DNA from: Rheinheimera sp. UJ63
Lineage (GTDB): Bacteria > Pseudomonadota > Gammaproteobacteria > Enterobacterales > Alteromonadaceae
Length of the DNA: 64,000 nt
Assembly: GCF_021568285.1 (NCBI RefSeq)
Contig: NZ_JAKGTQ010000001.1
Span: 1,240,001 to 1,304,000 of the forward strand
Direction: 5' to 3'
Below the pieces are notes generated by a model. The model had not been told where the DNA came from. It did not search any database and saw only the letters and a list, made by a program, of their open reading frames with translations. Made by a program: the position numbers and the translations under genes. Numbering within the stretch: the first letter of the stretch is position 1; every line of letters starts with the position of its first letter. Positions 1-64,000 of the stretch are shown piece by piece.

Positions 1-1599
1 CTGAAAAAACGTATGGGCTTTGATGGCTTTATCGTGGGTGATTGGAATGGCCATGGCCAAATTCCTGGTTGTACCAATGATAATTGCCCACAAGCAGCCA
101 ATGCCGGTTTAGATATCTACATGGTACCTACCGCAGCGTGGAAGCCGCTTTACTACAATTTGATTGAGCAAGTAAAAAGCGGTGTGATCAGTCAAGAACG
201 TGTGGATGATGCGGTTCGCCGTATCTTACGCGTGAAAAAGCGCGCCGGTCTTTTTGATAAACCTAGCCCCGCCAATCGCCCATTAGCCGGTCGCATTGAA
301 CTGATTGGTGCGGCAGAGCACCGTGCGGTAGCACGTGATGCAGTGCGTCAGTCCTTGGTGTTATTGAAAAACCAAAATAATCTACTGCCATTAAATCCGA
401 CGCAACGCATTTTAGTGACAGGCCCAGGCGCAGATAATATTGGCCAACAATCAGGTGGCTGGACTATTAGCTGGCAAGGCACCGGTAACACTAACGCTGA
501 CTTCCCAGGTGGTACCTCAATCTATGCGGGGATCCAGCAGCAAGTTAACGCAGCAGGTGGTAGCACTGAGTTATCAGCTGATGGCAGCTTCTTGCAAAAA
601 CCCGATGTAGCCATCGTGGTGTTTGGTGAAGAGCCTTATGCAGAAGGTAACGGTGATATCGATAACCTAGAATACCAGCGTGGTAATAAAGCTGATTTAG
701 CTTTACTGCAACAGCTTAAAGCACAAGGTATTCCAGTTGTGTCATTGTTTATCAGTGGCCGAGGCATGTGGGTCAACCCAGAGCTTAACGCCTCTGACGC
801 CTTTGTCGCGGTATGGTTACCGGGCAGTGAAGGCGCAGGTGTGGCCGATGTTATTTTAGCTAAAGCAGACGGCACACCGCAGTATGACTTCCACGGTAAA
901 TTATCGTTTTCATGGCCTGCTAACCCGCAGCAAACGACGGTCAATGTGGGTGATGCCGATTATGCACCTCTGCTACCATTTGGTTTTGGTTTACGTTATG
1001 GCGAAGCAGATGTATTAGGTAATCAATTGTCTGAAGATGCTGGTGATGCTGCTGGAGAAACCGAAATGGCCATTTTTGAGCGCGCTCCGCGTTCACCTTG
1101 GCAATTACAATTGCGTAGCGGTACTGACACGGTGACCGTTGGCAGTAGCGTACAACAGCTAGGAAGTATCAGCAGCCGTACCTTTGATAATCTGGTACAA
1201 GAAGATGCGCGCCGCTTTGAATTTACGGGTGAAGAAGCCGCTAGCTTAATTTTTGGTAGTCCGTTTCCACGTGATTTGCGAGCCTTTGGCAGCGCAGAAA
1301 GCGTGTTAAGTTTAACCGTGCAGCGCCATGGCGCAGTACCGGATAGCGTATTATTAGGCATGCAGTGTGGTGCAGATTGTACGGCTAGCCAAAATATTGC
1401 TGCGGCACTCGCCGCCATGCCAGAAAACGAATGGCAGCAGCTCACTCTTAATATCAGTTGCTTTCAACAGCAGGGCTTAAATTTGGCTCAGGTGTTTGAA
1501 GTATTGAGCATCAGTACTTCAGGCAAGCTGCAATTAAGTTTGTCAGATGCACGCATTACCAGTAATGCCAGTACCACTGCGCTGAGTTGTGATATGTAA
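1..1599 (+). CDS. GH3 family beta-glucosidase/exo-glucanase, 5' truncated
   Basis: This is the C-terminal part (532 codons, frame open from base 1) of a secreted or periplasmic GH3 exo-acting beta-glucosidase. Such enzymes release glucose from beta-1,3/1,4-glucan oligomers. The catalytic-nucleophile segment FIVGDWNG lies at the very start, with Asp in GDW, so most of the barrel domain is outside the window. The second GH3 domain follows, with the binding-site stretch VTGPGADNIGQQSGGW and an acid/base-like segment VFGEEPYAEGNGD. After about residue 350 a beta-rich extension resembles the galactose-binding-like tail of marine ExoP-type exo-1,3/1,4-beta-glucanases. It is convergent with the receptor/GH16 operon and fits the glucan locus to its right. 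GH3 assignment is strong; exact linkage specificity is inferred. Confidence 0.92.
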   Translation: MKKRMGFDGFIVGDWNGHGQIPGCTNDNCPQAANAGLDIYMVPTAAWKPLYYNLIEQVKSGVISQERVDDAVRRILRVKKRAGLFDKPSPANRPLAGRIELIGAAEHRAVARDAVRQSLVLLKNQNNLLPLNPTQRILVTGPGADNIGQQSGGWTISWQGTGNTNADFPGGTSIYAGIQQQVNAAGGSTELSADGSFLQKPDVAIVVFGEEPYAEGNGDIDNLEYQRGNKADLALLQQLKAQGIPVVSLFISGRGMWVNPELNASDAFVAVWLPGSEGAGVADVILAKADGTPQYDFHGKLSFSWPANPQQTTVNVGDADYAPLLPFGFGLRYGEADVLGNQLSEDAGDAAGETEMAIFERAPRSPWQLQLRSGTDTVTVGSSVQQLGSISSRTFDNLVQEDARRFEFTGEEAASLIFGSPFPRDLRAFGSAESVLSLTVQRHGAVPDSVLLGMQCGADCTASQNIAAALAAMPENEWQQLTLNISCFQQQGLNLAQVFEVLSISTSGKLQLSLSDARITSNASTTALSCDM

Positions 1600-1615
1600 A
1601 GCGCCTTTGCCGTAT

Positions 1616-1644
1616 AAAGCCCAGCTACCTCGCTGGGCTTTTTT
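1616..1644 (+). terminator. Rho-independent terminator after GH3 gene
   Basis: A 7-bp GC-rich stem (GCCCAGC / GCTGGGC, extended by A-T pairs) with loop TACCTC is followed by six T residues. It starts 17 bases after the stop codon of the GH3 gene. Confidence 0.9.
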
Positions 1645-2097
1645 ATGCTTGCGATTTGCAGCCTCGTTTTGCTACTTGATGCACAGAACCGTTGTCGCCC
1701 TTTGCTTACTAACCCCTTCGCGCTGGGTTATGGTTATCCTTATATCGTCTCATTGCCAAAAGCTTATTCTATGTAACTCATTAGTGCCTTCGCGCCACTT
1801 AACCGTTCACTTTAATAGTGCCTCTGCTGTGCTGCGTGTTACGCCCTTTGATATACAATTGCCGCTCAGCCCGTATCCTTTTTAGCCTTACTGACCTATT
1901 GCAAGGTGGTTTCTACCTATAAAAGATAGGTTTACATGTCACCGGTAAATTCAAGTGGTATTGGCCGTAATGTAAACGAGTGCAGGGGGTTGAGCATGAA
2001 GAGTAACGGCGCGGATAGCAGCAAGAAAAAACACTCAGCAGACAGCGTAGCAGCATGATACGCCAAGCTCATTTGGTTTTAATACAAAGGTTAAGGC
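1645..2097. other. Intergenic region without recognised gene
   Basis: About 450 bases lie between the terminators of two convergent genes. Short open frames here have no ribosome binding site, no recognisable motif and skewed composition, so I do not call a gene. No repeat or RNA motif was recognised. Confidence 0.5.
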
Positions 2098-2123
2098 AAA
2101 AAAAGTGCCCGCAAGCGGGCACT
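2098..2123 (-). terminator. Terminator of the GH16-TonB receptor operon
   Basis: The stem AGTGCCCGC / GCGGGCACT has a two-base loop. On the minus strand it is followed by a run of seven T. It lies 26 bases downstream of the receptor stop codon. Confidence 0.9.
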
Positions 2124-2149
2124 AAAGAAACAACAGGGAGAAGCAACGC

Positions 2150-5095
2150 TTAGAACCGATAACGGGCACCTAAGATATAACGTGGACCATATTGACGAGC
2201 AAACAGGAACTGCTCTTCGTAACGGCCATAACCTTGCTCGGTTTCGTTTGTCAGGTTGATCCCTTCAAAGAACACGGTAAAGTTATCAGTGACATCTTTG
2301 TTGATGCTGATGTCCCATTGCGCATAAGCCTTAGCAAACTGCGGTGGTGCATCAGACGAACCTTGGCTCTGGCCTACCCCGATTAAATAACTGTCACGCC
2401 AAGCGTAAGTTAATTTTACTGACCAACCATAGTCTTCATAGAATAACTGTAAGTTAGCAGAGTTACTCAGGCCGACTAACGGTGTTTGTTGCGTTAAACT
2501 TTCAATATCAAATTCAACGTCACCGTTAACGATGGTACCGTTAATACCAAAACCAAAACCGGTTTCACCTAGCATATGCTGCCAAGCGGCTTCGATACCG
2601 TCTACCGTCTTAGTATCGTCGATATTTTGTGGTTGGCTAATACTCCAAACAATTAACGGATCAGCACTGGTCGGTGCAATTGCACCGTTAGCATCACCAT
2701 GGCCATTGGCTAACAACTGATTATAAATAGCCGTGTCGGTAGGTTGTTCACCGCGCGCCGTAATATCAGCAACCGCTTGTTGATAACGTGGACCATTTAG
2801 AATGTCATTTAAACCTTCAATAGTAATATCTGTAATGGTATTACCGATAAAGTTTTTCACGCTCTTCCGATAGTAACCAATGGCGGCATAACTACCCGGT
2901 GCGTAATAATACTCTAGGCTTAAATCGAGGTTAGTTGACTCATACGGTTGCAGATTAGTATTACCCTGGCCACCACTACGCGAACCGGGTTTTGGACTGC
3001 CACTTAAACTACGACCGCCAGCCAAAGCACCTAAAGGTGCGCGAGTGATGCTTTTACCAATTGATAAACGACTGACTAAGTCATCGGTAATATCAACCCG
3101 TAAATCCATCATCGGCAATAAGACGTTATGCGAACCGGTCAAGGTTAAGTAGTTAGCATCACCCGGCTCATATTGCATGATCCATTCAGATGGGCTAACC
3201 CAATTCACTTGGCGCTCTACATCTTGTAGCACCGTACTAGTGACATCGGTTTGTTCATAACGTACACCAACATTCAGCTGTACCGGGAAGTCTGCCACTT
3301 CAAATTCCCATGCAGATTGTAGGTAGATACTGTCTGTTACTTCTTGTACATAACTTTCGCCATAAGGGCCATAAAACGCATCTGGCACATACGCATTGGC
3401 GCCTAACAGTGTTTCAGTTAAATAAGCCGTTTGCCGAGCCACGGCTTCATCGTAGCTATAGCTGTAATAATAATTACTGACTAAGCCATTGCCACCACCG
3501 GCAAACTGATCAAGGAAGTTACCGGTATCACGCCGAGTAAACATACCGTCTGGGAAAATAAACGTATAGCTTGGGTTAAAGCCTGGGCCACCACGTAAGC
3601 CACTCCAAGCGTTTGAACCACTTAAGTTTTGATCAGTACGAGCAACACCGCCTTTAATTGAAACCAACGGAATATTAAAGCTCGAGTTAAACCAAGTGCT
3701 ATCCAACTGAAACTGTTGAATATCTGACTCACCTGGTGAATCAAAAAACTGACTAAAGTTAGAATCAATTTCACCTGGGTTTAATACATTGCTACCGTTG
3801 CGCCATAAAATGTACGCTTGTGGGATCTCGCCGGTACGGTAATCATAAAACTTGGTAATAAGTTGATCAGAACCTAAGATCACCTGGCCGCTATTACCGC
3901 TGCCTTTATCGGCACCGTTATCGGTTTTATTGTTGGAATCATGAAAGTCGAAACTGACGTTCAAATCATCGGTGATCTGCCAATCCATATTAAAACCGAT
4001 AGACGCAGCTTTAACTTCTGTGGTGCCTTTACTCGCAGTAAAAGAACCATCATCCCCGCTGATATCAGCAAAAATGGCAGTACCGCGCTCATCTAACTCA
4101 TAAGCATTGATGTTATCGCCAAAGTTATTCCAAATACCCCAACCAATACTTTCACTTCCAACTAAGGCACGGCTGCCAGTGTAATCAAGGGTAAAGGTAA
4201 TATCATCGGTAGCCGCATATTGAAAGGTAAGCTGACCGGTCGTTCTTTCCCGTTGAAAATCAGCAATGCCGTAGTTCATATCTTTTGGAAAGAAGTAATT
4301 GCCGGTTGGTAAACCATCGGCTCCCAGTGGCCGCCGATCGATAACCTCAGTAGGGTTATTAGGTAGCGGCACGTTTGCTTGCCAGCCTTGAATATTGGCA
4401 TTTTGGATTTGGAAATCCCGACGGGCCGAAGCAAAAGACACCGCCACACCAAAACGATCATCCGCAAAGGTATTGCTGTATAACGCTGAAAACTCAGGGG
4501 TGACATCTTCGCCTACTTCATTAGAGCTGTCATGCACAGCTTTCCCCATCATGGCAAATTTCTCGCCTGGGCTTGCTAGCGGTTTCGAGGTAACGATATT
4601 TACGGTAGCACCTAGACCACCGCTCGGGTTTTCTGCTCGCGCGGTTTTGTATACTTCTAGGGCGCTAACGCCCTCAGAAGACAGGTTTTCTAAGTTAAAG
4701 GAACGGGTAAAACCGGTACCGGGCATCTGACGGCCATTTAAGGTGATCAGGTTAAACTCAGGGCCGAAACCCCGTACGGTAATTTGGCTACCTTCACCAT
4801 TTACTCGGCTTACCGAAACACCGGTAATGCGTTGTAACGATTCAGCTAAGTTCGTGTCTGGGAATTTCCCCATCTCTTCAGAAGAAATCGCATCAACGAC
4901 GCCTGACGATTCACGCTTAACGTCCATTGAGCGAGCTAAGCTTCCCCGAATACCACGGACTTCGATTATTTCAACTTGCGGCTCAGCTTCAGCAGCAGTT
5001 GCTTCTTGTGCCTGTAGTGGCAGCATCATACCGGCAGTCAATACTACAGATACTGCTGCAGCTACTCGACTCTTAGTAAAAGTTATTGGTTTCAT
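2150..5095 (-). CDS. TonB-dependent receptor (glucan-locus receptor 1)
   Basis: This is a 981-residue outer-membrane receptor that would import oligosaccharides using TonB-ExbBD energy. The N-terminus MKPITFTKSRVAAAVSVVL is a signal peptide. A TonB box-like segment (EIIEVRGIRGSL) follows, then the plug domain with LAESLQRITGVSVSR and ITVRGFGPEFN, then a long beta-barrel ending in aromatic Phe (LGARYRF), as usual for outer-membrane barrels. This matches the large receptors of Alteromonadales, Xanthomonas and Caulobacter linked to carbohydrate use. I chose the ATG at 5095, which has AGGA five bases upstream; an upstream TTG would overlap the GH16 gene. It lies 25 bases after the GH16 stop, so the two form one operon. 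There is no SusD partner, as expected outside Bacteroidetes. The ligand is inferred to be a laminarin-type oligosaccharide. Confidence 0.92.
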   Translation of the reverse strand: MKPITFTKSRVAAAVSVVLTAGMMLPLQAQEATAAEAEPQVEIIEVRGIRGSLARSMDVKRESSGVVDAISSEEMGKFPDTNLAESLQRITGVSVSRVNGEGSQITVRGFGPEFNLITLNGRQMPGTGFTRSFNLENLSSEGVSALEVYKTARAENPSGGLGATVNIVTSKPLASPGEKFAMMGKAVHDSSNEVGEDVTPEFSALYSNTFADDRFGVAVSFASARRDFQIQNANIQGWQANVPLPNNPTEVIDRRPLGADGLPTGNYFFPKDMNYGIADFQRERTTGQLTFQYAATDDITFTLDYTGSRALVGSESIGWGIWNNFGDNINAYELDERGTAIFADISGDDGSFTASKGTTEVKAASIGFNMDWQITDDLNVSFDFHDSNNKTDNGADKGSGNSGQVILGSDQLITKFYDYRTGEIPQAYILWRNGSNVLNPGEIDSNFSQFFDSPGESDIQQFQLDSTWFNSSFNIPLVSIKGGVARTDQNLSGSNAWSGLRGGPGFNPSYTFIFPDGMFTRRDTGNFLDQFAGGGNGLVSNYYYSYSYDEAVARQTAYLTETLLGANAYVPDAFYGPYGESYVQEVTDSIYLQSAWEFEVADFPVQLNVGVRYEQTDVTSTVLQDVERQVNWVSPSEWIMQYEPGDANYLTLTGSHNVLLPMMDLRVDITDDLVSRLSIGKSITRAPLGALAGGRSLSGSPKPGSRSGGQGNTNLQPYESTNLDLSLEYYYAPGSYAAIGYYRKSVKNFIGNTITDITIEGLNDILNGPRYQQAVADITARGEQPTDTAIYNQLLANGHGDANGAIAPTSADPLIVWSISQPQNIDDTKTVDGIEAAWQHMLGETGFGFGINGTIVNGDVEFDIESLTQQTPLVGLSNSANLQLFYEDYGWSVKLTYAWRDSYLIGVGQSQGSSDAPPQFAKAYAQWDISINKDVTDNFTVFFEGINLTNETEQGYGRYEEQFLFARQYGPRYILGARYRF

Positions 5096-5120
5096 AATTA
5101 TCCTACTCTTGTCGCACTGC

Positions 5121-7772
5121 TTAGTTATTGGCAATTTTTACGTTATCAATTTGATATACCGCGCCCTGGCCTGTACCCCACGCTGGGAAGACCATTAACA
5201 CATTGATATCACTGATATCGAGGCCGGCATCAAATAGACTTTGCAGTGAAAAACGATAAGTGGCCCACTCACCCGTTACCGGAGCTTGGTTATTATTACC
5301 AGAGGCCAAGGGTAACTCGACCGCGGTCGCTGCACCTGTTGACTCTACTTTGAAGAACCACGTGCTGCTGGTATTGGTTGGCGCAGTTACCACCCGCATA
5401 TCAAAGCTAATGCTGCCATTGGCTAACAGTGGCGTGGCATTAAAGGCGCCATCGGCTTTTGCTAAGAAACCCAATACGGTTTCTGGCCAACCCAAAATTT
5501 CAAACTGAGCCACGTTGCCATACGGCGCACCTGCATCAACCACTTTTGGCGTTGAACCGGCACAACAGTCCCATAGATCCCACTGCGCATTGACGTTATT
5601 GCTGAACACATTAAGCGAACCATCACCGGCAGCCGCAGCGTTTGGATTGAAGATTTTTACGTTATCAACACGGAATACCGCACCGTTGCCGGTATCCCAA
5701 GCAGGGAAGATCATCAAGACATCGATTGAGCTGATATCTAAACCTGCATCAAACAAACTTTGGATACTAAAGGTGTACGTTGCCCATTGACCTGTTATCG
5801 GAGCTTGTCCCGCATTACCGGCACTTAATGGCAGTTCTACGGCAGTGTCACCTCCTGCTGCTTCAATTTTAAACATCCACGTTGAATTAGCATTTGCTGG
5901 TGCATTAACCACTTTCACTTCAAACTGCACCACACCTTCAGCTAACAGGGCTGACGCATCAAAAGCCATACCTGAACCTAAAGGCGCACGGTTGAAGAAA
6001 CCTAATACGGTAGGTTGAGGACCCACGGCAAATTCAGCCACAGTACCATGCGCTTCATCGTCCATCACTTCAATTGGGGTGCTACCACCACAACAATCCC
6101 ACAATGGCCACGCTGGATTCGTTTGATCTGTAAAGATCACTAATTCAGGTGAACTGCTCGGTTGAGAAATTTTTACATTGTCCATCCGATATACTGCGCC
6201 ATTGCCGGTATCCCAAGCAGGAAACACCATCAGCACATCAATAGCAGACAAGTCTAAACCCGCTGCATCTAGTGCTTTTAACGGGAAGGTATAGGTTTGC
6301 CATTGGCCAGTAACCGGAGCCACACCTTCAGAACTCGCAGTAATCGGTAATTCAACAAAGGTAGTGTTTTCGTTACTTTCTACTTTAAACATCCAAGTAG
6401 AAGCCGGGTTAGATGGCGCTGATACCACTTGCATATCAAAACTGATGCTGCCGTTTTCAATTAACGGTGACGCATCAAACGGCGAGGCTTGACCATTTGG
6501 ATCGGTGATGAAAGCAGATCGTGAGATAAAGCCGTTTACGGTAGGTTGTGGACCCACTAAAAATTCATAAACATTACCACGGTCGGCATCAACAACCAGG
6601 GCCGGGGTAGAACCACCACAACAATCCCATGCTGGCCAGTTTGGATTAGGCGTGCCATCAAAAATAGTAAGGTTACGCGCAATACCAGATGACGGTGGCG
6701 ACGGGATCGGCGCTTTACCTTCTACTAAGGTTTCAGCATCTTTGTAGCCAGCACGAATGGTTTCACAACCTTTACCAGTATTCGGGTTTTGGTCGCATTG
6801 ATACACGCGCACCCATTCCACTTCCATGGTTTGGCCGTTTGCTAACGCTGTTTCGTCAATACCCAGGTTATTCACGTTTTCTGGCCAGTTGCCACCGACA
6901 GCTAAATTCATGATTAAATAGAAACGCTGATCAAAGGGCGCGTTATTCCACTGGGTTTCCAGCTTACCGGTAATGTTATTGAAGTTTTCAACAAACCAAC
7001 CACGGTGGCTTAAACCGATCGTTTCGCCTTTGCTGTTGGTACGAACCTTTGAGGCCATTTGCGTTTGATACAAATAATCGTTTACATACCAACGAATTTC
7101 GCCTTCCTGCCACTCGATGGCATAGGTATTAAAGCCATCAGCAGGGTTAGCGCCAGCAGGTAAACTGTATGCTTTACCGCTGTTTACATTGTTTGGCCAA
7201 TCACGACCATAGTGCAGCGTGCCATAGACTTTGTTTTCTACCACACCGTCACCGTCCACGGTTTTTAAGTTAACCGCTTCAACAATGTCGATTTCGCCTG
7301 ATTTTGGCCAACCGCCATACACTTCATCCGTCGACATCATCCACACGGCTGGCCAAGTACCTTGACCTGACGGCATTTTGGCACGCACTTCAATACGGCC
7401 ATAACGCCAATCACCTTGATAACGGGTGTTAAGACGAGCAGATGTGTAAGGTAAAGGTGCACCCTCTGCCGCAGGTTTAGCCACAATTTTCAAGCTACCG
7501 TTAGAGACAAAAGCATTTTCTGCGCTATCGGTATAGCATTGTTTTTCCTGGTTTCCGCCACCTTGACAGTTAATTTCAAAGTTCCATTTACGCCGATCAA
7601 TACTAGTGCCATCAAATTCATCACTCCAAACCAGTTTCCAATCAGAGACTGGTTGTTCGGTGTTAACAGCGGTAAAGTCTGAGTTTGTTGTAACGTCTCC
7701 GCCACATGCACTTAAACCCGCCAGCAGCGCCAAAGCGGCTAGGGATTTAGCGTTATTCATTATTTTAGTCAT
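5121..7772 (-). CDS. GH16 endo-beta-glucanase lipoprotein with three tandem C-terminal modules
   Basis: This is an 883-residue lipoprotein that would cut beta-1,3(4)-glucan endo-wise at the cell surface. A signal peptide ends in the lipobox LSAC (Cys about residue 23). The GH16 catalytic domain spans about residues 45-320, with the double-glutamate signature GEIDIVEAV near residue 160. Three homologous modules of about 170-178 residues follow. Each begins with a WD-C-C motif (WDCCGGSTP twice, WDCCAGSTP once, near residues 377, 556 and 732) and ends with a VLMVFPAW...DNVKI strand pattern; they are probably glucan-binding jelly rolls. The ATG at 7772 has AGGA upstream; a longer frame would run into the operator. 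It is first gene of the operon with the receptor, under the palindromic operator at 7837-7852. Catalytic family is certain; the binding role of the modules is inferred. Confidence 0.93.
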   Translation of the reverse strand: MTKIMNNAKSLAALALLAGLSACGGDVTTNSDFTAVNTEQPVSDWKLVWSDEFDGTSIDRRKWNFEINCQGGGNQEKQCYTDSAENAFVSNGSLKIVAKPAAEGAPLPYTSARLNTRYQGDWRYGRIEVRAKMPSGQGTWPAVWMMSTDEVYGGWPKSGEIDIVEAVNLKTVDGDGVVENKVYGTLHYGRDWPNNVNSGKAYSLPAGANPADGFNTYAIEWQEGEIRWYVNDYLYQTQMASKVRTNSKGETIGLSHRGWFVENFNNITGKLETQWNNAPFDQRFYLIMNLAVGGNWPENVNNLGIDETALANGQTMEVEWVRVYQCDQNPNTGKGCETIRAGYKDAETLVEGKAPIPSPPSSGIARNLTIFDGTPNPNWPAWDCCGGSTPALVVDADRGNVYEFLVGPQPTVNGFISRSAFITDPNGQASPFDASPLIENGSISFDMQVVSAPSNPASTWMFKVESNENTTFVELPITASSEGVAPVTGQWQTYTFPLKALDAAGLDLSAIDVLMVFPAWDTGNGAVYRMDNVKISQPSSSPELVIFTDQTNPAWPLWDCCGGSTPIEVMDDEAHGTVAEFAVGPQPTVLGFFNRAPLGSGMAFDASALLAEGVVQFEVKVVNAPANANSTWMFKIEAAGGDTAVELPLSAGNAGQAPITGQWATYTFSIQSLFDAGLDISSIDVLMIFPAWDTGNGAVFRVDNVKIFNPNAAAAGDGSLNVFSNNVNAQWDLWDCCAGSTPKVVDAGAPYGNVAQFEILGWPETVLGFLAKADGAFNATPLLANGSISFDMRVVTAPTNTSSTWFFKVESTGAATAVELPLASGNNNQAPVTGEWATYRFSLQSLFDAGLDISDINVLMVFPAWGTGQGAVYQIDNVKIANN

Positions 7773-7836
7773 ACCCTGAGTTCCTGTTTTTAACCTTGTC
7801 ACGCCGGCATTTGCCCACAGCAAAGCACCCAATTTC

Positions 7837-7881
7837 ATGTAAGCGCTTACATAAGTTAGGCCAATATCATGTAACAGTCAA
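7837..7881 (-). promoter_or_regulatory. Sigma-70 promoter with LacI-type operator for GH16-receptor operon
   Basis: On the minus strand, TTGACT (7876-7881) and TAACTT (7853-7858) are separated by exactly 17 bases. The perfect 16-bp palindrome ATGTAAGCGCTTACAT (7837-7852) abuts the -10 and would cover the transcription start. The central CG and AAGCGCTT core are typical of LacI-family operators. A repressor bound here would block initiation. The same arrangement recurs at 13201-13246 and 22336-22380. Confidence 0.85.
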
Positions 7882-8011
7882 TTAACTGTTTAAAAAAACC
7901 TCAAAAAATATTGGTTAAATGTTCCGAAAACAGCACGGCTGTGCATTGGTTAAAAATCCAGCAATGCATGCAGCACTGGCAAGAAACTTAGTTCAGGGTG
8001 AATACGCTGTG

Positions 8012-9307
8012 TTATGTCGCAGAAAGACGAAAGGTAAAATAAATGGCTACGAGGCTCAGCAGCGCAAAGAAGCACAGTACAGCGGTTACTGACCATGCAG
8101 CAAACAAGGCCGCTATTGCGCCTACAAGCAACAATAACACGCCCATCAGGCTATTACTTAAGGCAACATATTCGGTGCGTTGGTTACCGGTGGCGATATC
8201 AACCAAATATGTTTTACGCCCCAACCTCACCCCGGCATGGCTGATGTTTAACCACACAAAGAGTAAAGGGTAAAACCAACTATTCTCAGTAGCGGGTAAA
8301 TAAACAATCGGCAACACACAACCCAACAAGGTTAAAACCGCGGCCAGCTGCAGTACTTGCTTACTGCTTCGATCAGCAGCTTTACCCCAAAGACTGGCGC
8401 TAACAGCACCCGCCACGCTGCTGGCGAGTAACAGTAACATTAAGGTTTGATGGCTATTATTTTGTTGTTGCGCCAATAACACGACAAAGGGCTGCACTAA
8501 GGCTGAACTTAATAACAAACCGCGGCAGATAATAAAATTGCGCAGCACCTTATCGGTTTTTAATTTACGCACATTTTGCCACGCCGCTTGCATTGCATTA
8601 ACGCCGCCGTCGCTGGCACCAGCTTGCTCGCGGATCGCCGAAAACAGTGCGCTTGCGCCAAACCATAATAGCGCTGCTGCCAACAAAAACCCAGCATAAA
8701 ACCAGCTGTGATGGCTATCTTGCTGCAACAACCATAAAGATATGACTGCGGTGATAACACCTGAAACAGACGTAGCTAAGCCAGTTAAACGGCCGCGCCG
8801 CCCTTTGGGTACGGTTTTTCCTAAGACATCTTTTTGCGCCACCGAATTCAAACCACGCGCCAAACTAAAACAAGCTAACAGTATTAAAATAGCGACACCC
8901 GCTTGGCGCCCCTCGAGCGAAAGGGCAACCAGCGCCATCCCCAGCAAACTGCTAGCTTGCAGCACACTGCCTAACACCAGAAAGGCTTTACGTTTAGCAA
9001 AGCGCCGAACCCAAGCCCCAATCATTAACTGCGGCAACATTGAACCTGACTCCCGCAGCGGCACCAACCAAGCGATAAAACTGGCGGGCGTACCCAGCGA
9101 GGTCAGTAACCACGTTAAGATGGTTTTGGGGTTAGCTAATAAGTCGGCCAAGGCAGTGCAGCATTGACTGCATAACAACAATAAATAATTGCTCGGTAAG
9201 GCAGTACAAACCTCATCAGGGATATCCTTGCAGGCACGACCATCAGTATCATCGGCCAACAACTGATAGAGCTGTTTGGTCGGTTTTGCTGCTGGCTGAT
9301 CTGGCAT
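8012..9307 (-). CDS. MFS transporter in the glucan operon
   Basis: This 431-residue membrane protein has about 12 hydrophobic segments and basic loops of the major facilitator type (for example AWVRRFAKRKAFLVLGSVLQ and LWGKAADRSSKQVL). The first 50 residues or so are an unusual hydrophilic, cysteine-containing extension before the first membrane helix. The ATG at 9307 is chosen because GGAG lies five bases upstream. It is the last gene of the run GH1 - GPH symporter - LacI regulator - MFS, 81 bases from the regulator gene. The substrate is unknown; position suggests a sugar or a breakdown product of beta-glucan. Export rather than import cannot be excluded. Confidence 0.8.
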   Translation of the reverse strand: MPDQPAAKPTKQLYQLLADDTDGRACKDIPDEVCTALPSNYLLLLCSQCCTALADLLANPKTILTWLLTSLGTPASFIAWLVPLRESGSMLPQLMIGAWVRRFAKRKAFLVLGSVLQASSLLGMALVALSLEGRQAGVAILILLACFSLARGLNSVAQKDVLGKTVPKGRRGRLTGLATSVSGVITAVISLWLLQQDSHHSWFYAGFLLAAALLWFGASALFSAIREQAGASDGGVNAMQAAWQNVRKLKTDKVLRNFIICRGLLLSSALVQPFVVLLAQQQNNSHQTLMLLLLASSVAGAVSASLWGKAADRSSKQVLQLAAVLTLLGCVLPIVYLPATENSWFYPLLFVWLNISHAGVRLGRKTYLVDIATGNQRTEYVALSNSLMGVLLLLVGAIAALFAAWSVTAVLCFFALLSLVAIYFTFRLSAT

Positions 9308-9388
9308 AGACACTCCAAAATCGGACAAAGCTTGTACGAAGAACAACCGCGGCTATCGCCAATGATTGACCGCGGCAATGAGATAGAA

Positions 9389-10390
9389 CTAAACGATAAG
9401 GTGAGTGGAGTCGCGACTGATTAAATGCGGTTCAAACACTTGCTGCACCTCGGTATCCGCTTGCTGATAAACCTGACTGAGCACCCAACGTGCCGCCATA
9501 TGCCCCATTGCACTGATCGGATAATCAATGGTGGTTAATTTAGGGTAGGTGTAATAAGCAAAGTTAACGTTATCAAACCCGACAACAGAAAAATCTTCAG
9601 GAACACTATAACCTAGCTCACGCGCTGTAGTCAGTGCACCAGAGGCCATTTCATCGTTAGCACAAACCACCGCGGTAAAGGGCTGTTTGCTTGCAATGAT
9701 ACTCTGTAAGCCTTCGCTACCACCCGTTTCTCGAAAGTCGCCTTCAAAAAATAACCCGGTATTGAGCGCACAGTGAAACTCTTGTAATGCCCGCTGGTGT
9801 CCAGCATAACGCTCGCGCGCGTCCGTTTTCCACATGGGGCCAGCAATATAGGCAATCTGCCGATGCCCTTGCTCTAATAAATGCTGAGTGGCGAGATACC
9901 CACCCAATTCGTTATTTAAACTGATACAGCGATCGGCTAAGGCATCGATATGCCGGTTTAACAATACAAAAGGCGTATCACCCTGCGCCAACTCAATAAG
10001 ATAGTCGTCAGATACCGCTTCGACATGCAAAATGAGTGCGTCGCAATTGCGGCTTTTTAAAAACTCGATACCGTCTTGCTCGGTTTCACGTTCACTGTGG
10101 CCCGCAGCAATAATCACGTGCTTACCCGCAGCACGAAACTCGGCTTCAATACCAGTTAACATCGCACCATAAAAAGGGCCATGTAACTCAGAGACTAAAA
10201 TACCAATGCTGTTAGAGCGGTTAGAGGCCAATGATTGCGCAATACTATTAGGCCGATAACCTAACTCGGCCATCGCCGCCAACACTTTTGTCCGTGTGGC
10301 TTGCCGCACCGGCGTATTATTGTTCATCACGCGCGATACGGTCGCCAGCGACACACCCGCCGCTTTTGCCACTTCATAAATGGTTGCCAT
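9389..10390 (-). CDS. LacI-family transcriptional regulator
   Basis: This is a 333-residue regulator with the canonical N-terminal helix-turn-helix (MATIYEVAKAAGVSLATVSR), the hinge helix (RPNSIAQSLAS) and a periplasmic-binding-protein-like sugar sensor domain. The ATG at 10390 has AGGA at proper spacing. It sits inside the operon with GH1 and the symporters, so it would control its own expression through the operator at 13201-13216. The palindromes at 7837, 13201 and 22336 fit the operator type of this family and are probably its targets, with glucose, gentiobiose or laminaribiose as possible inducers. Repressor role and inducer are inferred; family assignment is certain. Confidence 0.95.
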   Translation of the reverse strand: MATIYEVAKAAGVSLATVSRVMNNNTPVRQATRTKVLAAMAELGYRPNSIAQSLASNRSNSIGILVSELHGPFYGAMLTGIEAEFRAAGKHVIIAAGHSERETEQDGIEFLKSRNCDALILHVEAVSDDYLIELAQGDTPFVLLNRHIDALADRCISLNNELGGYLATQHLLEQGHRQIAYIAGPMWKTDARERYAGHQRALQEFHCALNTGLFFEGDFRETGGSEGLQSIIASKQPFTAVVCANDEMASGALTTARELGYSVPEDFSVVGFDNVNFAYYTYPKLTTIDYPISAMGHMAARWVLSQVYQQADTEVQQVFEPHLISRDSTHLIV

Positions 10391-10435
10391 TTGCGTCCTA
10401 TTAGCCAAAATTTAACCTCGCTAGCTTAGCATTCG

Positions 10436-11761
10436 CTAGTGTCGAGCAGCAAGATCAGTGGCGATTTGCTGTACACGGGCATTATACAAGGTATAGCGCG
10501 TCATCACGATGGCAACTAACACCGAACAAACAGCTGGCCAGAAGGTAAAGCTAAGTAATAAGCCGTTCAGCGTTTCGGCAGATTGTACCTGATTGGCTTG
10601 ATAACCGTAAAACGCTAACAACCACCCCGCTAAAGCACCACCGACCGCCAAACCTAATTTAATAAAAAATACGATAGAGGAATACACTAAGCCGGTCACT
10701 CGAATGCCTGTTTTGTAATGACCATAATCAACCGTATCGGCCATTTTTGCCCATAATAACGGCGTAGCCATTTGCAGGAAGAAACTCCAGAAAAAGTGCA
10801 GGGCAAACGCCATTTTTACTTGCTCGGGGCTGATAAAGAAACCCAGCACACAAATCACGGCTGAAATAAGTTGCAAGCCAATATAGGCTTTTACTTTATC
10901 CACTTTAGTGGATAACCATTGCGCCATCGCCACACCGGCGATATTGCCGATCATACCCAGCGTAACAAAGGAGGTGACCAGATCGTCTCGACCTAAAAAA
11001 TATTTTACGTAATAAATCGCCAGAGTATTACGCAACACCATACCGGTTAACAAAAATAGCGCAGCAACACATAAAATACGCCACTGATCGTTTTGCCATA
11101 AAGTCGACATGCCACTGCGTAATGTTATTGTTTGATTCGCTGGCGCGTGAACTCGTTCACGAGTACCGGCAAAACAGAGTAAAAACAATATCATACCTAA
11201 CAGGCTCATGGCGGCGATGGTCCACTGATAGCCTCGCGCCTGATCGCCCTGACCAAAGTATTCTACCAGGGGTAAGGTACAGGCGGTTACTAACAACCCG
11301 CCTAACATACCAAAGATAAAACGATACGTTTGCACCGAAACGCGCTCATTTGGATCGGCCGTTAATACGCCACCCAGGGCTGAGTATGGAATGTTAATCG
11401 CGGTATAGGCCAGCATCAGCAGGGTATAAGTGGCAAAGGCGTACCAGACTTTACCGCTTTCAGAAAAATCTGGGGTGGTAAAAGCTAAAACACTACAGAA
11501 GGCGAAAGGCAACGCCAGCCAAAGTAAGTAAGGCCGATATTTACCATGTCGACTTTTAGTGTTATCGGCCAGTGCGCCCATTAACGGATCGGTCACGGCA
11601 TCAATGATCCGCACTAACAAAAACATACTGCCGACGATAGCGGGCGAAATACCGAAAATATCGGTGTAAAAAAACGTTAGAAATAACATCACTGTTTGAA
11701 AAATGATGTTACTGGCCGTGTCACCTAGGCCGTAGGCTATTTTTTCTTTTTTACTCAGCAT
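10436..11761 (-). CDS. GPH-family sugar:cation symporter
   Basis: This 441-residue protein has 12 predicted membrane segments and belongs to the glycoside-pentoside-hexuronide:cation symporter group (MelB/XynP-like). The N-terminal pattern KEKIAYGLGDTASNIIF and the loop DAVTDPLMGALADNTKSRHG are the family hallmarks. It would move small beta-glucosides such as laminaribiose or cellobiose across the inner membrane with H+ or Na+. The start is preceded by AGGAG at five bases. It lies 26 bases after the GH1 gene and 45 bases before the LacI-family gene start, in one operon. Uptake followed by GH1 cleavage in the cytoplasm is the likely pathway. Confidence 0.92.
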   Translation of the reverse strand: MLSKKEKIAYGLGDTASNIIFQTVMLFLTFFYTDIFGISPAIVGSMFLLVRIIDAVTDPLMGALADNTKSRHGKYRPYLLWLALPFAFCSVLAFTTPDFSESGKVWYAFATYTLLMLAYTAINIPYSALGGVLTADPNERVSVQTYRFIFGMLGGLLVTACTLPLVEYFGQGDQARGYQWTIAAMSLLGMILFLLCFAGTRERVHAPANQTITLRSGMSTLWQNDQWRILCVAALFLLTGMVLRNTLAIYYVKYFLGRDDLVTSFVTLGMIGNIAGVAMAQWLSTKVDKVKAYIGLQLISAVICVLGFFISPEQVKMAFALHFFWSFFLQMATPLLWAKMADTVDYGHYKTGIRVTGLVYSSIVFFIKLGLAVGGALAGWLLAFYGYQANQVQSAETLNGLLLSFTFWPAVCSVLVAIVMTRYTLYNARVQQIATDLAARH

Positions 11762-11787
11762 AACCGCTCCTGCAAACAGACCCTGAG

Positions 11788-13119
11788 TTAACGCCGGTTA
11801 GCGAACACGTCACGTAACGCTATGGCACTATTCTTTAAGGTACGTTGTTGCGTAACATAATCAACATAAACAATACCAAAGCGTTTCGCATAGCCTTCAG
11901 CCCATTCAAAATTGTCCATCAAGCTCCAGGCGAAATAACCCTGTATATCAACACCAGCCTTGATAGCATCTTCCGTAGCTTGTAAGTGTTGCTGAAAATA
12001 ATCTACCCGATGCTGATCGGCGACTTTATCTTGCAGCAAAGTATCCGGCATGGCGGCCCCATTTTCAGTAATGTAAATGGGCGGCAACGTATAACGTTGG
12101 TGCAACGCCAGCAGAATTTCAGTTAAGCCTTTTGGATATATTTCCCAGCCCATATCCGTTAATGGCGGTGTTGTTGGTGGCACATCACTGAACCAGCCTT
12201 TTTCATTGGCCCGATAGACAGTGCGGGTGTAGTAGTTTACGCCGAGGAAATCTATTGGTTCAGCAATAATCGCCATATCACCGTCAACCATTAGTGGTTG
12301 TTCATTTGCGGCTAACTCTGCTAACAAAGGAGGGTAACAGCCTTCGAGTAGCGGTTGCAGATACCACTGATTATGGTACTGATCCGCCATCTCGGCCGCA
12401 CGCACATCGGCTGCACTGTTAGAAGCCGGGTGACACGGGCTAAAATTAAGCACAATGCCATTTTTAGCATGTGGAGCATTTTTCCGCAGTACGCGCATGG
12501 CTAACCCATGCGCTAACAACAAATGATGGGCGGCTTGTCGACCTTGTTGCCGATTTTGAAACCCTGGTGCGTGGATCCCCGCTTCATAACTGAGATAGGC
12601 ACTACAAAACGGCTCATTTAGCGTGGCATAAGAGTACACCTTATCTCCAAAAGCCTTTGTTACGATATCGGTATACTCGGCAAATTTATAAGCGGTATTC
12701 CGGTTTAACCAACCACCGTGATCTTCAAGATATTGCGGTAAATCCCAATGATAAAGTGTCACGAAAGCCTTAATATTTTTGGCTTGCAGCGCATCAAGTA
12801 ACTGCTGATAAAAAGCTAAGCCCGCTTCGTTAATACTGCCATCACGGTTAATCACCCGCCCCCAAGCAATCGAGAACCGATAGGCATCAACGCCTAAACC
12901 GGCAATCAGCTCAATATCATCACGCCAACGAGCAACATGATCACAAGCCACTTTGCCGTCGGAATTATCTTTGATCCGACCCGGCGTATCACAGAAGGTA
13001 TCCCAGATGCACGGCTCACGACTATCAGCCGCACCTTCTATCTGAAAAGAAGAGGTTGCTACGCCAAAAACAAAGTTAGGCTGCAATAAAGGAGAGGTTT
13101 TTGCTAGAGTTATCTTCAT
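11788..13119 (-). CDS. GH1 family beta-glucosidase
   Basis: This 443-residue enzyme hydrolyses beta-glucosides to glucose. The GH1 N-terminal signature FVFGVATSSFQIEGA is present, as are the acid/base motif TLNEPF (Glu near residue 163) and the nucleophile motif YITENGAA (Glu near residue 350). There is no signal peptide, so it acts in the cytoplasm on sugars brought in by the neighbouring GPH symporter. I use the ATG at 13119; a TTG four codons earlier (13131) is possible, and neither has a strong ribosome binding site. It is first gene of the four-gene minus-strand operon, under the operator at 13201-13216. Confidence 0.95.
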   Translation of the reverse strand: MKITLAKTSPLLQPNFVFGVATSSFQIEGAADSREPCIWDTFCDTPGRIKDNSDGKVACDHVARWRDDIELIAGLGVDAYRFSIAWGRVINRDGSINEAGLAFYQQLLDALQAKNIKAFVTLYHWDLPQYLEDHGGWLNRNTAYKFAEYTDIVTKAFGDKVYSYATLNEPFCSAYLSYEAGIHAPGFQNRQQGRQAAHHLLLAHGLAMRVLRKNAPHAKNGIVLNFSPCHPASNSAADVRAAEMADQYHNQWYLQPLLEGCYPPLLAELAANEQPLMVDGDMAIIAEPIDFLGVNYYTRTVYRANEKGWFSDVPPTTPPLTDMGWEIYPKGLTEILLALHQRYTLPPIYITENGAAMPDTLLQDKVADQHRVDYFQQHLQATEDAIKAGVDIQGYFAWSLMDNFEWAEGYAKRFGIVYVDYVTQQRTLKNSAIALRDVFANRR

Positions 13120-13200
13120 CAGTTCTGCCAAGGTTCGCTAAAGCCGAAAGTCGCTGCAACAATACAAAGTAGTTACTTGCAGCACGGTATTATGCTATAT

Positions 13201-13246
13201 ATGAAAGCGCTTACATCATACTAGACGGCCTAGACACTGTCGTCAA
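13201..13246 (-). promoter_or_regulatory. Promoter and operator for the GH1-symporter-LacI-MFS operon
   Basis: On the minus strand, TTGACG (13241-13246) and TAGTAT (13218-13223) are 17 bases apart. The near-palindrome ATGAAAGCGCTTACAT (13201-13216, one mismatch to the perfect copies) follows the -10 by one base. The layout matches the promoters at 7837-7881 and 22336-22380. Confidence 0.82.
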
Positions 13247-13247
13247 A

Positions 13248-13271
13248 TATAATACACAAAAGCGCTTAACG
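13248..13271 (+). promoter_or_regulatory. Probable -10 and weak operator for the second GH16 gene
   Basis: On the plus strand a perfect TATAAT (13248-13253) is followed at once by ACAAAAGCGCTTAACG (13256-13271). That sequence keeps the AAGCGCTT core but little of the flanks. The -35 is poor. The core lies 55 bases from the stronger operator of the divergent operon, so one regulator could control both directions. Confidence 0.55.
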
Positions 13272-13383
13272 GCATAAAGAGTCACATCACTGATTGCACC
13301 GTATATCAGTACAGCAAGCTTTTTAGTTAGACTTTTCTTTTAAAAACAACCCCAGGTGAACACTGGATACCTAGGAGGCAATA

Positions 13384-14349
13384 ATGCGTTTTAATTTACC
13401 TTTACTGGCTATTAGTAGCACGTTGGCGTTAGTCGCTTGCAATCAGCTACCCGAACCCAGCACGCCATCGGCCAACATCGCTTTTGCCGCGCCGGCGGGT
13501 TGGCAATTAGTCTGGCATGATGAATTTGAGGGTAAACAGCTCGATCGAAGCAAATGGACCCCAGAGCAAAATTGCTGGGGCGGCGGTAATGATGAACAAC
13601 AATGCTATACCGACCGACCAGAAAACATCATGGTAAAAGATGGCCTGTTACACCTCATCGCGCGAGCAGAAAACTTCTCCGGCCCAGATATTGTTGAAGA
13701 TGCCGCGAACTTTGATCCTAAGCGACAACGCACCTTACCTTACACATCTGGCCGCATTCGCAGCAAAGGCCAAGGTGACTGGCGTTATGGCCGCATCGAC
13801 GTCAGCGCCAAATTACCCGGCGGTCAAGGCAGTTGGCCGGCGATTTGGATGCTACCCACCGATAACGTTTATGGTGCCTGGCCGTTATCAGGCGAAATTG
13901 ACATTATGGAAGCGGTCAATCTCGGCACCCAATCAGATGAAGAAAATGCGGCAATGGGTGAGCCAGAGCGACGCATCCACGGCACTTTACATTATGGCAA
14001 ACGCGCGCCGAACAATACCTATTCTGGAGAAAGCTACAAACTACCGGCAGGCGCCAGCCCCACTGACGGCTTTAATACCTACAGCATTGAATGGGAAGAG
14101 GGAGAGATCCGCTGGTACATGAATGGTGTGCATTATGCCACCCGCACCAGTGCCGATTGGTTTACCGATGCCGCACAAATTATGCCCGGCATAGGTGAGC
14201 ATGCACCCTTTGATCAGCGTTTTCATCTTCTGTTAAATTTAGCGGTGGGCGGCAATTGGGCTGGCAACGTTAATGAAAAAGGTATCGACGCTGGCATATT
14301 CCCACAAAGCATGCAGGTTGATTTTGTCAGGGTTTATCAAAAACTTTGA
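13384..14349 (+). CDS. GH16 endo-beta-glucanase lipoprotein, single domain
   Basis: This 321-residue lipoprotein has signal peptide and lipobox LVAC (Cys19), followed by a complete GH16 domain (about residues 37-320). The catalytic signature is GEIDIMEAV. The segment EFEGKQLDRSKWTPEQNCWGG and the C-terminal VDFVRVYQ strand are typical of bacterial laminarinases. It is a paralogue of the catalytic domain at 5121-7772 but lacks the C-terminal modules, so it probably attacks shorter or soluble chains. GGAGG stands five bases before the ATG. It is transcribed alone, divergent from the GH1 operon. Confidence 0.94.
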   Translation: MRFNLPLLAISSTLALVACNQLPEPSTPSANIAFAAPAGWQLVWHDEFEGKQLDRSKWTPEQNCWGGGNDEQQCYTDRPENIMVKDGLLHLIARAENFSGPDIVEDAANFDPKRQRTLPYTSGRIRSKGQGDWRYGRIDVSAKLPGGQGSWPAIWMLPTDNVYGAWPLSGEIDIMEAVNLGTQSDEENAAMGEPERRIHGTLHYGKRAPNNTYSGESYKLPAGASPTDGFNTYSIEWEEGEIRWYMNGVHYATRTSADWFTDAAQIMPGIGEHAPFDQRFHLLLNLAVGGNWAGNVNEKGIDAGIFPQSMQVDFVRVYQKL

Positions 14350-14360
14350 TTAACAAAACA

Positions 14361-14395
14361 AAAAGCCGCTACAGACGACTGTAGCGGCTTTTTTT
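14361..14395. terminator. Bidirectional terminator between GH16 and halogenase operon
   Basis: The stem AAAAGCCGCTACAG / CTGTAGCGGCTTTT with loop ACGA is flanked by T-rich runs on both strands. It serves the GH16 gene (plus) and the last gene of the halogenase operon (minus). Confidence 0.92.
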
Positions 14396-14405
14396 AAGAT
14401 TAGCG

Positions 14406-15896
14406 TTATTTACTCATCGCGGGGCAATAGCTTTGTAAAAACGTCTGATGACTGGGTAATTGCGCCACTAACCGCTGATTTTGCACTTTGATTTGGTTGA
14501 GGAAATGACTCAGTTCCTCTTCACTCATTTGATCCACTATCGGATGATAGTGTTCTGGCAGCAAACCTTGGCCCAACATCACTTGCGTCCATGAGTTCTC
14601 ACCAAATAACTCGTTCGGCACTTTAAATACTCGGCCCGTTTCTTTGAACAAACGAATACGATGGGCAAGGGATTCAGGAATAGGCATGCTTTGACAGTGT
14701 CGCCAAAATGCCGTGTCGCGCCGCGCCGTCACATAGTAGTGCAAAATAATAAAATCACGAATATTCAGCACTTCATGTTCAGTTTGCTGATTAAACTCAT
14801 CAACATCTGCTTGGCTGACGCCATTAACTGGGAACATTTGTAACAAACGCACGATACTGCGTTGAACCAAGTGAATACTGGTCGACTCTAGCGGCTCAAG
14901 AAAACCACTGGCCAAACCCAAGGCGATACAGTTTTTATTCCAGTGCTTACGGCGCATGCCGGTTTTGAATTTGATTAGTCGAGGTTCGGTCAGTAACTCA
15001 CCATTGACATTGGCCAGCAACAACGCTTTTGCCTCATCATCTGAATAATACTTACTGCAATACACTAAACCATTACCGACTCGATGTTGTAGCGGTATTT
15101 GCCACTGCCAGCCAGCACCATGCGCGATGGAGCGGGTATATGGCACCGGCTCACGCGTGGCACGGGTTTGCACCGCAATCGCCGAATCACAAGGCAACCA
15201 GTGGCTCCAATCATCAAAGCCGGTATGTAAAGTTTGCTCAATTAACAGTGCGCGAAAGCCTGTACAATCAATAAATAAATCGCCAGCAATGCGCTCACCG
15301 TTCGTCATCTGTAACGCTGTAATATTGCCACTTTGCTCACAGGTTTCAACTTTAGCAATTTTACCTTCAATCCGCGTTGCACCATGTTTCTCAGCCATAG
15401 TCCGTAAAAACTTTGCATATAAACCGGCATCGAAATGAAAAGCGTAATTTAGGGAACGATTCGGCAAATGCGCAAACTTTGCCGCTTTTGACGCCAATAA
15501 CTCCGGGCAATAATCGCCGTAATCACTGGCTAAGCCGATTTGCTGACCTTTTAACCAGAAATGCTGAAAGCCCGCCGCCCAGCAATCTTGGCCAGTGGTT
15601 CCAAAGGAGTGAATGTAGTCTTGGCCTTGATCACGCCAGTTTTCAAATTGAATACCCAGTTTAAAAGTGGCTTGGGTGGCAGCCATAAATTCTGCTTCGT
15701 TGATACCCAGTAGCTTATGCAGCGTCAATAACGGGGGTATGGTCGCTTCTCCCACCCCCACAGTACCGATATCTTCACTCTCGACTAAACAAATTTCAAA
15801 ATGTTTACCCATTAACTTGGCGATAGCGGCTGCCGCCATCCAACCAGCGGTTCCACCACCGGCAATCACCACGCGTTTAATTGCTTGCGACTGCAT
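14406..15896 (-). CDS. Flavin-dependent halogenase-like protein (tryptophan halogenase family), copy B
   Basis: This 496-residue protein belongs to the tryptophan halogenase family. The FADH2 fold begins with VVIAGGGTAGWMAA. The lysine thought to hold the hypohalous acid or haloamine is present (TFKLGIQF, Lys79, the same number as in PrnA). The family motif WxWxIP is intact (WQWQIP). The true substrate is unknown. In the literature, related proteins next to TonB receptors (for example BrvH of Brevundimonas) brominate indole in vitro, but their natural substrates are not settled. GAGG lies five bases before the ATG. It is the last gene of the receptor - halogenase - SapC - cupin operon, 13 bases after the cupin gene. 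There is no signal peptide, so it is cytoplasmic. Confidence 0.88.
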   Translation of the reverse strand: MQSQAIKRVVIAGGGTAGWMAAAAIAKLMGKHFEICLVESEDIGTVGVGEATIPPLLTLHKLLGINEAEFMAATQATFKLGIQFENWRDQGQDYIHSFGTTGQDCWAAGFQHFWLKGQQIGLASDYGDYCPELLASKAAKFAHLPNRSLNYAFHFDAGLYAKFLRTMAEKHGATRIEGKIAKVETCEQSGNITALQMTNGERIAGDLFIDCTGFRALLIEQTLHTGFDDWSHWLPCDSAIAVQTRATREPVPYTRSIAHGAGWQWQIPLQHRVGNGLVYCSKYYSDDEAKALLLANVNGELLTEPRLIKFKTGMRRKHWNKNCIALGLASGFLEPLESTSIHLVQRSIVRLLQMFPVNGVSQADVDEFNQQTEHEVLNIRDFIILHYYVTARRDTAFWRHCQSMPIPESLAHRIRLFKETGRVFKVPNELFGENSWTQVMLGQGLLPEHYHPIVDQMSEEELSHFLNQIKVQNQRLVAQLPSHQTFLQSYCPAMSK

Positions 15897-15909
15897 TTGG
15901 ACCTCGTTG

Positions 15910-16908
15910 TTATCGGTTAAGTTTATTTAACAGTTCAGCACGCACTTGCCGTGCCACAGGCTCAGTTAATGAACCTTGCAAACCACGTAAATGTTCAGGA
16001 ATATGCGCAATTTGTCCTTCACCAAACACATAATGCTCAAAGTGTGCACGCCATGCCGCCTTTTGCTCTGCCGGTAAAGTGTTAATACTCAGCATCGCCA
16101 GCTGCAATGCCAGTTGTGGACTGGGCAAATAACTAGGGCAGTCGCGCCACCAAAAATTCATCAGTACATTGAGCGAGCTTAGCGCTTCTACATGATGCCA
16201 CCACATACTGGGAATAATGAGCGCATCACCAGGACCAAGTTCTACCACTTGCGCATGTTTCATCGCTTCGGCGAATTTGGGAAATTGTGTCAGATCGGGG
16301 TTGGTAAAATCGACCAAACTAATCGCTCGGCCTGCAGGCGAAACATCCAGCGGGCCAATGTACAAATTGGCTAATTGTTCAGGTGGAAACAAGGTGAAAC
16401 GTCGACGCCCAGCCACTACCACCGCCAAATTTTGCGGAAGATCAGAGTGTGCCGCTACACGACTTTGATTGCCAATCCATAAGCTGACCAGCGGATCTTT
16501 GCCCTGTTGCGCCAACGCCGGCACGTGTTGTTGTTGCAACCACTGCGGAAACCAACGCGGTACCAAAGTAGCACCAACATACCAGTGCGCTTTATCCTGT
16601 GATGCCGCTAACAATTGCCCAAGTTTGGCATTTACCGGCTGAAAGTTAAAACCACTAAAATTAGTATTGTAAAATACTCGGCCACCACTACTCGCTTCGC
16701 TAATATAAGCAGTCAGTGGTTCACCACTATAGTGGCTGAGCAAATAATCATTAATGGCGGGCTGCCCTTGTTTAGCCGCACAAACTGCAGGCCAGTGCGC
16801 AGCAAAATCAGGCAAGTGCAGCGGTATAGCGCTATTCAGTACATCACTGCTGATGCTATCCGCGGTTACGCCGGTTAAGCTTGCTACCGGTTGCGCTGCA
16901 GGCCACAT
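15910..16908 (-). CDS. Cupin_8/JmjC-like Fe(II)/2-oxoglutarate oxygenase candidate
   Basis: This 332-residue protein is of the cupin_8 (JmjC-like) type. The iron-binding triad is readable: HSD (His154, Asp156) and a distal His (WWHHVEAL, His238 or 239). The conserved GPGDALIIPSMWWH turn is present. Family members hydroxylate proteins or small molecules. I start at the ATG at 16908, which leaves one base after the SapC stop, implying translational coupling; an upstream TTG would overlap SapC by 35 bases. It lies between SapC and the second halogenase. The substrate is unknown and may be shared with the halogenases. Confidence 0.8.
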   Translation of the reverse strand: MWPAAQPVASLTGVTADSISSDVLNSAIPLHLPDFAAHWPAVCAAKQGQPAINDYLLSHYSGEPLTAYISEASSGGRVFYNTNFSGFNFQPVNAKLGQLLAASQDKAHWYVGATLVPRWFPQWLQQQHVPALAQQGKDPLVSLWIGNQSRVAAHSDLPQNLAVVVAGRRRFTLFPPEQLANLYIGPLDVSPAGRAISLVDFTNPDLTQFPKFAEAMKHAQVVELGPGDALIIPSMWWHHVEALSSLNVLMNFWWRDCPSYLPSPQLALQLAMLSINTLPAEQKAAWRAHFEHYVFGEGQIAHIPEHLRGLQGSLTEPVARQVRAELLNKLNR

Positions 16909-16909
16909 C

Positions 16910-17617
16910 TTAGTTGCTTGCCAACAGCTGATTCTTAAAACCAATCAACCGCGCAAACTGTGCTTGCGAAGCCAGCATCATGTAAATGGCCTCTAAGTAT
17001 CCCGCCTGCTGTAACTGCAACAATTGCTCGCCGCTCAGTTGCGCTAACCGTGGCTCGTTAATCGTATAGAAACCATGCAAACTGTGCTGCTGGCCATTAT
17101 TTAACGTAACATCCAGTACAAAAGACTCAATCAACTCCAGTGCCAATAGTTGCTGCGTAAAGGCCTTAGCGTCGGTAACGCCATGATGCAAAGTCTCTAA
17201 TTGTGCCGCCACTTGCTGCAAATAAGACGTTTGACCACCAAACTCTAAAAACAACGGCTCACCCGAAGCGCTATTGACTCTCGGATGTGAGGTATCGATA
17301 TTGATCACGCGCTCACCCTGTTGCAGGCCAATGGTAAAAGGCTCACGAAGGATATCTAGCGGCACATAACCCGCTTGCCATCCTTGCTGCTGCAAAAATA
17401 GGTTTTCACCCGATTGAAAACCGAGCAGTAACACCGGCATAAATTGGCCGCTTTGGCCGTCTTTATAAAATAAGACGGGGTAATAGGCTTGGGCAGCGCG
17501 GAATTCAGCTGGAAAACTCAAACAAAACATTTTGTTATCGCCAAGCTCTAGGCTGCGCTCAGTAAGGATTTTCACACCAAGATGGTCAACGTTATTGAGT
17601 AATTCGATAGTAGCCAT
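16910..17617 (-). CDS. SapC-like protein
   Basis: This 235-residue protein resembles the SapC family (PF07277), named after a Campylobacter S-layer-associated protein and widespread in Proteobacteria beside TonB receptors and halogenase-like genes. Recognisable features are the N-terminal LCLSFPAEFRAAQAYYPVLF, the central GYVPLDILREPFTIG and the terminal YxxxASQAQFARLI. There is no signal peptide or membrane helix. No biochemical function is established. The ATG at 17617 has a strong GGGGAG upstream and follows the halogenase gene by 10 bases; a longer frame would overlap it. Confidence 0.82.
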   Translation of the reverse strand: MATIELLNNVDHLGVKILTERSLELGDNKMFCLSFPAEFRAAQAYYPVLFYKDGQSGQFMPVLLLGFQSGENLFLQQQGWQAGYVPLDILREPFTIGLQQGERVINIDTSHPRVNSASGEPLFLEFGGQTSYLQQVAAQLETLHHGVTDAKAFTQQLLALELIESFVLDVTLNNGQQHSLHGFYTINEPRLAQLSGEQLLQLQQAGYLEAIYMMLASQAQFARLIGFKNQLLASN

Positions 17618-17627
17618 CGGCTCCCCT

Positions 17628-19235
17628 TTAAATCTTTTGTAAGCCATGAGCTTTAATTTGGTTTAATAATTCGCGATTACTGACCAAGCCCGCTCTGAGT
17701 TGTTGTGTTTTTTGTTGTACTTCGGCAAACGCTTGGTTAGCACGTAATCCTAAGCTTGCCTTTATTGGCCGCTCACTACTAGGTAAATGTCGCATGCCAT
17801 ACAAAATATACTGGTAACTGGCAGCCGGAAACAATTCTTCAGCCATCGGTAAATCATAACGACTTGGCACAAATTGTTGCCACATCATCAACTTTTCTTG
17901 CAGTGACGAAGGTATCGAGTTGTCGGCACGCTGGGCCAGCCAATAATCGCTATCATCACGTGTTGACAACACATAATGCAACTTTAAAAACTCGACGATT
18001 TGTTGCCAACGATAGCTAAAGGTTTGATTAAAGCGCTCAGCGATCACGGCCTGTTGTGCCAAACTGCGTGGCAATTGCTCGCTAATAAACTTGGCTGATA
18101 ACTCAACCATCACCAAGGCTGACGCTTCCAGCGGTTCAATAAAGCCTGCCGCCATGCCGACTGCCACACAATTGTGCCGCCAAAACTGTTGGCGATAGCC
18201 CGGCGTAAACCGAATAAGCCTCGGCTGGTAGCGGGCTGTAAATGCCTGCTCTGATAATTGCAGGTACTGCGCAAGCGTGCTGACCGCCTGATCCTCGCCG
18301 GTATGACCACTGTGATGCACAAAACCGACACCGCGACGGGTCGGTAAGCCGATATCCCATACCCAACCTTGTGATTGGGCAGTGGCCAAGGTTGCAGAGG
18401 CAATTGGCGTGCGTTCATCGTCGTAAGGCACTTGCACTGCCAAGGCACTGTCGTTTAACAAACAGTTTTGCACACTGACCAGGGGGGTTTGATAGTGCTG
18501 GCCGATAAGTAAACTCTGTAACCCCGAGCAGTCCACAAATAGATCACCGGTTAAAGCACCATGCTCAGCAGTTTGTAACGCCGCCACACGGCCATCTGTG
18601 TGGCTTTGCACAGCAACAACATCATCCACAATATGCTTCACCCCAAGCCGTTTGGCATGCTGGCTTAGTAAGGCAACAAACTTTGCCGCATTGAGGTGAT
18701 AGCCATAATTTTGTAAGAAGGCATATTCTGGAGTCGCGATGCGTTTAGGGGCTAAACCCGCAGCAATCACGGCAGGCTGGCTAGATACGGCAGCGGCAAA
18801 CTCGACTTGCTGATGATGACTAAACCAAAAGTCAGCAATATCTAGCTCATTGGCCGCTACTGGCGGCGTAAAAGGATGGTAATAACAATCTTGCGGCGAT
18901 GAGCTACGCCATTGGCGAAACACACTGCCTTGTTTAAAGCTGGCATCGCAGCTGAGAATAAATTCTGTTTCAGAAATTCCAATTCGCGCTAATGTCGCGC
19001 GCATTGAAGGCCAAGTCCCCTCACCAACACCAATGGTGGGCACAGAGGCAGACTCGATCAAACTGATATTTACATGTGGGTCTGTTTGATGATCTGCAGC
19101 TAAGATAGCGGCAGTAAGCCAACCCGCACTACCACCACCGACAACCACAACATCCACCTGCCCTTTAACAAAAGGCTGTTTATTTTCAGTGGTTGCTGGT
19201 TTATCCGTTGCGAGTAACTCGTTTGCTTGCATCAT
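17628..19235 (-). CDS. Flavin-dependent halogenase-like protein (tryptophan halogenase family), copy A
   Basis: This 535-residue tryptophan-halogenase-family protein carries the FAD motif VVVGGGSAGWLTAA and the catalytic-type lysine (SFKQGSVF, Lys101). The WxWxIP motif is altered to WVWDIG, so the proline position is glycine. It is clearly a paralogue of copy B, but diverged, and carries a 25-residue hydrophilic N-terminal extension before the flavin fold. It is the first gene after the receptor, separated from it by a hairpin with a T-run. Whether both copies are active halogenases or form a pair is unknown; a role as a non-halogenating flavoprotein is possible. Confidence 0.87.
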   Translation of the reverse strand: MMQANELLATDKPATTENKQPFVKGQVDVVVVGGGSAGWLTAAILAADHQTDPHVNISLIESASVPTIGVGEGTWPSMRATLARIGISETEFILSCDASFKQGSVFRQWRSSSPQDCYYHPFTPPVAANELDIADFWFSHHQQVEFAAAVSSQPAVIAAGLAPKRIATPEYAFLQNYGYHLNAAKFVALLSQHAKRLGVKHIVDDVVAVQSHTDGRVAALQTAEHGALTGDLFVDCSGLQSLLIGQHYQTPLVSVQNCLLNDSALAVQVPYDDERTPIASATLATAQSQGWVWDIGLPTRRGVGFVHHSGHTGEDQAVSTLAQYLQLSEQAFTARYQPRLIRFTPGYRQQFWRHNCVAVGMAAGFIEPLEASALVMVELSAKFISEQLPRSLAQQAVIAERFNQTFSYRWQQIVEFLKLHYVLSTRDDSDYWLAQRADNSIPSSLQEKLMMWQQFVPSRYDLPMAEELFPAASYQYILYGMRHLPSSERPIKASLGLRANQAFAEVQQKTQQLRAGLVSNRELLNQIKAHGLQKI

Positions 19236-19247
19236 AACTACTTCTTG

Positions 19248-19277
19248 TAAAAAGTAGCCATCTTACGATGGCTACTT
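19248..19277 (-). terminator. Attenuating hairpin between receptor and halogenase genes
   Basis: An 11-bp perfect stem (AAGTAGCCATC / GATGGCTACTT) with a four-base loop is followed on the minus strand by TTT. It lies 20 bases after the receptor stop and just before the halogenase start. No separate promoter is evident for the downstream genes. It probably works as a partial terminator that keeps receptor mRNA above halogenase mRNA. Confidence 0.72.
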
Positions 19278-19296
19278 ATTTCAGGACAACAACATC

Positions 19297-22254
19297 TTAG
19301 AACGAATAACGCGCACCGATGGCAAAACGACGACCTGTTTCAGTATAATTCACTAATTGCAGTGTATTACGTTCATGAGAACGTACCGACTCGTCAGTTA
19401 AGTTAATGGCTTCAATAAAGAACGTTAAGTTCTCGGTATAATCATAGCTGGCACTCGCATCCCACTGTCCATAAGCTTCAACGTAAATAGGGTTTTGCAA
19501 ACCTAAAGTATTCACTGTGGAGGCAAGGAACTTGTCACGCCAGTTATAGGCAATACGCGCTTGGAAACCGTCTTTATCGTAGAACCCCACTAAGTTATAG
19601 GTGTCGCTCATACCGAGCAACGCAAACTGCTCGCCACGGCTAAAGTTGTCATACTCAAAGTCACCATCAACTAAGGTGGCGTTAGCAATTACACCAAAGC
19701 CGGTCTCGCCAAATAGGTGCTGAACCGCTAACTCCCAACCATTTAACTTAGCGTCATCTTGGTTAACCGGAATGGTTATATCAAAGGTGGCTGGCGTATC
19801 ACCTGGCACACCTAAGATAAAGCCGTTTGCATCAACCGTATTAGGGTAATTGGTTCTGATGTAGTTACGGATCGCTGAAGGATTATTGCCAACTGCAGCA
19901 ACGGCTTCAGCATAACGTGGGCCTTGCGCTGGGTGCGGTAAGTTAAAGGTTTGTTCTTCTACAATCGTTCTACCGATAAAGTTCTTGGCTTTTTTGGTGA
20001 AGTAACCCACCGCCATATAACTGCCTTCACCGTAGTACCACTCTAAAGATAAGTCTAGGTTGGTAGACTCAAACGGGTCTAAGCCAGGGTTACCACGTGC
20101 TCCGGTACCACCGTCAATCCGCACTAAAGAATTAATGGTTTGACCGCCTTGAATATCGGCATAACTTGGACGCGCCAGTGTTTTACTGACCGAGGCACGG
20201 AAAATCACGTCCTCAACGACTTCGATATTAAAGTCGATATTAGGTAATACATTACTGTACTCACCAGTTAAATTTGTAAAGTCACTTTCACCGGTACTGA
20301 TCAAGTTGAACTCATTGTCAGCCGCCCAAGCAATACCACTGTAAACAGGTACTAAGGCACTTGAGGTGACATCAGTTTTTTCGTAACGCACACCTGCGGT
20401 TAAACCATAAAACCGCTCGCCAATTTCACCGGAGAAATTAAGCTGTACATAGGCTGCTTTTTGCTCTTCCGTAGTGCGGCGGTCCGTGGTCATGTTAGAT
20501 GATGCACAGAACGACGTACCGCAATCACCTACTGCACCTAAAGCACCGTATTTATCATTGGCAATTTGACGAATGGTATTAAAGTCCCAACGGAAGAACT
20601 CTTTTAACATATCGCTGCTGGTAGAAGCGTTGAAGTTATCGCCTAACTGGTCAAGCTTGAACACTGACGGGTCGATATCACCCGCTGCACCTAAACCACC
20701 CCAGTTATCCTGTTGCACGTTAGAGAACGCTGAACGGTTTTTGGTTTCAGAGCTTGTTACACCGAAGTCGATGCTGTTTAAGATGCCATCGTCAAACGTA
20801 TAGTTACCGCGAAGTTGCAGTTGGTCGATATCACTGCGCATTTGGCTATTGCGGAATGAGCTACCGGTCACGCGCATATCTTCACCGCGAATACCGGTAA
20901 AGCCAGCAGGATAACCAATGGCTAAAGTGGGCAAGTCGGTGTCAAAACGTGCGGTAGTTAGAGTACGCACGAAAGTCGCCATACCAATAACGTTGTTGCT
21001 ACCAAAGGGGCTATTGGGGCTCGAATCAGCTGACGAGTTATGATAGTCCAACTCTAGTTTCAAGTTGTCATTCACTTGCCAATTGGCATTGAAGCCTAAA
21101 GATTTATTCTCGTTTACGGTTGAGAACTGTCCGCCGCCCATGGCTAAATCGCCCGGCGCACCAAAGGCTTCAGAATAGACGATCGGTGCTGCTACTGGGC
21201 CATCGCTCCATACACCTGACGAAGGGCCGAAGTTAAACCAAGCAGACACGTCATTGTAACGATCTGATACTTCGTTTTTTGAATAAGTGAAATCTAAAGT
21301 TGTTCTAACGGCTTCAATGGGTTGATATTGTAAAACCAATTGGCCATTAGTACGGGTTCTTTCCACTTCATGGAAGGCAAAGCCTAAGCTTTGTGGCACT
21401 GAGTAAATAGAGTCTGCAGATGGATAATTTTCAATAGCATTAGGGCTAGCAGGACATAATCCACCCCAATCCGCATTACCAACATTACAATCGCCACCAG
21501 TTACAAAGCCAGGATAGGTACGCCAACCACCGCTATTAGCTTGCTTGTTACCACTATCACGCTGTTGGTATGAGCCGCTGATGGCCACACCAAATTTATC
21601 GTCATCGAAAGTGTTGCTATATAAACCTGATAACTCCGGCGTAATGCTGGCGCCTTCATCAGTAGATTGATCCATTACACCTTTAATACCAAAGCTGGCT
21701 TTCTCGCCTGGGGCATTTAATGGCTTGGTCGTTAAAATATTAATGGTTGAGCCCATACCACCAGTAGCGATACTGGCTCGGCCTGTTTTATACACTTCAA
21801 CGCCAGCAATACCTTCAGAGGCAATATTGGCAAAATCGAACGAACGAGAAGATGATGCTGACGTTGCTTCCAGTGATGAAGCAGGCATTTGCCGGCCGTT
21901 TAGCATAACGAGGTTAAAGTCTGGCCCAAAACCGCGCACCGTAACACGGCTACCTTCACCGTTTGAACGGTCAATCGCCACACCGGTGATCCGTTGCAGT
22001 GATTCTGCAAGGTTAGTGTCTGGAAATTTACCAATATCTTCCGCAGAGATGGCATCAACCACGCCCACAGAGCTTCGTTTCACATCCATCGACTTAACTA
22101 AACTGCCACGAATGCCTGAAACTTGAATTATTTCTATATCACTGTTTTCGTCCGCAGCGGCTTCTTGCGCGAAACCAGGTGCCATCATGCCGGCGCCTGT
22201 GATCAGTGACAAACTCATCGCTATGCGCGACAGCTTGAAACGTGTTTGATTCAT
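19297..22254 (-). CDS. TonB-dependent receptor (halogenase-operon receptor 2)
   Basis: This is a 985-residue outer-membrane receptor. Signal peptide MNQTRFKLSRIAMSLSL precedes the TonB box-like IEIIQVSGIRGSL. The plug follows (LAESLQRITGVAIDRS, VTVRGFGPDFN), then a long barrel ending in IGARYSF. The plug is very close to that of the receptor at 2150-5095 while the barrels differ, suggesting duplication and ligand divergence. The ATG at 22254 is preceded by GGGAG at six bases. It is first gene of the halogenase/SapC/cupin operon and is controlled by the operator at 22336-22351. The ligand could be a glucan oligomer or a product of the modification cassette. Confidence 0.92.
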   Translation of the reverse strand: MNQTRFKLSRIAMSLSLITGAGMMAPGFAQEAAADENSDIEIIQVSGIRGSLVKSMDVKRSSVGVVDAISAEDIGKFPDTNLAESLQRITGVAIDRSNGEGSRVTVRGFGPDFNLVMLNGRQMPASSLEATSASSSRSFDFANIASEGIAGVEVYKTGRASIATGGMGSTINILTTKPLNAPGEKASFGIKGVMDQSTDEGASITPELSGLYSNTFDDDKFGVAISGSYQQRDSGNKQANSGGWRTYPGFVTGGDCNVGNADWGGLCPASPNAIENYPSADSIYSVPQSLGFAFHEVERTRTNGQLVLQYQPIEAVRTTLDFTYSKNEVSDRYNDVSAWFNFGPSSGVWSDGPVAAPIVYSEAFGAPGDLAMGGGQFSTVNENKSLGFNANWQVNDNLKLELDYHNSSADSSPNSPFGSNNVIGMATFVRTLTTARFDTDLPTLAIGYPAGFTGIRGEDMRVTGSSFRNSQMRSDIDQLQLRGNYTFDDGILNSIDFGVTSSETKNRSAFSNVQQDNWGGLGAAGDIDPSVFKLDQLGDNFNASTSSDMLKEFFRWDFNTIRQIANDKYGALGAVGDCGTSFCASSNMTTDRRTTEEQKAAYVQLNFSGEIGERFYGLTAGVRYEKTDVTSSALVPVYSGIAWAADNEFNLISTGESDFTNLTGEYSNVLPNIDFNIEVVEDVIFRASVSKTLARPSYADIQGGQTINSLVRIDGGTGARGNPGLDPFESTNLDLSLEWYYGEGSYMAVGYFTKKAKNFIGRTIVEEQTFNLPHPAQGPRYAEAVAAVGNNPSAIRNYIRTNYPNTVDANGFILGVPGDTPATFDITIPVNQDDAKLNGWELAVQHLFGETGFGVIANATLVDGDFEYDNFSRGEQFALLGMSDTYNLVGFYDKDGFQARIAYNWRDKFLASTVNTLGLQNPIYVEAYGQWDASASYDYTENLTFFIEAINLTDESVRSHERNTLQLVNYTETGRRFAIGARYSF

Positions 22255-22335
22255 ACCTTTCTCCCGTGTTTCCTGTATTTTTGCCATTTTATTATATGCT
22301 TCGCTTACATTTTAATGACATTTGCAGGCACAAAA

Positions 22336-22380
22336 ATGTAAGCGCTTACACAAGTTAGTTGATTAACATTTCGCCGTCAA
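22336..22380 (-). promoter_or_regulatory. Promoter and operator for the receptor-halogenase operon
   Basis: On the minus strand, TTGACG (22375-22380), a 17-base spacer and TAACTT (22352-22357) are followed directly by GTGTAAGCGCTTACAT. The perfect 14-bp palindrome is at 22337-22350. The architecture is identical to that at 7837-7881. Confidence 0.84.
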
Positions 22381-22831
22381 GACAGACCAGCAAAAAGATG
22401 CACAAAAGTGTGGCAACTAAAGTGCACTTAAGGTGCATTGAAAGGTGAGTATTGGCGTTGCTTTAGCGGAAAGTGGCGTACTTAGGCAGTATTGGTGCGC
22501 CATTATTGTGCAGTGTGTTGTTGGGGATCGCTTGGGCTTTAGCAGATCACGGTTAACTTTGCGGCAATGGCTGCATTGCAATAAAAAATTAGGCAATAGC
22601 TTTACGTATTTTATGTTTTCTTTGGCGAGATACGTTTTAAAGGCACGTTGAACTTGCTCGGTTTAGGCGTGTATTTAGTGTGTTTGTTGCTTTGATTGCG
22701 TCAGCTTTCTTTACAATCACTGATTATTTTTTAAGCGGAATTTTCCTATGCACCTGATAAAAATACATTTTTATTAGTGGCTTAAAATATGCAAACTTTG
22801 TAGTCCTTCCCTCCAATATAAGGCACATCTG
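22381..22831. other. Intergenic region between divergent operons
   Basis: About 450 bases carry no credible gene. A 68-codon open frame at 22445-22651 lacks a ribosome binding site and any family resemblance. The right part is AT-rich and should hold the promoter of the exported-protein cluster that begins at 22832, but no unambiguous -35/-10 pair was found. Confidence 0.5.
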
Positions 22832-23644
22832 ATGAATAGGTTACTTTTTATTCTATCTCTGTTTGTTTCTGTATGTTTTATACCTAAACTCACTGCTGCT
22901 CCCATCCCGCTAGATCTCTCTGTTACTGCTTCTAATAGCTTTGCCAGTGATTCCATTCCCGGTTTCGGAGCTGTAAATCACAATAGTACTTTATCTATCC
23001 TGCTGGGTGGCGTGTTAAGCCAGTCAACGGTTATTGATACTGCAGTTACTGGGGGTAATCCGCTAACAGGCCAGTTAACGACCCTAGATGATGGTATTGC
23101 TATCAACACGAATCTTTTAGCTGGGGCAGATAGTTTAGCTGAAGGCTATTTTTTTGATTTTAATTTTGCGTTGCAAAACAATTCACTAACCAATGCTTAT
23201 TTACTGTCATTCGTGTTGTTGTTCGACAACTTAACCTCAGCGTCAGGTCTTGATGCTTTTGCTGAATCGAAAATCTTATTATTCGATGACAGTAACAATG
23301 AGTTTTTCTTCTCTGATCTAGCAACAGATACCCTATTCGGCGATCAAAAAAACGGTACTTTTACCGGCACTTCTGGTGTAACTCAAAGCGACAATGGCAG
23401 CTTTGGGTTTGATATCTTGCTGGGCGCCGGGGCAGCTAGCAGTTTTAGAGGAGAGCTACAGTTAGTTGGTCAGGAATTTATTAATTCAGGTAGCTTTGCA
23501 GCTAATAGCTTCGCTAACGTTTCACTTTCTGCTGTACGCTCTTTAAATACCCCTCCACAACAAGTCCCATTGCCAGCAACAGGCTGGTTGTTTTTACTGG
23601 GTTTGTTTTTTCTTGCTCAACGTCAATTAAGGAAACTACCATGA
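22832..23644 (+). CDS. Exported protein with VPLPA-CTERM-like sorting signal
   Basis: This 270-residue protein has an N-terminal signal peptide (MNRLLFILSLFVSVCFIP) and a C-terminal tripartite signal: VPLPATGW, a hydrophobic helix, and a basic tail QRQLRKLP. This is the pattern of PEP-CTERM/VPLPA-CTERM proteins, which are processed by an exosortase and often accompany exopolysaccharide. The middle is a Ser/Asn/Gly/Leu-rich beta-type region, not assigned to a family. No exosortase gene is in the window. The stop overlaps the next start (ATGA), so the gene is coupled to the tail-collar gene. Confidence 0.78.
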   Translation: MNRLLFILSLFVSVCFIPKLTAAPIPLDLSVTASNSFASDSIPGFGAVNHNSTLSILLGGVLSQSTVIDTAVTGGNPLTGQLTTLDDGIAINTNLLAGADSLAEGYFFDFNFALQNNSLTNAYLLSFVLLFDNLTSASGLDAFAESKILLFDDSNNEFFFSDLATDTLFGDQKNGTFTGTSGVTQSDNGSFGFDILLGAGAASSFRGELQLVGQEFINSGSFAANSFANVSLSAVRSLNTPPQQVPLPATGWLFLLGLFFLAQRQLRKLP

Positions 23645-24342
23645 AAATTCAATGTATCGCCTTAGCAGCAACCCTTGCTGTAAGCGCATCAGTAGTATCC
23701 ACCAAGGCTAATGCTTGCGGTTATGAGCCAATGCTGGGATCAATGTGTGTATTTGCCGGCAACTTTGCCCCACGTGGCTTTGCGTTAGCTCAGGGCCAAT
23801 TACTGGCTATAAGCCAAAACACAGCATTGTTCTCCCTGTTAGGCACGACATACGGCGGTGATGGACGGACGACTTTTGCTCTGCCAGATACCCGTGGCCG
23901 GGCGCTGATAGGGGCCGGCAATGGGCCAGGTTTAAGCAGTATGCAATTGGGGCAAAGAGGTGGACAAGAAACGGTTACTTTAACGCTTGGACATTTGCCG
24001 CAGCACAACCACACTGCGAGCACGACGGTGCAGTTGTTGAGTATGGATAGCTCTGCCAGCACCGCAGTATTAAAAGGCTTAGCGGCAACATCAAATTCGA
24101 ACACGCCTACTGGCAAAGTGTTAGCAAATAGCCCTGGGCGCGATAATATTTATAATGATGGCGCACCCAATGTAGAGCTAAACCCTGAGTCGATTGCGCT
24201 TAACATAAACTTGGATATGCTATTTGAAAGTACCACTACAGTGGATGTTGCCGGTGGTAGTCAGCCGTTAAACGTACGCGACCCTTATCTGGCAATTAAC
24301 TGGATTATCGCACTACAAGGTATATTTCCATCACGCAACTAA
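23641..24342 (+). CDS. Exported tail-collar domain protein (microcystin-dependent-protein-like)
   Basis: This 233-residue protein carries a cleavable signal peptide (about residues 1-25). A phage tail collar domain follows (about 33-95) with the conserved pattern FAPRGFALAQGQLLAISQNT, LLGTTYGGDGRTTFALPDTR and GRALIGAG. A histidine-containing LPQHNHT segment follows. Proteins of this family occur outside phages as secreted or surface proteins of unknown function. No phage genes are nearby, so this is not a prophage remnant. It is translationally coupled to the upstream sorting-signal protein and five bases from the Sel1 gene. Confidence 0.82.
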   Translation: MKIQCIALAATLAVSASVVSTKANACGYEPMLGSMCVFAGNFAPRGFALAQGQLLAISQNTALFSLLGTTYGGDGRTTFALPDTRGRALIGAGNGPGLSSMQLGQRGGQETVTLTLGHLPQHNHTASTTVQLLSMDSSASTAVLKGLAATSNSNTPTGKVLANSPGRDNIYNDGAPNVELNPESIALNINLDMLFESTTTVDVAGGSQPLNVRDPYLAINWIIALQGIFPSRN

Positions 24343-24347
24343 TACCT

Positions 24348-25352
24348 ATGCTGCTAAAAAACGCTTTACTACTTATATTTTTCACTTCAGTGAGTGTAAC
24401 TGCAGCAACAGAAAAAGATTGGTCAGCGCCTTTGCATAGCGCGCAGTTATTGCTCGAAGCAGGTGACTACACTTCTGCGCGCCCGCTCTTTACAGAGCAG
24501 GCGCAGCGGGGCAATGGCCTAGCACAATTTACCCTTGGTCTATTTTATCAATTGGGTTGGGGCGTTAATGTATCACCAAAACAAAGCTGCGATTGGTTTA
24601 GACTGGCGGCCGAAAATCAGATCCCGGTGGCACAGGAGCAATTGGGTTATTGTTATTGGCATGACCATTTTGCCACAGCAGAGCAGCGCTTGGCGTTTCG
24701 CTGGTTTGAACAAGCTTATCAAGCAGGCGTTCTCTCTGCTGGCTGTGCAATGGGTAAACTGCTGGTTGAGGGAAAATACGTAGCGCCAGATCTCTATAAA
24801 GGCGTGCAGTTATGTCAACAGGCAGCAGTCGCTGGCGCAACAGCGGCTCAGTTGCAACTGGCAAAATGGCTACTTGAAGGCCAAGTGCTACAGCAAGATG
24901 CTACCCAGGCTATGTATTGGTTTGACCAAGCGGCAAATAACCACAATGCGGAAGCGGCTTATTATCTGGCACAATTTTATGATACAGGAACAGTTGCCCC
25001 GCAAGACACTCAGCAGGCATTGCAGTGGTATCATACTGCTGCCAAAGCCGGAGTAGTTGCAGCCTATCTGCCGACTGCAGCTTTATATTTTGCACAATAT
25101 CAAACAGCAGCCGAGCAGCAACAAACTGAACAATTGGCCAAGCATAAAGCCACACTGTTGGCCCAAGCTTATGTATGGGCCTTTGCTGCGATACAACAGT
25201 TGCCACCTGCCCATCAAAATTATACTCAAGCGAATACCTTACTTAAGCACATCAGCTTATTTATTTCTCCTAGCGGGCAAGAGGTGCTGCAGCTAAAAAC
25301 GCGAGAACAGTTAAAAAAAGTGCAGCCTATTACCTTGCATCTATCAGAGTAA
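24348..25352 (+). CDS. Sel1-repeat (TPR-like) exported protein
   Basis: This 334-residue protein has a signal peptide (MLLKNALLLIFFTSVSVTAA) and about five Sel1-like repeats of 36-38 residues, for example GNGLAQFTLGLFYQLGWGV, AAENQIPVAQEQLGYCYW and NAEAAYYLAQFYDTGTVAPQ. Such solenoids mediate protein-protein contacts in the periplasm. It is the third gene of the cluster with the VPLPA-CTERM-like and tail-collar proteins and may act as their assembly partner; that role is inferred from position only. Confidence 0.85.
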   Translation: MLLKNALLLIFFTSVSVTAATEKDWSAPLHSAQLLLEAGDYTSARPLFTEQAQRGNGLAQFTLGLFYQLGWGVNVSPKQSCDWFRLAAENQIPVAQEQLGYCYWHDHFATAEQRLAFRWFEQAYQAGVLSAGCAMGKLLVEGKYVAPDLYKGVQLCQQAAVAGATAAQLQLAKWLLEGQVLQQDATQAMYWFDQAANNHNAEAAYYLAQFYDTGTVAPQDTQQALQWYHTAAKAGVVAAYLPTAALYFAQYQTAAEQQQTEQLAKHKATLLAQAYVWAFAAIQQLPPAHQNYTQANTLLKHISLFISPSGQEVLQLKTREQLKKVQPITLHLSE

Positions 25353-25729
25353 ACTACCTCCTAGCAGCGAGTGTAACCGCCAGACTATTGAAAGCATGCA
25401 TGATAGGTTTGATAAGAAAGTACTTTGTAGTGGTACACTGAGTTTGGCCACACGATTAGAGATAATTTAATGGGTTCACGAAAAATCGAATGTCTGTAAA
25501 GAGGGCAAAGCAGAGTTTCGTTTTTTCGGGAGCCTCTGATCTGAACAGCTGCTATTCGCTAAAAGCATGCTCTGATATTTATTTATGATTTCATCATTTC
25601 AGCTTAACGCAGCTAAAAGGCTAGCCCGTTTATCTCATCGTCGTTTCATAAAATGAATACCGCTAATTTGGAGCGGGTTTATCAATAATGCTTAGCTTAT
25701 GCATCACATTAACTCATTCGATAATAATT
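25353..25729. other. Intergenic region, no recognised gene
   Basis: This AT-rich stretch lies between the Sel1 gene and the glmS terminator. No credible start with ribosome binding site, no family resemblance and no clear terminator for the Sel1 gene were found. Confidence 0.5.
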
Positions 25730-25753
25730 AAAAAGGGGCTCACTGAGCCCCTT
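25730..25753 (-). terminator. glmS terminator
   Basis: The stem AAGGGGCTC / GAGCCCCTT with a three-base loop is followed on the minus strand by TTTTT. It lies about 90 bases downstream of the glmS stop, leaving a 3' leader that contains the 20-bp repeats. Confidence 0.88.
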
Positions 25754-25754
25754 C

Positions 25755-25814
25755 TACTTTCCAACTTTGTTTGTTACTTTCCGACTTTGTTTGTAACTTT
25801 CCAACTATGTTTGC
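25755..25814. repeat. Three tandem 20-bp repeats in the glmS 3' untranslated region
   Basis: Units at 25755-25774, 25775-25794 and 25795-25814 follow the pattern TACTTTCCAACTTTGTTTGT. The second unit differs at one base and the third at three. They sit between the glmS stop codon and its terminator hairpin and would be transcribed as purine-rich RNA repeats. Confidence 0.85.
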
Positions 25815-25844
25815 ATCTGACAAAAAACTATATAAATCAATAAT

Positions 25845-27674
25845 TTATTCAACAGTCACAGACTTTGCGAGGTTACGTGGCTGATCTACGTCGGTGCCTT
25901 TAATGATGGCAACGTAGTAACTCAGCAGCTGCAATGGCAGGGTATACACTACCGGCGCTAACCATTCATGGGTGTGTGGTACGTTAATTACTCGCATCGT
26001 GGCGTCTGACTTAAACTGCGCATCAGCATCGGCGAACACATACAAGATACCGCCACGGGCGCGTACTTCTTCCACGTTCGACTTCAACTTTTCTAACAAG
26101 TCATTGTTTGGCGCTACCACGATAATCGGCATATCGGCATCAATTAACGCCAGTGGGCCGTGTTTTAACTCGCCCGCCGCATAAGCTTCTGCATGAATGT
26201 AAGAGATTTCTTTCAGCTTTAATGCCCCTTCCATCGCAATGGGGTACTGATCACCGCGGCCTAAGAATAACGCATGGTGCTTGTCAGCAAACTCTTCGGC
26301 TAAAGCTTCAATTTGTGGCGCCAGCGCTAAGGTTTCTTCTAACTTGGCAGGTAAACTTTTCAGGGCGTGAGTTAATTCACGCTGCTTTTCAAGGCTTAAG
26401 CCGTTGTATTTACCTACCGCCATGGTCAACATGGCTAACCCCACTAACTGCGTGGTGAATGCCTTAGTAGAGGCTACACCAATTTCTGCGCCAGCACGGG
26501 TCATAAAGGCTAAGTCAGATTCACGAACCAGTGAAGAACCCGCCACGTTACAAATGGTTAAACTGCCTAAGTAACCGGCTTCTTTCGCTAAGCGCAGCGC
26601 GGCTAGGGTATCGGCGGTTTCACCTGATTGCGAAATACTGACTAATAAGCTGTTGGGCTGCACAAAAGATTTGCGGTAACGGAATTCTGAAGCGATTTCG
26701 ACATTACAAGATACGCCGCCTAACGACTCCAACCAATAACGCGCCACCATACCAGAGTGATAACTGGTACCACAGGCCACAATTTGAATATGCTTAACCT
26801 TTTTAAATAGCTCAGCTGCGCCATTACCAAAGGTTTCGTCGAGCACGCTGTCATTGCTTAAACGGCCTTCTAAGGTGTTATTGATGGCTTGTGGCTGCTC
26901 GTAAGTTTCTTTGAGCATAAAGTGGCGATACTGGCCTTTATCACCGGCATCGTAACTGACGTTGGATTCATGCACTTCACGCTCTACCGCGTTACCGTCT
27001 TTATCGAAAATACTGACACTTTGCCGAGTAATTTCTGCTACATCGCCTTCTTCTAAAAACATAAAACGACGGGTTACCGGCAATAAGGCCAGCTGATCAG
27101 AGGCAATAAAGTTCTCACCGATACCTAAACCAATCACCAAGGGGCTACCTGAACGGGCTACCACTACACGGCTAGGATCGGTTTTATCTAATAACACGGT
27201 ACCGTAAGCGCCATGCAGTTGTTTTACCGTTGCTTGCACGGCTGCTAACAGTGAGCTAGCTTGCTTTAATTCTTCTTCTACTAGGTGGGCGATAACTTCG
27301 GTATCGGTGTCTGAGGTAAACACATAACCTTTCGCTTTAAGCGCTTCGCGCAGCGGGTTATGATTTTCAATAATACCGTTGTGTACCACGATGATATTGC
27401 TAGAAATATGAGGGTGCGCATTGCGTTCACTTGGCTCACCATGCGTTGCCCAGCGCGTATGCGCGATACCCGTACCGCCAAGCACCGGCGCTAATGCCAC
27501 CGCATCGGCCAGCTCTTTTACTTTACCTAAACGGCGTAAACGCTGTAACTCGCCTTGCTGGTTAACAACCGCCACGCCGGCCGAGTCATAACCGCGATAT
27601 TCTAAACGGCGCAAACCTTCAACTAAAATATCAACCACATCACGCTGCGCTACTGCGCCAACAATGCCACACAT
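25845..27674 (-). CDS. glmS: Glutamine-fructose-6-phosphate aminotransferase
   Basis: GlmS makes glucosamine-6-phosphate from fructose-6-phosphate and glutamine, the first step toward UDP-GlcNAc, peptidoglycan and LPS. Length is 609 residues, the same as in E. coli. Cys2 (MCGIVGAV) is the glutaminase nucleophile. The glutaminase domain spans about 1-240, and two SIS sugar-binding domains follow ([31 protein letters not shown]). The C-terminus [11 protein letters not shown] is conserved. GGAG lies seven bases before the ATG. It follows the DeoR-type regulator by 46 bases, probably in one transcript. glmU is nearby at 35613-36977 but not adjacent. Confidence 0.99.
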
Positions 27675-27720
27675 ATTCTTACTCCGTTAAATTAACTAAA
27701 AGGGTTCGCAAAAATGCTAT

Positions 27721-28488
27721 TTAATACGCTGCGCGGATCACGCTAACGCCTTGCTGTTCTATTTCCGCGGCCTGAGCAGCGGATAAACCGGTGTCGGTCA
27801 CCAATACTTTGATCATTGACCAGGGTAATTCTAAATTGTGTATTTTTCGCCCCAGCTTGTCTGATTCCAGCATCACGATGACTTCGCGCGAGACCTCAGC
27901 CATTACTCGGCTTAAGCTGTATAACTCATTGTAAGTAGTTGTGCCGCGAGCTAAATCGATGCCGTCGGCGCCAATAAAAAGTTGGTCGAAGTCGTAATTA
28001 CGTAACATTTGCTCGGCTAATTGGCCTTGGAATGCTTCAGACTGCGGATCCCAAGTACCACCGGTTAAAAGTAGCGTCGGCTCGTTTTCCAACTCACGCA
28101 AGGCATTGGCAATGGCTAATGAATTAGTCATGACCACAAGGCCACGTTTTTGCACTAGCTCTGGCAATAGTGCCGCCGTCGTACGGCCACTGTCGATAAT
28201 AATTCGGTAATGATCTTTAATCAGCGTCGCAGCCGCTTTAGCAATTGCTAACTTTCGTTCTGAAACTTTCGCTAAGCTACTGTCAGAAATAAAATCTTGT
28301 GGTACTGGCACTGCACCACCGTATCGACGTAATAATAAGCCGGCCGCCTCTAGGGCAGTTAAGTCTTTGCGGATGGTCACTTCGGACGTGTTAAATTGCT
28401 CCGCCAGCTGCTCAACGGTCACTTCGCCCTGTTTTTGCAATTGGGCGACAATCAAATGCCGACGCTGTTGTGTGTTACGTTTATTCAT
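27721..28488 (-). CDS. DeoR-family transcriptional regulator
   Basis: This 255-residue regulator has the DeoR-type N-terminal helix-turn-helix (RRHLIVAQLQKQGEVTVEQL, FNTSEVTIRKDLTALEAAG) and a sugar-phosphate-sensing DeoRC domain (IIIDSGRTTAALLPEL, LLTGGTWDPQSEAFQG, FIGADGID). The ATG at 28488 is used; a GTG three codons earlier is possible. It lies directly upstream of glmS, which suggests control of amino-sugar synthesis in response to a sugar phosphate. This is inference from position. Confidence 0.9.
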   Translation of the reverse strand: MNKRNTQQRRHLIVAQLQKQGEVTVEQLAEQFNTSEVTIRKDLTALEAAGLLLRRYGGAVPVPQDFISDSSLAKVSERKLAIAKAAATLIKDHYRIIIDSGRTTAALLPELVQKRGLVVMTNSLAIANALRELENEPTLLLTGGTWDPQSEAFQGQLAEQMLRNYDFDQLFIGADGIDLARGTTTYNELYSLSRVMAEVSREVIVMLESDKLGRKIHNLELPWSMIKVLVTDTGLSAAQAAEIEQQGVSVIRAAY

Positions 28489-28572
28489 TTCTTTCACTTA
28501 GTTTCGAAACGAAAGGTATTCTAGCGATTTCTGCTGCTTTTGCAAGCAATAGTAAAAAACCAAACATATTAA

Positions 28573-28611
28573 TGATAATTATTTGCATTTGTGTTTAGGT
28601 TGTTTTATAGT
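28573..28611 (+). promoter_or_regulatory. Fur-box-like site overlapping a sigma-70 promoter
   Basis: TGATAATTATTTGCA (28573-28587) matches the 7-1-7 Fur consensus TGATAATNATTATCA at 12 of 14 defined positions. It overlaps a -35 TTGCAT (28583-28588). A 17-base spacer leads to a -10 TATAGT (28606-28611). The arrangement predicts repression by Fur-iron and release in iron shortage. Confidence 0.65.
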
Positions 28612-28617
28612 TTGCGC

Positions 28618-28716
28618 TATCAACGGATGGAGGTGAGCTCTTGCTCTGATAAGGATGTTCTGGTCGTTGTTAATGTTGTCCTGCATTTATGGGGAGCTTA
28701 GGCTCCCCACTTTTTT
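28618..28716 (+). ncRNA. Candidate Fur-regulated small RNA (RyhB/PrrF-like role)
   Basis: The promoter at 28583-28611 predicts a start near 28618, and a strong terminator ends at 28716, giving an RNA of about 99 nt. It lies alone between two minus-strand genes, so the plus-strand promoter and terminator have no other purpose. The primary sequence is not recognisably E. coli RyhB or Pseudomonas PrrF, but the architecture is that of such iron-sparing RNAs. A 24-codon frame (28627-28701) exists inside without a ribosome binding site. This is a prediction only. Confidence 0.55.
28690..28716 (+). terminator. Terminator of the candidate small RNA
   Basis: The stem TGGGGAGC / GCTCCCCA with a four-base loop is followed by C and six T on the plus strand. 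The minus strand has no T-run behind the stem, so it does not serve the convergent lipoprotein gene. Confidence 0.85.
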
Positions 28717-28763
28717 ACGACCATCTGCCACTTTGTTCTGTCTTAGCCGTGAAACGATGGCTG

Positions 28764-29330
28764 TTAACGACTTTTCCCCGCCGGTAAAAAGGCAATTCGC
28801 CCTTGTTGCACGGTCATATTTATCGGTAGTGCGGTTAATAATTTTACCGTTGGATCGCTGGTATCCAATTTATAAACTGGGTTAGTCGCCAAAAATTGAT
28901 TCACTATCTGCAATAACTCATTGGTGACCGGCGTAAGGTTACCGCGGTAGCCTGCAGCTTCAATCGAAGAGTCGAGTAATTTTACTGAGCGCACAAATAC
29001 GGCTTTTTGTTCCGCATCATAATAAGGAGCCCCCTCAACCTGCAGTTGCATACTGGCAGGATACGTTAAACCGAACAGGCTTAAGGTTGCCGAAGCAGCT
29101 GTGTTAATTTGCACCAAATCGCTATTATCTGGGCCAATTTTAACGGCCATACTGTCGACCGCCAGCTTTAATGGGATCCCGGCAACATTAGCTTGTCGCG
29201 TTAATTCAGGGATTTGCTGGCTAATCATCTGCTCTAATTGTGTTTCAGAAACAGAGTAAACCGGCATTTGGCCCAATTGACTGCAACCGACCAGCAAAAT
29301 CGTTAAGATAAACAACCCTATTTTTCGCAT
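28764..29330 (-). CDS. DUF1439 lipoprotein (YceB-like)
   Basis: This 188-residue lipoprotein has signal peptide and lipobox LVGC (Cys16), followed by a DUF1439-type domain related to E. coli YceB. The typical pattern is a charged helix (SETQLEQMISQQIPEL) and beta strands (LKLAVDSMAVKIG, LQVEGAPYYDAEQKAVFVR). The family resembles lipid-binding tubular folds but has no settled function. AGGA stands seven bases before the ATG. It is a single gene, convergent with the candidate small RNA. Confidence 0.82.
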   Translation of the reverse strand: MRKIGLFILTILLVGCSQLGQMPVYSVSETQLEQMISQQIPELTRQANVAGIPLKLAVDSMAVKIGPDNSDLVQINTAASATLSLFGLTYPASMQLQVEGAPYYDAEQKAVFVRSVKLLDSSIEAAGYRGNLTPVTNELLQIVNQFLATNPVYKLDTSDPTVKLLTALPINMTVQQGRIAFLPAGKSR

Positions 29331-29587
29331 TATTTTGTCCTGTTTATTGAGTTAAGTTGCAGCCTCGCTAATAGGCTTTGCTCTAATTAACCTTACCTTA
29401 GCTAAACTTAGTATAGGCTGAATATCAGCACCTCTTAACTTTAAAGGCCTTTTTCTTTGCGTTAGCGCGAGTGTTCAAGGGTAAACTCCATGATGTTTTA
29501 GTTTTTTTGCCTGTTTTCAGAAGTAGATCAAACGTATTTCGCCACCTTATGCTAGCCTTGAAGCAAAGCTATGAGAATTAGGTGGCT

Positions 29588-32440
29588 ATGACTGCATTAC
29601 TGCAAAAGGTGTTTAATCGCATTTCACATGCCAATATTTTCGCGATCCCCATAATAATCGCGTTGATTATTTTGGTTAGTTCACCTTTTGTCAGTCGGCT
29701 GATCCCTGGCATTAGCGACATAAATTACCTACCGCTGCACTCTATTTTAGAAATTATTTCCGTTAGTTTTGCCTTTATGATTTTTGCCGTCAGTGCTGAG
29801 CGTATTCTGATCAGCATGAATATCCGCACTGCCATCTTGGCTTGTGCTTTTTTGGCGGTAGTTTGTTTTGATTTATCGCATTTATTATCTTTTACTGGCA
29901 TGCCTGACTATGTCACTCCCAGCGGCCCACAAAAAACCATCTATTTCTGGCTTGCTGCCCGCTTCACCGCCGCTGTAGCGTTATTCTTAGCGGTACTGCC
30001 ACTAGCCAATCGGCCCATTAAACAAGCCGTCTTTGTAAGTATGCTGGTCGTAACCTTAGCGATAATTGCGTTAGTGCATATGGTTATTTTTTATCACACC
30101 AAAGCGTTACCCACGGTCTATGTGCCACAGCAAGGCCTAACCCTCACCAAAATTGCTGCGGAATATCTGTTTATTAGTTTGAATATTCTAACCATCTTGT
30201 GGATGCGCTTTGGCCATGCTCAAAACGCTCACTATTATGCGCCAGCTTTATATACGGCAATGTGGTGCTTAGTGTGTAGCGGGTTTTACTTCACCTTATA
30301 TCTTGATATGCACGACGCCTTTAATGCTGTTGGCCATGTTTTTAAAATTGCAGCTTATTTATTTTTGTACCGTGCGCTGCTACATGAAGTGCTGAGTAAA
30401 CCTTATTTAACGTTGATAGAACGCGAAGCCGATATCTCTGCCACTTTGGCGGCGATCCCCGATGTGTTATTTGAAGTGGATGATGAAGAGCGCTTTTGTC
30501 AGGTTAAAAATACCGATAAAGTTCCCATGTACCTGCCACCTGAGCATTTTTTAGGAAAAACTTTAGCGCAATGTATGCCAGAAGAGGCCTATATTGCAGG
30601 TCAAAAGGCTATTGCACAAGCGCGCCAGTTAGGCCGCTCTGAGCCTTGTAGTTATCCTTTACTGATCGAAGGCAAAGTTTTCTGGTTTCAAGTGATTGCC
30701 GCACGCCGCCAAGCCAAATCAAATAAGCCTCGCTTTGTCTTAGCGGTACGAGATATCACCCAGCAAATGTTAGCGGAAGCCGAACTGAAGGTAAACGCGT
30801 TGGCGTTTTATACGCGTGAAGGCATTATGATTACCGATGCCAATAATCATATTATTAAAGTCAACCCAGCTTTTTCTTTTATTACCGGCTATGAAGCCCA
30901 TGAAGTCGTTGGCAAAACACCGTCGATATTAAGCTCTGGGCAACATGATGCCGCCTTTTACAAAAAAATGTGGCTAGCGCTAAGTGAAAACGGTTTATGG
31001 CAAGGTGAGATTTACAATAAACGCAAAAACGGTGAGATATTTCCTGAGCAAGTCGTTATCAATGCTTTAACCGATCAGCAAGGCGCTGTTACTCATTATA
31101 TCGCCAGCTTTAATGACATTAGTAAAGCAAAAGCGGATCAGCAATATATTCATCAATTGGCGTTTTATGACCCGCTGACCAAATTACCCAATCGTCGCCT
31201 CTTGATCGAGCGCACTGCGCAAGCACAAATGCATAGTGATCGCAGCGGTCATTACGCTGCCTTGTTTTTTATTGATCTCGACCACTTTAAACAACTAAAT
31301 GATAGCCTTGGCCATTCATATGGTGATGAACTATTGCGACAACTCAGCGAGCGTTTACAGCATGCGATTCGGGAGCAAGATACCTTAGCGAGACCAGGCG
31401 GCGATGAGTTTATTTTGTTAGCGCAATTCACTAGCAATGAACTAACCAAAGCCACGGAAGATGCCCACCAGTTAGGCCATAAGTTATTAGACATTATCAA
31501 CAAACCTTTTGAGTTGAAACAGCATCACTATCAAATTTCAGCCAGTATTGGGATAGCGTTGTTTAACGATAATAAGAAAAATATTGATGATTTAATGTCT
31601 TCAGCTGATCTTGCGATGTATCACTCGAAAGAAATGGGGCGCAACCAGCTGTACTTTTTCGAACCGGGAATGCACAAAACGCTACGAAAAAAACAACTGT
31701 TAGAACAATCGTTAAAACAAGCGATCAGCAAACAACAACTAAAATTGTTTTATCAACCTAAAGTTGATAGCCAAGGTCAGATCGTCAGCTACGAAGCACT
31801 GATCCGCTGGTTTCATCCAGAATTTGGTTTGATTTCACCTAACGACTTTATCCCCTTAGCGGAAAACTCATATCTTATTAATGAAATAGGCGAATGGGTG
31901 TTAACAACGGCTTGTCAGCAAATACGCGTATTCCAACAACAAGGTACTCCTTTACCCATTGCCGTCAATGTCAGCGAGCGACAATTAGTGCAGAAAAACT
32001 TTGTTGAGATTGTCAGCAGTATTGTGCAAAACAGTGGTATTGATCCCCACCTTTTAGAGCTCGAAATTACCGAAAGCATGCTTAATGAAGATTTGGAAAA
32101 CACACGTATAAAACTACTGGCGTTAAGCAAGCTGGGTATCACTTTTTCGCTTGATGATTTTGGTACTGGTTATTCCTCGCTGATTTATTTAAAAAATCTA
32201 CCGATCACCGTTCTCAAAATTGACCGATCTTTTGTGCATGAGTTTTTAACGCAAGAAACCGATTTAGCCATTGTTAAAACCATTATCGCCATGGCGAAGT
32301 CGTTGTCATTGCACGTGGTTGCAGAAGGCGTTGAGCAACAAGCACAATATGAAATGTTAATGAGTTTAGGTTGCGATTTGTTTCAAGGCTACTTATTTGG
32401 TAAACCCGAGCCACTTGTACCGCCAGAGCCGATAGAATAA
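29588..32440 (+). CDS. Membrane sensor PAS-PAS-GGDEF-EAL cyclic-di-GMP protein
   Basis: This 950-residue protein begins with about seven to eight membrane helices of a MASE3-like sensor (residues 15-275). Two PAS domains follow (about 285-395 and 400-520), then GGDEF (about 530-690) and EAL (about 705-945). The cyclase motif RPGGDEF is intact and has an RxxD inhibitory site (REQD) five residues before it. The EAL domain keeps YEALIRW, ELEITES, DDFGTGYSSL and KIDRSF, so both synthesis and hydrolysis of c-di-GMP look possible. The ATG at 29588 has AGGTGG upstream; an upstream GTG is less likely. The signal sensed is unknown. Confidence 0.93.
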   Translation: MTALLQKVFNRISHANIFAIPIIIALIILVSSPFVSRLIPGISDINYLPLHSILEIISVSFAFMIFAVSAERILISMNIRTAILACAFLAVVCFDLSHLLSFTGMPDYVTPSGPQKTIYFWLAARFTAAVALFLAVLPLANRPIKQAVFVSMLVVTLAIIALVHMVIFYHTKALPTVYVPQQGLTLTKIAAEYLFISLNILTILWMRFGHAQNAHYYAPALYTAMWCLVCSGFYFTLYLDMHDAFNAVGHVFKIAAYLFLYRALLHEVLSKPYLTLIEREADISATLAAIPDVLFEVDDEERFCQVKNTDKVPMYLPPEHFLGKTLAQCMPEEAYIAGQKAIAQARQLGRSEPCSYPLLIEGKVFWFQVIAARRQAKSNKPRFVLAVRDITQQMLAEAELKVNALAFYTREGIMITDANNHIIKVNPAFSFITGYEAHEVVGKTPSILSSGQHDAAFYKKMWLALSENGLWQGEIYNKRKNGEIFPEQVVINALTDQQGAVTHYIASFNDISKAKADQQYIHQLAFYDPLTKLPNRRLLIERTAQAQMHSDRSGHYAALFFIDLDHFKQLNDSLGHSYGDELLRQLSERLQHAIREQDTLARPGGDEFILLAQFTSNELTKATEDAHQLGHKLLDIINKPFELKQHHYQISASIGIALFNDNKKNIDDLMSSADLAMYHSKEMGRNQLYFFEPGMHKTLRKKQLLEQSLKQAISKQQLKLFYQPKVDSQGQIVSYEALIRWFHPEFGLISPNDFIPLAENSYLINEIGEWVLTTACQQIRVFQQQGTPLPIAVNVSERQLVQKNFVEIVSSIVQNSGIDPHLLELEITESMLNEDLENTRIKLLALSKLGITFSLDDFGTGYSSLIYLKNLPITVLKIDRSFVHEFLTQETDLAIVKTIIAMAKSLSLHVVAEGVEQQAQYEMLMSLGCDLFQGYLFGKPEPLVPPEPIE

Positions 32441-32527
32441 GTCTGGTCGGCTCGCGAGCACATATTAAGTTATGTTATGCTCAGGTCGCTACTCCAAGGG
32501 ATACCTCATAACTAGAACGAGAATACT

Positions 32528-33667
32528 ATGGCACTAATACTAAAACTGATTGCCGGCATTGTGCTGGGCATGTTGTGTGGTCTGTTTGCACCGCACTGGC
32601 TAACGCAACTGCTGCTGACCTTTAAAGGCCTATTTGGCCAACTGTTATTTTTCACCATCCCATTATTAATCTTATTTTTTATTACCAGTGGTATCGCTGC
32701 TCTACCTCGCAATTCAGGAAAGTTACTGGGCCGCACGCTGGGTATTGCCTATTTGTCGACGATTTGCGCCGGCACCTTAGCCTTTATCGTTGCGGCGATA
32801 GTTGTGCCGATGCTGGCGCCTGCAGCTGCCGATTTAGCCAGTATTGATGGCGTTAATTTAACACCTTATATCGAGATGAATATTCCACCGGTGTTTAATG
32901 TAATGACTGCTCTCGCACTCGCCTTTGTATTTGGTTTAGGTATTGCTAGTACGCAAGCCACTTCGTTAAAGCAATTATCTGATCAAGGCCGCGATATTAT
33001 TCAGCTGTTATTGAGCAAAATTATCATTCCTTTTTTACCGCTTTATATCGCAGGTGTTTTTGCACAAATGGCGGCGGCAGGTACGGTGTTTGTTACCTTA
33101 AAAACCTTTGGCATTGTGTTGGTTTTAGCCTTGGTTCTCCATTGGTTATGGATTGTATTGCTATTTACTGCTGCAGGTTTAAAAGCCGGTAAATCACCAC
33201 TGAGCCTAATCAAAACCATGTTGCCCGCCTACTTTACTGCATTGGGTACTATGTCGAGTGCGGCCACAATTCCGGTATCACTGCAGGCCACCAAAAATAA
33301 TGGCGTGAAAGAAGACGTTGCCAATTTTGCAGTACCCTTATGTGCCACGGTGCATTTATCGGGCTCGACCATTACTATCGTCAGCTGCGCTGTGGCAGTG
33401 ATCATGATGAAGAGTAATCTAGAGATCCCATCTTTATTTACCATGCTGCCGTTTATCCTTACCTTAGGTGTGGTGATGTTGGCGGCGCCAGGTGTTCCTG
33501 GTGGCGCAGTGATGTCGGCCGTGGGCTTACTTGGTTCAATGCTCGGTTTTGGCGAAGGCGCTATTGCCCTGATGATTGCCCTGTATATGGCACAAGATAG
33601 CTTTGGTACCGCCTGTAATGTCACCGGCGACGGTGCTATTGCCGTGTTAGTAGACCAAGCCGACTAA
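32528..33667 (+). CDS. DAACS-family dicarboxylate/amino acid:cation symporter
   Basis: This 379-residue inner-membrane protein is of the sodium:dicarboxylate (SDF/Glt) family. It shows the serine-rich re-entrant hairpin (GTMSSAATIPVSL) and the second hairpin with APGVPGGAVMSA, and ends with ALYMAQDSFGTACNVTGDGA, which carries the substrate-binding Asp/Asn residues. It is shorter than GltP (about 430). Substrate may be glutamate, aspartate, serine/threonine or a C4 acid; it cannot be fixed from sequence alone. Confidence 0.9.
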   Translation: MALILKLIAGIVLGMLCGLFAPHWLTQLLLTFKGLFGQLLFFTIPLLILFFITSGIAALPRNSGKLLGRTLGIAYLSTICAGTLAFIVAAIVVPMLAPAAADLASIDGVNLTPYIEMNIPPVFNVMTALALAFVFGLGIASTQATSLKQLSDQGRDIIQLLLSKIIIPFLPLYIAGVFAQMAAAGTVFVTLKTFGIVLVLALVLHWLWIVLLFTAAGLKAGKSPLSLIKTMLPAYFTALGTMSSAATIPVSLQATKNNGVKEDVANFAVPLCATVHLSGSTITIVSCAVAVIMMKSNLEIPSLFTMLPFILTLGVVMLAAPGVPGGAVMSAVGLLGSMLGFGEGAIALMIALYMAQDSFGTACNVTGDGAIAVLVDQAD

Positions 33668-33673
33668 CCGTAA

Positions 33674-33702
33674 ACCGGCATATCGCCAAGCGATGTGCCG
33701 GT
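33674..33702. other. Strong stem-loop after the symporter gene
   Basis: A 13-bp stem (ACCGGCATATCGC / GCGATGTGCCGGT, one G-U pair) with loop CAA starts seven bases after the stop codon. There is no T-run, so it is more likely an mRNA-protecting or Rho-assisted end than an intrinsic terminator. Confidence 0.6.
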
Positions 33703-33742
33703 ATCAAACACACCCTAATATTTTTCAGTAAAAGAGCTGTTC

Positions 33743-33985
33743 ATGACCATTTCTTCGCCCTGTGTGGCATGCTGCAAATTAGATGAGCACAAAGTGTGCG
33801 TTGGCTGTTACCGACATATCAATGAAATTGTCGACTGGAATCGGCAAAGTGAAGCCGACCTAGTATTCATTATGCAAAAAGTCGCCTTACGCCGCGAACA
33901 CTATCAGCAACAAGATGCCAACAGCATCGCCACCTCACCCATCACCCAAGCTGAATGGCAAGCGGCAAAAGCGCAGCGTAAATAA
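33743..33985 (+). CDS. DUF1289 small cysteine-rich protein
   Basis: This 80-residue protein has the DUF1289 pattern SPCVACCKLDEHKVCVGCYR with four of its cysteines likely binding a metal, followed by HINEIVDWNR. The family is common in Proteobacteria as a short protein of unknown function. It sits alone between the symporter and the peptidase gene. Confidence 0.88.
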   Translation: MTISSPCVACCKLDEHKVCVGCYRHINEIVDWNRQSEADLVFIMQKVALRREHYQQQDANSIATSPITQAEWQAAKAQRK

Positions 33986-34127
33986 GCGTAAAACACCGTG
34001 TTGTGTTGCCATCCGTGCAACCGCAAAAAAACCATCACAGATATACTGCAACTGACCGCAAGCATCACAACCAAGTATTGAGCTAAGCTGTATAGTAAAT
34101 CTGAGTTGACTCAAACTAGGATCGATT

Positions 34128-35495
34128 ATGTTTACTGCCCGTACTTATCTGGCTGCCTTGATACTCGCAGCCTTACCCGCACAAGCTCAACAAAATGATA
34201 ATAAACAACAAATGTTGCATGCGATTGCCGAAGCCCCTTCTGCCGACAATATTAAACGCGATATTGAGAAGCTAGTGAGTTTTGGTACTCGCCATACTTT
34301 GTCTGAAACAGAATCGGATACGCGTGGTATTGGCGCAGCACGACGCTGGATCAAAGCTGAATTTGAAAAAATCTCCGCTGAATGTGGAGGCTGTTTAGAA
34401 GTATCTTATTCTACAGGGGTGATCAGCGGTGAAGCACGCATCCCCAATGCCACGGAAGTGGTCAGTGTTATTGCCATCCAACGCGGTAAAACCGACCCTA
34501 ATCGTTTCGTCATTATGTCAGGTGATATTGATTCTCGGGTATCCGATGTGATGGATTTTACCAGTGATGCGCCAGGTGCGAATGATAACGCTTCGGGTGT
34601 TGCCGGCACGTTAGAAGCCGCCCGCGTATTAAGCCAATATCAATTTAACGGTAGCATTGTTTATGCGGCTTTAGCCGGTGAAGAACAAGGCTTATTTGGC
34701 GGCAAAATCTTAGCACAACAAGCCAAAGACGCAGGCTGGCGCATTAAAGCGGTATTAAATAACGATATGATTGGCAATACCGCAGGAATTAACGGTGTGA
34801 TCGACAACACCACGGCGCGCGTGTTTGCTGAAGGCACTCGGGCCAACGAAACCGAAGCCGAAGCGCGCAGTCGCCGCTTTACTGGCGGTGAAAACGACTC
34901 ACCGACGCGTAACCTTGCCCGTTATATTGATTTGATCGCAGATAACTACATGACTAACTTAGATGTGATGCCAGTCTATCGGTTAGATCGTTTTGCCCGT
35001 GGTGGTCATCATCGGCCTTTTAACGATTTAGGCTACCCAGCCGTACGTATTATGGAAACCAATGAGCACTATGATCGCCAGCATCAAGATTTACGTACCG
35101 AAAATGGCATCGTTTATGGCGACACCCTTGATGGCGTTGATTTTGCGTATGCCGCAAAACTAACGGCCCTGAATGCCGTTAGCTTAGCCAGTTTATCTTG
35201 GGCACCTAATCCACCTGCCGACGTAACGATTAAAGGCGCAGTGAGCGCCAATACTACTTTGTCATGGGCCGATCCCTTGCCACAAGAAGACAAACTGGTA
35301 AAAGGTTATAAGATTTACTGGCGTTACACCGACGCTTCAGCTTGGCAATTTAGCCGTGAAGTGGGCAAGGTAACCGAATTTACCTTGGAAAACGTTGTTA
35401 TTGATAACTACTTTTTTGGTTTAGCCAGTGTTAGCCAAGATGGCATTGAAAGCCCTGTGGTCTTTCCAGGTGCAGCGGGTTCCTTTGGTAATTAA
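34128..35495 (+). CDS. M28-family zinc metallopeptidase, secreted
   Basis: This 455-residue enzyme is probably an exported aminopeptidase. It has a signal peptide (MFTARTYLAALILAALPAQA) and an M28 domain with the metal-ligand segments GANDNASGVAGTLEAAR, LAGEEQGLFGGK, NNDMIGN and ETNEHYDRQHQ, the last giving the final His. About 90 C-terminal residues (WAPNPPADVTIKG onward) form an FN3-like domain. AGGA lies six bases before the ATG. It is a single gene ending at a bidirectional terminator shared with glmU. Confidence 0.92.
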   Translation: MFTARTYLAALILAALPAQAQQNDNKQQMLHAIAEAPSADNIKRDIEKLVSFGTRHTLSETESDTRGIGAARRWIKAEFEKISAECGGCLEVSYSTGVISGEARIPNATEVVSVIAIQRGKTDPNRFVIMSGDIDSRVSDVMDFTSDAPGANDNASGVAGTLEAARVLSQYQFNGSIVYAALAGEEQGLFGGKILAQQAKDAGWRIKAVLNNDMIGNTAGINGVIDNTTARVFAEGTRANETEAEARSRRFTGGENDSPTRNLARYIDLIADNYMTNLDVMPVYRLDRFARGGHHRPFNDLGYPAVRIMETNEHYDRQHQDLRTENGIVYGDTLDGVDFAYAAKLTALNAVSLASLSWAPNPPADVTIKGAVSANTTLSWADPLPQEDKLVKGYKIYWRYTDASAWQFSREVGKVTEFTLENVVIDNYFFGLASVSQDGIESPVVFPGAAGSFGN

Positions 35496-35560
35496 ACATC
35501 AATGAGCCTAAGCATTTACGGTAAGCTTTTACAGTAAGTAACCCAGGCTAAACTAAAACA

Positions 35561-35591
35561 AAAAAGCCGGTCTTTTCATGACCGGCTTTTT
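35561..35591. terminator. Bidirectional terminator between M28 peptidase and glmU
   Basis: The stem AAAAAGCCGGTC / GACCGGCTTTTT with a seven-base loop has T-runs on both strands and serves the two convergent genes. Confidence 0.92.
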
Positions 35592-35612
35592 ATTAGCGCT
35601 TAAGACGCGCGT

Positions 35613-36977
35613 TTATTTTTTAATTTTAACAGGGCGCTGCCAGTCAGTAATATGTCGCTGTTTAGCACGAGCGACGACTAACTCACCCGCCTCGGCATCA
35701 CGAGTTAATACGGTTCCGGCACCCACAGTCGCATTTTTACCTACGGTTACCGGTGCAACCAGCGCACTATTTGAACCAATAAAGGCCCCATCTTCGATCG
35801 TTGTGACAAACTTATTGGCACCATCGTAGTTACAGGTAATGGTTCCGGCGCCAACATTCACTTTGTCACCAATGACCGCATCACCTAAATATGTTAAGTG
35901 ATTCGCCTTAGAGCCTTGGCCTAAGGTGGTTTTTTTCATTTCAACAAAGTTACCAACATGGCTGTCATCTAGCATAACCGTGTCTGGTCGTAAACGAGCG
36001 AAAGGGCCAACCGAGCAATCACTGCCTACGCGGGCTTTTTCAATCATCGAGTTAGCTTTTATCTCGGTGTTATCGCCAATGCTGCAGTCTTTTAAAATAC
36101 AGTTAGCGCCAATGGTTACACCTTTACCCAGTACCACCTTGCCTTCAAAAATAACGTTGATATCAATCATTACGTCATTGCCTACTTCAACACTGCCGCG
36201 CACATCAATACGTGCAGGATCCCGCAGGTTAGCGCCAGCCAGCATCAGTTCTTCTGCTTTACGCTGCTGATAGGCGCGCTCTAATGCCGCTAATTGCACG
36301 CGGTTATTAGCCCCTTCTACTTCCATCGGATTTTGCGGTTGTGCCGTCGTAATGGCGACACCCTCGCTGTGCGCCATGGCAATAATGTCGGTCAGGTAAT
36401 ATTCGCCTTGCGCATTGCTGTTCGATAAGCGGCCTAACCAGCCTTTAAGCTGTTTGCCTGGCAGCGCCATAATGCCGCTGTTCACTTCAGTGATCTTAAG
36501 CTGCTCGGCTGTGGCATCTTTTTGTTCAACAATACCAACCACGTTGCCATTTTCGCGCACGATACGACCATAACCGGTTGGGTTAACTAAGTTCACCGTT
36601 AAGATGGCTAAACCGTCAGCGGGTTTAACGGCTAACAATTGCTGCAAGGTTTCAATACGGGTTAACGGCACATCGCCGTATAACACCAGTACCGTATCGT
36701 CATCGGCGATATTGGGGATGGCTTGCGCCACCGCATGGCCAGTACCCAACTGTTCGGCTTGTAATACCCAATGCAGTGGCTGTTCACCCATGGCCGCTTT
36801 TAATGCGTCAGCACCATAGCCATAAACCAGTTGCGGTTTAGCTGCACCAAGCGCACGCGCAGTATCAATAACGTGTTGTACCATTGGCCGCTCAGCCACC
36901 TTGTGCAATACCTTAGGTAAGTCTGATTTCATACGGGTGCCTTTACCGGCAGCCAAGATCACTACATTTAATGCCAT
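35613..36977 (-). CDS. glmU: Bifunctional GlcN-1-P acetyltransferase / GlcNAc-1-P uridylyltransferase
   Basis: GlmU makes UDP-GlcNAc for peptidoglycan and LPS. The 454-residue protein has the N-terminal nucleotidyltransferase with [20 protein letters not shown] and LYGDVPL, then a left-handed beta-helix of hexapeptide repeats (about 250-454) for the acetyltransferase, including NYDGANKF and GAFIGSN. The ATG at 36977 is chosen over a TTG two codons upstream. It lies next to an S9 peptidase gene rather than after atpC, where E. coli and many relatives carry it; atpC is only 2.4 kb away. Confidence 0.99.
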
Positions 36978-37217
36978 AACCAATTATCCTTAACGTTTTA
37001 ATGCGGCTATTCTACCTGAAAATACCATGGCTTGTGGACGTTTGCGGTTTAGATTTTGTTCATCTGGCGCTGCTTAATAAGCAGACACAGTTAAGTACGC
37101 CTTTTGCGATGGGTAAATCGTAATAAATAGCCATGGCAGCAGCTGTGGCCTGTGCTCAGTGCTTAGCTATAGCGATGTCGACTTACAAGTCTACAGAGCA
37201 GTAACCGGGCTATTAAC

Positions 37218-37255
37218 AAATAAAAAGGGCTAACACCAACGGTGCTAACCCTTTT
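37218..37255 (-). terminator. Terminator of the S9 peptidase gene
   Basis: On the minus strand a 15-bp stem (AAAAGGGTTAGCACC with GGTGTTAGCCCTTTT, two G-U pairs) and a three-base loop lead into a T-rich run. The 240 bases between it and the glmU start (36978-37217) hold nothing I can name. Confidence 0.85.
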
Positions 37256-37276
37256 AGTTGCTCATTAAAAAGCGAT

Positions 37277-39226
37277 TTAGTTCGCAGCTTGTTTATCACC
37301 AATATATTTATCAAAGAAGGCTAACATTTTTTGCCAGCGCTCAACGTTATTCTCTGGTTTATAAAAGCCATGGCCTTCTTTTTCTTTGACTAACCACTCA
37401 TAAGGGTGATTACGTTTTTTCAGTTCATCGCGTAGTACTTCAGCCTGAATTAACGGTACACGTCGATCTTGAGCACCATGAATAATAAAGATTGGCGCTT
37501 TAATTTTATCGAGATTTTTAATCGCTGATTGCGCATCTAAACGGGCTTTATCACGGCCAATATACATTTCTAGCGTGTTTAACCCCCCTTGAGACTCTGT
37601 GGTATCGCCCTCCTCAAACATTAAATTGAGATCTGACATACCCACGAAACTCACCGCACATTGGTATAAATCGGGTTCACGCACCACACTCATTAGAGAT
37701 GCATACCCACCGTATGAGGCACCATAGACACAAACCCGATTTGCATCAACCATACCCTGTTTAATCAGGTGTTGTACGCCATCGGTCATATCATCAATCA
37801 TGCTGCTGCCCCAGTGTAAAAACCCCTGTTGCAAGAAGGCGCGACCAAAACCACCTGAGCCTCGAAAATTCGGCTGCAATACGGCATAACCATGTTGCGC
37901 CAATACTTTGGCATCTGAATCGATCTCTAAAAAGTCCCGCACACCGTGCGGCCCACCGTGCGGCATTAAAATTAACGGTAAGTTTTTCGCTTCTTTGTCT
38001 TTGGGTAAGGTCAGCACGGCATGAATGTCTAAGCCATCACGCGAGGTATATAAAACCGAGGATGTTTGTGCTAACTGCTCAGCTTTCATCCAGGGCTGAC
38101 CATTTAATAAATAACTTAGCTGCATATTGCGGGTATCGAATAAATAAAACTCACGCGGGTGGTTAGCCGAGCGTACCGTTAATATTGCCAAGCTATTATC
38201 TTGAGTGATGGAACTAAAATTTACTTTTTTGCCAGCAAAGGCATTGCGTAAGCCTTGTAAGTAACCACTAAAAGCTTTGTCTTCAATATCAGCAAAGTAC
38301 ACTTCTTCGTAATCTTCATATTCGTAAGATGCACCAATAACTTCGTTTACAAAACCATTTTTTATGCTGTAAATCGGTGACACATCTACTTTAGGATGGT
38401 GAGCGATGATCTCTTCTTTACCCGTCTCAGGGTTTAAAATACTGATCGCTTTGGTGTCTGTTTGGGTGTCACTTAGCCCCAACACATGTAAGTTATCTGG
38501 CATAAAAGCTAAGGGCGTAAAAGAACCATCACGCTGACCATAACGACGCAAGGTCTCCCAATCGGCTTTTTCGTTCTTGCGGTACATCATGATCATTTCA
38601 TTATCGTTTTCTTGATCAATACCGATAGTGATTCTCGCGACGCCCGTGCGATCAGTCATCATGCCAGAGGAGCGCATCGGTGCCCGTGCCACTTGTCGCG
38701 CACGACCATTATCAATATTCAGCCGCTTTACTAAACTGAAAGAACCGCGACGACTGGGGGTCGCGGTAACAATCAAGACATAGTTATCGTCATCAGACAG
38801 ATAATTGATCACCGAGGCGGCATCATTCTCATGTTTAGCACGATAGCCGGTTAACATACGCGGGTTAGAACCATCGGCATTCACCGCAAATAATTCACCG
38901 GTAGCCACCGGAGATTCTAAGGCACCAATGTCACGTACTAAACTGATGATAATACGCTCGGCATTGGCCCAATTGATGCTGCCAATCGAATCCCGCCCGG
39001 TAAAGTGACGCACACTGACTATTTGATTGGTTTTAATATCGATAACTTGTAGGTAGATGTTACCTTCTTCGTTCCGTGAAGTTGCAGCTAGGTATTTACC
39101 GGTAGGAGAGATCTTAATCTCAAGAAACTGCGCTGGACGCGCATAATCTTCTAAGCTTAGAGTTTGCGCTTGCACATTAAGCAGGCTCGACGCTATCAAC
39201 AGTAGCATGCTGTAAAACAGACGCAT
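37277..39226 (-). CDS. S9-family prolyl oligopeptidase-like peptidase, secreted
   Basis: This 649-residue enzyme has a signal peptide (MRLFYSMLLLIASSLLNVQA) and an N-terminal beta-propeller-like region. The C-terminal alpha/beta-hydrolase domain carries the catalytic triad: Ser in YGASYGGYASL (near residue 504), Asp in GAQDRRVP (near 588), His in EGHGFY (near 619). It resembles S9C acylaminoacyl/dipeptidyl peptidases of Alteromonadales. AGGA lies nine bases before the ATG. It is a single gene with its own terminator. Confidence 0.95.
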   Translation of the reverse strand: MRLFYSMLLLIASSLLNVQAQTLSLEDYARPAQFLEIKISPTGKYLAATSRNEEGNIYLQVIDIKTNQIVSVRHFTGRDSIGSINWANAERIIISLVRDIGALESPVATGELFAVNADGSNPRMLTGYRAKHENDAASVINYLSDDDNYVLIVTATPSRRGSFSLVKRLNIDNGRARQVARAPMRSSGMMTDRTGVARITIGIDQENDNEMIMMYRKNEKADWETLRRYGQRDGSFTPLAFMPDNLHVLGLSDTQTDTKAISILNPETGKEEIIAHHPKVDVSPIYSIKNGFVNEVIGASYEYEDYEEVYFADIEDKAFSGYLQGLRNAFAGKKVNFSSITQDNSLAILTVRSANHPREFYLFDTRNMQLSYLLNGQPWMKAEQLAQTSSVLYTSRDGLDIHAVLTLPKDKEAKNLPLILMPHGGPHGVRDFLEIDSDAKVLAQHGYAVLQPNFRGSGGFGRAFLQQGFLHWGSSMIDDMTDGVQHLIKQGMVDANRVCVYGASYGGYASLMSVVREPDLYQCAVSFVGMSDLNLMFEEGDTTESQGGLNTLEMYIGRDKARLDAQSAIKNLDKIKAPIFIIHGAQDRRVPLIQAEVLRDELKKRNHPYEWLVKEKEGHGFYKPENNVERWQKMLAFFDKYIGDKQAAN

Positions 39227-39384
39227 AAGATTTAATCCTGTTTTTAATTATCGTTTTTAACTATTTTTTTTAACTTATAATTTAATATAAATAGCTTTCA
39301 GGATTGAAACAAGTTTTTAAACTAATTAAAGCCTATTGTTTTTTCTTTCTCTCTAACCAGGCTAGACATGTTTTTGTTTTAGGC

Positions 39385-39413
39385 AAAAAAAAACCACCCT
39401 AAGGTGGTTTTTT
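39385..39413 (-). terminator. Terminator of the ATP synthase operon
   Basis: The stem AAACCACC / GGTGGTTT with a four-base loop is followed on the minus strand by nine T. It lies 13 bases beyond the atpC stop codon. Confidence 0.93.
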
Positions 39414-39425
39414 ATCAATGGAAAC

Positions 39426-39842
39426 TTATTTCTTACGCAGTTTTTGTATCACGCGCAGCTGAGCAATGGCTTCGGCCAATTGCGCGGCTGCTTCGGCGTA
39501 ATTAAAGTCAGCGCTGGCATGCTGCATTGCTTCTTCTGCACGTTTCTGTGCGTCTAAAGCCGCTTGCTCATCTAAGTCTTCACCGCGTACCGCTATGTCT
39601 GCGAGCACCGTGATCATATCGGGTTGTACTTCAAGTACGCCACCGGCAACATAAATCAGGTGTTCTTCGCCAAACTGCTTTACGATACGGACCATGCCAG
39701 GTTTCAGGGTGGTCAGTAACGGGGCGTGGAAAGGTAACACACCTAACTCGCCCTCACTGCCTGTGACCTGCACGGATTCGACAAGGCCTGAGAAAATCTT
39801 TTCTTCGGCACTTACTACATCCAGTTGCACTGTCATCGCCAT
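39426..39842 (-). CDS. atpC: F1Fo ATP synthase epsilon subunit
   Basis: AtpC belongs to the central stalk of F1 and restrains ATP hydrolysis. The 138 residues align with E. coli Atp[39 protein letters not shown] and [20 protein letters not shown], ending in a two-helix domain ([15 protein letters not shown]). It is the last gene of the operon, 22 bases after atpD, followed directly by the terminator. Confidence 0.98.
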
Positions 39843-39864
39843 CTCGCTCTCCTAAAGCCTGAAC

Positions 39865-41259
<1,395 letters not shown>

Positions 41260-41282
41260 TCAAATTTGCAAAACTCTTAACC

Positions 41283-42146
41283 TTAGCCTACAGCTGCCGC
41301 ACCTGCGACGATCTCGCTGAGCTCTTGGGTAATCGCGGCCTGACGTGCTTTGTTGTACACGAGTTTCAGGTCGTCCATCAGGTTACCGGCGTTGTCGGTT
41401 GCGGCTTTCATTGCCACCATCCGCGCTGCATGTTCACTGGCAGCGTTTTCAACAACACCTTGATAAACCTGAGATTCAATGTAACGAGACAACAACATAT
41501 CCAAAATAGGTTTTGGATCTGGCTCGTATAGATAGTCCCAATTATGCTCTTTTTGTGCGATGTCTGCTTTTGGCAGAGGTAACAGTTGATCGATCACTGG
41601 CTCTTGCTTCATGGTATTAACAAACTTGTTGTATACCAGGAATATGCGGTCGATCCGGCCTTCATTAAATGCTTGCAGCATTACTTGCACCGAACCAATC
41701 ACATCAGCCAAACGTGGTACGTCACCTGAACCCGATTGTGCAGCGACCACTTTACCACCGAAGCGCTTGAAGAAGGCGGCGGCTTTATTACCGATTACGG
41801 CAAATTGAGCATCAACACCTTGCTGTTTCCAGTTCTTCAGTTCGATAGCGACTCGTTTAAACTCGTTGGTATTCAGGCCACCGCAAAGACCACGGTCAGT
41901 AGCAATGACGATGTAACCCACTCGTTTCACGTCACGATCCGCTAAATACGGATGACGATATTCGAGCGAACCATTCGCCACATTACCAATCACTTTGCGC
42001 ATACCTTCAGCGTATGGGCGAGTTGCAGCCACGCGGTCTTGCGCTTTGCGCATTTTGCTGACCGCAACTTTTTCCATAGCACTGGTGATCTTGCGAGTAT
42101 TATTAATACTCCCAATCTTACTTTTTATCTCTTTACCACCGGCCAT
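41283..42146 (-). CDS. atpG: F1Fo ATP synthase gamma subunit
   Basis: This is the rotor shaft of F1. The 287 residues begin with the conserved coiled helix ([21 protein letters not shown]) and end with the matching helix ([20 protein letters not shown]). The central GLCGGLN motif is present. It lies between atpA and atpD. Confidence 0.99.
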
Positions 42147-42198
42147 GACTGTATCTCCGTTTTTTCAACGAATGGGGTGGCTAAGCCACCCACATTGC

Positions 42199-43740
42199 TT
42201 ACCAGGTCTGCGTCGCTTTGAATTTATCAATAGCGGCTTTGAACGTAGACTCGATTTGGTCGTTGTAGTTACCGGTTTTATCGATTTCAGCCATCAGCTC
42301 AGCGTGTTCAGCTTTCATAAAGGCGATTAATCCTGCTTCAAAATCAAGGATTTTGGCAACATCAACATCTTTCATAAAGCCTTTTTCGATAGCGAAAATA
42401 GACACACCCATCTCAGCAACTGACATCGGGCTGTACTGTAACTGTTTCATCAGCTCAGTCACCTTTTGACCATGCTCTAACTGAGCACGGGTTGCATCAT
42501 CTAGGTCAGAAGCAAACTGCGCGAACGCGGCTAATTCTGAATACTGAGCTAAGGCTAAACGGATACCGCCACCCAGCTTTTTGATGATTTTAGTTTGCGC
42601 TGCACCACCTACCCGCGATACTGAAATACCGGCGTTAACGGCAGGGCGAATACCCGCGTTAAATAAGTCAGTTTCTAAGAAGATCTGACCATCGGTAATT
42701 GAGATTACGTTGGTTGGTACGAAAGCAGAAACGTCACCCGCTTGTGTTTCGATAATAGGCAGAGCCGTTAATGAACCGGTTTTGCCTGTTACTGCGCCTT
42801 TCGTGTATTTTTCAACATAATCGGCGTTAACACGAGATGCACGCTCAAGTAAACGTGAGTGTAAATAGAAAACGTCACCTGGGTAAGCTTCACGGCCTGG
42901 TGGACGACGTAAAAGTAATGAGATTTGACGATAAGCAACAGCTTGCTTAGACAAATCATCATATACGATTAGTGCATCTTCACCGTTGTCACGGAAGTAT
43001 TCACCCATAGTACAGCCAGAGTACGGTGCAAGATATTGCAGCGCTGCGGCTTCAGAGGCAGAAGCAACCACCACGATAGTGTGAGCTAATGCACCGTGCT
43101 CTTCTAATTTACGAACTACGTTAGCGATAGTAGAGGCTTTTTGACCAATCGCCACATAGACGCATTTAACGCCAGTGGCTTTTTGGTTGATGATTGCATC
43201 GATAGCCAGGGCCGTTTTACCGGTCTGACGGTCACCGATCAGCAATTCACGCTGACCACGACCGATCGGGATCATCGCATCAACCGATTTGTAACCGGTT
43301 TGCATTGGCTGATCAACTGATTGACGCTCGATTACGCCAGGTGCAATTTTTTCTACTGGCTCAAAACCTGCAGCTTCAATTGGACCTTTACCATCAATTG
43401 GCGCACCGAGTGTATTGACTACACGACCTAATAGGCCTGGGCCTACAGGTACTTCTAAGATACGGCCAGTACTTTTAACTTTTGTGCCTTCCGTTAAGTC
43501 CGCATACGGACCCATGACTACCGCACCTACTGAATTACGTTCTAAGTTCAGTGCGATTGCATAACGGCTGCCAGGAAGCTCTATCATCTCACCTTGCATA
43601 CAGTCTGCAAGGCCATTGATACGGATAATACCGTCAGTTACCTGAACGATAGTACCTTCGTTACGAGCTTCACTGACCACGTCGAACTGAGCAATACGAC
43701 TCTTGATCAGTTCAGATATTTCTGTGGAATTCAGTTGCAT
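42199..43740 (-). CDS. atpA: F1Fo ATP synthase alpha subunit
   Basis: This is the non-catalytic nucleotide-binding subunit of F1. Its 513 residues equal the E. coli length. The P-loop [13 protein letters not shown] and the signature [17 protein letters not shown] (the conserved arginine region) are intact. It starts 13 bases after atpH. Confidence 0.99.
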
Positions 43741-43753
43741 TCTCTGTTCCCCA

Positions 43754-44287
43754 TTAAGACTGCAGCGCAGTTGCTAAACGATCCAGCTTACCGCGGACCG
43801 AGCCATCAATTACCATGTCACCTGCTTTAATCAGCATTCCGCCGACTACGTCAGGATTGACGCTACAGTGCAATTTAACCTTGCGTGCCAAACGTTGCGA
43901 TAATGCAGCTATTAGCTTGTCTTGTTGTGCAGTATTCAGCGTGGTGGCAGAAGTTACTTCAACAGTAATTTCTTTTTCATACGCTGCTTTATGCTCAATA
44001 AAAGTTGCTAATACTTCAGGCAACGCCAACAAGCGGTGATTTTCAGCCATAACTTTAATAAAGTTGCGACCTTGCTCATTGAGTTGCTCACCACATACCT
44101 GGATAAACAGGTCGGCCTGCGTTTCGGCAGTGCCGTTAGTACGCAATATGGCAGCAACCTGTTCGTGTTTTGCTACTTCCGCAGCGAACACCAGCATTTC
44201 TAACCATGCGTCCAATGCTTTTTGCTCAACAGCAAAGTCAAAGGCCGCTTTTGCGTAAGGACGAGCAATATTCGTCAAATCAGACAT
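43754..44287 (-). CDS. atpH: F1Fo ATP synthase delta subunit
   Basis: This peripheral-stalk subunit joins F1 to the b subunits. It has 177 residues, as in E. coli. The N-terminal [15 protein letters not shown] and the C-terminal signature [20 protein letters not shown] are typical. It lies 11 bases after atpF. Confidence 0.98.
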
Positions 44288-44298
44288 AGCTCACCCTC

Positions 44299-44769
44299 TT
44301 ACAGTTCTTGTACCAGTTTTTCCAGGATGTCAGCGTGAGCCGCTTCGTCAATAGAGCGTTGCAGAATTTTCTCTGCGCCGGCTACCGCTAAGGCTGCTAC
44401 CTGCTTGCGTAAATCTTCACGTAAACGATTGCGTTCAGCTTCAATTTCAGTCTTGGCTTGTGCCAGGATATTGTCGCGCTCAGCAGAAGCTTTCGCTACC
44501 GCTTCGTCCAGCATTTTCGCTTCACGCTTTTTCGCTTGCTCGATGATTTCAGCCGCTTGTGCTTTGGCATCTTTTAACTGATCTTTTGCTTTGTCCTGGG
44601 CTAAAGCCAAGTCTTTTTCAGCACGATCAGAAGCCGTCAGTCCGTCTGCGATTTTCTTCTGGCGCGCTTCAATTGCATTACTCAGCGGTGGCCAGACGAA
44701 CTTCATACAAAACAGTACAAAGACGACAAAAGCGATTAATTCTCCGATAAGAGTGGCGTTTAAATTCAC
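44299..44769 (-). CDS. atpF: F1Fo ATP synthase b subunit
   Basis: This peripheral-stalk subunit has 156 residues as in E. coli: one N-terminal membrane helix ([22 protein letters not shown]), then a long charged coiled coil that dimerises and binds delta. Confidence 0.98.
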
Positions 44770-44813
44770 GTCCGCTCCTCCTTATTTAGTTGTTCGAGTT
44801 TAAAAACCTTAAA

Positions 44814-45074
<261 letters not shown>

Positions 45075-45091
45075 TTAAAGTTTAAAAAAAA

Positions 45092-45955
<864 letters not shown>

Positions 45956-45966
45956 TCATCCCAATG

Positions 45967-46347
45967 TTAATGTTTAAAGAAAAAAGGTGCTGTCCATTGC
46001 GTGAGCAGGGTAAGCAAAAATCCGGTAAGAAAAGGTCCCGCTACCGTTTGCTCTTGTTGAAAAACCACTGCACACAACACTACTGTTAACAATACTTTCA
46101 TTGATTGGCCGCGCATCATTGAAGCCGCCACCAATTCTGCTTTATCTGCGCCGCTGTGACGAAACGCAAAAAAAGCGAATGCAAAATTCGCTATTACTGC
46201 CACTAAACCGCCTTTAAAAGCAGATTTAGCCGCTGCGGCATCTGCCGCAATCAGAAAGAATAACGCCACCAAGGTTGCAAACACTGCTTGAAACAAAACT
46301 AACAAATATGCAGCTTTACGACTTTGCTGGCTATTTGGCTCAGCCAC
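45967..46347 (-). CDS. atpI: ATP synthase accessory protein I
   Basis: This small membrane protein (126 residues, four helices) is thought to assist c-ring assembly. I choose the GTG at 46347: AGGG lies seven bases upstream, and the length then equals E. coli AtpI. An ATG 15 codons earlier has no ribosome binding site. It is the first gene of the atp operon; the 130 bases to parB (46348-46476) should contain the operon promoter. Confidence 0.88.
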   Translation of the reverse strand: MAEPNSQQSRKAAYLLVLFQAVFATLVALFFLIAADAAAAKSAFKGGLVAVIANFAFAFFAFRHSGADKAELVAASMMRGQSMKVLLTVVLCAVVFQQEQTVAGPFLTGFLLTLLTQWTAPFFFKH

Positions 46348-46476
46348 TGTAATTCCCTCTGAAAACGCCCGAGAAGGGGTTACAAAAAACATGCGAAAGT
46401 ATACTTATTTGCCCCTGATTTGCAACTAAAAGCGGCTTAGACCTTAGTCATGTAGCGATCTTGGAGAAAATTTTAG

Positions 46477-47355
46477 CTATTCTGATTGTTCTTGGCCTAA
46501 CTTACCTAAAATGCCATCTAATTCATCTAAACTATTATAGGCAATCATTAAACTGCCTTTGCCTTTTTTGTTGTACTGAATTTGCACAGGTGCCGCAAAG
46601 CGATCGCTTAAGCGTTGTTCAAGTGCAATCACATCGGGATCTTTTACTTTTGGCTCGGGTACAGGTGCGGGTTCAAGTATTTTCCGCACTAAATTTTCAG
46701 TATCACGTACCGTCATTTGTTTAGCCGCCACCAAACGGGCAGCATCAGACTGGTCTGCATCTGATAAAGCTAATAAAGCCCGTGCATGCCCCATTTCAAT
46801 ATCGCCATGCTCTAACAGCAATTTCACATCATCGTTTAATTGGTTTAAGCGTAAGAGATTGGTGACAGTGGTGCGTGATTTTCCGACCGCATCAGCCACT
46901 TGTTGATGGGTTAATTCAAATTCGGATAACAAGCGTTGCAGTGCTATGGCTTCTTCCATAGCATTAAGATCTTCGCGTTGAATATTTTCAATCAGCGCGA
47001 TAGCCACGGCAGCTTCGTCAGGCACATTTTTGATAAGACAAGGTACTTCGGCAAGTTGTGCCAATTGCGCCGCTCGCCAACGGCGTTCACCCGCGATAAT
47101 TTCATAGCTGTTTTCGGCTAAGGTACGAACAACGATGGGTTGAATAACCCCTTGCGCCTTGATTGAACTGGCCAGATCGTCTAACGCTTCTTGTGACATG
47201 TCTTTACGCGGTTGATATTTACCAGGGCGTAGAAACTCTACTGGAATAGTTTGCAGTTCCGATTTAATCGGTGCGACATCTACTGTGTTAGTAGGTTTAC
47301 TTGCTGTGAGTAATGCATCAAGCCCTCGGCCTAAACCGCGTTTTTTTAAAGACAT
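46477..47355 (-). CDS. parB: Chromosome partitioning protein ParB
   Basis: ParB binds parS sites near oriC and segregates the origin with ParA. The 292 residues start with the ParA-contact motif LKKRGLGRGLDALL. They contain the CTPase core GERRWRAAQLA and ENIQREDLNAMEEA, a helix-turn-helix (THQQVADAVGKSRTTVTNLLRL) and a C-terminal dimerisation domain. It is 26 bases after parA. No perfect parS was noticed in the window. Confidence 0.98.
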   Translation of the reverse strand: MSLKKRGLGRGLDALLTASKPTNTVDVAPIKSELQTIPVEFLRPGKYQPRKDMSQEALDDLASSIKAQGVIQPIVVRTLAENSYEIIAGERRWRAAQLAQLAEVPCLIKNVPDEAAVAIALIENIQREDLNAMEEAIALQRLLSEFELTHQQVADAVGKSRTTVTNLLRLNQLNDDVKLLLEHGDIEMGHARALLALSDADQSDAARLVAAKQMTVRDTENLVRKILEPAPVPEPKVKDPDVIALEQRLSDRFAAPVQIQYNKKGKGSLMIAYNSLDELDGILGKLGQEQSE

Positions 47356-47381
47356 GCGAAGTGTAATTCCTTTAGAGGCTG

Positions 47382-48179
47382 TTAGCTGGTTAGGTTAGCT
47401 GCTGTACTACTTTTCTTTTCAGATCGCCGTAATATTTCACCCGCTAAAGCGAGATAAGCTTTAGCGCCTGTCGAGCTTTTATCGTAATACATTACCGGTG
47501 TACCAAAACTTGGCGCTTCGGCAAGCCGAACATTACGCGGGATCACCGCACGATACACTTTATCACCAAAATGTTGTTTTAATTGCTCAGACACATCGTT
47601 GGCTAAACGATTACGGGGATCATACATGGTCCGTAATATGCCTTCGATTTTCAGATCGCCATTGATCACCGCGGCTAATTTATTAATGGTTTCAACTAAA
47701 GCGGTTAAACCTTCTAGCGCAAAATATTCACACTGCATCGGCACTAATACGCTGTCAGCTGCAGCCATTGCGTTAACCGTCAACATATTCAAAGAAGGTG
47801 GGCAATCGATAAAAATAAAATCGTAACTGCTTTTGTAAGCTTTCAATGCGTTCTTCAAACGAAGTTCACGAGCAAAAACGTCCATCAGGCGCACTTCGGC
47901 CGCGGTCACATCAGAATTGGCGCCGATCAGATGATAACCGCCGGTCGTTTCTTTTACGACCACTTCTGATAAGGGTTTTTCATCGACCAATAATTCGTAA
48001 GCACTGGCGGCTAATTCATATTTATCGACGCCGCTCCCCATAGTGGCATTACCTTGAGGATCAAGGTCAATTAGCAGAACTTTACGTTTTGTTGCGGCCA
48101 TAGAGGCAGCCAAATTCACCGCTGTGGTTGTTTTACCCACGCCGCCTTTTTGGTTAGCTATTGCGATGATTTTGCCCAC
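47382..48179 (-). CDS. parA: Chromosome partitioning ATPase ParA
   Basis: This is the Walker-type ATPase (265 residues) of the chromosomal ParABS system. The deviant Walker A motif is NQKGGVGKTTTAVNLAA; further motifs are LLIDLDPQGNATMG and IDCPPSL. The start codon is GTG (48179) with AGGG six bases upstream. It lies 19 bases after rsmG, in the classical mnmG-rsmG-parA-parB order. Confidence 0.98.
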   Translation of the reverse strand: MGKIIAIANQKGGVGKTTTAVNLAASMAATKRKVLLIDLDPQGNATMGSGVDKYELAASAYELLVDEKPLSEVVVKETTGGYHLIGANSDVTAAEVRLMDVFARELRLKNALKAYKSSYDFIFIDCPPSLNMLTVNAMAAADSVLVPMQCEYFALEGLTALVETINKLAAVINGDLKIEGILRTMYDPRNRLANDVSEQLKQHFGDKVYRAVIPRNVRLAEAPSFGTPVMYYDKSSTGAKAYLALAGEILRRSEKKSSTAANLTS

Positions 48180-48198
48180 AAGGATCCCTCTTTGACGA

Positions 48199-48825
48199 TT
48201 AGACTTTTTTTAGAATAACCAAATGACGCTGCGCATCCAGCTCTGGTACTTGTAAGTTTTGAATAGCTGTTACTTTAACAAAATCCGGCAAAGCTGCAAT
48301 TTCTTCTTGCACTGCAGCGCCCTTCATGGCGAAAAACTGGCCGTTTAGCCTAGGTAAATGCTGACACCAGTTCAGCATATCATTAAGTGAAGCAAATGCG
48401 CGGCTTATTACACCATCATAACCGGGTTGGGGTTGATGATCTTCAACTCGGCTTTGCAGTGGGAAAATATTGTTTAAGCCTAACTGTAATTTCACCTGAT
48501 TTAAAAAACGGATACGTTTTCCTAAGCTGTCTAACAAGAAAAATTGTTTCTGTGGATAGTAAATGGCCAATAACACGCCAGGTAAACCAGGACCGGTGCC
48601 AACATCAATAAAACGTTCGCCGGTTAAATAGGGTGCAACAACCAGGCTATCCAATACGTGCTTGATGAGCATTTCTTGTGGATCACGTACTGAAGTGAGG
48701 TTGTAAGCGCTGTTCCATTTATCTAATAACCGAACATAATCGACGCATTGTTGTAATTGTTGTTCAGTTAATTGCAGTTCGGTTTGTGCAACTAGCCGGC
48801 GTAAAGGGCTTAATAAATCAGTCAT
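48199..48825 (-). CDS. rsmG: 16S rRNA (guanine-527-N7)-methyltransferase
   Basis: RsmG (GidB) methylates G527 of 16S rRNA using S-adenosylmethionine. The 208 residues include the SAM-binding [17 protein letters not shown] and the motif [18 protein letters not shown] lies upstream of the ATG. It is nine bases after mnmG. Confidence 0.98.
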
Positions 48826-48834
48826 GCTTTTCCT

Positions 48835-50724
48835 TTAAGCGCTTTTACGCAGTAAACCTTGTTTTTTTAAGTACACCAACAGTAAAGAAATCGCTGCGGG
48901 CGTAATGCCTGAAATACGTGATGCTTGGCCAACCGTTTCTGGTTGGGTTTGGTTTAGTTTAACGATAACTTCGTTAGATAAACCTTTAACCGAGGCATAG
49001 TCGAAGCCAGCAGGCAATTTTGTTGCTTCGTTGCGTTGCTGCTTAGTAATTTCTTCTTGTTGACGGTTAATATAGCCTTCGTATTTGATCTGAATTTCAA
49101 CTTGTTCAGCTGCTATCGGATCAGCTAAACAGGGGCCTAATTCAGCAATGCTAATTAATTGCTGATAAGTGACTTCAGGACGGCGGATCAATTCTTCTAA
49201 GCTGGCTTCGCGGGTTAACGGCGTTTTAAGCAATTGATTAACTTCGTTTAAAGCTGGGTGTTGTTGATGGATCCAGCCTTGACGTAAACGTTGCCGTTCA
49301 AGTTCAATTTGCTCCATTTTTTCATTAAATGCAGCCCAACGGATATCGTTGACTAAGCCTAGCTCACGGCCTTTACTGGTTAAGCGAGCATCGGCATTAT
49401 CTTCACGTAACATCAGCCGGTATTCAGCTCGGCTGGTAAACATGCGGTAAGGTTCTTTAGTACCCAGTGTTGTGAGATCATCCACCAGTACACCTAAATA
49501 CGCTTGATTACGGCTTGGTGACCAGCCGTCTTTTTCTTGGGCATACAATGCGGCATTGATCCCGGCTAGTAAGCCTTGTGCACCGGCTTCTTCATAACCG
49601 GTGGTACCGTTAATTTGGCCGGCAAAAAATAAGCCTTTGATAAATTTTGTTTCTAAAGTGGCTTTAAGATCGCGTGGATCGAAGAAGTCATATTCAATGG
49701 CATAGCCTGGCCGTGTGATATAGGCGTTTTCCATGCCTTTTATTGATCTTACAATACTGAGTTGCACATCAAACGGTAAACTGGTTGAAATACCGTTAGG
49801 GTATAGTTCATGCGTGGTTAAACCTTCTGGCTCAATAAAGATCTGATGTTGATCTTTATCAGCAAAACGCATCACTTTGTCTTCAATTGATGGGCAATAA
49901 CGTGGGCCAATACCTTCGATCACGCCGGTATACATCGGTGAACGATCTAAGTTGTTACGTATTACATCGTGTGTTTTTTCATTGGTGTAAGTGATGTAAC
50001 ACGGGATTTGCGGTGGTTGATCGCTATGTTTGCCCAAGAATGAAAATACTGGCGTAGGATTATCGCCTGGCTGAGCTTGCATGACCGAAAAATCCACGGT
50101 GCGAGCATCAATACGCGGCGGTGTGCCGGTTTTCAAACGATCCACTCTAAAGGGTAAATTGCGTAAGCGTTTAGCCAAGGCGATAGACGGTGGATCGCCT
50201 GCTCGACCACCAGAAAATTGCTCTAGGCCAATATGGATTTGACCACCCAAAAAGGTGCCTACTGTCAGCACCACGGTTTTACTATGAAATTTTAAACCCA
50301 TTTGCGTAACAATGCCTTTGACTTGATCTTGTTCAACGATCAGATCATCACAGGCTTGTTGGAAGATTTTAAGATTTGGTTGGTTTTCTAATATGCTGCG
50401 AATGGCGGCACGATAGAGCTGCCGATCAGCTTGAGCACGAGTAGCACGAACGGCTGGGCCTTTTGAACTGTTTAAAGTTCTAAATTGAATACCACCTCTG
50501 TCTGCTGCCATAGCCATGGCGCCACCCAGTGCATCGATTTCTTTAACCAGATGGCCTTTGCCAATACCACCAATAGCTGGGTTACAGGACATTTGACCGA
50601 GGGTTTCGATGTTATGCGTTAGCAATAAAGTATTTTGACCAGCACGAGCTGCAGCTAAGGCGGCTTCAGTACCTGCATGTCCACCACCTACAACGATAAC
50701 GTCAAAACTTTCTTGAAACAGCAT
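48835..50724 (-). CDS. mnmG: tRNA uridine-5-carboxymethylaminomethyl modification protein
   Basis: MnmG (GidA) works with MnmE to modify the wobble uridine of several tRNAs. With the ATG at 50724 (GAGG five bases upstream) the protein has 629 residues, the E. coli length. A longer frame would run into oriC. The FAD motif [40 protein letters not shown] and the C-terminal helical domain with YEGYINRQ are conserved. It is the first gene left of oriC, transcribed away from it. Confidence 0.99.
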
Positions 50725-50773
50725 ACTTGCCTCGATCACATACAGATTAAAAACAGGGTGAATATTGTAGCCT

Positions 50774-51221
50774 GATCTTGGGTTGAGTGAAATGGGCAAA
50801 ATAGGATCAGGATCGTGCTTAATATATATAAGATCTTTTTAGATCTTTTTTATTATTACTTCTATTAAGCAAGCCATTTGCAGTGGATAAGCCTTTTTAC
50901 ATATGAAGGATCAATAGATTAGATAAGATCAGATCCTGTGATCAAGCTTGGATCTACATCAGGTGAAGCCGTGTGTAAGATCGTTACTTATCCACAATAG
51001 CTGCAGAAAATAATTTTGTTATTGGGATAAATACAGCTTAATAACCGCATAAAAGACTAGTTATCAACATTAGTTATATTAGAAGTGTCAATATGTGTAT
51101 AAGGTGTGGGGAAGCGGATCATAAGATCGTGGCGGCCATAGCATTGTTAGCATGCACGGATCCCTTGCTGGGATCCCGCTGCAAAGTTATCCCCGATCAG
51201 ATCCGGATAAGCTGTGGATAA
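50774..51221. other. oriC: Chromosomal replication origin oriC
   Basis: Seventeen GATC sites occur between 50774 and 51203, about ten times the chance density, as expected for a Dam/SeqA-controlled origin. Perfect DnaA boxes are TTATCCACA at 50988-50996 (plus), TTATACACA at 51094-51102 (minus) and TTATCCACA at 51213-51221 (minus, inside the mioC end). One-mismatch boxes lie at 50882-50890 (minus) and 51061-51069 (plus). The AT-rich left part (50815-50875) with two direct AGATCTTTTT repeats (50831-50850) resembles the E. coli 13-mer unwinding element. The setting mnmG - oriC - mioC is the same as in E. coli. Confidence 0.93.
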
Positions 51222-51639
51222 ATAAAGGTAGCCAAGCTTGGGCAATATCCTCTGGCAAGGCGTCTGTTTGTGCGTCGATATCTAAACCGTCGATAAGGCG
51301 TTCTGCACCGCGATTTTCTAATAAAGTGGCAATTTTTTGCCCTGCTAAGCAAAAAGTATCATAACTGGAGTCACCTAAAGTGATCACGGCGTAAGAAAGT
51401 GTGTTAAGATCACTGCGATCTTGTGCTAATTGATCCGCAAAGGGTTGAATATTATCAGGCAGATCTCCTGCGCCATAGGTGGATGTGATCACTAACCAGA
51501 TGTGAGTCGGGTTTAGCTGATCCAAATCGGGTTGAAGATGAAGTTTAGTTTCATATCCCGCTTGTACCAGTGTTTCAGCAACTTGTTCTGCCACATATTC
51601 CGCTGCGCCCATTTGGCTGCCAACGAGGATTTCTATCAT
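51187..51639 (-). CDS. mioC: Flavodoxin-like protein MioC
   Basis: This 150-residue FMN-binding flavodoxin is similar in length to E. coli MioC (147). The FMN loop is VGSQMGAAEYVAE; ITSTYGAGDLPDN and ITLGDSSYDTFC form the other flavin loops. It is transcribed toward oriC, as in E. coli, and a DnaA box lies within its last codons. Confidence 0.95.
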   Translation of the reverse strand: MIEILVGSQMGAAEYVAEQVAETLVQAGYETKLHLQPDLDQLNPTHIWLVITSTYGAGDLPDNIQPFADQLAQDRSDLNTLSYAVITLGDSSYDTFCLAGQKIATLLENRGAERLIDGLDIDAQTDALPEDIAQAWLPLFIHSLSGSDRG

Positions 51640-51800
51640 AGATTTCTTCCAGGTGGTAAATGACTGGCTATACTAATGGAATAAAATCGAGAAAAGCTAC
51701 GGCTTTTGCTCGTTTTCGTGTTTTTACTGCATTGCAGGCCAAGTAAAAACAACAATAGCACTCCAACAAGCCTGCGTGTGATTTGAGGTTATAACAACGT

Positions 51801-53576
51801 ATGTCTGAAACTTTGTCTTTTTCCCAGCTAATGCTGCCGGAACCGCTTGTTCGTGCGGTTACTGAACTTGGTTATGAAACGCCTTCGCCTATCCAGGCAG
51901 CGGCTATTCCAAAATTATTGGCTGGCGAAGACGTATTAGGTCAGGCGCAAACGGGTACTGGTAAAACCGGTGCTTTCGCTCTGCCTTTATTGGCACGGCT
52001 AGATCCTGCGCAAAATGATCCACAAATTCTGGTATTAGCACCCACTCGCGAATTAGCGATCCAGGTTGCTGAAGCCTTTCAAGCTTATGCTCGCTACATG
52101 CCGGCATTTCATGTCTTGCCTTTATACGGCGGTCAAAGCTATACCAATCAACTTAAATCACTGAAGCGTGGTTCACAAGTTATCGTCGGTACGCCGGGTC
52201 GTATCTTAGATCACTTAGATCGCGGTACGTTGAAACTCGACAAACTGCGCGCTATCGTGCTGGATGAAGCCGATGAAATGTTACGGATGGGTTTTATCGA
52301 TGATGTACAAACCATCATGGATGCAACACCCGCCGGTCGTCAGGTGGCGATGTTCTCTGCTACCATGCCCGCGCAAATTCGCGCTATTGCGCAAAAGCAC
52401 TTAAAAAATGCTGAAGAAATTAAAATTGCGTCGAAAACCAGTACCGTTGAGCGCATTACTCAGCGTTATGTGATGCTGGATTCTAATCAAAAGTTAGATG
52501 CGTTAACCCGTTTATTAGAAGGCGAAGAGTACGATGCCAGCATCGTGTTCGTGCGTACGAAAAGTGCTACCGAAGAAATTGCTGAGAAATTGGGTGCCCG
52601 TGGTTATGCCGTTGCCTGTTTAAATGGTGACATGAACCAAGCACACCGTGAGCAAACGATTCGTCGGATGAAAGCCAGTCAGCTGGATATCATTGTGGCA
52701 ACTGACGTAGCGGCGCGTGGTCTAGACGTTGAGCGTATTAGCTTAGTAGTTAACTACGATATTCCTTACGATAGTGAAGCCTATGTGCACCGGATTGGTC
52801 GTACGGGCCGCGCTGGTCGTGAAGGTAAAGCGATTTTATTCGTATCACCCCGTGAACGCCGTTTGCTGCGCACGATTGAACATGCAACTAAGCAGCCGAT
52901 TGAGCAAATGAGCTTACCAACCGGTCAAGTGATTGAGCAGCGTCGTATCGAGTCTTTCCGTGAGCAATTAGCACAAACGATTGAAACGCAAAATCTGAGC
53001 TTCTTCCAAGAGTTAGTGACAGATTGGCGTGAAAAATTAGAAACGACCGATGTTGATTTAGCGACAGCCTTGTTGTATCTAGCGCAAAAAGATCAGCCAT
53101 TAAACGTAGCGAAGCAATTCCCTGAATTACGCCAGCCGCATGCTCGTGGTGAACGTGAAGAGCGGCCACGTCGTGAGCGTAGCGATCGCCCAGCGGGTGA
53201 TCGTCCAGAACGCGGTCCACGTGTGCGTCGTGAAATGAAAGGCGACTACAACACCTATCGCATTGAAGTGGGTAAAGAGCACGGTGTAAGAGCCGGTGAT
53301 ATCGTTGGCGCTATCGCCAATGAAGCGAACATTGATAGCCAATTCATTGGTAATATCAAATTGTTTGACCATTTTAGTACGGTAGAATTACCGGCTACGA
53401 TCCCAAATGAAATTTTCCAACACCTGAAAAAGGTTTATGTGCGTAAGCAGAAACTGAATATCAGTGTGGATACGGGCGCTGCGGCTTCTGGCGGCGAGCG
53501 TCGTCCAAGCACTGGCACAGGCCCTGGCCCGCGTCCTGGTGCAGCACCACGTGCACCACGTAAGCCAAGAGATTAA
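51801..53576 (+). CDS. deaD: DEAD-box ATP-dependent RNA helicase (DeaD/CsdA type)
   Basis: This 591-residue RNA helicase probably works in ribosome assembly and cold growth. It shows the Q motif (YETPSPIQAAAIP), motif I AQTGTGKT, DEAD, SAT, and HRIGRTGRAGREG in the second RecA domain. After a helical region and an Arg/Glu-rich linker (GEREERPRRERSDRPAG) comes a DbpA-type RNA-binding domain (YNTYRIEVGKEHGVRAGDIV, SQFIGNIKLFDHFSTVELP). A Gly/Pro/Arg-rich tail ends the protein. It is shorter than E. coli DeaD (629), mainly in the tail. Confidence 0.95.
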   Translation: MSETLSFSQLMLPEPLVRAVTELGYETPSPIQAAAIPKLLAGEDVLGQAQTGTGKTGAFALPLLARLDPAQNDPQILVLAPTRELAIQVAEAFQAYARYMPAFHVLPLYGGQSYTNQLKSLKRGSQVIVGTPGRILDHLDRGTLKLDKLRAIVLDEADEMLRMGFIDDVQTIMDATPAGRQVAMFSATMPAQIRAIAQKHLKNAEEIKIASKTSTVERITQRYVMLDSNQKLDALTRLLEGEEYDASIVFVRTKSATEEIAEKLGARGYAVACLNGDMNQAHREQTIRRMKASQLDIIVATDVAARGLDVERISLVVNYDIPYDSEAYVHRIGRTGRAGREGKAILFVSPRERRLLRTIEHATKQPIEQMSLPTGQVIEQRRIESFREQLAQTIETQNLSFFQELVTDWREKLETTDVDLATALLYLAQKDQPLNVAKQFPELRQPHARGEREERPRRERSDRPAGDRPERGPRVRREMKGDYNTYRIEVGKEHGVRAGDIVGAIANEANIDSQFIGNIKLFDHFSTVELPATIPNEIFQHLKKVYVRKQKLNISVDTGAAASGGERRPSTGTGPGPRPGAAPRAPRKPRD

Positions 53577-53595
53577 TCTTTATTTTGACTAAATT

Positions 53596-53621
53596 GCCTC
53601 GCTTTTGCGGGGCTTTTTTTT
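53596..53621 (+). terminator. Terminator of deaD
   Basis: The stem GCCTCGC / GCGGGGC (one G-U pair) with loop TTTT is followed by eight T, 20 bases after the stop codon. Confidence 0.88.
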
Positions 53622-53730
53622 GGAGACAGAACCCCGGCTTTTCGTGATAGATAGGCCTTGTTTGTTCAGGTAAATTTACCTAGAGTAGATACTTGCCATT
53701 TTACTAATAAATAACCAGAGAGACCTGCTG

Positions 53731-56211
53731 ATGTCTGCCATTTTGTCCCGTATTTCAGTCATAAGCCTGGTCACTGTATTGCTGTGTAGCCAATTTGCTA
53801 CTGCCAGTGCCGTGCGCCAGACAAAAGGTGATTTTGAAGATAAATTTCGTCAATTAGACGAAGTGCTTCCAACACCAAATATCTATCGTAATGCTGCCGG
53901 TGAACCAGGCCAGCAATATTGGCAACAACAAGTCAATTATCAGATGGATGTAACCTTAGACGAAGCCAAGCGCCGTTTAAGTGCCAAACAACAAATTCAA
54001 TACAAAAACAATTCACCTTACACGTTGAAATATTTATGGCTGCATTTAGACCAAAATATTTTCAAAAACGATTCAATGGCTGAAATGAGCACCGATTTTG
54101 GTGGCGTTGGCCGTCGCGGTCCTGCTACTTCGATTGGTGAAGGTGACATTACTGCCCGTTTGAGCCTAGAAGAGTTACGTCGCCAACAATTTATGGCCGA
54201 TAACGAGCTGGGTTTTCAAATTAATAATGTGAAAAACAGCAAGGGTAAAACCTTAGCCGCCACGGTAGTGGGTACGTTAATGCGCATCGATTTAGACACG
54301 CCATTAAAACCCGGCCAGTCGATGGAGTTTAGTTTAGATTTTGCCTTTAACATCGTAGAAGAAGATGCGGTGTCAGCCCGTTCAGGTTATGAGCATTTTC
54401 CGGATGATGCGAATGAAGGTGGCAATGATATTTTCTTATTAGCACAGTGGTTTCCGCGTTTAGTGGCTTACACCGATTACGAAGCGTGGACCAATAAAGA
54501 ATTTTTAGGTCGCGGCGAATTCACCTTAGAGTTTGGTGATTATGATGTGAAATTAACGGTACCAGCCGATCACATAGTGTCAGCGACTGGTGAGTTACAA
54601 AACAGCAGTAAAGTGCTGACTAAACAGCAAATTGCACGGTTAGAGCAAGCGAAAACAGCGAAGCGGCCGGTGTTTGTTGTTACTGAAGAAGAAGCCTTAG
54701 AAAACGAAAAAGCCGGTACTAATGACAGCAAAACCTGGCATTTTAAAGCCAATAATGTGCGTGATTTTGCTTGGGCGTCATCACGTAAATTTATGTGGGA
54801 TGCTAAAGGTTATCAACAAGGCGGCAAAGAGCAGCCGTTAGTCATGGCGATGTCGTTTTATCCTAAAGAAGGCGGCGATCTGTGGAAAAAGTATTCTACG
54901 GAATCTGTGGTGCATACCATGGAAGTGTATTCACGTTTTTCGTTTGATTATCCGTACCCAGTGGCACAGTCGGTAAACGGCCCTGTCGGCGGTATGGAAT
55001 ACCCGATGATCACATTTAACGGCCCTCGCACTAAGTTACAAGACGATGGCAGCCGTACTTATTCTCAAGCCGAAAAACGCTTCTTAATTGGCGTGGTGAT
55101 CCATGAGATTGGTCATATTTATTTCCCGATGATTGTTAACTCGGACGAGCGTCAATGGACTTGGATGGATGAAGGCTTAAACAGCTTTTTAGACGGCGTT
55201 GCCGGTCGTGAGTGGGATCCTACTATTCCTTGGGGCGTTGAGCCTCGTGATATTGTCGATTATATGAAATCGGATGTTCAAGTGCCGATTATGACGCAAT
55301 CCGACAGCGTATTACGTTTAGGCCCGAATGCTTACACCAAACCCGCTGCAGCATTAAATATTCTGCGTGAAGTGATCCTAGGCCGTGAGTTATTCGATTT
55401 TGCTTTTAAAGAATATGCCCAGCGCTGGAAATTTAAACGCCCAACGCCATCTGATTTTTTCCGTACCATGGAAGAAGCCAGCGGTGTTGATTTAGATTGG
55501 TTCTGGCGTGGCTGGTTTTACAGCACTGATCATGTGGATATTTCGTTAGACCGTGTCTATCAGTTACGCATGGATACCAAAGATCCTGATATTGATTTTG
55601 CACGTGAGCGCCAGCAAGAGTTAGACAAACCCACCTCATTGTTTGTTGAGCGCAACAAAGCGGCAGGTAAAGTACTGTGGATTGATAAAAACAAAGATAT
55701 CACCGACTTTTATGATGAAAACGACCGTTTTACCGTAACCAATAAAGAACGTAATGCCTATAACAAGTTCTTAGCCGATTTAGAGCCGTGGGAGCGCACC
55801 GCGTTTGAACGTGCAGTAAAAGAAGATAAAAACTACTACGTACTGCAATTCAGTAATTTAGGTGGGTTAGTGATGCCCATCTTACTGCAACTGCATTACA
55901 CCGATGGCAGCGTAGAAGATCAGATGATCCCTGCTGAGATTTGGCGTCGTAGCCCGAAAGCGGTGAATAAGATGATTGTGACGGCAAAAGACAAAGTGTT
56001 AAAAGAAGTGATTGTCGATCCGAAATGGGAAACCGCCGATGTCGACATTGAAAACAACTATTACCCACGTCGTATTATTCCGTCACGCGTAGAGGCTTAC
56101 AAATCTGACAAGAGTAAAGCCAAAGTAAGCCGCGATATTATGCAAGACAGTAAAACTAAGCTAAAAGATCCGGCTGAAAAAACCGATGAAAAGCTTAAGG
56201 AAGGTAATTAA
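53731..56211 (+). CDS. M1-family zinc metallopeptidase, exported
   Basis: This 826-residue protein has a signal peptide (first 27 residues or so), an M1-type beta-domain and a gluzincin domain. The zinc motif HEIGH (458-462) is followed 18 residues later by Glu481 in MDEGLN. The substrate-binding GxMEN motif appears as GGMEYPM. The last 100 residues are charged and Lys-rich. It is a larger aminopeptidase-like protein common in Alteromonadales; natural substrate unknown. Its stop overlaps the start of the next gene (TAATG), so both are coupled. Confidence 0.92.
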   Translation: MSAILSRISVISLVTVLLCSQFATASAVRQTKGDFEDKFRQLDEVLPTPNIYRNAAGEPGQQYWQQQVNYQMDVTLDEAKRRLSAKQQIQYKNNSPYTLKYLWLHLDQNIFKNDSMAEMSTDFGGVGRRGPATSIGEGDITARLSLEELRRQQFMADNELGFQINNVKNSKGKTLAATVVGTLMRIDLDTPLKPGQSMEFSLDFAFNIVEEDAVSARSGYEHFPDDANEGGNDIFLLAQWFPRLVAYTDYEAWTNKEFLGRGEFTLEFGDYDVKLTVPADHIVSATGELQNSSKVLTKQQIARLEQAKTAKRPVFVVTEEEALENEKAGTNDSKTWHFKANNVRDFAWASSRKFMWDAKGYQQGGKEQPLVMAMSFYPKEGGDLWKKYSTESVVHTMEVYSRFSFDYPYPVAQSVNGPVGGMEYPMITFNGPRTKLQDDGSRTYSQAEKRFLIGVVIHEIGHIYFPMIVNSDERQWTWMDEGLNSFLDGVAGREWDPTIPWGVEPRDIVDYMKSDVQVPIMTQSDSVLRLGPNAYTKPAAALNILREVILGRELFDFAFKEYAQRWKFKRPTPSDFFRTMEEASGVDLDWFWRGWFYSTDHVDISLDRVYQLRMDTKDPDIDFARERQQELDKPTSLFVERNKAAGKVLWIDKNKDITDFYDENDRFTVTNKERNAYNKFLADLEPWERTAFERAVKEDKNYYVLQFSNLGGLVMPILLQLHYTDGSVEDQMIPAEIWRRSPKAVNKMIVTAKDKVLKEVIVDPKWETADVDIENNYYPRRIIPSRVEAYKSDKSKAKVSRDIMQDSKTKLKDPAEKTDEKLKEGN

Positions 56212-56699
56212 TGCGTTATCTGCTTAGCCTGCTGTTACTGGCAGGCTTGGTTAGCCCAAGTTTTGCACATGAAATGAATGCGGCGGTCAGTACGGTATTG
56301 TTTAACGCACGAAGCGGTAATATTGAAGTGATGCACCGTTTTTATGTGCATGATGCTGAACATGCGGTAAAACAATTGTTTGATAAACAAGCTGATTTAT
56401 TAAATAACGAACAAACCCAGCAAACATTTAGTCAGTATGTGACAAAGCAATTTGCTTTAACGCATTTAAACGGTGAACCGATAGCGTTAACCCTGATTGG
56501 CGGCCAACTAGACGGTCGCTTCTTTTGGGTATACCAAGAGGCTGTAATGCCAGATGACTTGCCAGGGTTGCGGGTACGTCACCGCTCTTTACAAGAGATT
56601 TGGCCAAAGCAGATTAACACCGTTAATATTGAAAGCATGAATGGCGTTAAAACCCTCAGTTTTGATAAAACCATGGATTGGCTAGACGTTAAATTTTGA
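56211..56699 (+). CDS. Small exported protein, DUF6702-like
   Basis: This 162-residue protein has a signal peptide (MRYLLSLLLLAGLVSPSFAH), followed by a short domain (MNAAVSTVLFNARSGNIEVMHRFYVHDAEH...) that I associate with DUF6702. It contains conserved-looking histidines (MHRFYVHDAEH). Function is unknown. It is always expected to be made together with the M1 peptidase because of the one-base overlap, which suggests a partner role in the periplasm. Confidence 0.75.
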   Translation: MRYLLSLLLLAGLVSPSFAHEMNAAVSTVLFNARSGNIEVMHRFYVHDAEHAVKQLFDKQADLLNNEQTQQTFSQYVTKQFALTHLNGEPIALTLIGGQLDGRFFWVYQEAVMPDDLPGLRVRHRSLQEIWPKQINTVNIESMNGVKTLSFDKTMDWLDVKF

Positions 56700-56738
56700 T
56701 ATTAAAGCGATGTTAAAGTAGCAAAGTTGGAGTGACAC

Positions 56739-57161
56739 ATGATTATAGCTTGCCCATTTTGTCATGGTTTAAACCGTGTGCCGGCGGACAAAGCGGCCAA
56801 CACTGCCCGTTGTGGTAAATGTAAGCAAGCTTTATTCACTGGCCAGCCATTAACCTTAACAAGTGCCAACTTTGCCGCCCATGCTGAAAAATCGGAATTA
56901 CCTTTAGTTATTGATTTTTGGGCCAGTTGGTGTGGCCCTTGTCAAAGTTTTGCGCCAATATTCAACCAAGCGGCTGCCGAGTTAGAACCTCAATTTCGTT
57001 TTGGTAAAATTGATACAGAACAGCAGCAAACCTTAGCAGCACGCTTTGCTATTCGTTCTATTCCCACTATTTTAGTGATACGCCAAGGTCAAACATTGGC
57101 GCAGCAAGCCGGTGCTTTACCGAAAAGTGCCTTTTATCAATTGCTACAAAAACTCAGTTAA
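56739..57161 (+). CDS. trxC: Thioredoxin 2
   Basis: TrxC is a cytoplasmic disulfide reductase linked to oxidative stress. The 140 residues begin with the zinc finger C5-x2-C8 ... C25-x2-C28, which separates TrxC from TrxA. The active site is FWASWCGPCQSF, and the cis-proline loop is RSIPTILV. The stretch of 40 bases after the previous gene suggests its own or shared transcription. Confidence 0.97.
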   Translation: MIIACPFCHGLNRVPADKAANTARCGKCKQALFTGQPLTLTSANFAAHAEKSELPLVIDFWASWCGPCQSFAPIFNQAAAELEPQFRFGKIDTEQQQTLAARFAIRSIPTILVIRQGQTLAQQAGALPKSAFYQLLQKLS

Positions 57162-57202
57162 CCTTAGTTTGATCATAAAATTGCCTTTGTTAGGAGTGAA
57201 GT

Positions 57203-57697
57203 ATGAGTAAAAACACCTTTACCTTAAGCAGCCCAGATATTGCCGAAGGGCATTTTATGGCAAAGCAGCATGAATTTGATGGCTTTGGTTGTAACGGCCA
57301 AAATATTTCACCTGAATTACATTGGCGTAATGCGCCAGCAGAGACCAAAAGTTTTGCATTGACGGTGTTTGATCCTGATGCGCCGACCGGCTCAGGTTTT
57401 TGGCATTGGATTGTCACCGATATTCCTGTGGCCGCAACCTGTTTAGCCAAAGGAGCAGGGACGGGCAGTTTACCGCCGGGTTGTCGTAGTTTTACCAATG
57501 ATTATGGTGTGAAAACCTTTGGTGGTGCTTGTCCACCAGAAGGCCATGGCATGCATCGTTATCAATTTACGATCTGGGCTTTACCTGAAGAAGCATTGCC
57601 TGCACCAGAGGGCGCCAGCGCCGCAGTAGTGGGGTTTATGCTAAATGCGATGGCGTTAGCAAAGGCTACGTTAACGGCAACTTACGCGCGCGATTAG
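57203..57697 (+). CDS. YbhB/YbcL family (PEBP-like) protein
   Basis: This 164-residue phosphatidylethanolamine-binding-protein-like protein has the family pattern CNGQNISPELHWRNAPAETKSFALTVFDPDAP and GFWHWIVTDIP, and a C-terminal GMHRYQFTIWAL. Bacterial members have no clear role. There is no signal peptide. AGGAG lies upstream of the ATG. Confidence 0.93.
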   Translation: MSKNTFTLSSPDIAEGHFMAKQHEFDGFGCNGQNISPELHWRNAPAETKSFALTVFDPDAPTGSGFWHWIVTDIPVAATCLAKGAGTGSLPPGCRSFTNDYGVKTFGGACPPEGHGMHRYQFTIWALPEEALPAPEGASAAVVGFMLNAMALAKATLTATYARD

Positions 57698-57765
57698 GCG
57701 AGTTACTACTATAGCCGCATAGCAGCGGCGATTTATTTCTCCTAAGCCTATAGGAACGCAGCTTT

Positions 57766-58950
57766 ATGATGTTACCCCTGCGGATTAAAGTGTTGCTAGC
57801 TGGCTTTTTTAGCCAGCTGCTTTGCTTAGGTATTGCTCGTTTTGCTTACACGCCTTTATTACCATTAATGCAGCAACATACCGCTTTAGATGATGCCAGT
57901 GGTGGATATCTAGCTGCGGTAAATTACCTAGGGTATATGACAGGTGCGTTACTCGCGGCCCGTTTATCTAATTTGACCTTAAAAGATCGCTTATACCGAG
58001 CCGGTTTATTGATAGCCGTGCTAAGTACGGTAGGCATGGCGTTCACGGAAAACCTGTATCTGTGGTCATTTTGGCGGTTTCTCGCTGGGCTCAGCAGTGC
58101 CGGTTCCATGTTAATCGCTTCAGCGCTGATTATGCATTGGTTAATTAGCCATCAGCATCGTGCCGAGCTGGGAGTGCATTTTGCTGGTTTGGGTTTAGGT
58201 ATCGCCCTGGCCGCTTTTTTAGTGGAAAGCATGGCCCGGTTACAGCTGGATTGGCAGCTACAATGGCAATTATTTGCGCTATTAGGGCTATTGCTGGCGA
58301 TCCCTGCATGGCGATGGCTGCCGAAACCCGTGTTTAGCCCTGTCAGCCGTACCTCAGCCAGTGCGGATCGGCCACCGACTAAACGATTTTTACACTTGTT
58401 GTTGCTGAGTTATTTTTGTGCGGGTTACGGCTATGTGATTAGTGCGACCTTTATTGTGACTATTGTTGAGCGGATGCCAGGGCTTGCCGGTAGTGGCAAC
58501 ATCAGTTTTATCATCTTAGGCTTGGCGGGTGCGCCCGCCGTATTACTTTGGGATCGGGTCGCCCGTAAAACGGGCTATTTAACGGCGATTATTTTCGCGT
58601 TATGGCTGCAAGCTCTCGCCATTTTACTACCATTGTGGTTTAACAACTTGGCAGTGGTATTAGCCAGTGCGGCTTTATTTGGGGCGACCTTTGTTGCGGT
58701 GGTCAGTTTGGTATTAACCATGGCAGGGCGCTTATACCCGAGTAAACCGGCAAAATTGATGGGGAAAATGACTTTAGCTTATGGCAGTGCGCAAGTGATT
58801 GCACCGGCGCTAACCGGTTATTTAGCCCAGTTGACCGGCCACTTTTCGATCGGTTTATATTTAGCCGCGGGTTTTGTCGCTTTTGGTGCTTTGCTGATTA
58901 CGCTACTCAAGTTTACGGATCGTACGGCACAACAACTTGATAATACTTAA
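57766..58950 (+). CDS. MFS transporter, YbfB-like
   Basis: This 394-residue protein with 12 predicted membrane helices resembles the YbfB/YjiJ group of MFS transporters. Motifs include GIARFAYTPLLPLMQ in helix 1 and YLAAVNYLGYMTGALLAAR in helix 2, both typical of that group. Substrate is unknown. It stands alone between the YbhB-like gene and the sigma factor gene. Confidence 0.87.
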   Translation: MMLPLRIKVLLAGFFSQLLCLGIARFAYTPLLPLMQQHTALDDASGGYLAAVNYLGYMTGALLAARLSNLTLKDRLYRAGLLIAVLSTVGMAFTENLYLWSFWRFLAGLSSAGSMLIASALIMHWLISHQHRAELGVHFAGLGLGIALAAFLVESMARLQLDWQLQWQLFALLGLLLAIPAWRWLPKPVFSPVSRTSASADRPPTKRFLHLLLLSYFCAGYGYVISATFIVTIVERMPGLAGSGNISFIILGLAGAPAVLLWDRVARKTGYLTAIIFALWLQALAILLPLWFNNLAVVLASAALFGATFVAVVSLVLTMAGRLYPSKPAKLMGKMTLAYGSAQVIAPALTGYLAQLTGHFSIGLYLAAGFVAFGALLITLLKFTDRTAQQLDNT

Positions 58951-59029
58951 ATAAGTGCTATACCCACTACAGTGAATTAGCGTTGCCCTGAATGTTCAGT
59001 TTGCCTGCTGGCGATAATAATTAAAATAA

Positions 59030-59039
59030 TTGCATCCAA
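59030..59039 (+). promoter_or_regulatory. Candidate ECF sigma promoter element upstream of the sigma gene
   Basis: TTGCATCCAA lies 54 bases before the sigma start. The same element, TTGCATCTAA, occurs upstream of the DUF4331 gene at 60314. The shared sequence suggests a -35 recognised by the ECF factor, with self-activation; the -10 part is not clear. Confidence 0.45.
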
Positions 59040-59093
59040 AAACTCGGCTTATTCGGATTTTAGTATGCTAATAGGCCATAAGGAGTTTTTGTT

Positions 59094-59633
59094 ATGTCTA
59101 CCCCCCAACTGCTCGAACGCGATTTGCAACAAATTGCTTTGGGCGATACCGCGGCATTTCGTCGTTTATACGAAGCCACCTCTGCTAAGCTGTTTTCGGT
59201 CAGTTACACCATGCTGCGCCGTTCAGATTGGGCAGAAGAAGCACTGCAAGATACCTTTATTAAAGTATGGCATCGTGCCGCAGATTATTCGGTTTCAAAA
59301 GGCTCAGTAATGAGTTGGTTGATCAGTATTGTGCGTTATCGCTCCATTGATTTACTGCGTAATCGCGCTAATCAAGAATTATCTGCCGATGATTTTGATG
59401 AGTTACCTGCTGCCGATATGCTTGAGTCGACTATCGAGTCGTTAGGTCAGGCGAAGAACCTGCGGATGTGCATGGACGAATTACAACCTACTACGCGCCA
59501 GTGTATTCAATTAGCGTTTGTGTGTGGGTTAAGTCATCAAGAAGTCAGTGAGCATATTAGTGAGGCATTAGGTTCGGTGAAAAGCTGGATCCGCCGCGGC
59601 CTAGATAGCTTAAAAAGGTGCTTACAACGATGA
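59094..59633 (+). CDS. ECF sigma-70 family RNA polymerase sigma factor
   Basis: This 179-residue sigma factor has region 2 (AFRRLYEATSAKLFSVSYTM, WAEEALQDTFIKVWHRA, SWLISIVRYRSIDLLR) and region 4 (LQPTTRQCIQLAFVCGLSHQEVSEH ... VKSWIRRGLDSLKRCL). AAGGAG precedes the ATG. Its stop overlaps the anti-sigma start (ATGA). It probably controls the DUF4331 cluster downstream and its own gene. Confidence 0.95.
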   Translation: MSTPQLLERDLQQIALGDTAAFRRLYEATSAKLFSVSYTMLRRSDWAEEALQDTFIKVWHRAADYSVSKGSVMSWLISIVRYRSIDLLRNRANQELSADDFDELPAADMLESTIESLGQAKNLRMCMDELQPTTRQCIQLAFVCGLSHQEVSEHISEALGSVKSWIRRGLDSLKRCLQR

Positions 59634-60307
59634 AATATCAGTCGACAGAACTACAACATCAATTGGCCGCCCGATACGTGCTTGGCAGTATGCGTGGTTT
59701 AGCACGGCGACGTTTTCAGCGGCTACTGATGGATATTCCGGCTTTACGTGACGAAGTGGCGTTTTGGGAAGAGCATCTGCACGAGTTAACAGATGTGATC
59801 CCTTTGCGGCAACCCCCAGCTCAGGTATGGCAACGCATTCAAGAACGTTTAGGCTGGGTGCAAGCGCGCCCGGTGAGTCGTTTTAATTGGTCTTGGCTGC
59901 TAGGCGCAATGGCCAGTATCGTTTTATTGGTGAATGTGTTCATGCTAGTAAGCCCCGATCCGAGCATCACGCCTAGCCCACAACGTATAGCCGTGATTCA
60001 AAACGCAGATGCTCGAACGCTCTGGTTAATTGAGCAGCGCGATCAGCAACTTAAAGTTGCGGCTGTCGGCGCGATTGCACCATTGGCTAATGAAGATTAT
60101 CAGTTATGGATGTTACCGGCTGATGGTACGGCGCCGGTGTCATTAGGGTTATTGCCGCAACAGGGTGAAGTGTTATTAACATTAACCGATAAAATTGATT
60201 TGGCTTTAGTGGGCGCATTGGCGGTCAGTCGTGAACCTTTAGGCGGTTCACCTGAGCCATTCCCAACCGGTCCGGTATTATTTACGACGGATTTATTAAT
60301 TATTTAA
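59630..60307 (+). CDS. Anti-sigma factor, RskA type
   Basis: This 225-residue membrane protein has an N-terminal cytoplasmic sigma-binding region (LAARYVLGSMRGLARRRFQR, a zinc-free anti-sigma helix bundle), one membrane helix (about residues 86-107, WSWLLGAMASIVLLVNVFML) and a periplasmic RskA domain (LWLIEQRDQQLKVAAVG, LWMLPADGTAPVSLG, EPLGGSPEPFPTGPVLFT). The ATG at 59630 overlaps the sigma stop; a GTG at 59618 is less likely. It would hold the sigma factor at the membrane until a signal arrives. Confidence 0.92.
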   Translation: MKYQSTELQHQLAARYVLGSMRGLARRRFQRLLMDIPALRDEVAFWEEHLHELTDVIPLRQPPAQVWQRIQERLGWVQARPVSRFNWSWLLGAMASIVLLVNVFMLVSPDPSITPSPQRIAVIQNADARTLWLIEQRDQQLKVAAVGAIAPLANEDYQLWMLPADGTAPVSLGLLPQQGEVLLTLTDKIDLALVGALAVSREPLGGSPEPFPTGPVLFTTDLLII

Positions 60308-60313
60308 AAATAG

Positions 60314-60323
60314 TTGCATCTAA
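60314..60323 (+). promoter_or_regulatory. Candidate ECF sigma promoter element upstream of DUF4331
   Basis: TTGCATCTAA lies 83 bases before the DUF4331 start and matches the element at 59030 at nine of ten positions. It begins seven bases after the anti-sigma stop, so the DUF4331 operon probably has its own ECF-dependent promoter. Confidence 0.45.
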
Positions 60324-60331
60324 TACGTCCA

Positions 60332-60395
60332 CTCAATCGTTGCTTGAGCAGACCTGACAAAAATTGTTGGGTGTCATAATCAAAAAACGATTGAG
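60332..60395 (+). repeat. Inverted repeat in the DUF4331 leader
   Basis: CTCAATCGTT (60332-60341) and AACGATTGAG (60386-60395) are perfect complements 44 bases apart. The right arm overlaps the ribosome binding site region (GAGAGG). If both arms are in the transcript, pairing would hide the site. Confidence 0.6.
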
Positions 60396-60406
60396 AGGAC
60401 AACAAG

Positions 60407-61984
60407 ATGAATAGGAAAACCGTTATTGCTACTGCACTATTAGCTGCCTTGGCAACCACCACCACTGCTTTTGCTTCTAGCCACCGTGAAGCGCCCAACG
60501 TGACGCGCTTACCCACGATTGATTCCACTGATTTTTATATTTTTAATAGTTATGAATCGGGTCGTAGTGATTATGTCACCATTATTGCCAATTATATTCC
60601 GTTGCAAGATAGCTACGGTGGCCCGAATTATTTCGCGATGGATCCGGCAGCAGTGTATGCATTGCATATCGATGCTAATGGCGATGCGATGGAAGATTTT
60701 ACTTTTGAATTTCGCTTTAATAATAAACTACCCAATGGCGGGATTAAGCTACCGGTTGGCCCAAATGGTGTGATGGTCAGTGTACCGTTGAAACATGTTG
60801 GCCCAATCAGCGCCGGTAATAACGGTGCGTTAAATTACAGTGAAACCTACAGCATGAGCTTAGTGACGGGCTCGCAAAGAACCGGCGCTCGTAGTGCGAT
60901 TGCAGGCGCTAATGGTCAAACTGAATTTGTGAAACCTTATGCTTATGTGGGTGAAAAAACTTTTGGTAACACAGCGGAATACTCTGCGTATGCCGATCAG
61001 TATATTTATGATGTCTCTATTCCAAATTGTAATGCAATGGGCCGGGTGTTTGTTGGTCAGCGTAAAGATCCCTTCACTGTTAACTTAGGCGAAACCTTTG
61101 ATTTAGTAAATTATGTTCCCGTGGAAGGTGACAGTGCGCCCGGTGCGGGTGATGGCAATGGTTTCCCTGGCGGTATTACCCAATCAACCGCTAATGATGA
61201 TTTAAACGATAAAAACGTTAATACCATTGCTTTAGAAGTGCCTAAGTCGTGTATTACGGGTTCGGGTAACGGTGTGATCGGGGCATGGACGACGGCCAGC
61301 TTACCGCAAGCACGTATTTTAAACCCGAATGCCACCTTGGAAAAACCGGAAGTAAACGGTGGTGCTTTAGTACAAGTGTCACGTTTAGGCTCACCACTGG
61401 TGAATGAATTAGTCATTGGTATTGACGATAAAGATCGTTTTTCAAGCGCACATCCGTCTGCTGATGGCCAATTTGCGACCTATGTAACCAATCCAACCTT
61501 ACCGATTATTCTGGATTTATTGTTTAAAGATGCCGTTAACGCCACTTTAGGTACGTCATTTGACACTATCGCGCCAACACATTACCCACGCACTGACTTG
61601 GTTGCTGCCTTCTTAACGGGTTTTGCGGGTGTTAATCAGCAATCGATGGTGACAGCGTCAGAAATGTTGCGCTTAAACACGATGATCCCAGCTACCCCTG
61701 CTGAACAGCAATCTAATTTTGGCGTGGCGGGTAATGATTTAGCCGGTTTCCCAAATGGCCGTCGTCCTGGTGATGATGTGGTAGATATTGCACTGCGCGT
61801 GGTGATGGGGGCGTTATGTCATGATATTCCGGTAGCCGGTACACCGACCAATCTGGGCTTATGTCAGCCAGAAGATGCCAATGTGGGTACTGCGCCCTTT
61901 ACTGATGGTGCACCAATAGATGCCAGCTTTATGAACACGAGTTTTCCGTATTTGATCGCGCCATTAGCCGGTTCACCACAATAA
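60407..61984 (+). CDS. DUF4331 exported protein
   Basis: This 525-residue protein has a signal peptide (MNRKTVIATALLAALATTTTA) and a DUF4331 domain. The family N-terminus SSHREAPNVTRLPTIDSTDFYIF is clear, followed by DYVTIIANYIPLQ and a C-terminal RRPGDDVVDIALRVVMGALC. The domain is found with ECF regulation in many Proteobacteria; no function is established. Two pairs of cysteines near the middle and end may form disulfides. It is first gene of a four-gene run ending beyond the window. Confidence 0.9.
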   Translation: MNRKTVIATALLAALATTTTAFASSHREAPNVTRLPTIDSTDFYIFNSYESGRSDYVTIIANYIPLQDSYGGPNYFAMDPAAVYALHIDANGDAMEDFTFEFRFNNKLPNGGIKLPVGPNGVMVSVPLKHVGPISAGNNGALNYSETYSMSLVTGSQRTGARSAIAGANGQTEFVKPYAYVGEKTFGNTAEYSAYADQYIYDVSIPNCNAMGRVFVGQRKDPFTVNLGETFDLVNYVPVEGDSAPGAGDGNGFPGGITQSTANDDLNDKNVNTIALEVPKSCITGSGNGVIGAWTTASLPQARILNPNATLEKPEVNGGALVQVSRLGSPLVNELVIGIDDKDRFSSAHPSADGQFATYVTNPTLPIILDLLFKDAVNATLGTSFDTIAPTHYPRTDLVAAFLTGFAGVNQQSMVTASEMLRLNTMIPATPAEQQSNFGVAGNDLAGFPNGRRPGDDVVDIALRVVMGALCHDIPVAGTPTNLGLCQPEDANVGTAPFTDGAPIDASFMNTSFPYLIAPLAGSPQ

Positions 61985-61996
61985 GGAGTCCGTAGC

Positions 61997-62521
61997 ATGT
62001 TAAGCAAAAAATCTAAGCTGTGTCTGGCCTTAAGCACAGTATTGTTGGTGAGCGCCTGTAATGACTCCGCTGATAAAGCGGTGACACCCCAGGTTAATAC
62101 GGCGCCACAAGCGGCCGCATCGTCGATAACCACTCGAACAGATACCGCGGTTACAGCGCGGTTAACTGCGGTGGATGCCGAAGGGGATAATCTTCGTTAT
62201 AGCAGTAATACTGAACCAGCAAATGGTCAGGTGTTGATTGCCATCGATGGTGTCTTTACTTACACACCCAATGCTGAGTTTGTCGGTAGCGACAGTTTCA
62301 AATTTACGGTGTCGGATGGCAAGTTGAGCACAACGGCAACCGTTAGTGTGCAAGTCACGACCTTGCAAGTGTCGTTAAGAAGCGCAGTGCGTGATGCGTA
62401 TGCGCAAGATGCGCAAAGTAAGCCGTTGTCAGTCAATGGCCGCGCTTTTAACCAAGACGTGTTAGATACCGCAGAGTTTGCCGATCTGGTGGCTGCGGGC
62501 GTGGTGGCGAACAATGAGTAA
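61997..62521 (+). CDS. Ig-like domain lipoprotein
   Basis: This 174-residue lipoprotein has lipobox VSAC (Cys21), then one bacterial Ig/cadherin-like domain (about 35-125) with the pattern TAVDAEGDNLRYSSN, GVFTYTPNAEFVGSDSFKFT and VSDGKLSTTATVSV. A short C-terminal tail follows. It lies 12 bases after DUF4331, and its last eight bases overlap the next gene. It probably serves as a surface or periplasmic binding partner. Confidence 0.82.
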   Translation: MLSKKSKLCLALSTVLLVSACNDSADKAVTPQVNTAPQAAASSITTRTDTAVTARLTAVDAEGDNLRYSSNTEPANGQVLIAIDGVFTYTPNAEFVGSDSFKFTVSDGKLSTTATVSVQVTTLQVSLRSAVRDAYAQDAQSKPLSVNGRAFNQDVLDTAEFADLVAAGVVANNE

Positions 62522-63503
62522 AAGCACCTACTGGCGTTTTGCCATAGGCGTGATGTTTAGCGTGGTGTGCGGCTCTGCCGCCGCCACGGCTGTTAAAGCT
62601 GAGCATTATGCTGAGTTAGTAATTCAGGGCAAGCAAGCTGCGCAGCATCAGTTGCATGAAGATGCCGAAATACTATGGCAGTTGGTGGCGCCGCGGTTAG
62701 CTTCATTGCCGGCAATAGAGCAAGCACAGTGGTGGTTGGCACAAGCCGATTTATTACAGTTCGAACATCGTTTTGCTGAAGCGTTAACGGCTTTAGAGCA
62801 GGTATTGGCGTTGCAGCAGTTACACGAGCCAGTGTATTTGATGCAAGCGCGTATTGCGTTAACGCGTGATGATTTAGCGCGAGCAACACAGGCTTGTCGT
62901 GCTTTAACCGGCTATAGCCAAATTGATGTAGTGGCAACCTGTTTACTCGAAGTAAAGGGTAGAGCCGGGCAATTAGAAAGCAGTTATACCCGTTTACAAC
63001 AGCTGCATTGGCGTAATAGCAATTCAACTGAGGCATTACAGCAATGGCGACTACAAATCTTAGCTGAGCAAGCGCATTTGTTAGGGCGTTATAGCGAAGC
63101 GTTAGAGTGGCTGGATTACCCAAACTATTTTCAGCAACCGGAAGTGATGCAGCGGCAAATGCTGGATATTTTGCTACAAACCGGTCGAGCTGCAGAAGTG
63201 TTAGCGCTCTCTGGCGTTTGCCCAAAAGTGGATGCCTTACCCTCTGATAGCCTGTTAGTGCGGGTAGCCTATGCCGAAGCTCAACTTGGTGAGCAGCAAT
63301 GCTGGCGCGAGGTGACTGCGCAGCGTATGCATTTGCGAGAGTTACGCGCCGATGCCTTACATACCGCAGATATTGCCTATTACTTTAGTTATGTTGCGCC
63401 AGATGGCGAAAAGGCTCGGTATTGGGCTAAACAAAATATGGCTGTGGCACAAGAGCCATTCGATAAACAATTACTTGCAGCAGCACAGGAGCTTGCACTA
63501 TGA
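62514..63503 (+). CDS. TPR-like exported protein
   Basis: This 329-residue protein has an N-terminal signal or anchor helix (YWRFAIGVMFSVVCGSAAA) and a helical-repeat body of TPR type, for example LPAIEQAQWWLAQADLLQFE and HRFAEALTALEQVLALQQ. The ATG at 62514 overlaps the previous stop (ATGAGTAA), and its own stop overlaps the next start (ATGA), so translation is coupled on both sides. A scaffold role in the DUF4331 system is inferred. Confidence 0.82.
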   Translation: MSKSTYWRFAIGVMFSVVCGSAAATAVKAEHYAELVIQGKQAAQHQLHEDAEILWQLVAPRLASLPAIEQAQWWLAQADLLQFEHRFAEALTALEQVLALQQLHEPVYLMQARIALTRDDLARATQACRALTGYSQIDVVATCLLEVKGRAGQLESSYTRLQQLHWRNSNSTEALQQWRLQILAEQAHLLGRYSEALEWLDYPNYFQQPEVMQRQMLDILLQTGRAAEVLALSGVCPKVDALPSDSLLVRVAYAEAQLGEQQCWREVTAQRMHLRELRADALHTADIAYYFSYVAPDGEKARYWAKQNMAVAQEPFDKQLLAAAQELAL

Positions 63504-64000
63504 AACAGGCCTTTCTTTATTCTGGTTTAATCATTAGCCTTTTGTTTGCTTGGCCCTCGCAGGCACACAAATTTAGCACCAGTTGGGTGCAAATGAGCAG
63601 TGGTGCCGATCACCCCGCAGAATTTGATTGGAGTTGGTTGCTGGCCGAACATGACTTGGCCGTATTAGCGCCTTTTATGATGGATAATACTGGGCGCTTA
63701 CTCGATGCGGATGCGTTGTTAGCCCAGCAAGTTCCCTTTAACAATGTGATTAATGACATGCTGCAATTTAATGTTGATTGCCCATTAGAAGTGTTACCGG
63801 TAGTGCATGTAGTACGCGAGGTGTATGCCGGCCAGCAGTCGGTGCGTATTTATGGTCATGCAGGTTGTCCCTTAGCATCATTACAGCAGGTTAGGGTAGC
63901 GCAGTTGTTTGATAAGTTAAAAGATCACAAAGTGATTGTCGAGCTAACTGACACGGCAGAGCGTAGCGTATTAAGCCAGAGCAAAACACAGTGGCAGTTA
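63500..64000 (+). CDS. HupE/UreJ-like exported or membrane protein, 3' truncated
   Basis: An open frame of 167 codons runs to the window edge. It starts with ATG overlapping the TPR gene stop. A signal peptide (MKQAFLYSGLIISLLFAWPS) ending near SQAHKFS is followed by a soluble stretch with two Cys (VDCPLEV, HAGCPLAS). An exported N-terminal domain of this size in such a cluster is typical of HupE/UreJ_2-type membrane proteins, whose membrane helices would lie beyond 64000. The assignment is tentative because no membrane domain is visible. Confidence 0.55.
   Translation, partial: MKQAFLYSGLIISLLFAWPSQAHKFSTSWVQMSSGADHPAEFDWSWLLAEHDLAVLAPFMMDNTGRLLDADALLAQQVPFNNVINDMLQFNVDCPLEVLPVVHVVREVYAGQQSVRIYGHAGCPLASLQQVRVAQLFDKLKDHKVIVELTDTAERSVLSQSKTQWQL

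Follow-up and report, generated by a model that had tools for sequence, protein, structure and literature searches.

Among the closest described relatives of the enzymes considered here are the flavin-dependent halogenases (FDHs) Xcc4156 (6y1w) and BrvH (6frl). In the excerpts of the two reports drawn on here, structures and model substrates are given for these enzymes, and no natural substrate or regulation (PMC7336383, PMC5945002). In vitro, both brominate free indole and indole derivatives (PMC7336383). According to the same excerpts, Xcc4156 does not halogenate free tryptophan and lacks the long substrate-binding loops of enzymes that do; its site is open and may accept 'possibly even peptides' (PMC7336383). 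A similar argument is made for the open site of BrvH, which does not act on free tryptophan and whose gene is preceded by a second FDH gene (PMC5945002). A serine at the halide site is described as a feature of BrvH (PMC7336383), and RebH, PrnA and PyrH are named as free-tryptophan halogenases (PMC7336383, PMC5945002). Neither TonB nor SapC is mentioned in either report (PMC7336383, PMC5945002).

LacI/TonB-receptor carbohydrate loci of Proteobacteria combine a regulator, a transporter, hydrolases and a receptor with one operator. The locus described here shares this layout, but adds enzymes with no evident catabolic role. It lies in a 64,000-nucleotide stretch of the Rheinheimera sp. UJ63 genome (the window; Table 1). 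Genes for a TonB-dependent receptor, an FDH-like protein (FDH-I), a SapC protein, a Cupin_8 protein and a second FDH (FDH-II) follow one another on the minus strand, separated by only 61, 10, 1 and 13 bases, and form a single tight operon. Open reading frames (ORFs), family profiles and gaps confirm the original prediction on this point, which had placed two halogenase-like genes, a SapC gene and a Cupin_8-type gene in one operon behind a TonB receptor. By eye, a signal peptide is evident in the receptor alone. No flavin reductase was found among the operon's genes, either as an ORF or by family profile. A predicted terminator closes the operon; its stem is the longest listed for the region (the runner-up has 8 pairs), while terminator-like sites as a class show no excess over shuffled sequence (11 versus 11.6) and promoter-like sites are no more frequent than chance predicts (16 versus 14.2). 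Between 5121 and 14349 lie the large GH16 gene, two MFS transporter genes, the LacI regulator gene, GH1 and a second GH16. On the other side, upstream of the receptor and divergent from it, 22832-25352 encodes a protein whose end is PEP-CTERM-like by eye, one with a phage tail collar domain and one with Sel1 repeats.

Table 1. Features of the cassette operon and the surrounding glucan genes (window coordinates), with examples of DUF6445 genes at other loci
Feature	Position	Strand	Remarks
GH3 gene, 3' part	13-1599	+	MFS-GH3 operon begins left of the window, behind a one-mismatch operator
Large GH16 protein	5121-7838	-	PF00722, 64 bits; real start probably internal to the ORF
Operator TGTAAGCGCTTACA, exact	7838-7851	.	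Upstream of large GH16 gene
LacI-family regulator, presumed operator reader	9389-10408	-	PF00356 LacI, 75.7 bits; Peripla_BP_3, 125.8 bits
MFS_2-type sugar transporter, adjoining regulator	10436-11761	-	PF13347, 331 bits
GH1 beta-glucosidase	11788-13131	-	TIGR03356, 605 bits
Operator TGTAAGCGCTTACA, one mismatch	13202-13215	.	Between GH1 and GH16
GH16 glucanase-type protein, convergent with cassette	13384-14349	+	PF00722
Stem-loop, predicted terminator	14360-14393		Between operon and convergent GH16 gene; 15-pair stem and T tail
FDH-II, flavin-dependent halogenase, Xcc4156/BrvH type	14406-15896	-	PF04820 Trp_halogenase, 643 bits; WQWQIP / EPLESTS
Cupin_8, putative Fe(II)/2-oxoglutarate oxygenase	15910-16908	-	206 bits; triad H154, D156, H238
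SapC (PF07277), cassette-type clade	16910-17617	-	226 bits (cut-off 28.9)
FDH-I, flavin-dependent halogenase-like	17628-19235	-	PF04820 Trp_halogenase, 396 bits; WxWDIG / EPLEAS motif class
TonB-dependent receptor	19297-22254	-	TIGR01782 (TonB-Xanth-Caul), 643 bits; Plug and barrel Pfam; first gene of operon; ATG at 22254
Predicted LacI-type operator TGTAAGCGCTTACA, exact	22337-22350	.	Upstream of receptor operon
DUF6445 (examples)	L017:13195-13938; L018:13285-14007; L061:6732-7427		Ten more loci

The two halogenase-type proteins belong to different motif classes. The best solved match to FDH-II is Xcc4156 (696 bits), in an alignment that spans residues 4-494 and has a single gap position; 9luq and BrvH follow. 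The GxGxxG motif, catalytic lysine, WxWxIP motif and catalytic glutamate are all present (as GGGTAGW, K79, WQWQIP and EPLEST), and EPLESTS has serine at the second halide-site residue, where Xcc4156 and BrvH have Ser/Asn instead of Gly. As with BrvH, a second FDH gene accompanies it. The closest solved chain to FDH-I is 2pyx (558 bits), a structural-genomics 'tryptophan halogenase' that shares its WxWDIG and EPLEAS motifs; cassette FDH-I differs from it in its company, as SapC accompanies it in 24 of 26 clusters (see below). FDH-I retains GxGxxG and the catalytic lysine and glutamate, but its WVWDIG departs from WxWxIP and an alanine replaces the serine after the glutamate. It is filed in PF04820 by profile, and its halogenase activity is putative. 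Across the aligned proteins of the FDH-I class, the residue after WxWDI is G, S or A, and the one after the glutamate is alanine; L007 departs from both rules, with P after WxWDI. The FDH-II class has WxWxIP with five exceptions (L077, L082, L106, L144 and L147). Both halogenases match phrog_2928 in PHROGs.

The departures seen in the FDH-I class raise the alternative that FDH-I at least is a flavin monooxygenase of protein tryptophan, similar to QhpG, and that the module oxidises rather than halogenates. QhpG, LodB and GoxB are flavoproteins that modify protein tryptophan, and QhpG is the best NCBIfam match of FDH-I (E 3.9e-11), although its 42.5 bits are far below the 240-bit cut-off. All three belong to the same flavoprotein superfamily as the FDHs, but as profiles they match weakly and far below their cut-offs, and general flavoproteins (lycopene cyclase, ThiO) score similarly. 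Moreover, of 60 aligned FDH-type proteins exceeding 430 residues, 57 keep the catalytic lysine and glutamate of halogenases, and the other three (L060, L131 and one of the two in L137) are distant proteins. FDH-II retains both WxWxIP and the BrvH-like halide-site serine (PMC7336383). We consider oxidation in place of halogenation distinctly unlikely. The proteins of L060 (3802-6177) and L131 (14251-16629) are 790 residues long, have arginine at the position of the catalytic lysine, and are encoded 3-4 kb from a stand-alone SapC gene in two genomes of one genus.

The remaining enzyme of the operon, Cupin_8, has FIH (E=3e-21) and JMJD5 as its nearest solved relatives. The match to these protein hydroxylases is around the HxD...H triad, which is invariant in 16/16 Cupin_8 sequences. 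Cupin_8 differs from them in being bacterial and operon-borne, and in an invariant arginine where FIH has Lys214. For SapC, residues H12, E38, P47, G66, N72, W80, P86, P93, G119, G127 and L162 are invariant across 26 sequences. Its profile gave only chance-level matches against the PDB, with no solved relative, and an AlphaFold model from a 10-sequence alignment was too poor for use (mean pLDDT 41). Viral contigs scanned with the SapC alignment yielded no relative, and PHROGs gave no match for SapC or Cupin_8. A further family, DUF6445 (PF20043), occurs in 13 copies among the loci examined, every one in an FDH-bearing locus; the window's cassette is without it. H120, D122, H212 and R230 are invariant in the 11 aligned copies, an HxD...H...R pattern, and DUF6445 reads as an occasional cassette member and a second putative 2-oxoglutarate oxygenase. 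Its profile, too, matched PDB entries only at chance level.

To see how these families are distributed, we compared halogenase genes across genomes. The family is present in all 18 genomes of the order, with up to 15 halogenase-type genes per genome; full-length genes number 15 in G286 and 12 in G294. Of 107 halogenase matches, 95 were kept (12 at or below 178 bits were dropped), and these make up 64 clusters. A TIGR01782 receptor gene lies upstream, on the same strand and within 4.5 kb, for 42 of 46 halogenase clusters in 15 genomes, where about 0.004 per cluster would be expected, and in 34 of these 42 it is within 489 bp. The reverse does not hold: 67 of the 109 TIGR01782 receptors in the 15 genomes have no halogenase cluster behind them, so receptors can work without one. 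One of the four misses is in the Rheinheimera genome itself (L007:5412-10941, C11), where a TonB receptor of another type, an intervening gene and an FDH-I-like halogenase with WxWDIP stand in a row; the intervening gene matches Sulfotransfer_1 below the cut-off (E 0.05-0.07). For the other three (L205, L210 and L214), no receptor was found in front with a custom receptor profile. The same genome also has a receptor followed by FDH-II alone (L006:8836-13125, C1), with amylase and GH77 genes nearby and palindromes TGCATACGTATGCA and TGAATACGTATTCA upstream.

Cluster composition is nested. Among the 44 of 64 clusters examined in DNA, every Cupin_8 gene is accompanied by SapC (17/17), as are 24 of 26 FDH-I genes and 18 of 32 FDH-II genes, and a receptor stands in front of 41 of 44 by the custom profile. 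The 20 clusters outside this count are mostly ones with no listed SapC. Across all 59 FDH loci, six near-copies of the window excluded, the corresponding figures are 26/26, 31/33 and 29/44, but these are inflated because many loci were selected for SapC, and the 44-cluster set is the fairer one. The receptor count for the larger set (45/59) is too low, as the 5-kb limit missed receptors seen otherwise.

The same comparison was made starting from SapC; of 299 genomes sampled from the phylum, 111 carry it. We took 100 stretches from the upper part of the SapC match list (not at random, and with the Rheinheimera genome and some short-contig matches omitted). Within 3.6 kb and on the same strand, 18 SapC genes have FDH, Cupin_8 and receptor, six have FDH and receptor, two have FDH only (one of them at a contig end) and one has a receptor only. 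SapC as a universal marker of the cassette was therefore rejected: 73 of the 100 have none of these partners in that range. On the SapC tree, 31 cassette sequences form one clade (support 100/99), ten of them being the window and its relatives L010-L018, and four GH20-associated cassette sequences form a second (support 100/92). The cassette label requires 4 changes on this tree versus 31.2 in shuffles, and 0 of 500 shuffles were as low, with the stray single-neighbour sequences L088 and L131 counted as cassette. Most sampled SapC genes are of a stand-alone type. The second SapC gene of the Rheinheimera genome (L009:9716-10450, C1:745767) is one of this type; its neighbours are coaD and a transporter gene (both named by eye), with no halogenase or receptor near.

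The window's cassette is preceded by a predicted LacI-type operator. With at most one mismatch, it occurs five times in the 3.84-Mb genome, and four of these sites fall within C1:1237715-1262350 (∼24.6 kb), preceding MFS-GH3, GH16, GH1/GH16 and the cassette receptor; at the MFS-GH3 site, the divergent neighbour is a kinase-like gene (by eye). Base composition predicts 0.68 sites per genome, and a reversed-pattern control gave none. The Poisson probability of four sites in 24.7 kb is ∼1.6e-11, for a stretch that was picked post hoc. When three mismatches are allowed, the window has 5 sites versus 4.67 expected, which is chance level, and hence only close matches count. The fifth site, TGTAACCGCTTACA at L008:8215-8228 (C11:841215), lies ∼29 bp upstream of an ORF whose domains are of the NTP_transferase and GLGC types, a possible link of the same or another LacI protein to glycogen storage.

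The operator is kept in relatives. All seven related loci that span the region (L010, L012-L015, L017 and L018) have it before the cassette receptor with at most one mismatch. Over the wider set of loci that carry it, the nearest operator begins 46-121 bp ahead of the chosen receptor start codon (113 bp in L072), with the exception of L102, where the nearest site with at most one mismatch is 316 bp off and a two-mismatch site is at 115 bp. Since each transcription unit has the same operator and relatives retain it, the cassette and the glucan hydrolase genes can be assigned to one predicted LacI regulon. The claim that the cassette's promoter carries the operator of the glucan hydrolase operons is thus borne out by sites in the window, the genome and the relatives.

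Beyond this group, the picture changes. The question had been raised whether the four families co-occur with the operator; the families do co-occur, but of 24 sampled loci where SapC, FDH and receptor are all present, 9 have the operator (at most one mismatch). Because it is missing from the other 15, the regulation described here is that of one group. Other palindromes were seen upstream at some of these 15 loci, namely TGACAACGCTGTCA in L077, L108 and L135 and TGACAGCGTTGTCA in L082, which we take to be of the NagR type. GH20 hexosaminidase genes are near L077, L082 and L108, and also near L144, where the NagR-like palindrome is absent. Relatives of GH1, GH3, GH16 or MFS are found in the stretch at 8 of 9 operator loci versus 5 of 15 others.

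Taken together, the operator clustering, the label test on the SapC tree and the 42 of 46 receptor-led clusters reject a chance linkage of the families. Similar sets do lie beside TonB receptors elsewhere, as had been claimed, and the receptor-led clusters, the 44-cluster composition and the SapC tree agree in this respect.

We then looked at the genes around cassettes. At 27 cassette loci, 108 of the 134 nearest other ORFs (four per locus) include, among the top 25 of 115 families, LacI (10), DUF6445 (9), GH3 (8), MFS_1 (6), GH20 (4), GH16 (4) and Sulfotransfer_3 (3). For 27 stand-alone SapC loci, 81 of 135 neighbours (three per locus, very long ORFs skipped) included none of the cassette-neighbour families among their top 25 of 96. 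Several relatives are plasmid-borne. A Sphingobium sp. RAC03 plasmid has receptor, SapC, cupin, halogenase, GH16, LacI, MFS and GH3 genes consecutively; a Sphingomonas sp. R1 plasmid has LacI and MFS, then GH3, receptor, SapC and halogenase; and a Catenovulum adriaticum plasmid has receptor, halogenase and SapC between beta-galactosidase and agarase. The sugar genes thus differ between sets (GH1/GH3/GH16, GH20, amylase/GH77 or agarase/beta-galactosidase), and a glucan-only role was rejected, as the same kinds of enzyme stand beside all of these. The proposed tie to polysaccharide sensing holds insofar as these are sugar loci, but it is not specific to glucan. Because the accompanying sugar genes vary, the constant partner is the receptor, and the sets adjoining GH20, amylase/GH77 and agarase genes point to coupling with whichever sugar receptor precedes the set. 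It is very probable, in our judgement, that the operon is a receptor-linked tailoring module within a LacI-controlled sugar-utilisation locus, its regulation being a prediction.

Co-location with several kinds of sugar locus, and the plasmid-borne relatives, would also fit an accessory trait. In that case the set would be carried along by the regulation of sugar loci and retained in them because those are the conditions under which it pays, and its role would concern neither receptor nor sugar; the production of hypohalous acid against competitors is one example. Such hitch-hiking seems very unlikely to us, as the receptor-led clusters place the set directly behind a receptor and their nested composition argues for a function tied to it.

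A further alternative concerns the kind of substrate. The module could modify a small molecule that enters with the polysaccharide or signals its presence, such as an indole or an aromatic compound from algae or plants, yielding a halogenated metabolite or a detoxified compound. The receptor could import such a substrate, free-tryptophan halogenases of the RebH, PrnA and PyrH type are relatives, and the in vitro activity of Xcc4156 and BrvH on free indoles points the same way (PMC7336383). Yet these enzymes are found at loci for different sugars, and with the sugars differing and the module constant, an aromatic ligand becomes less likely. No recurrent biosynthetic family was found among the top 25 of 115 families of the 108 cassette neighbours. 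The number of such enzymes per genome also speaks against a small molecule; to our knowledge, 15 in one genome is unlike any metabolite pathway. We regard this alternative as fairly unlikely.

By eye, none of the enzymes has a signal peptide; a cytoplasmic substrate is therefore expected, either a protein before export or an imported compound. Tailoring of a protein fits most of the parts, given FDHs with an open site for which peptides have been suggested, an FIH-like neighbour and, occasionally, DUF6445 or a sulfotransferase. The weak, below-cut-off profile matches to the protein-tryptophan enzymes QhpG, LodB and GoxB lean in this direction too, although general flavoproteins score alongside them. 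The receptors were searched for a target residue. Comparison of 55 paired with 28 unpaired receptors revealed no residue, among those present in at least 60% of paired sequences, with p <1e-6, in a test weakened by at least four 'unpaired' receptors that have FDH or SapC near. Tryptophan content was 12.4 per protein in paired versus 13.0 in unpaired receptors. Two tryptophan columns lean to paired receptors, uncorrected for multiple tests: W274 (24/55 versus 2/28) and W350 (48/55 versus 15/28). Distances among FDH-I proteins do not track those among receptors (rho 0.24, permutation maximum 0.38; -0.1 within genomes, 16 pairs). For FDH-II the correlation is higher (0.54 versus 0.28 in permutations; 0.31 within genomes, 26 pairs), and co-inheritance can explain this co-variation too. 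The missing receptor signature, the 67 receptors with no cluster, the failure of FDH-I to co-vary and the lack of a flavin reductase in the operon all count against a protein target.

With these points weighed, the reading that we tentatively prefer, at somewhat less than even confidence, is a cytoplasmic module, induced by sugar, whose enzymes modify the side chains of proteins, perhaps those of the receptor or a co-exported protein. When beta-glucan is absent, the LacI-family regulator would repress the GH3, GH16, GH1 and receptor operons. An oligosaccharide would relieve this repression, and receptor and tailoring enzymes would be produced together in the cytoplasm. There, FDH-I/SapC/Cupin_8 and FDH-II may halogenate or oxidise side chains of the new receptor or a co-exported protein before export, which is the least certain step. 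The residues concerned could be tryptophan and, for the FIH-like Cupin_8, Asn/His/Arg-type residues. SapC might present the substrate to FDH-I and Cupin_8, although this is a guess. The full version of this scheme, an inducible receptor-tailoring system with one or more peptidyl-tryptophan halogenases or oxygenases, FIH-like and DUF6445 hydroxylases, sometimes a sulfotransferase, and SapC as adaptor, is more doubtful. We know of no report of post-translational modification of TonB receptors or co-exported proteins by such a system.

The original prediction had called this an undescribed system. That applies to the composite module, within the literature searched, but not to the enzymes: all the families were known already, and receptors paired with halogenases can be seen in public annotation. 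Neither the composition rules nor the operator nor the connection with DUF6445 turned up in that literature. Among open-licence PMC papers, none was found that joins halogenase with SapC, tryptophan halogenase with TonB-dependent and SapC, or tryptophan halogenase with polysaccharide utilization.

These results place relatives of Xcc4156 and BrvH in receptor operons under sugar-type operators, and so narrow the search for their natural substrates. If proteins are the targets, nutrient receptors would be subject to regulated modification by halogenation. If they are not, a halogenated, sugar-linked metabolite would await discovery.
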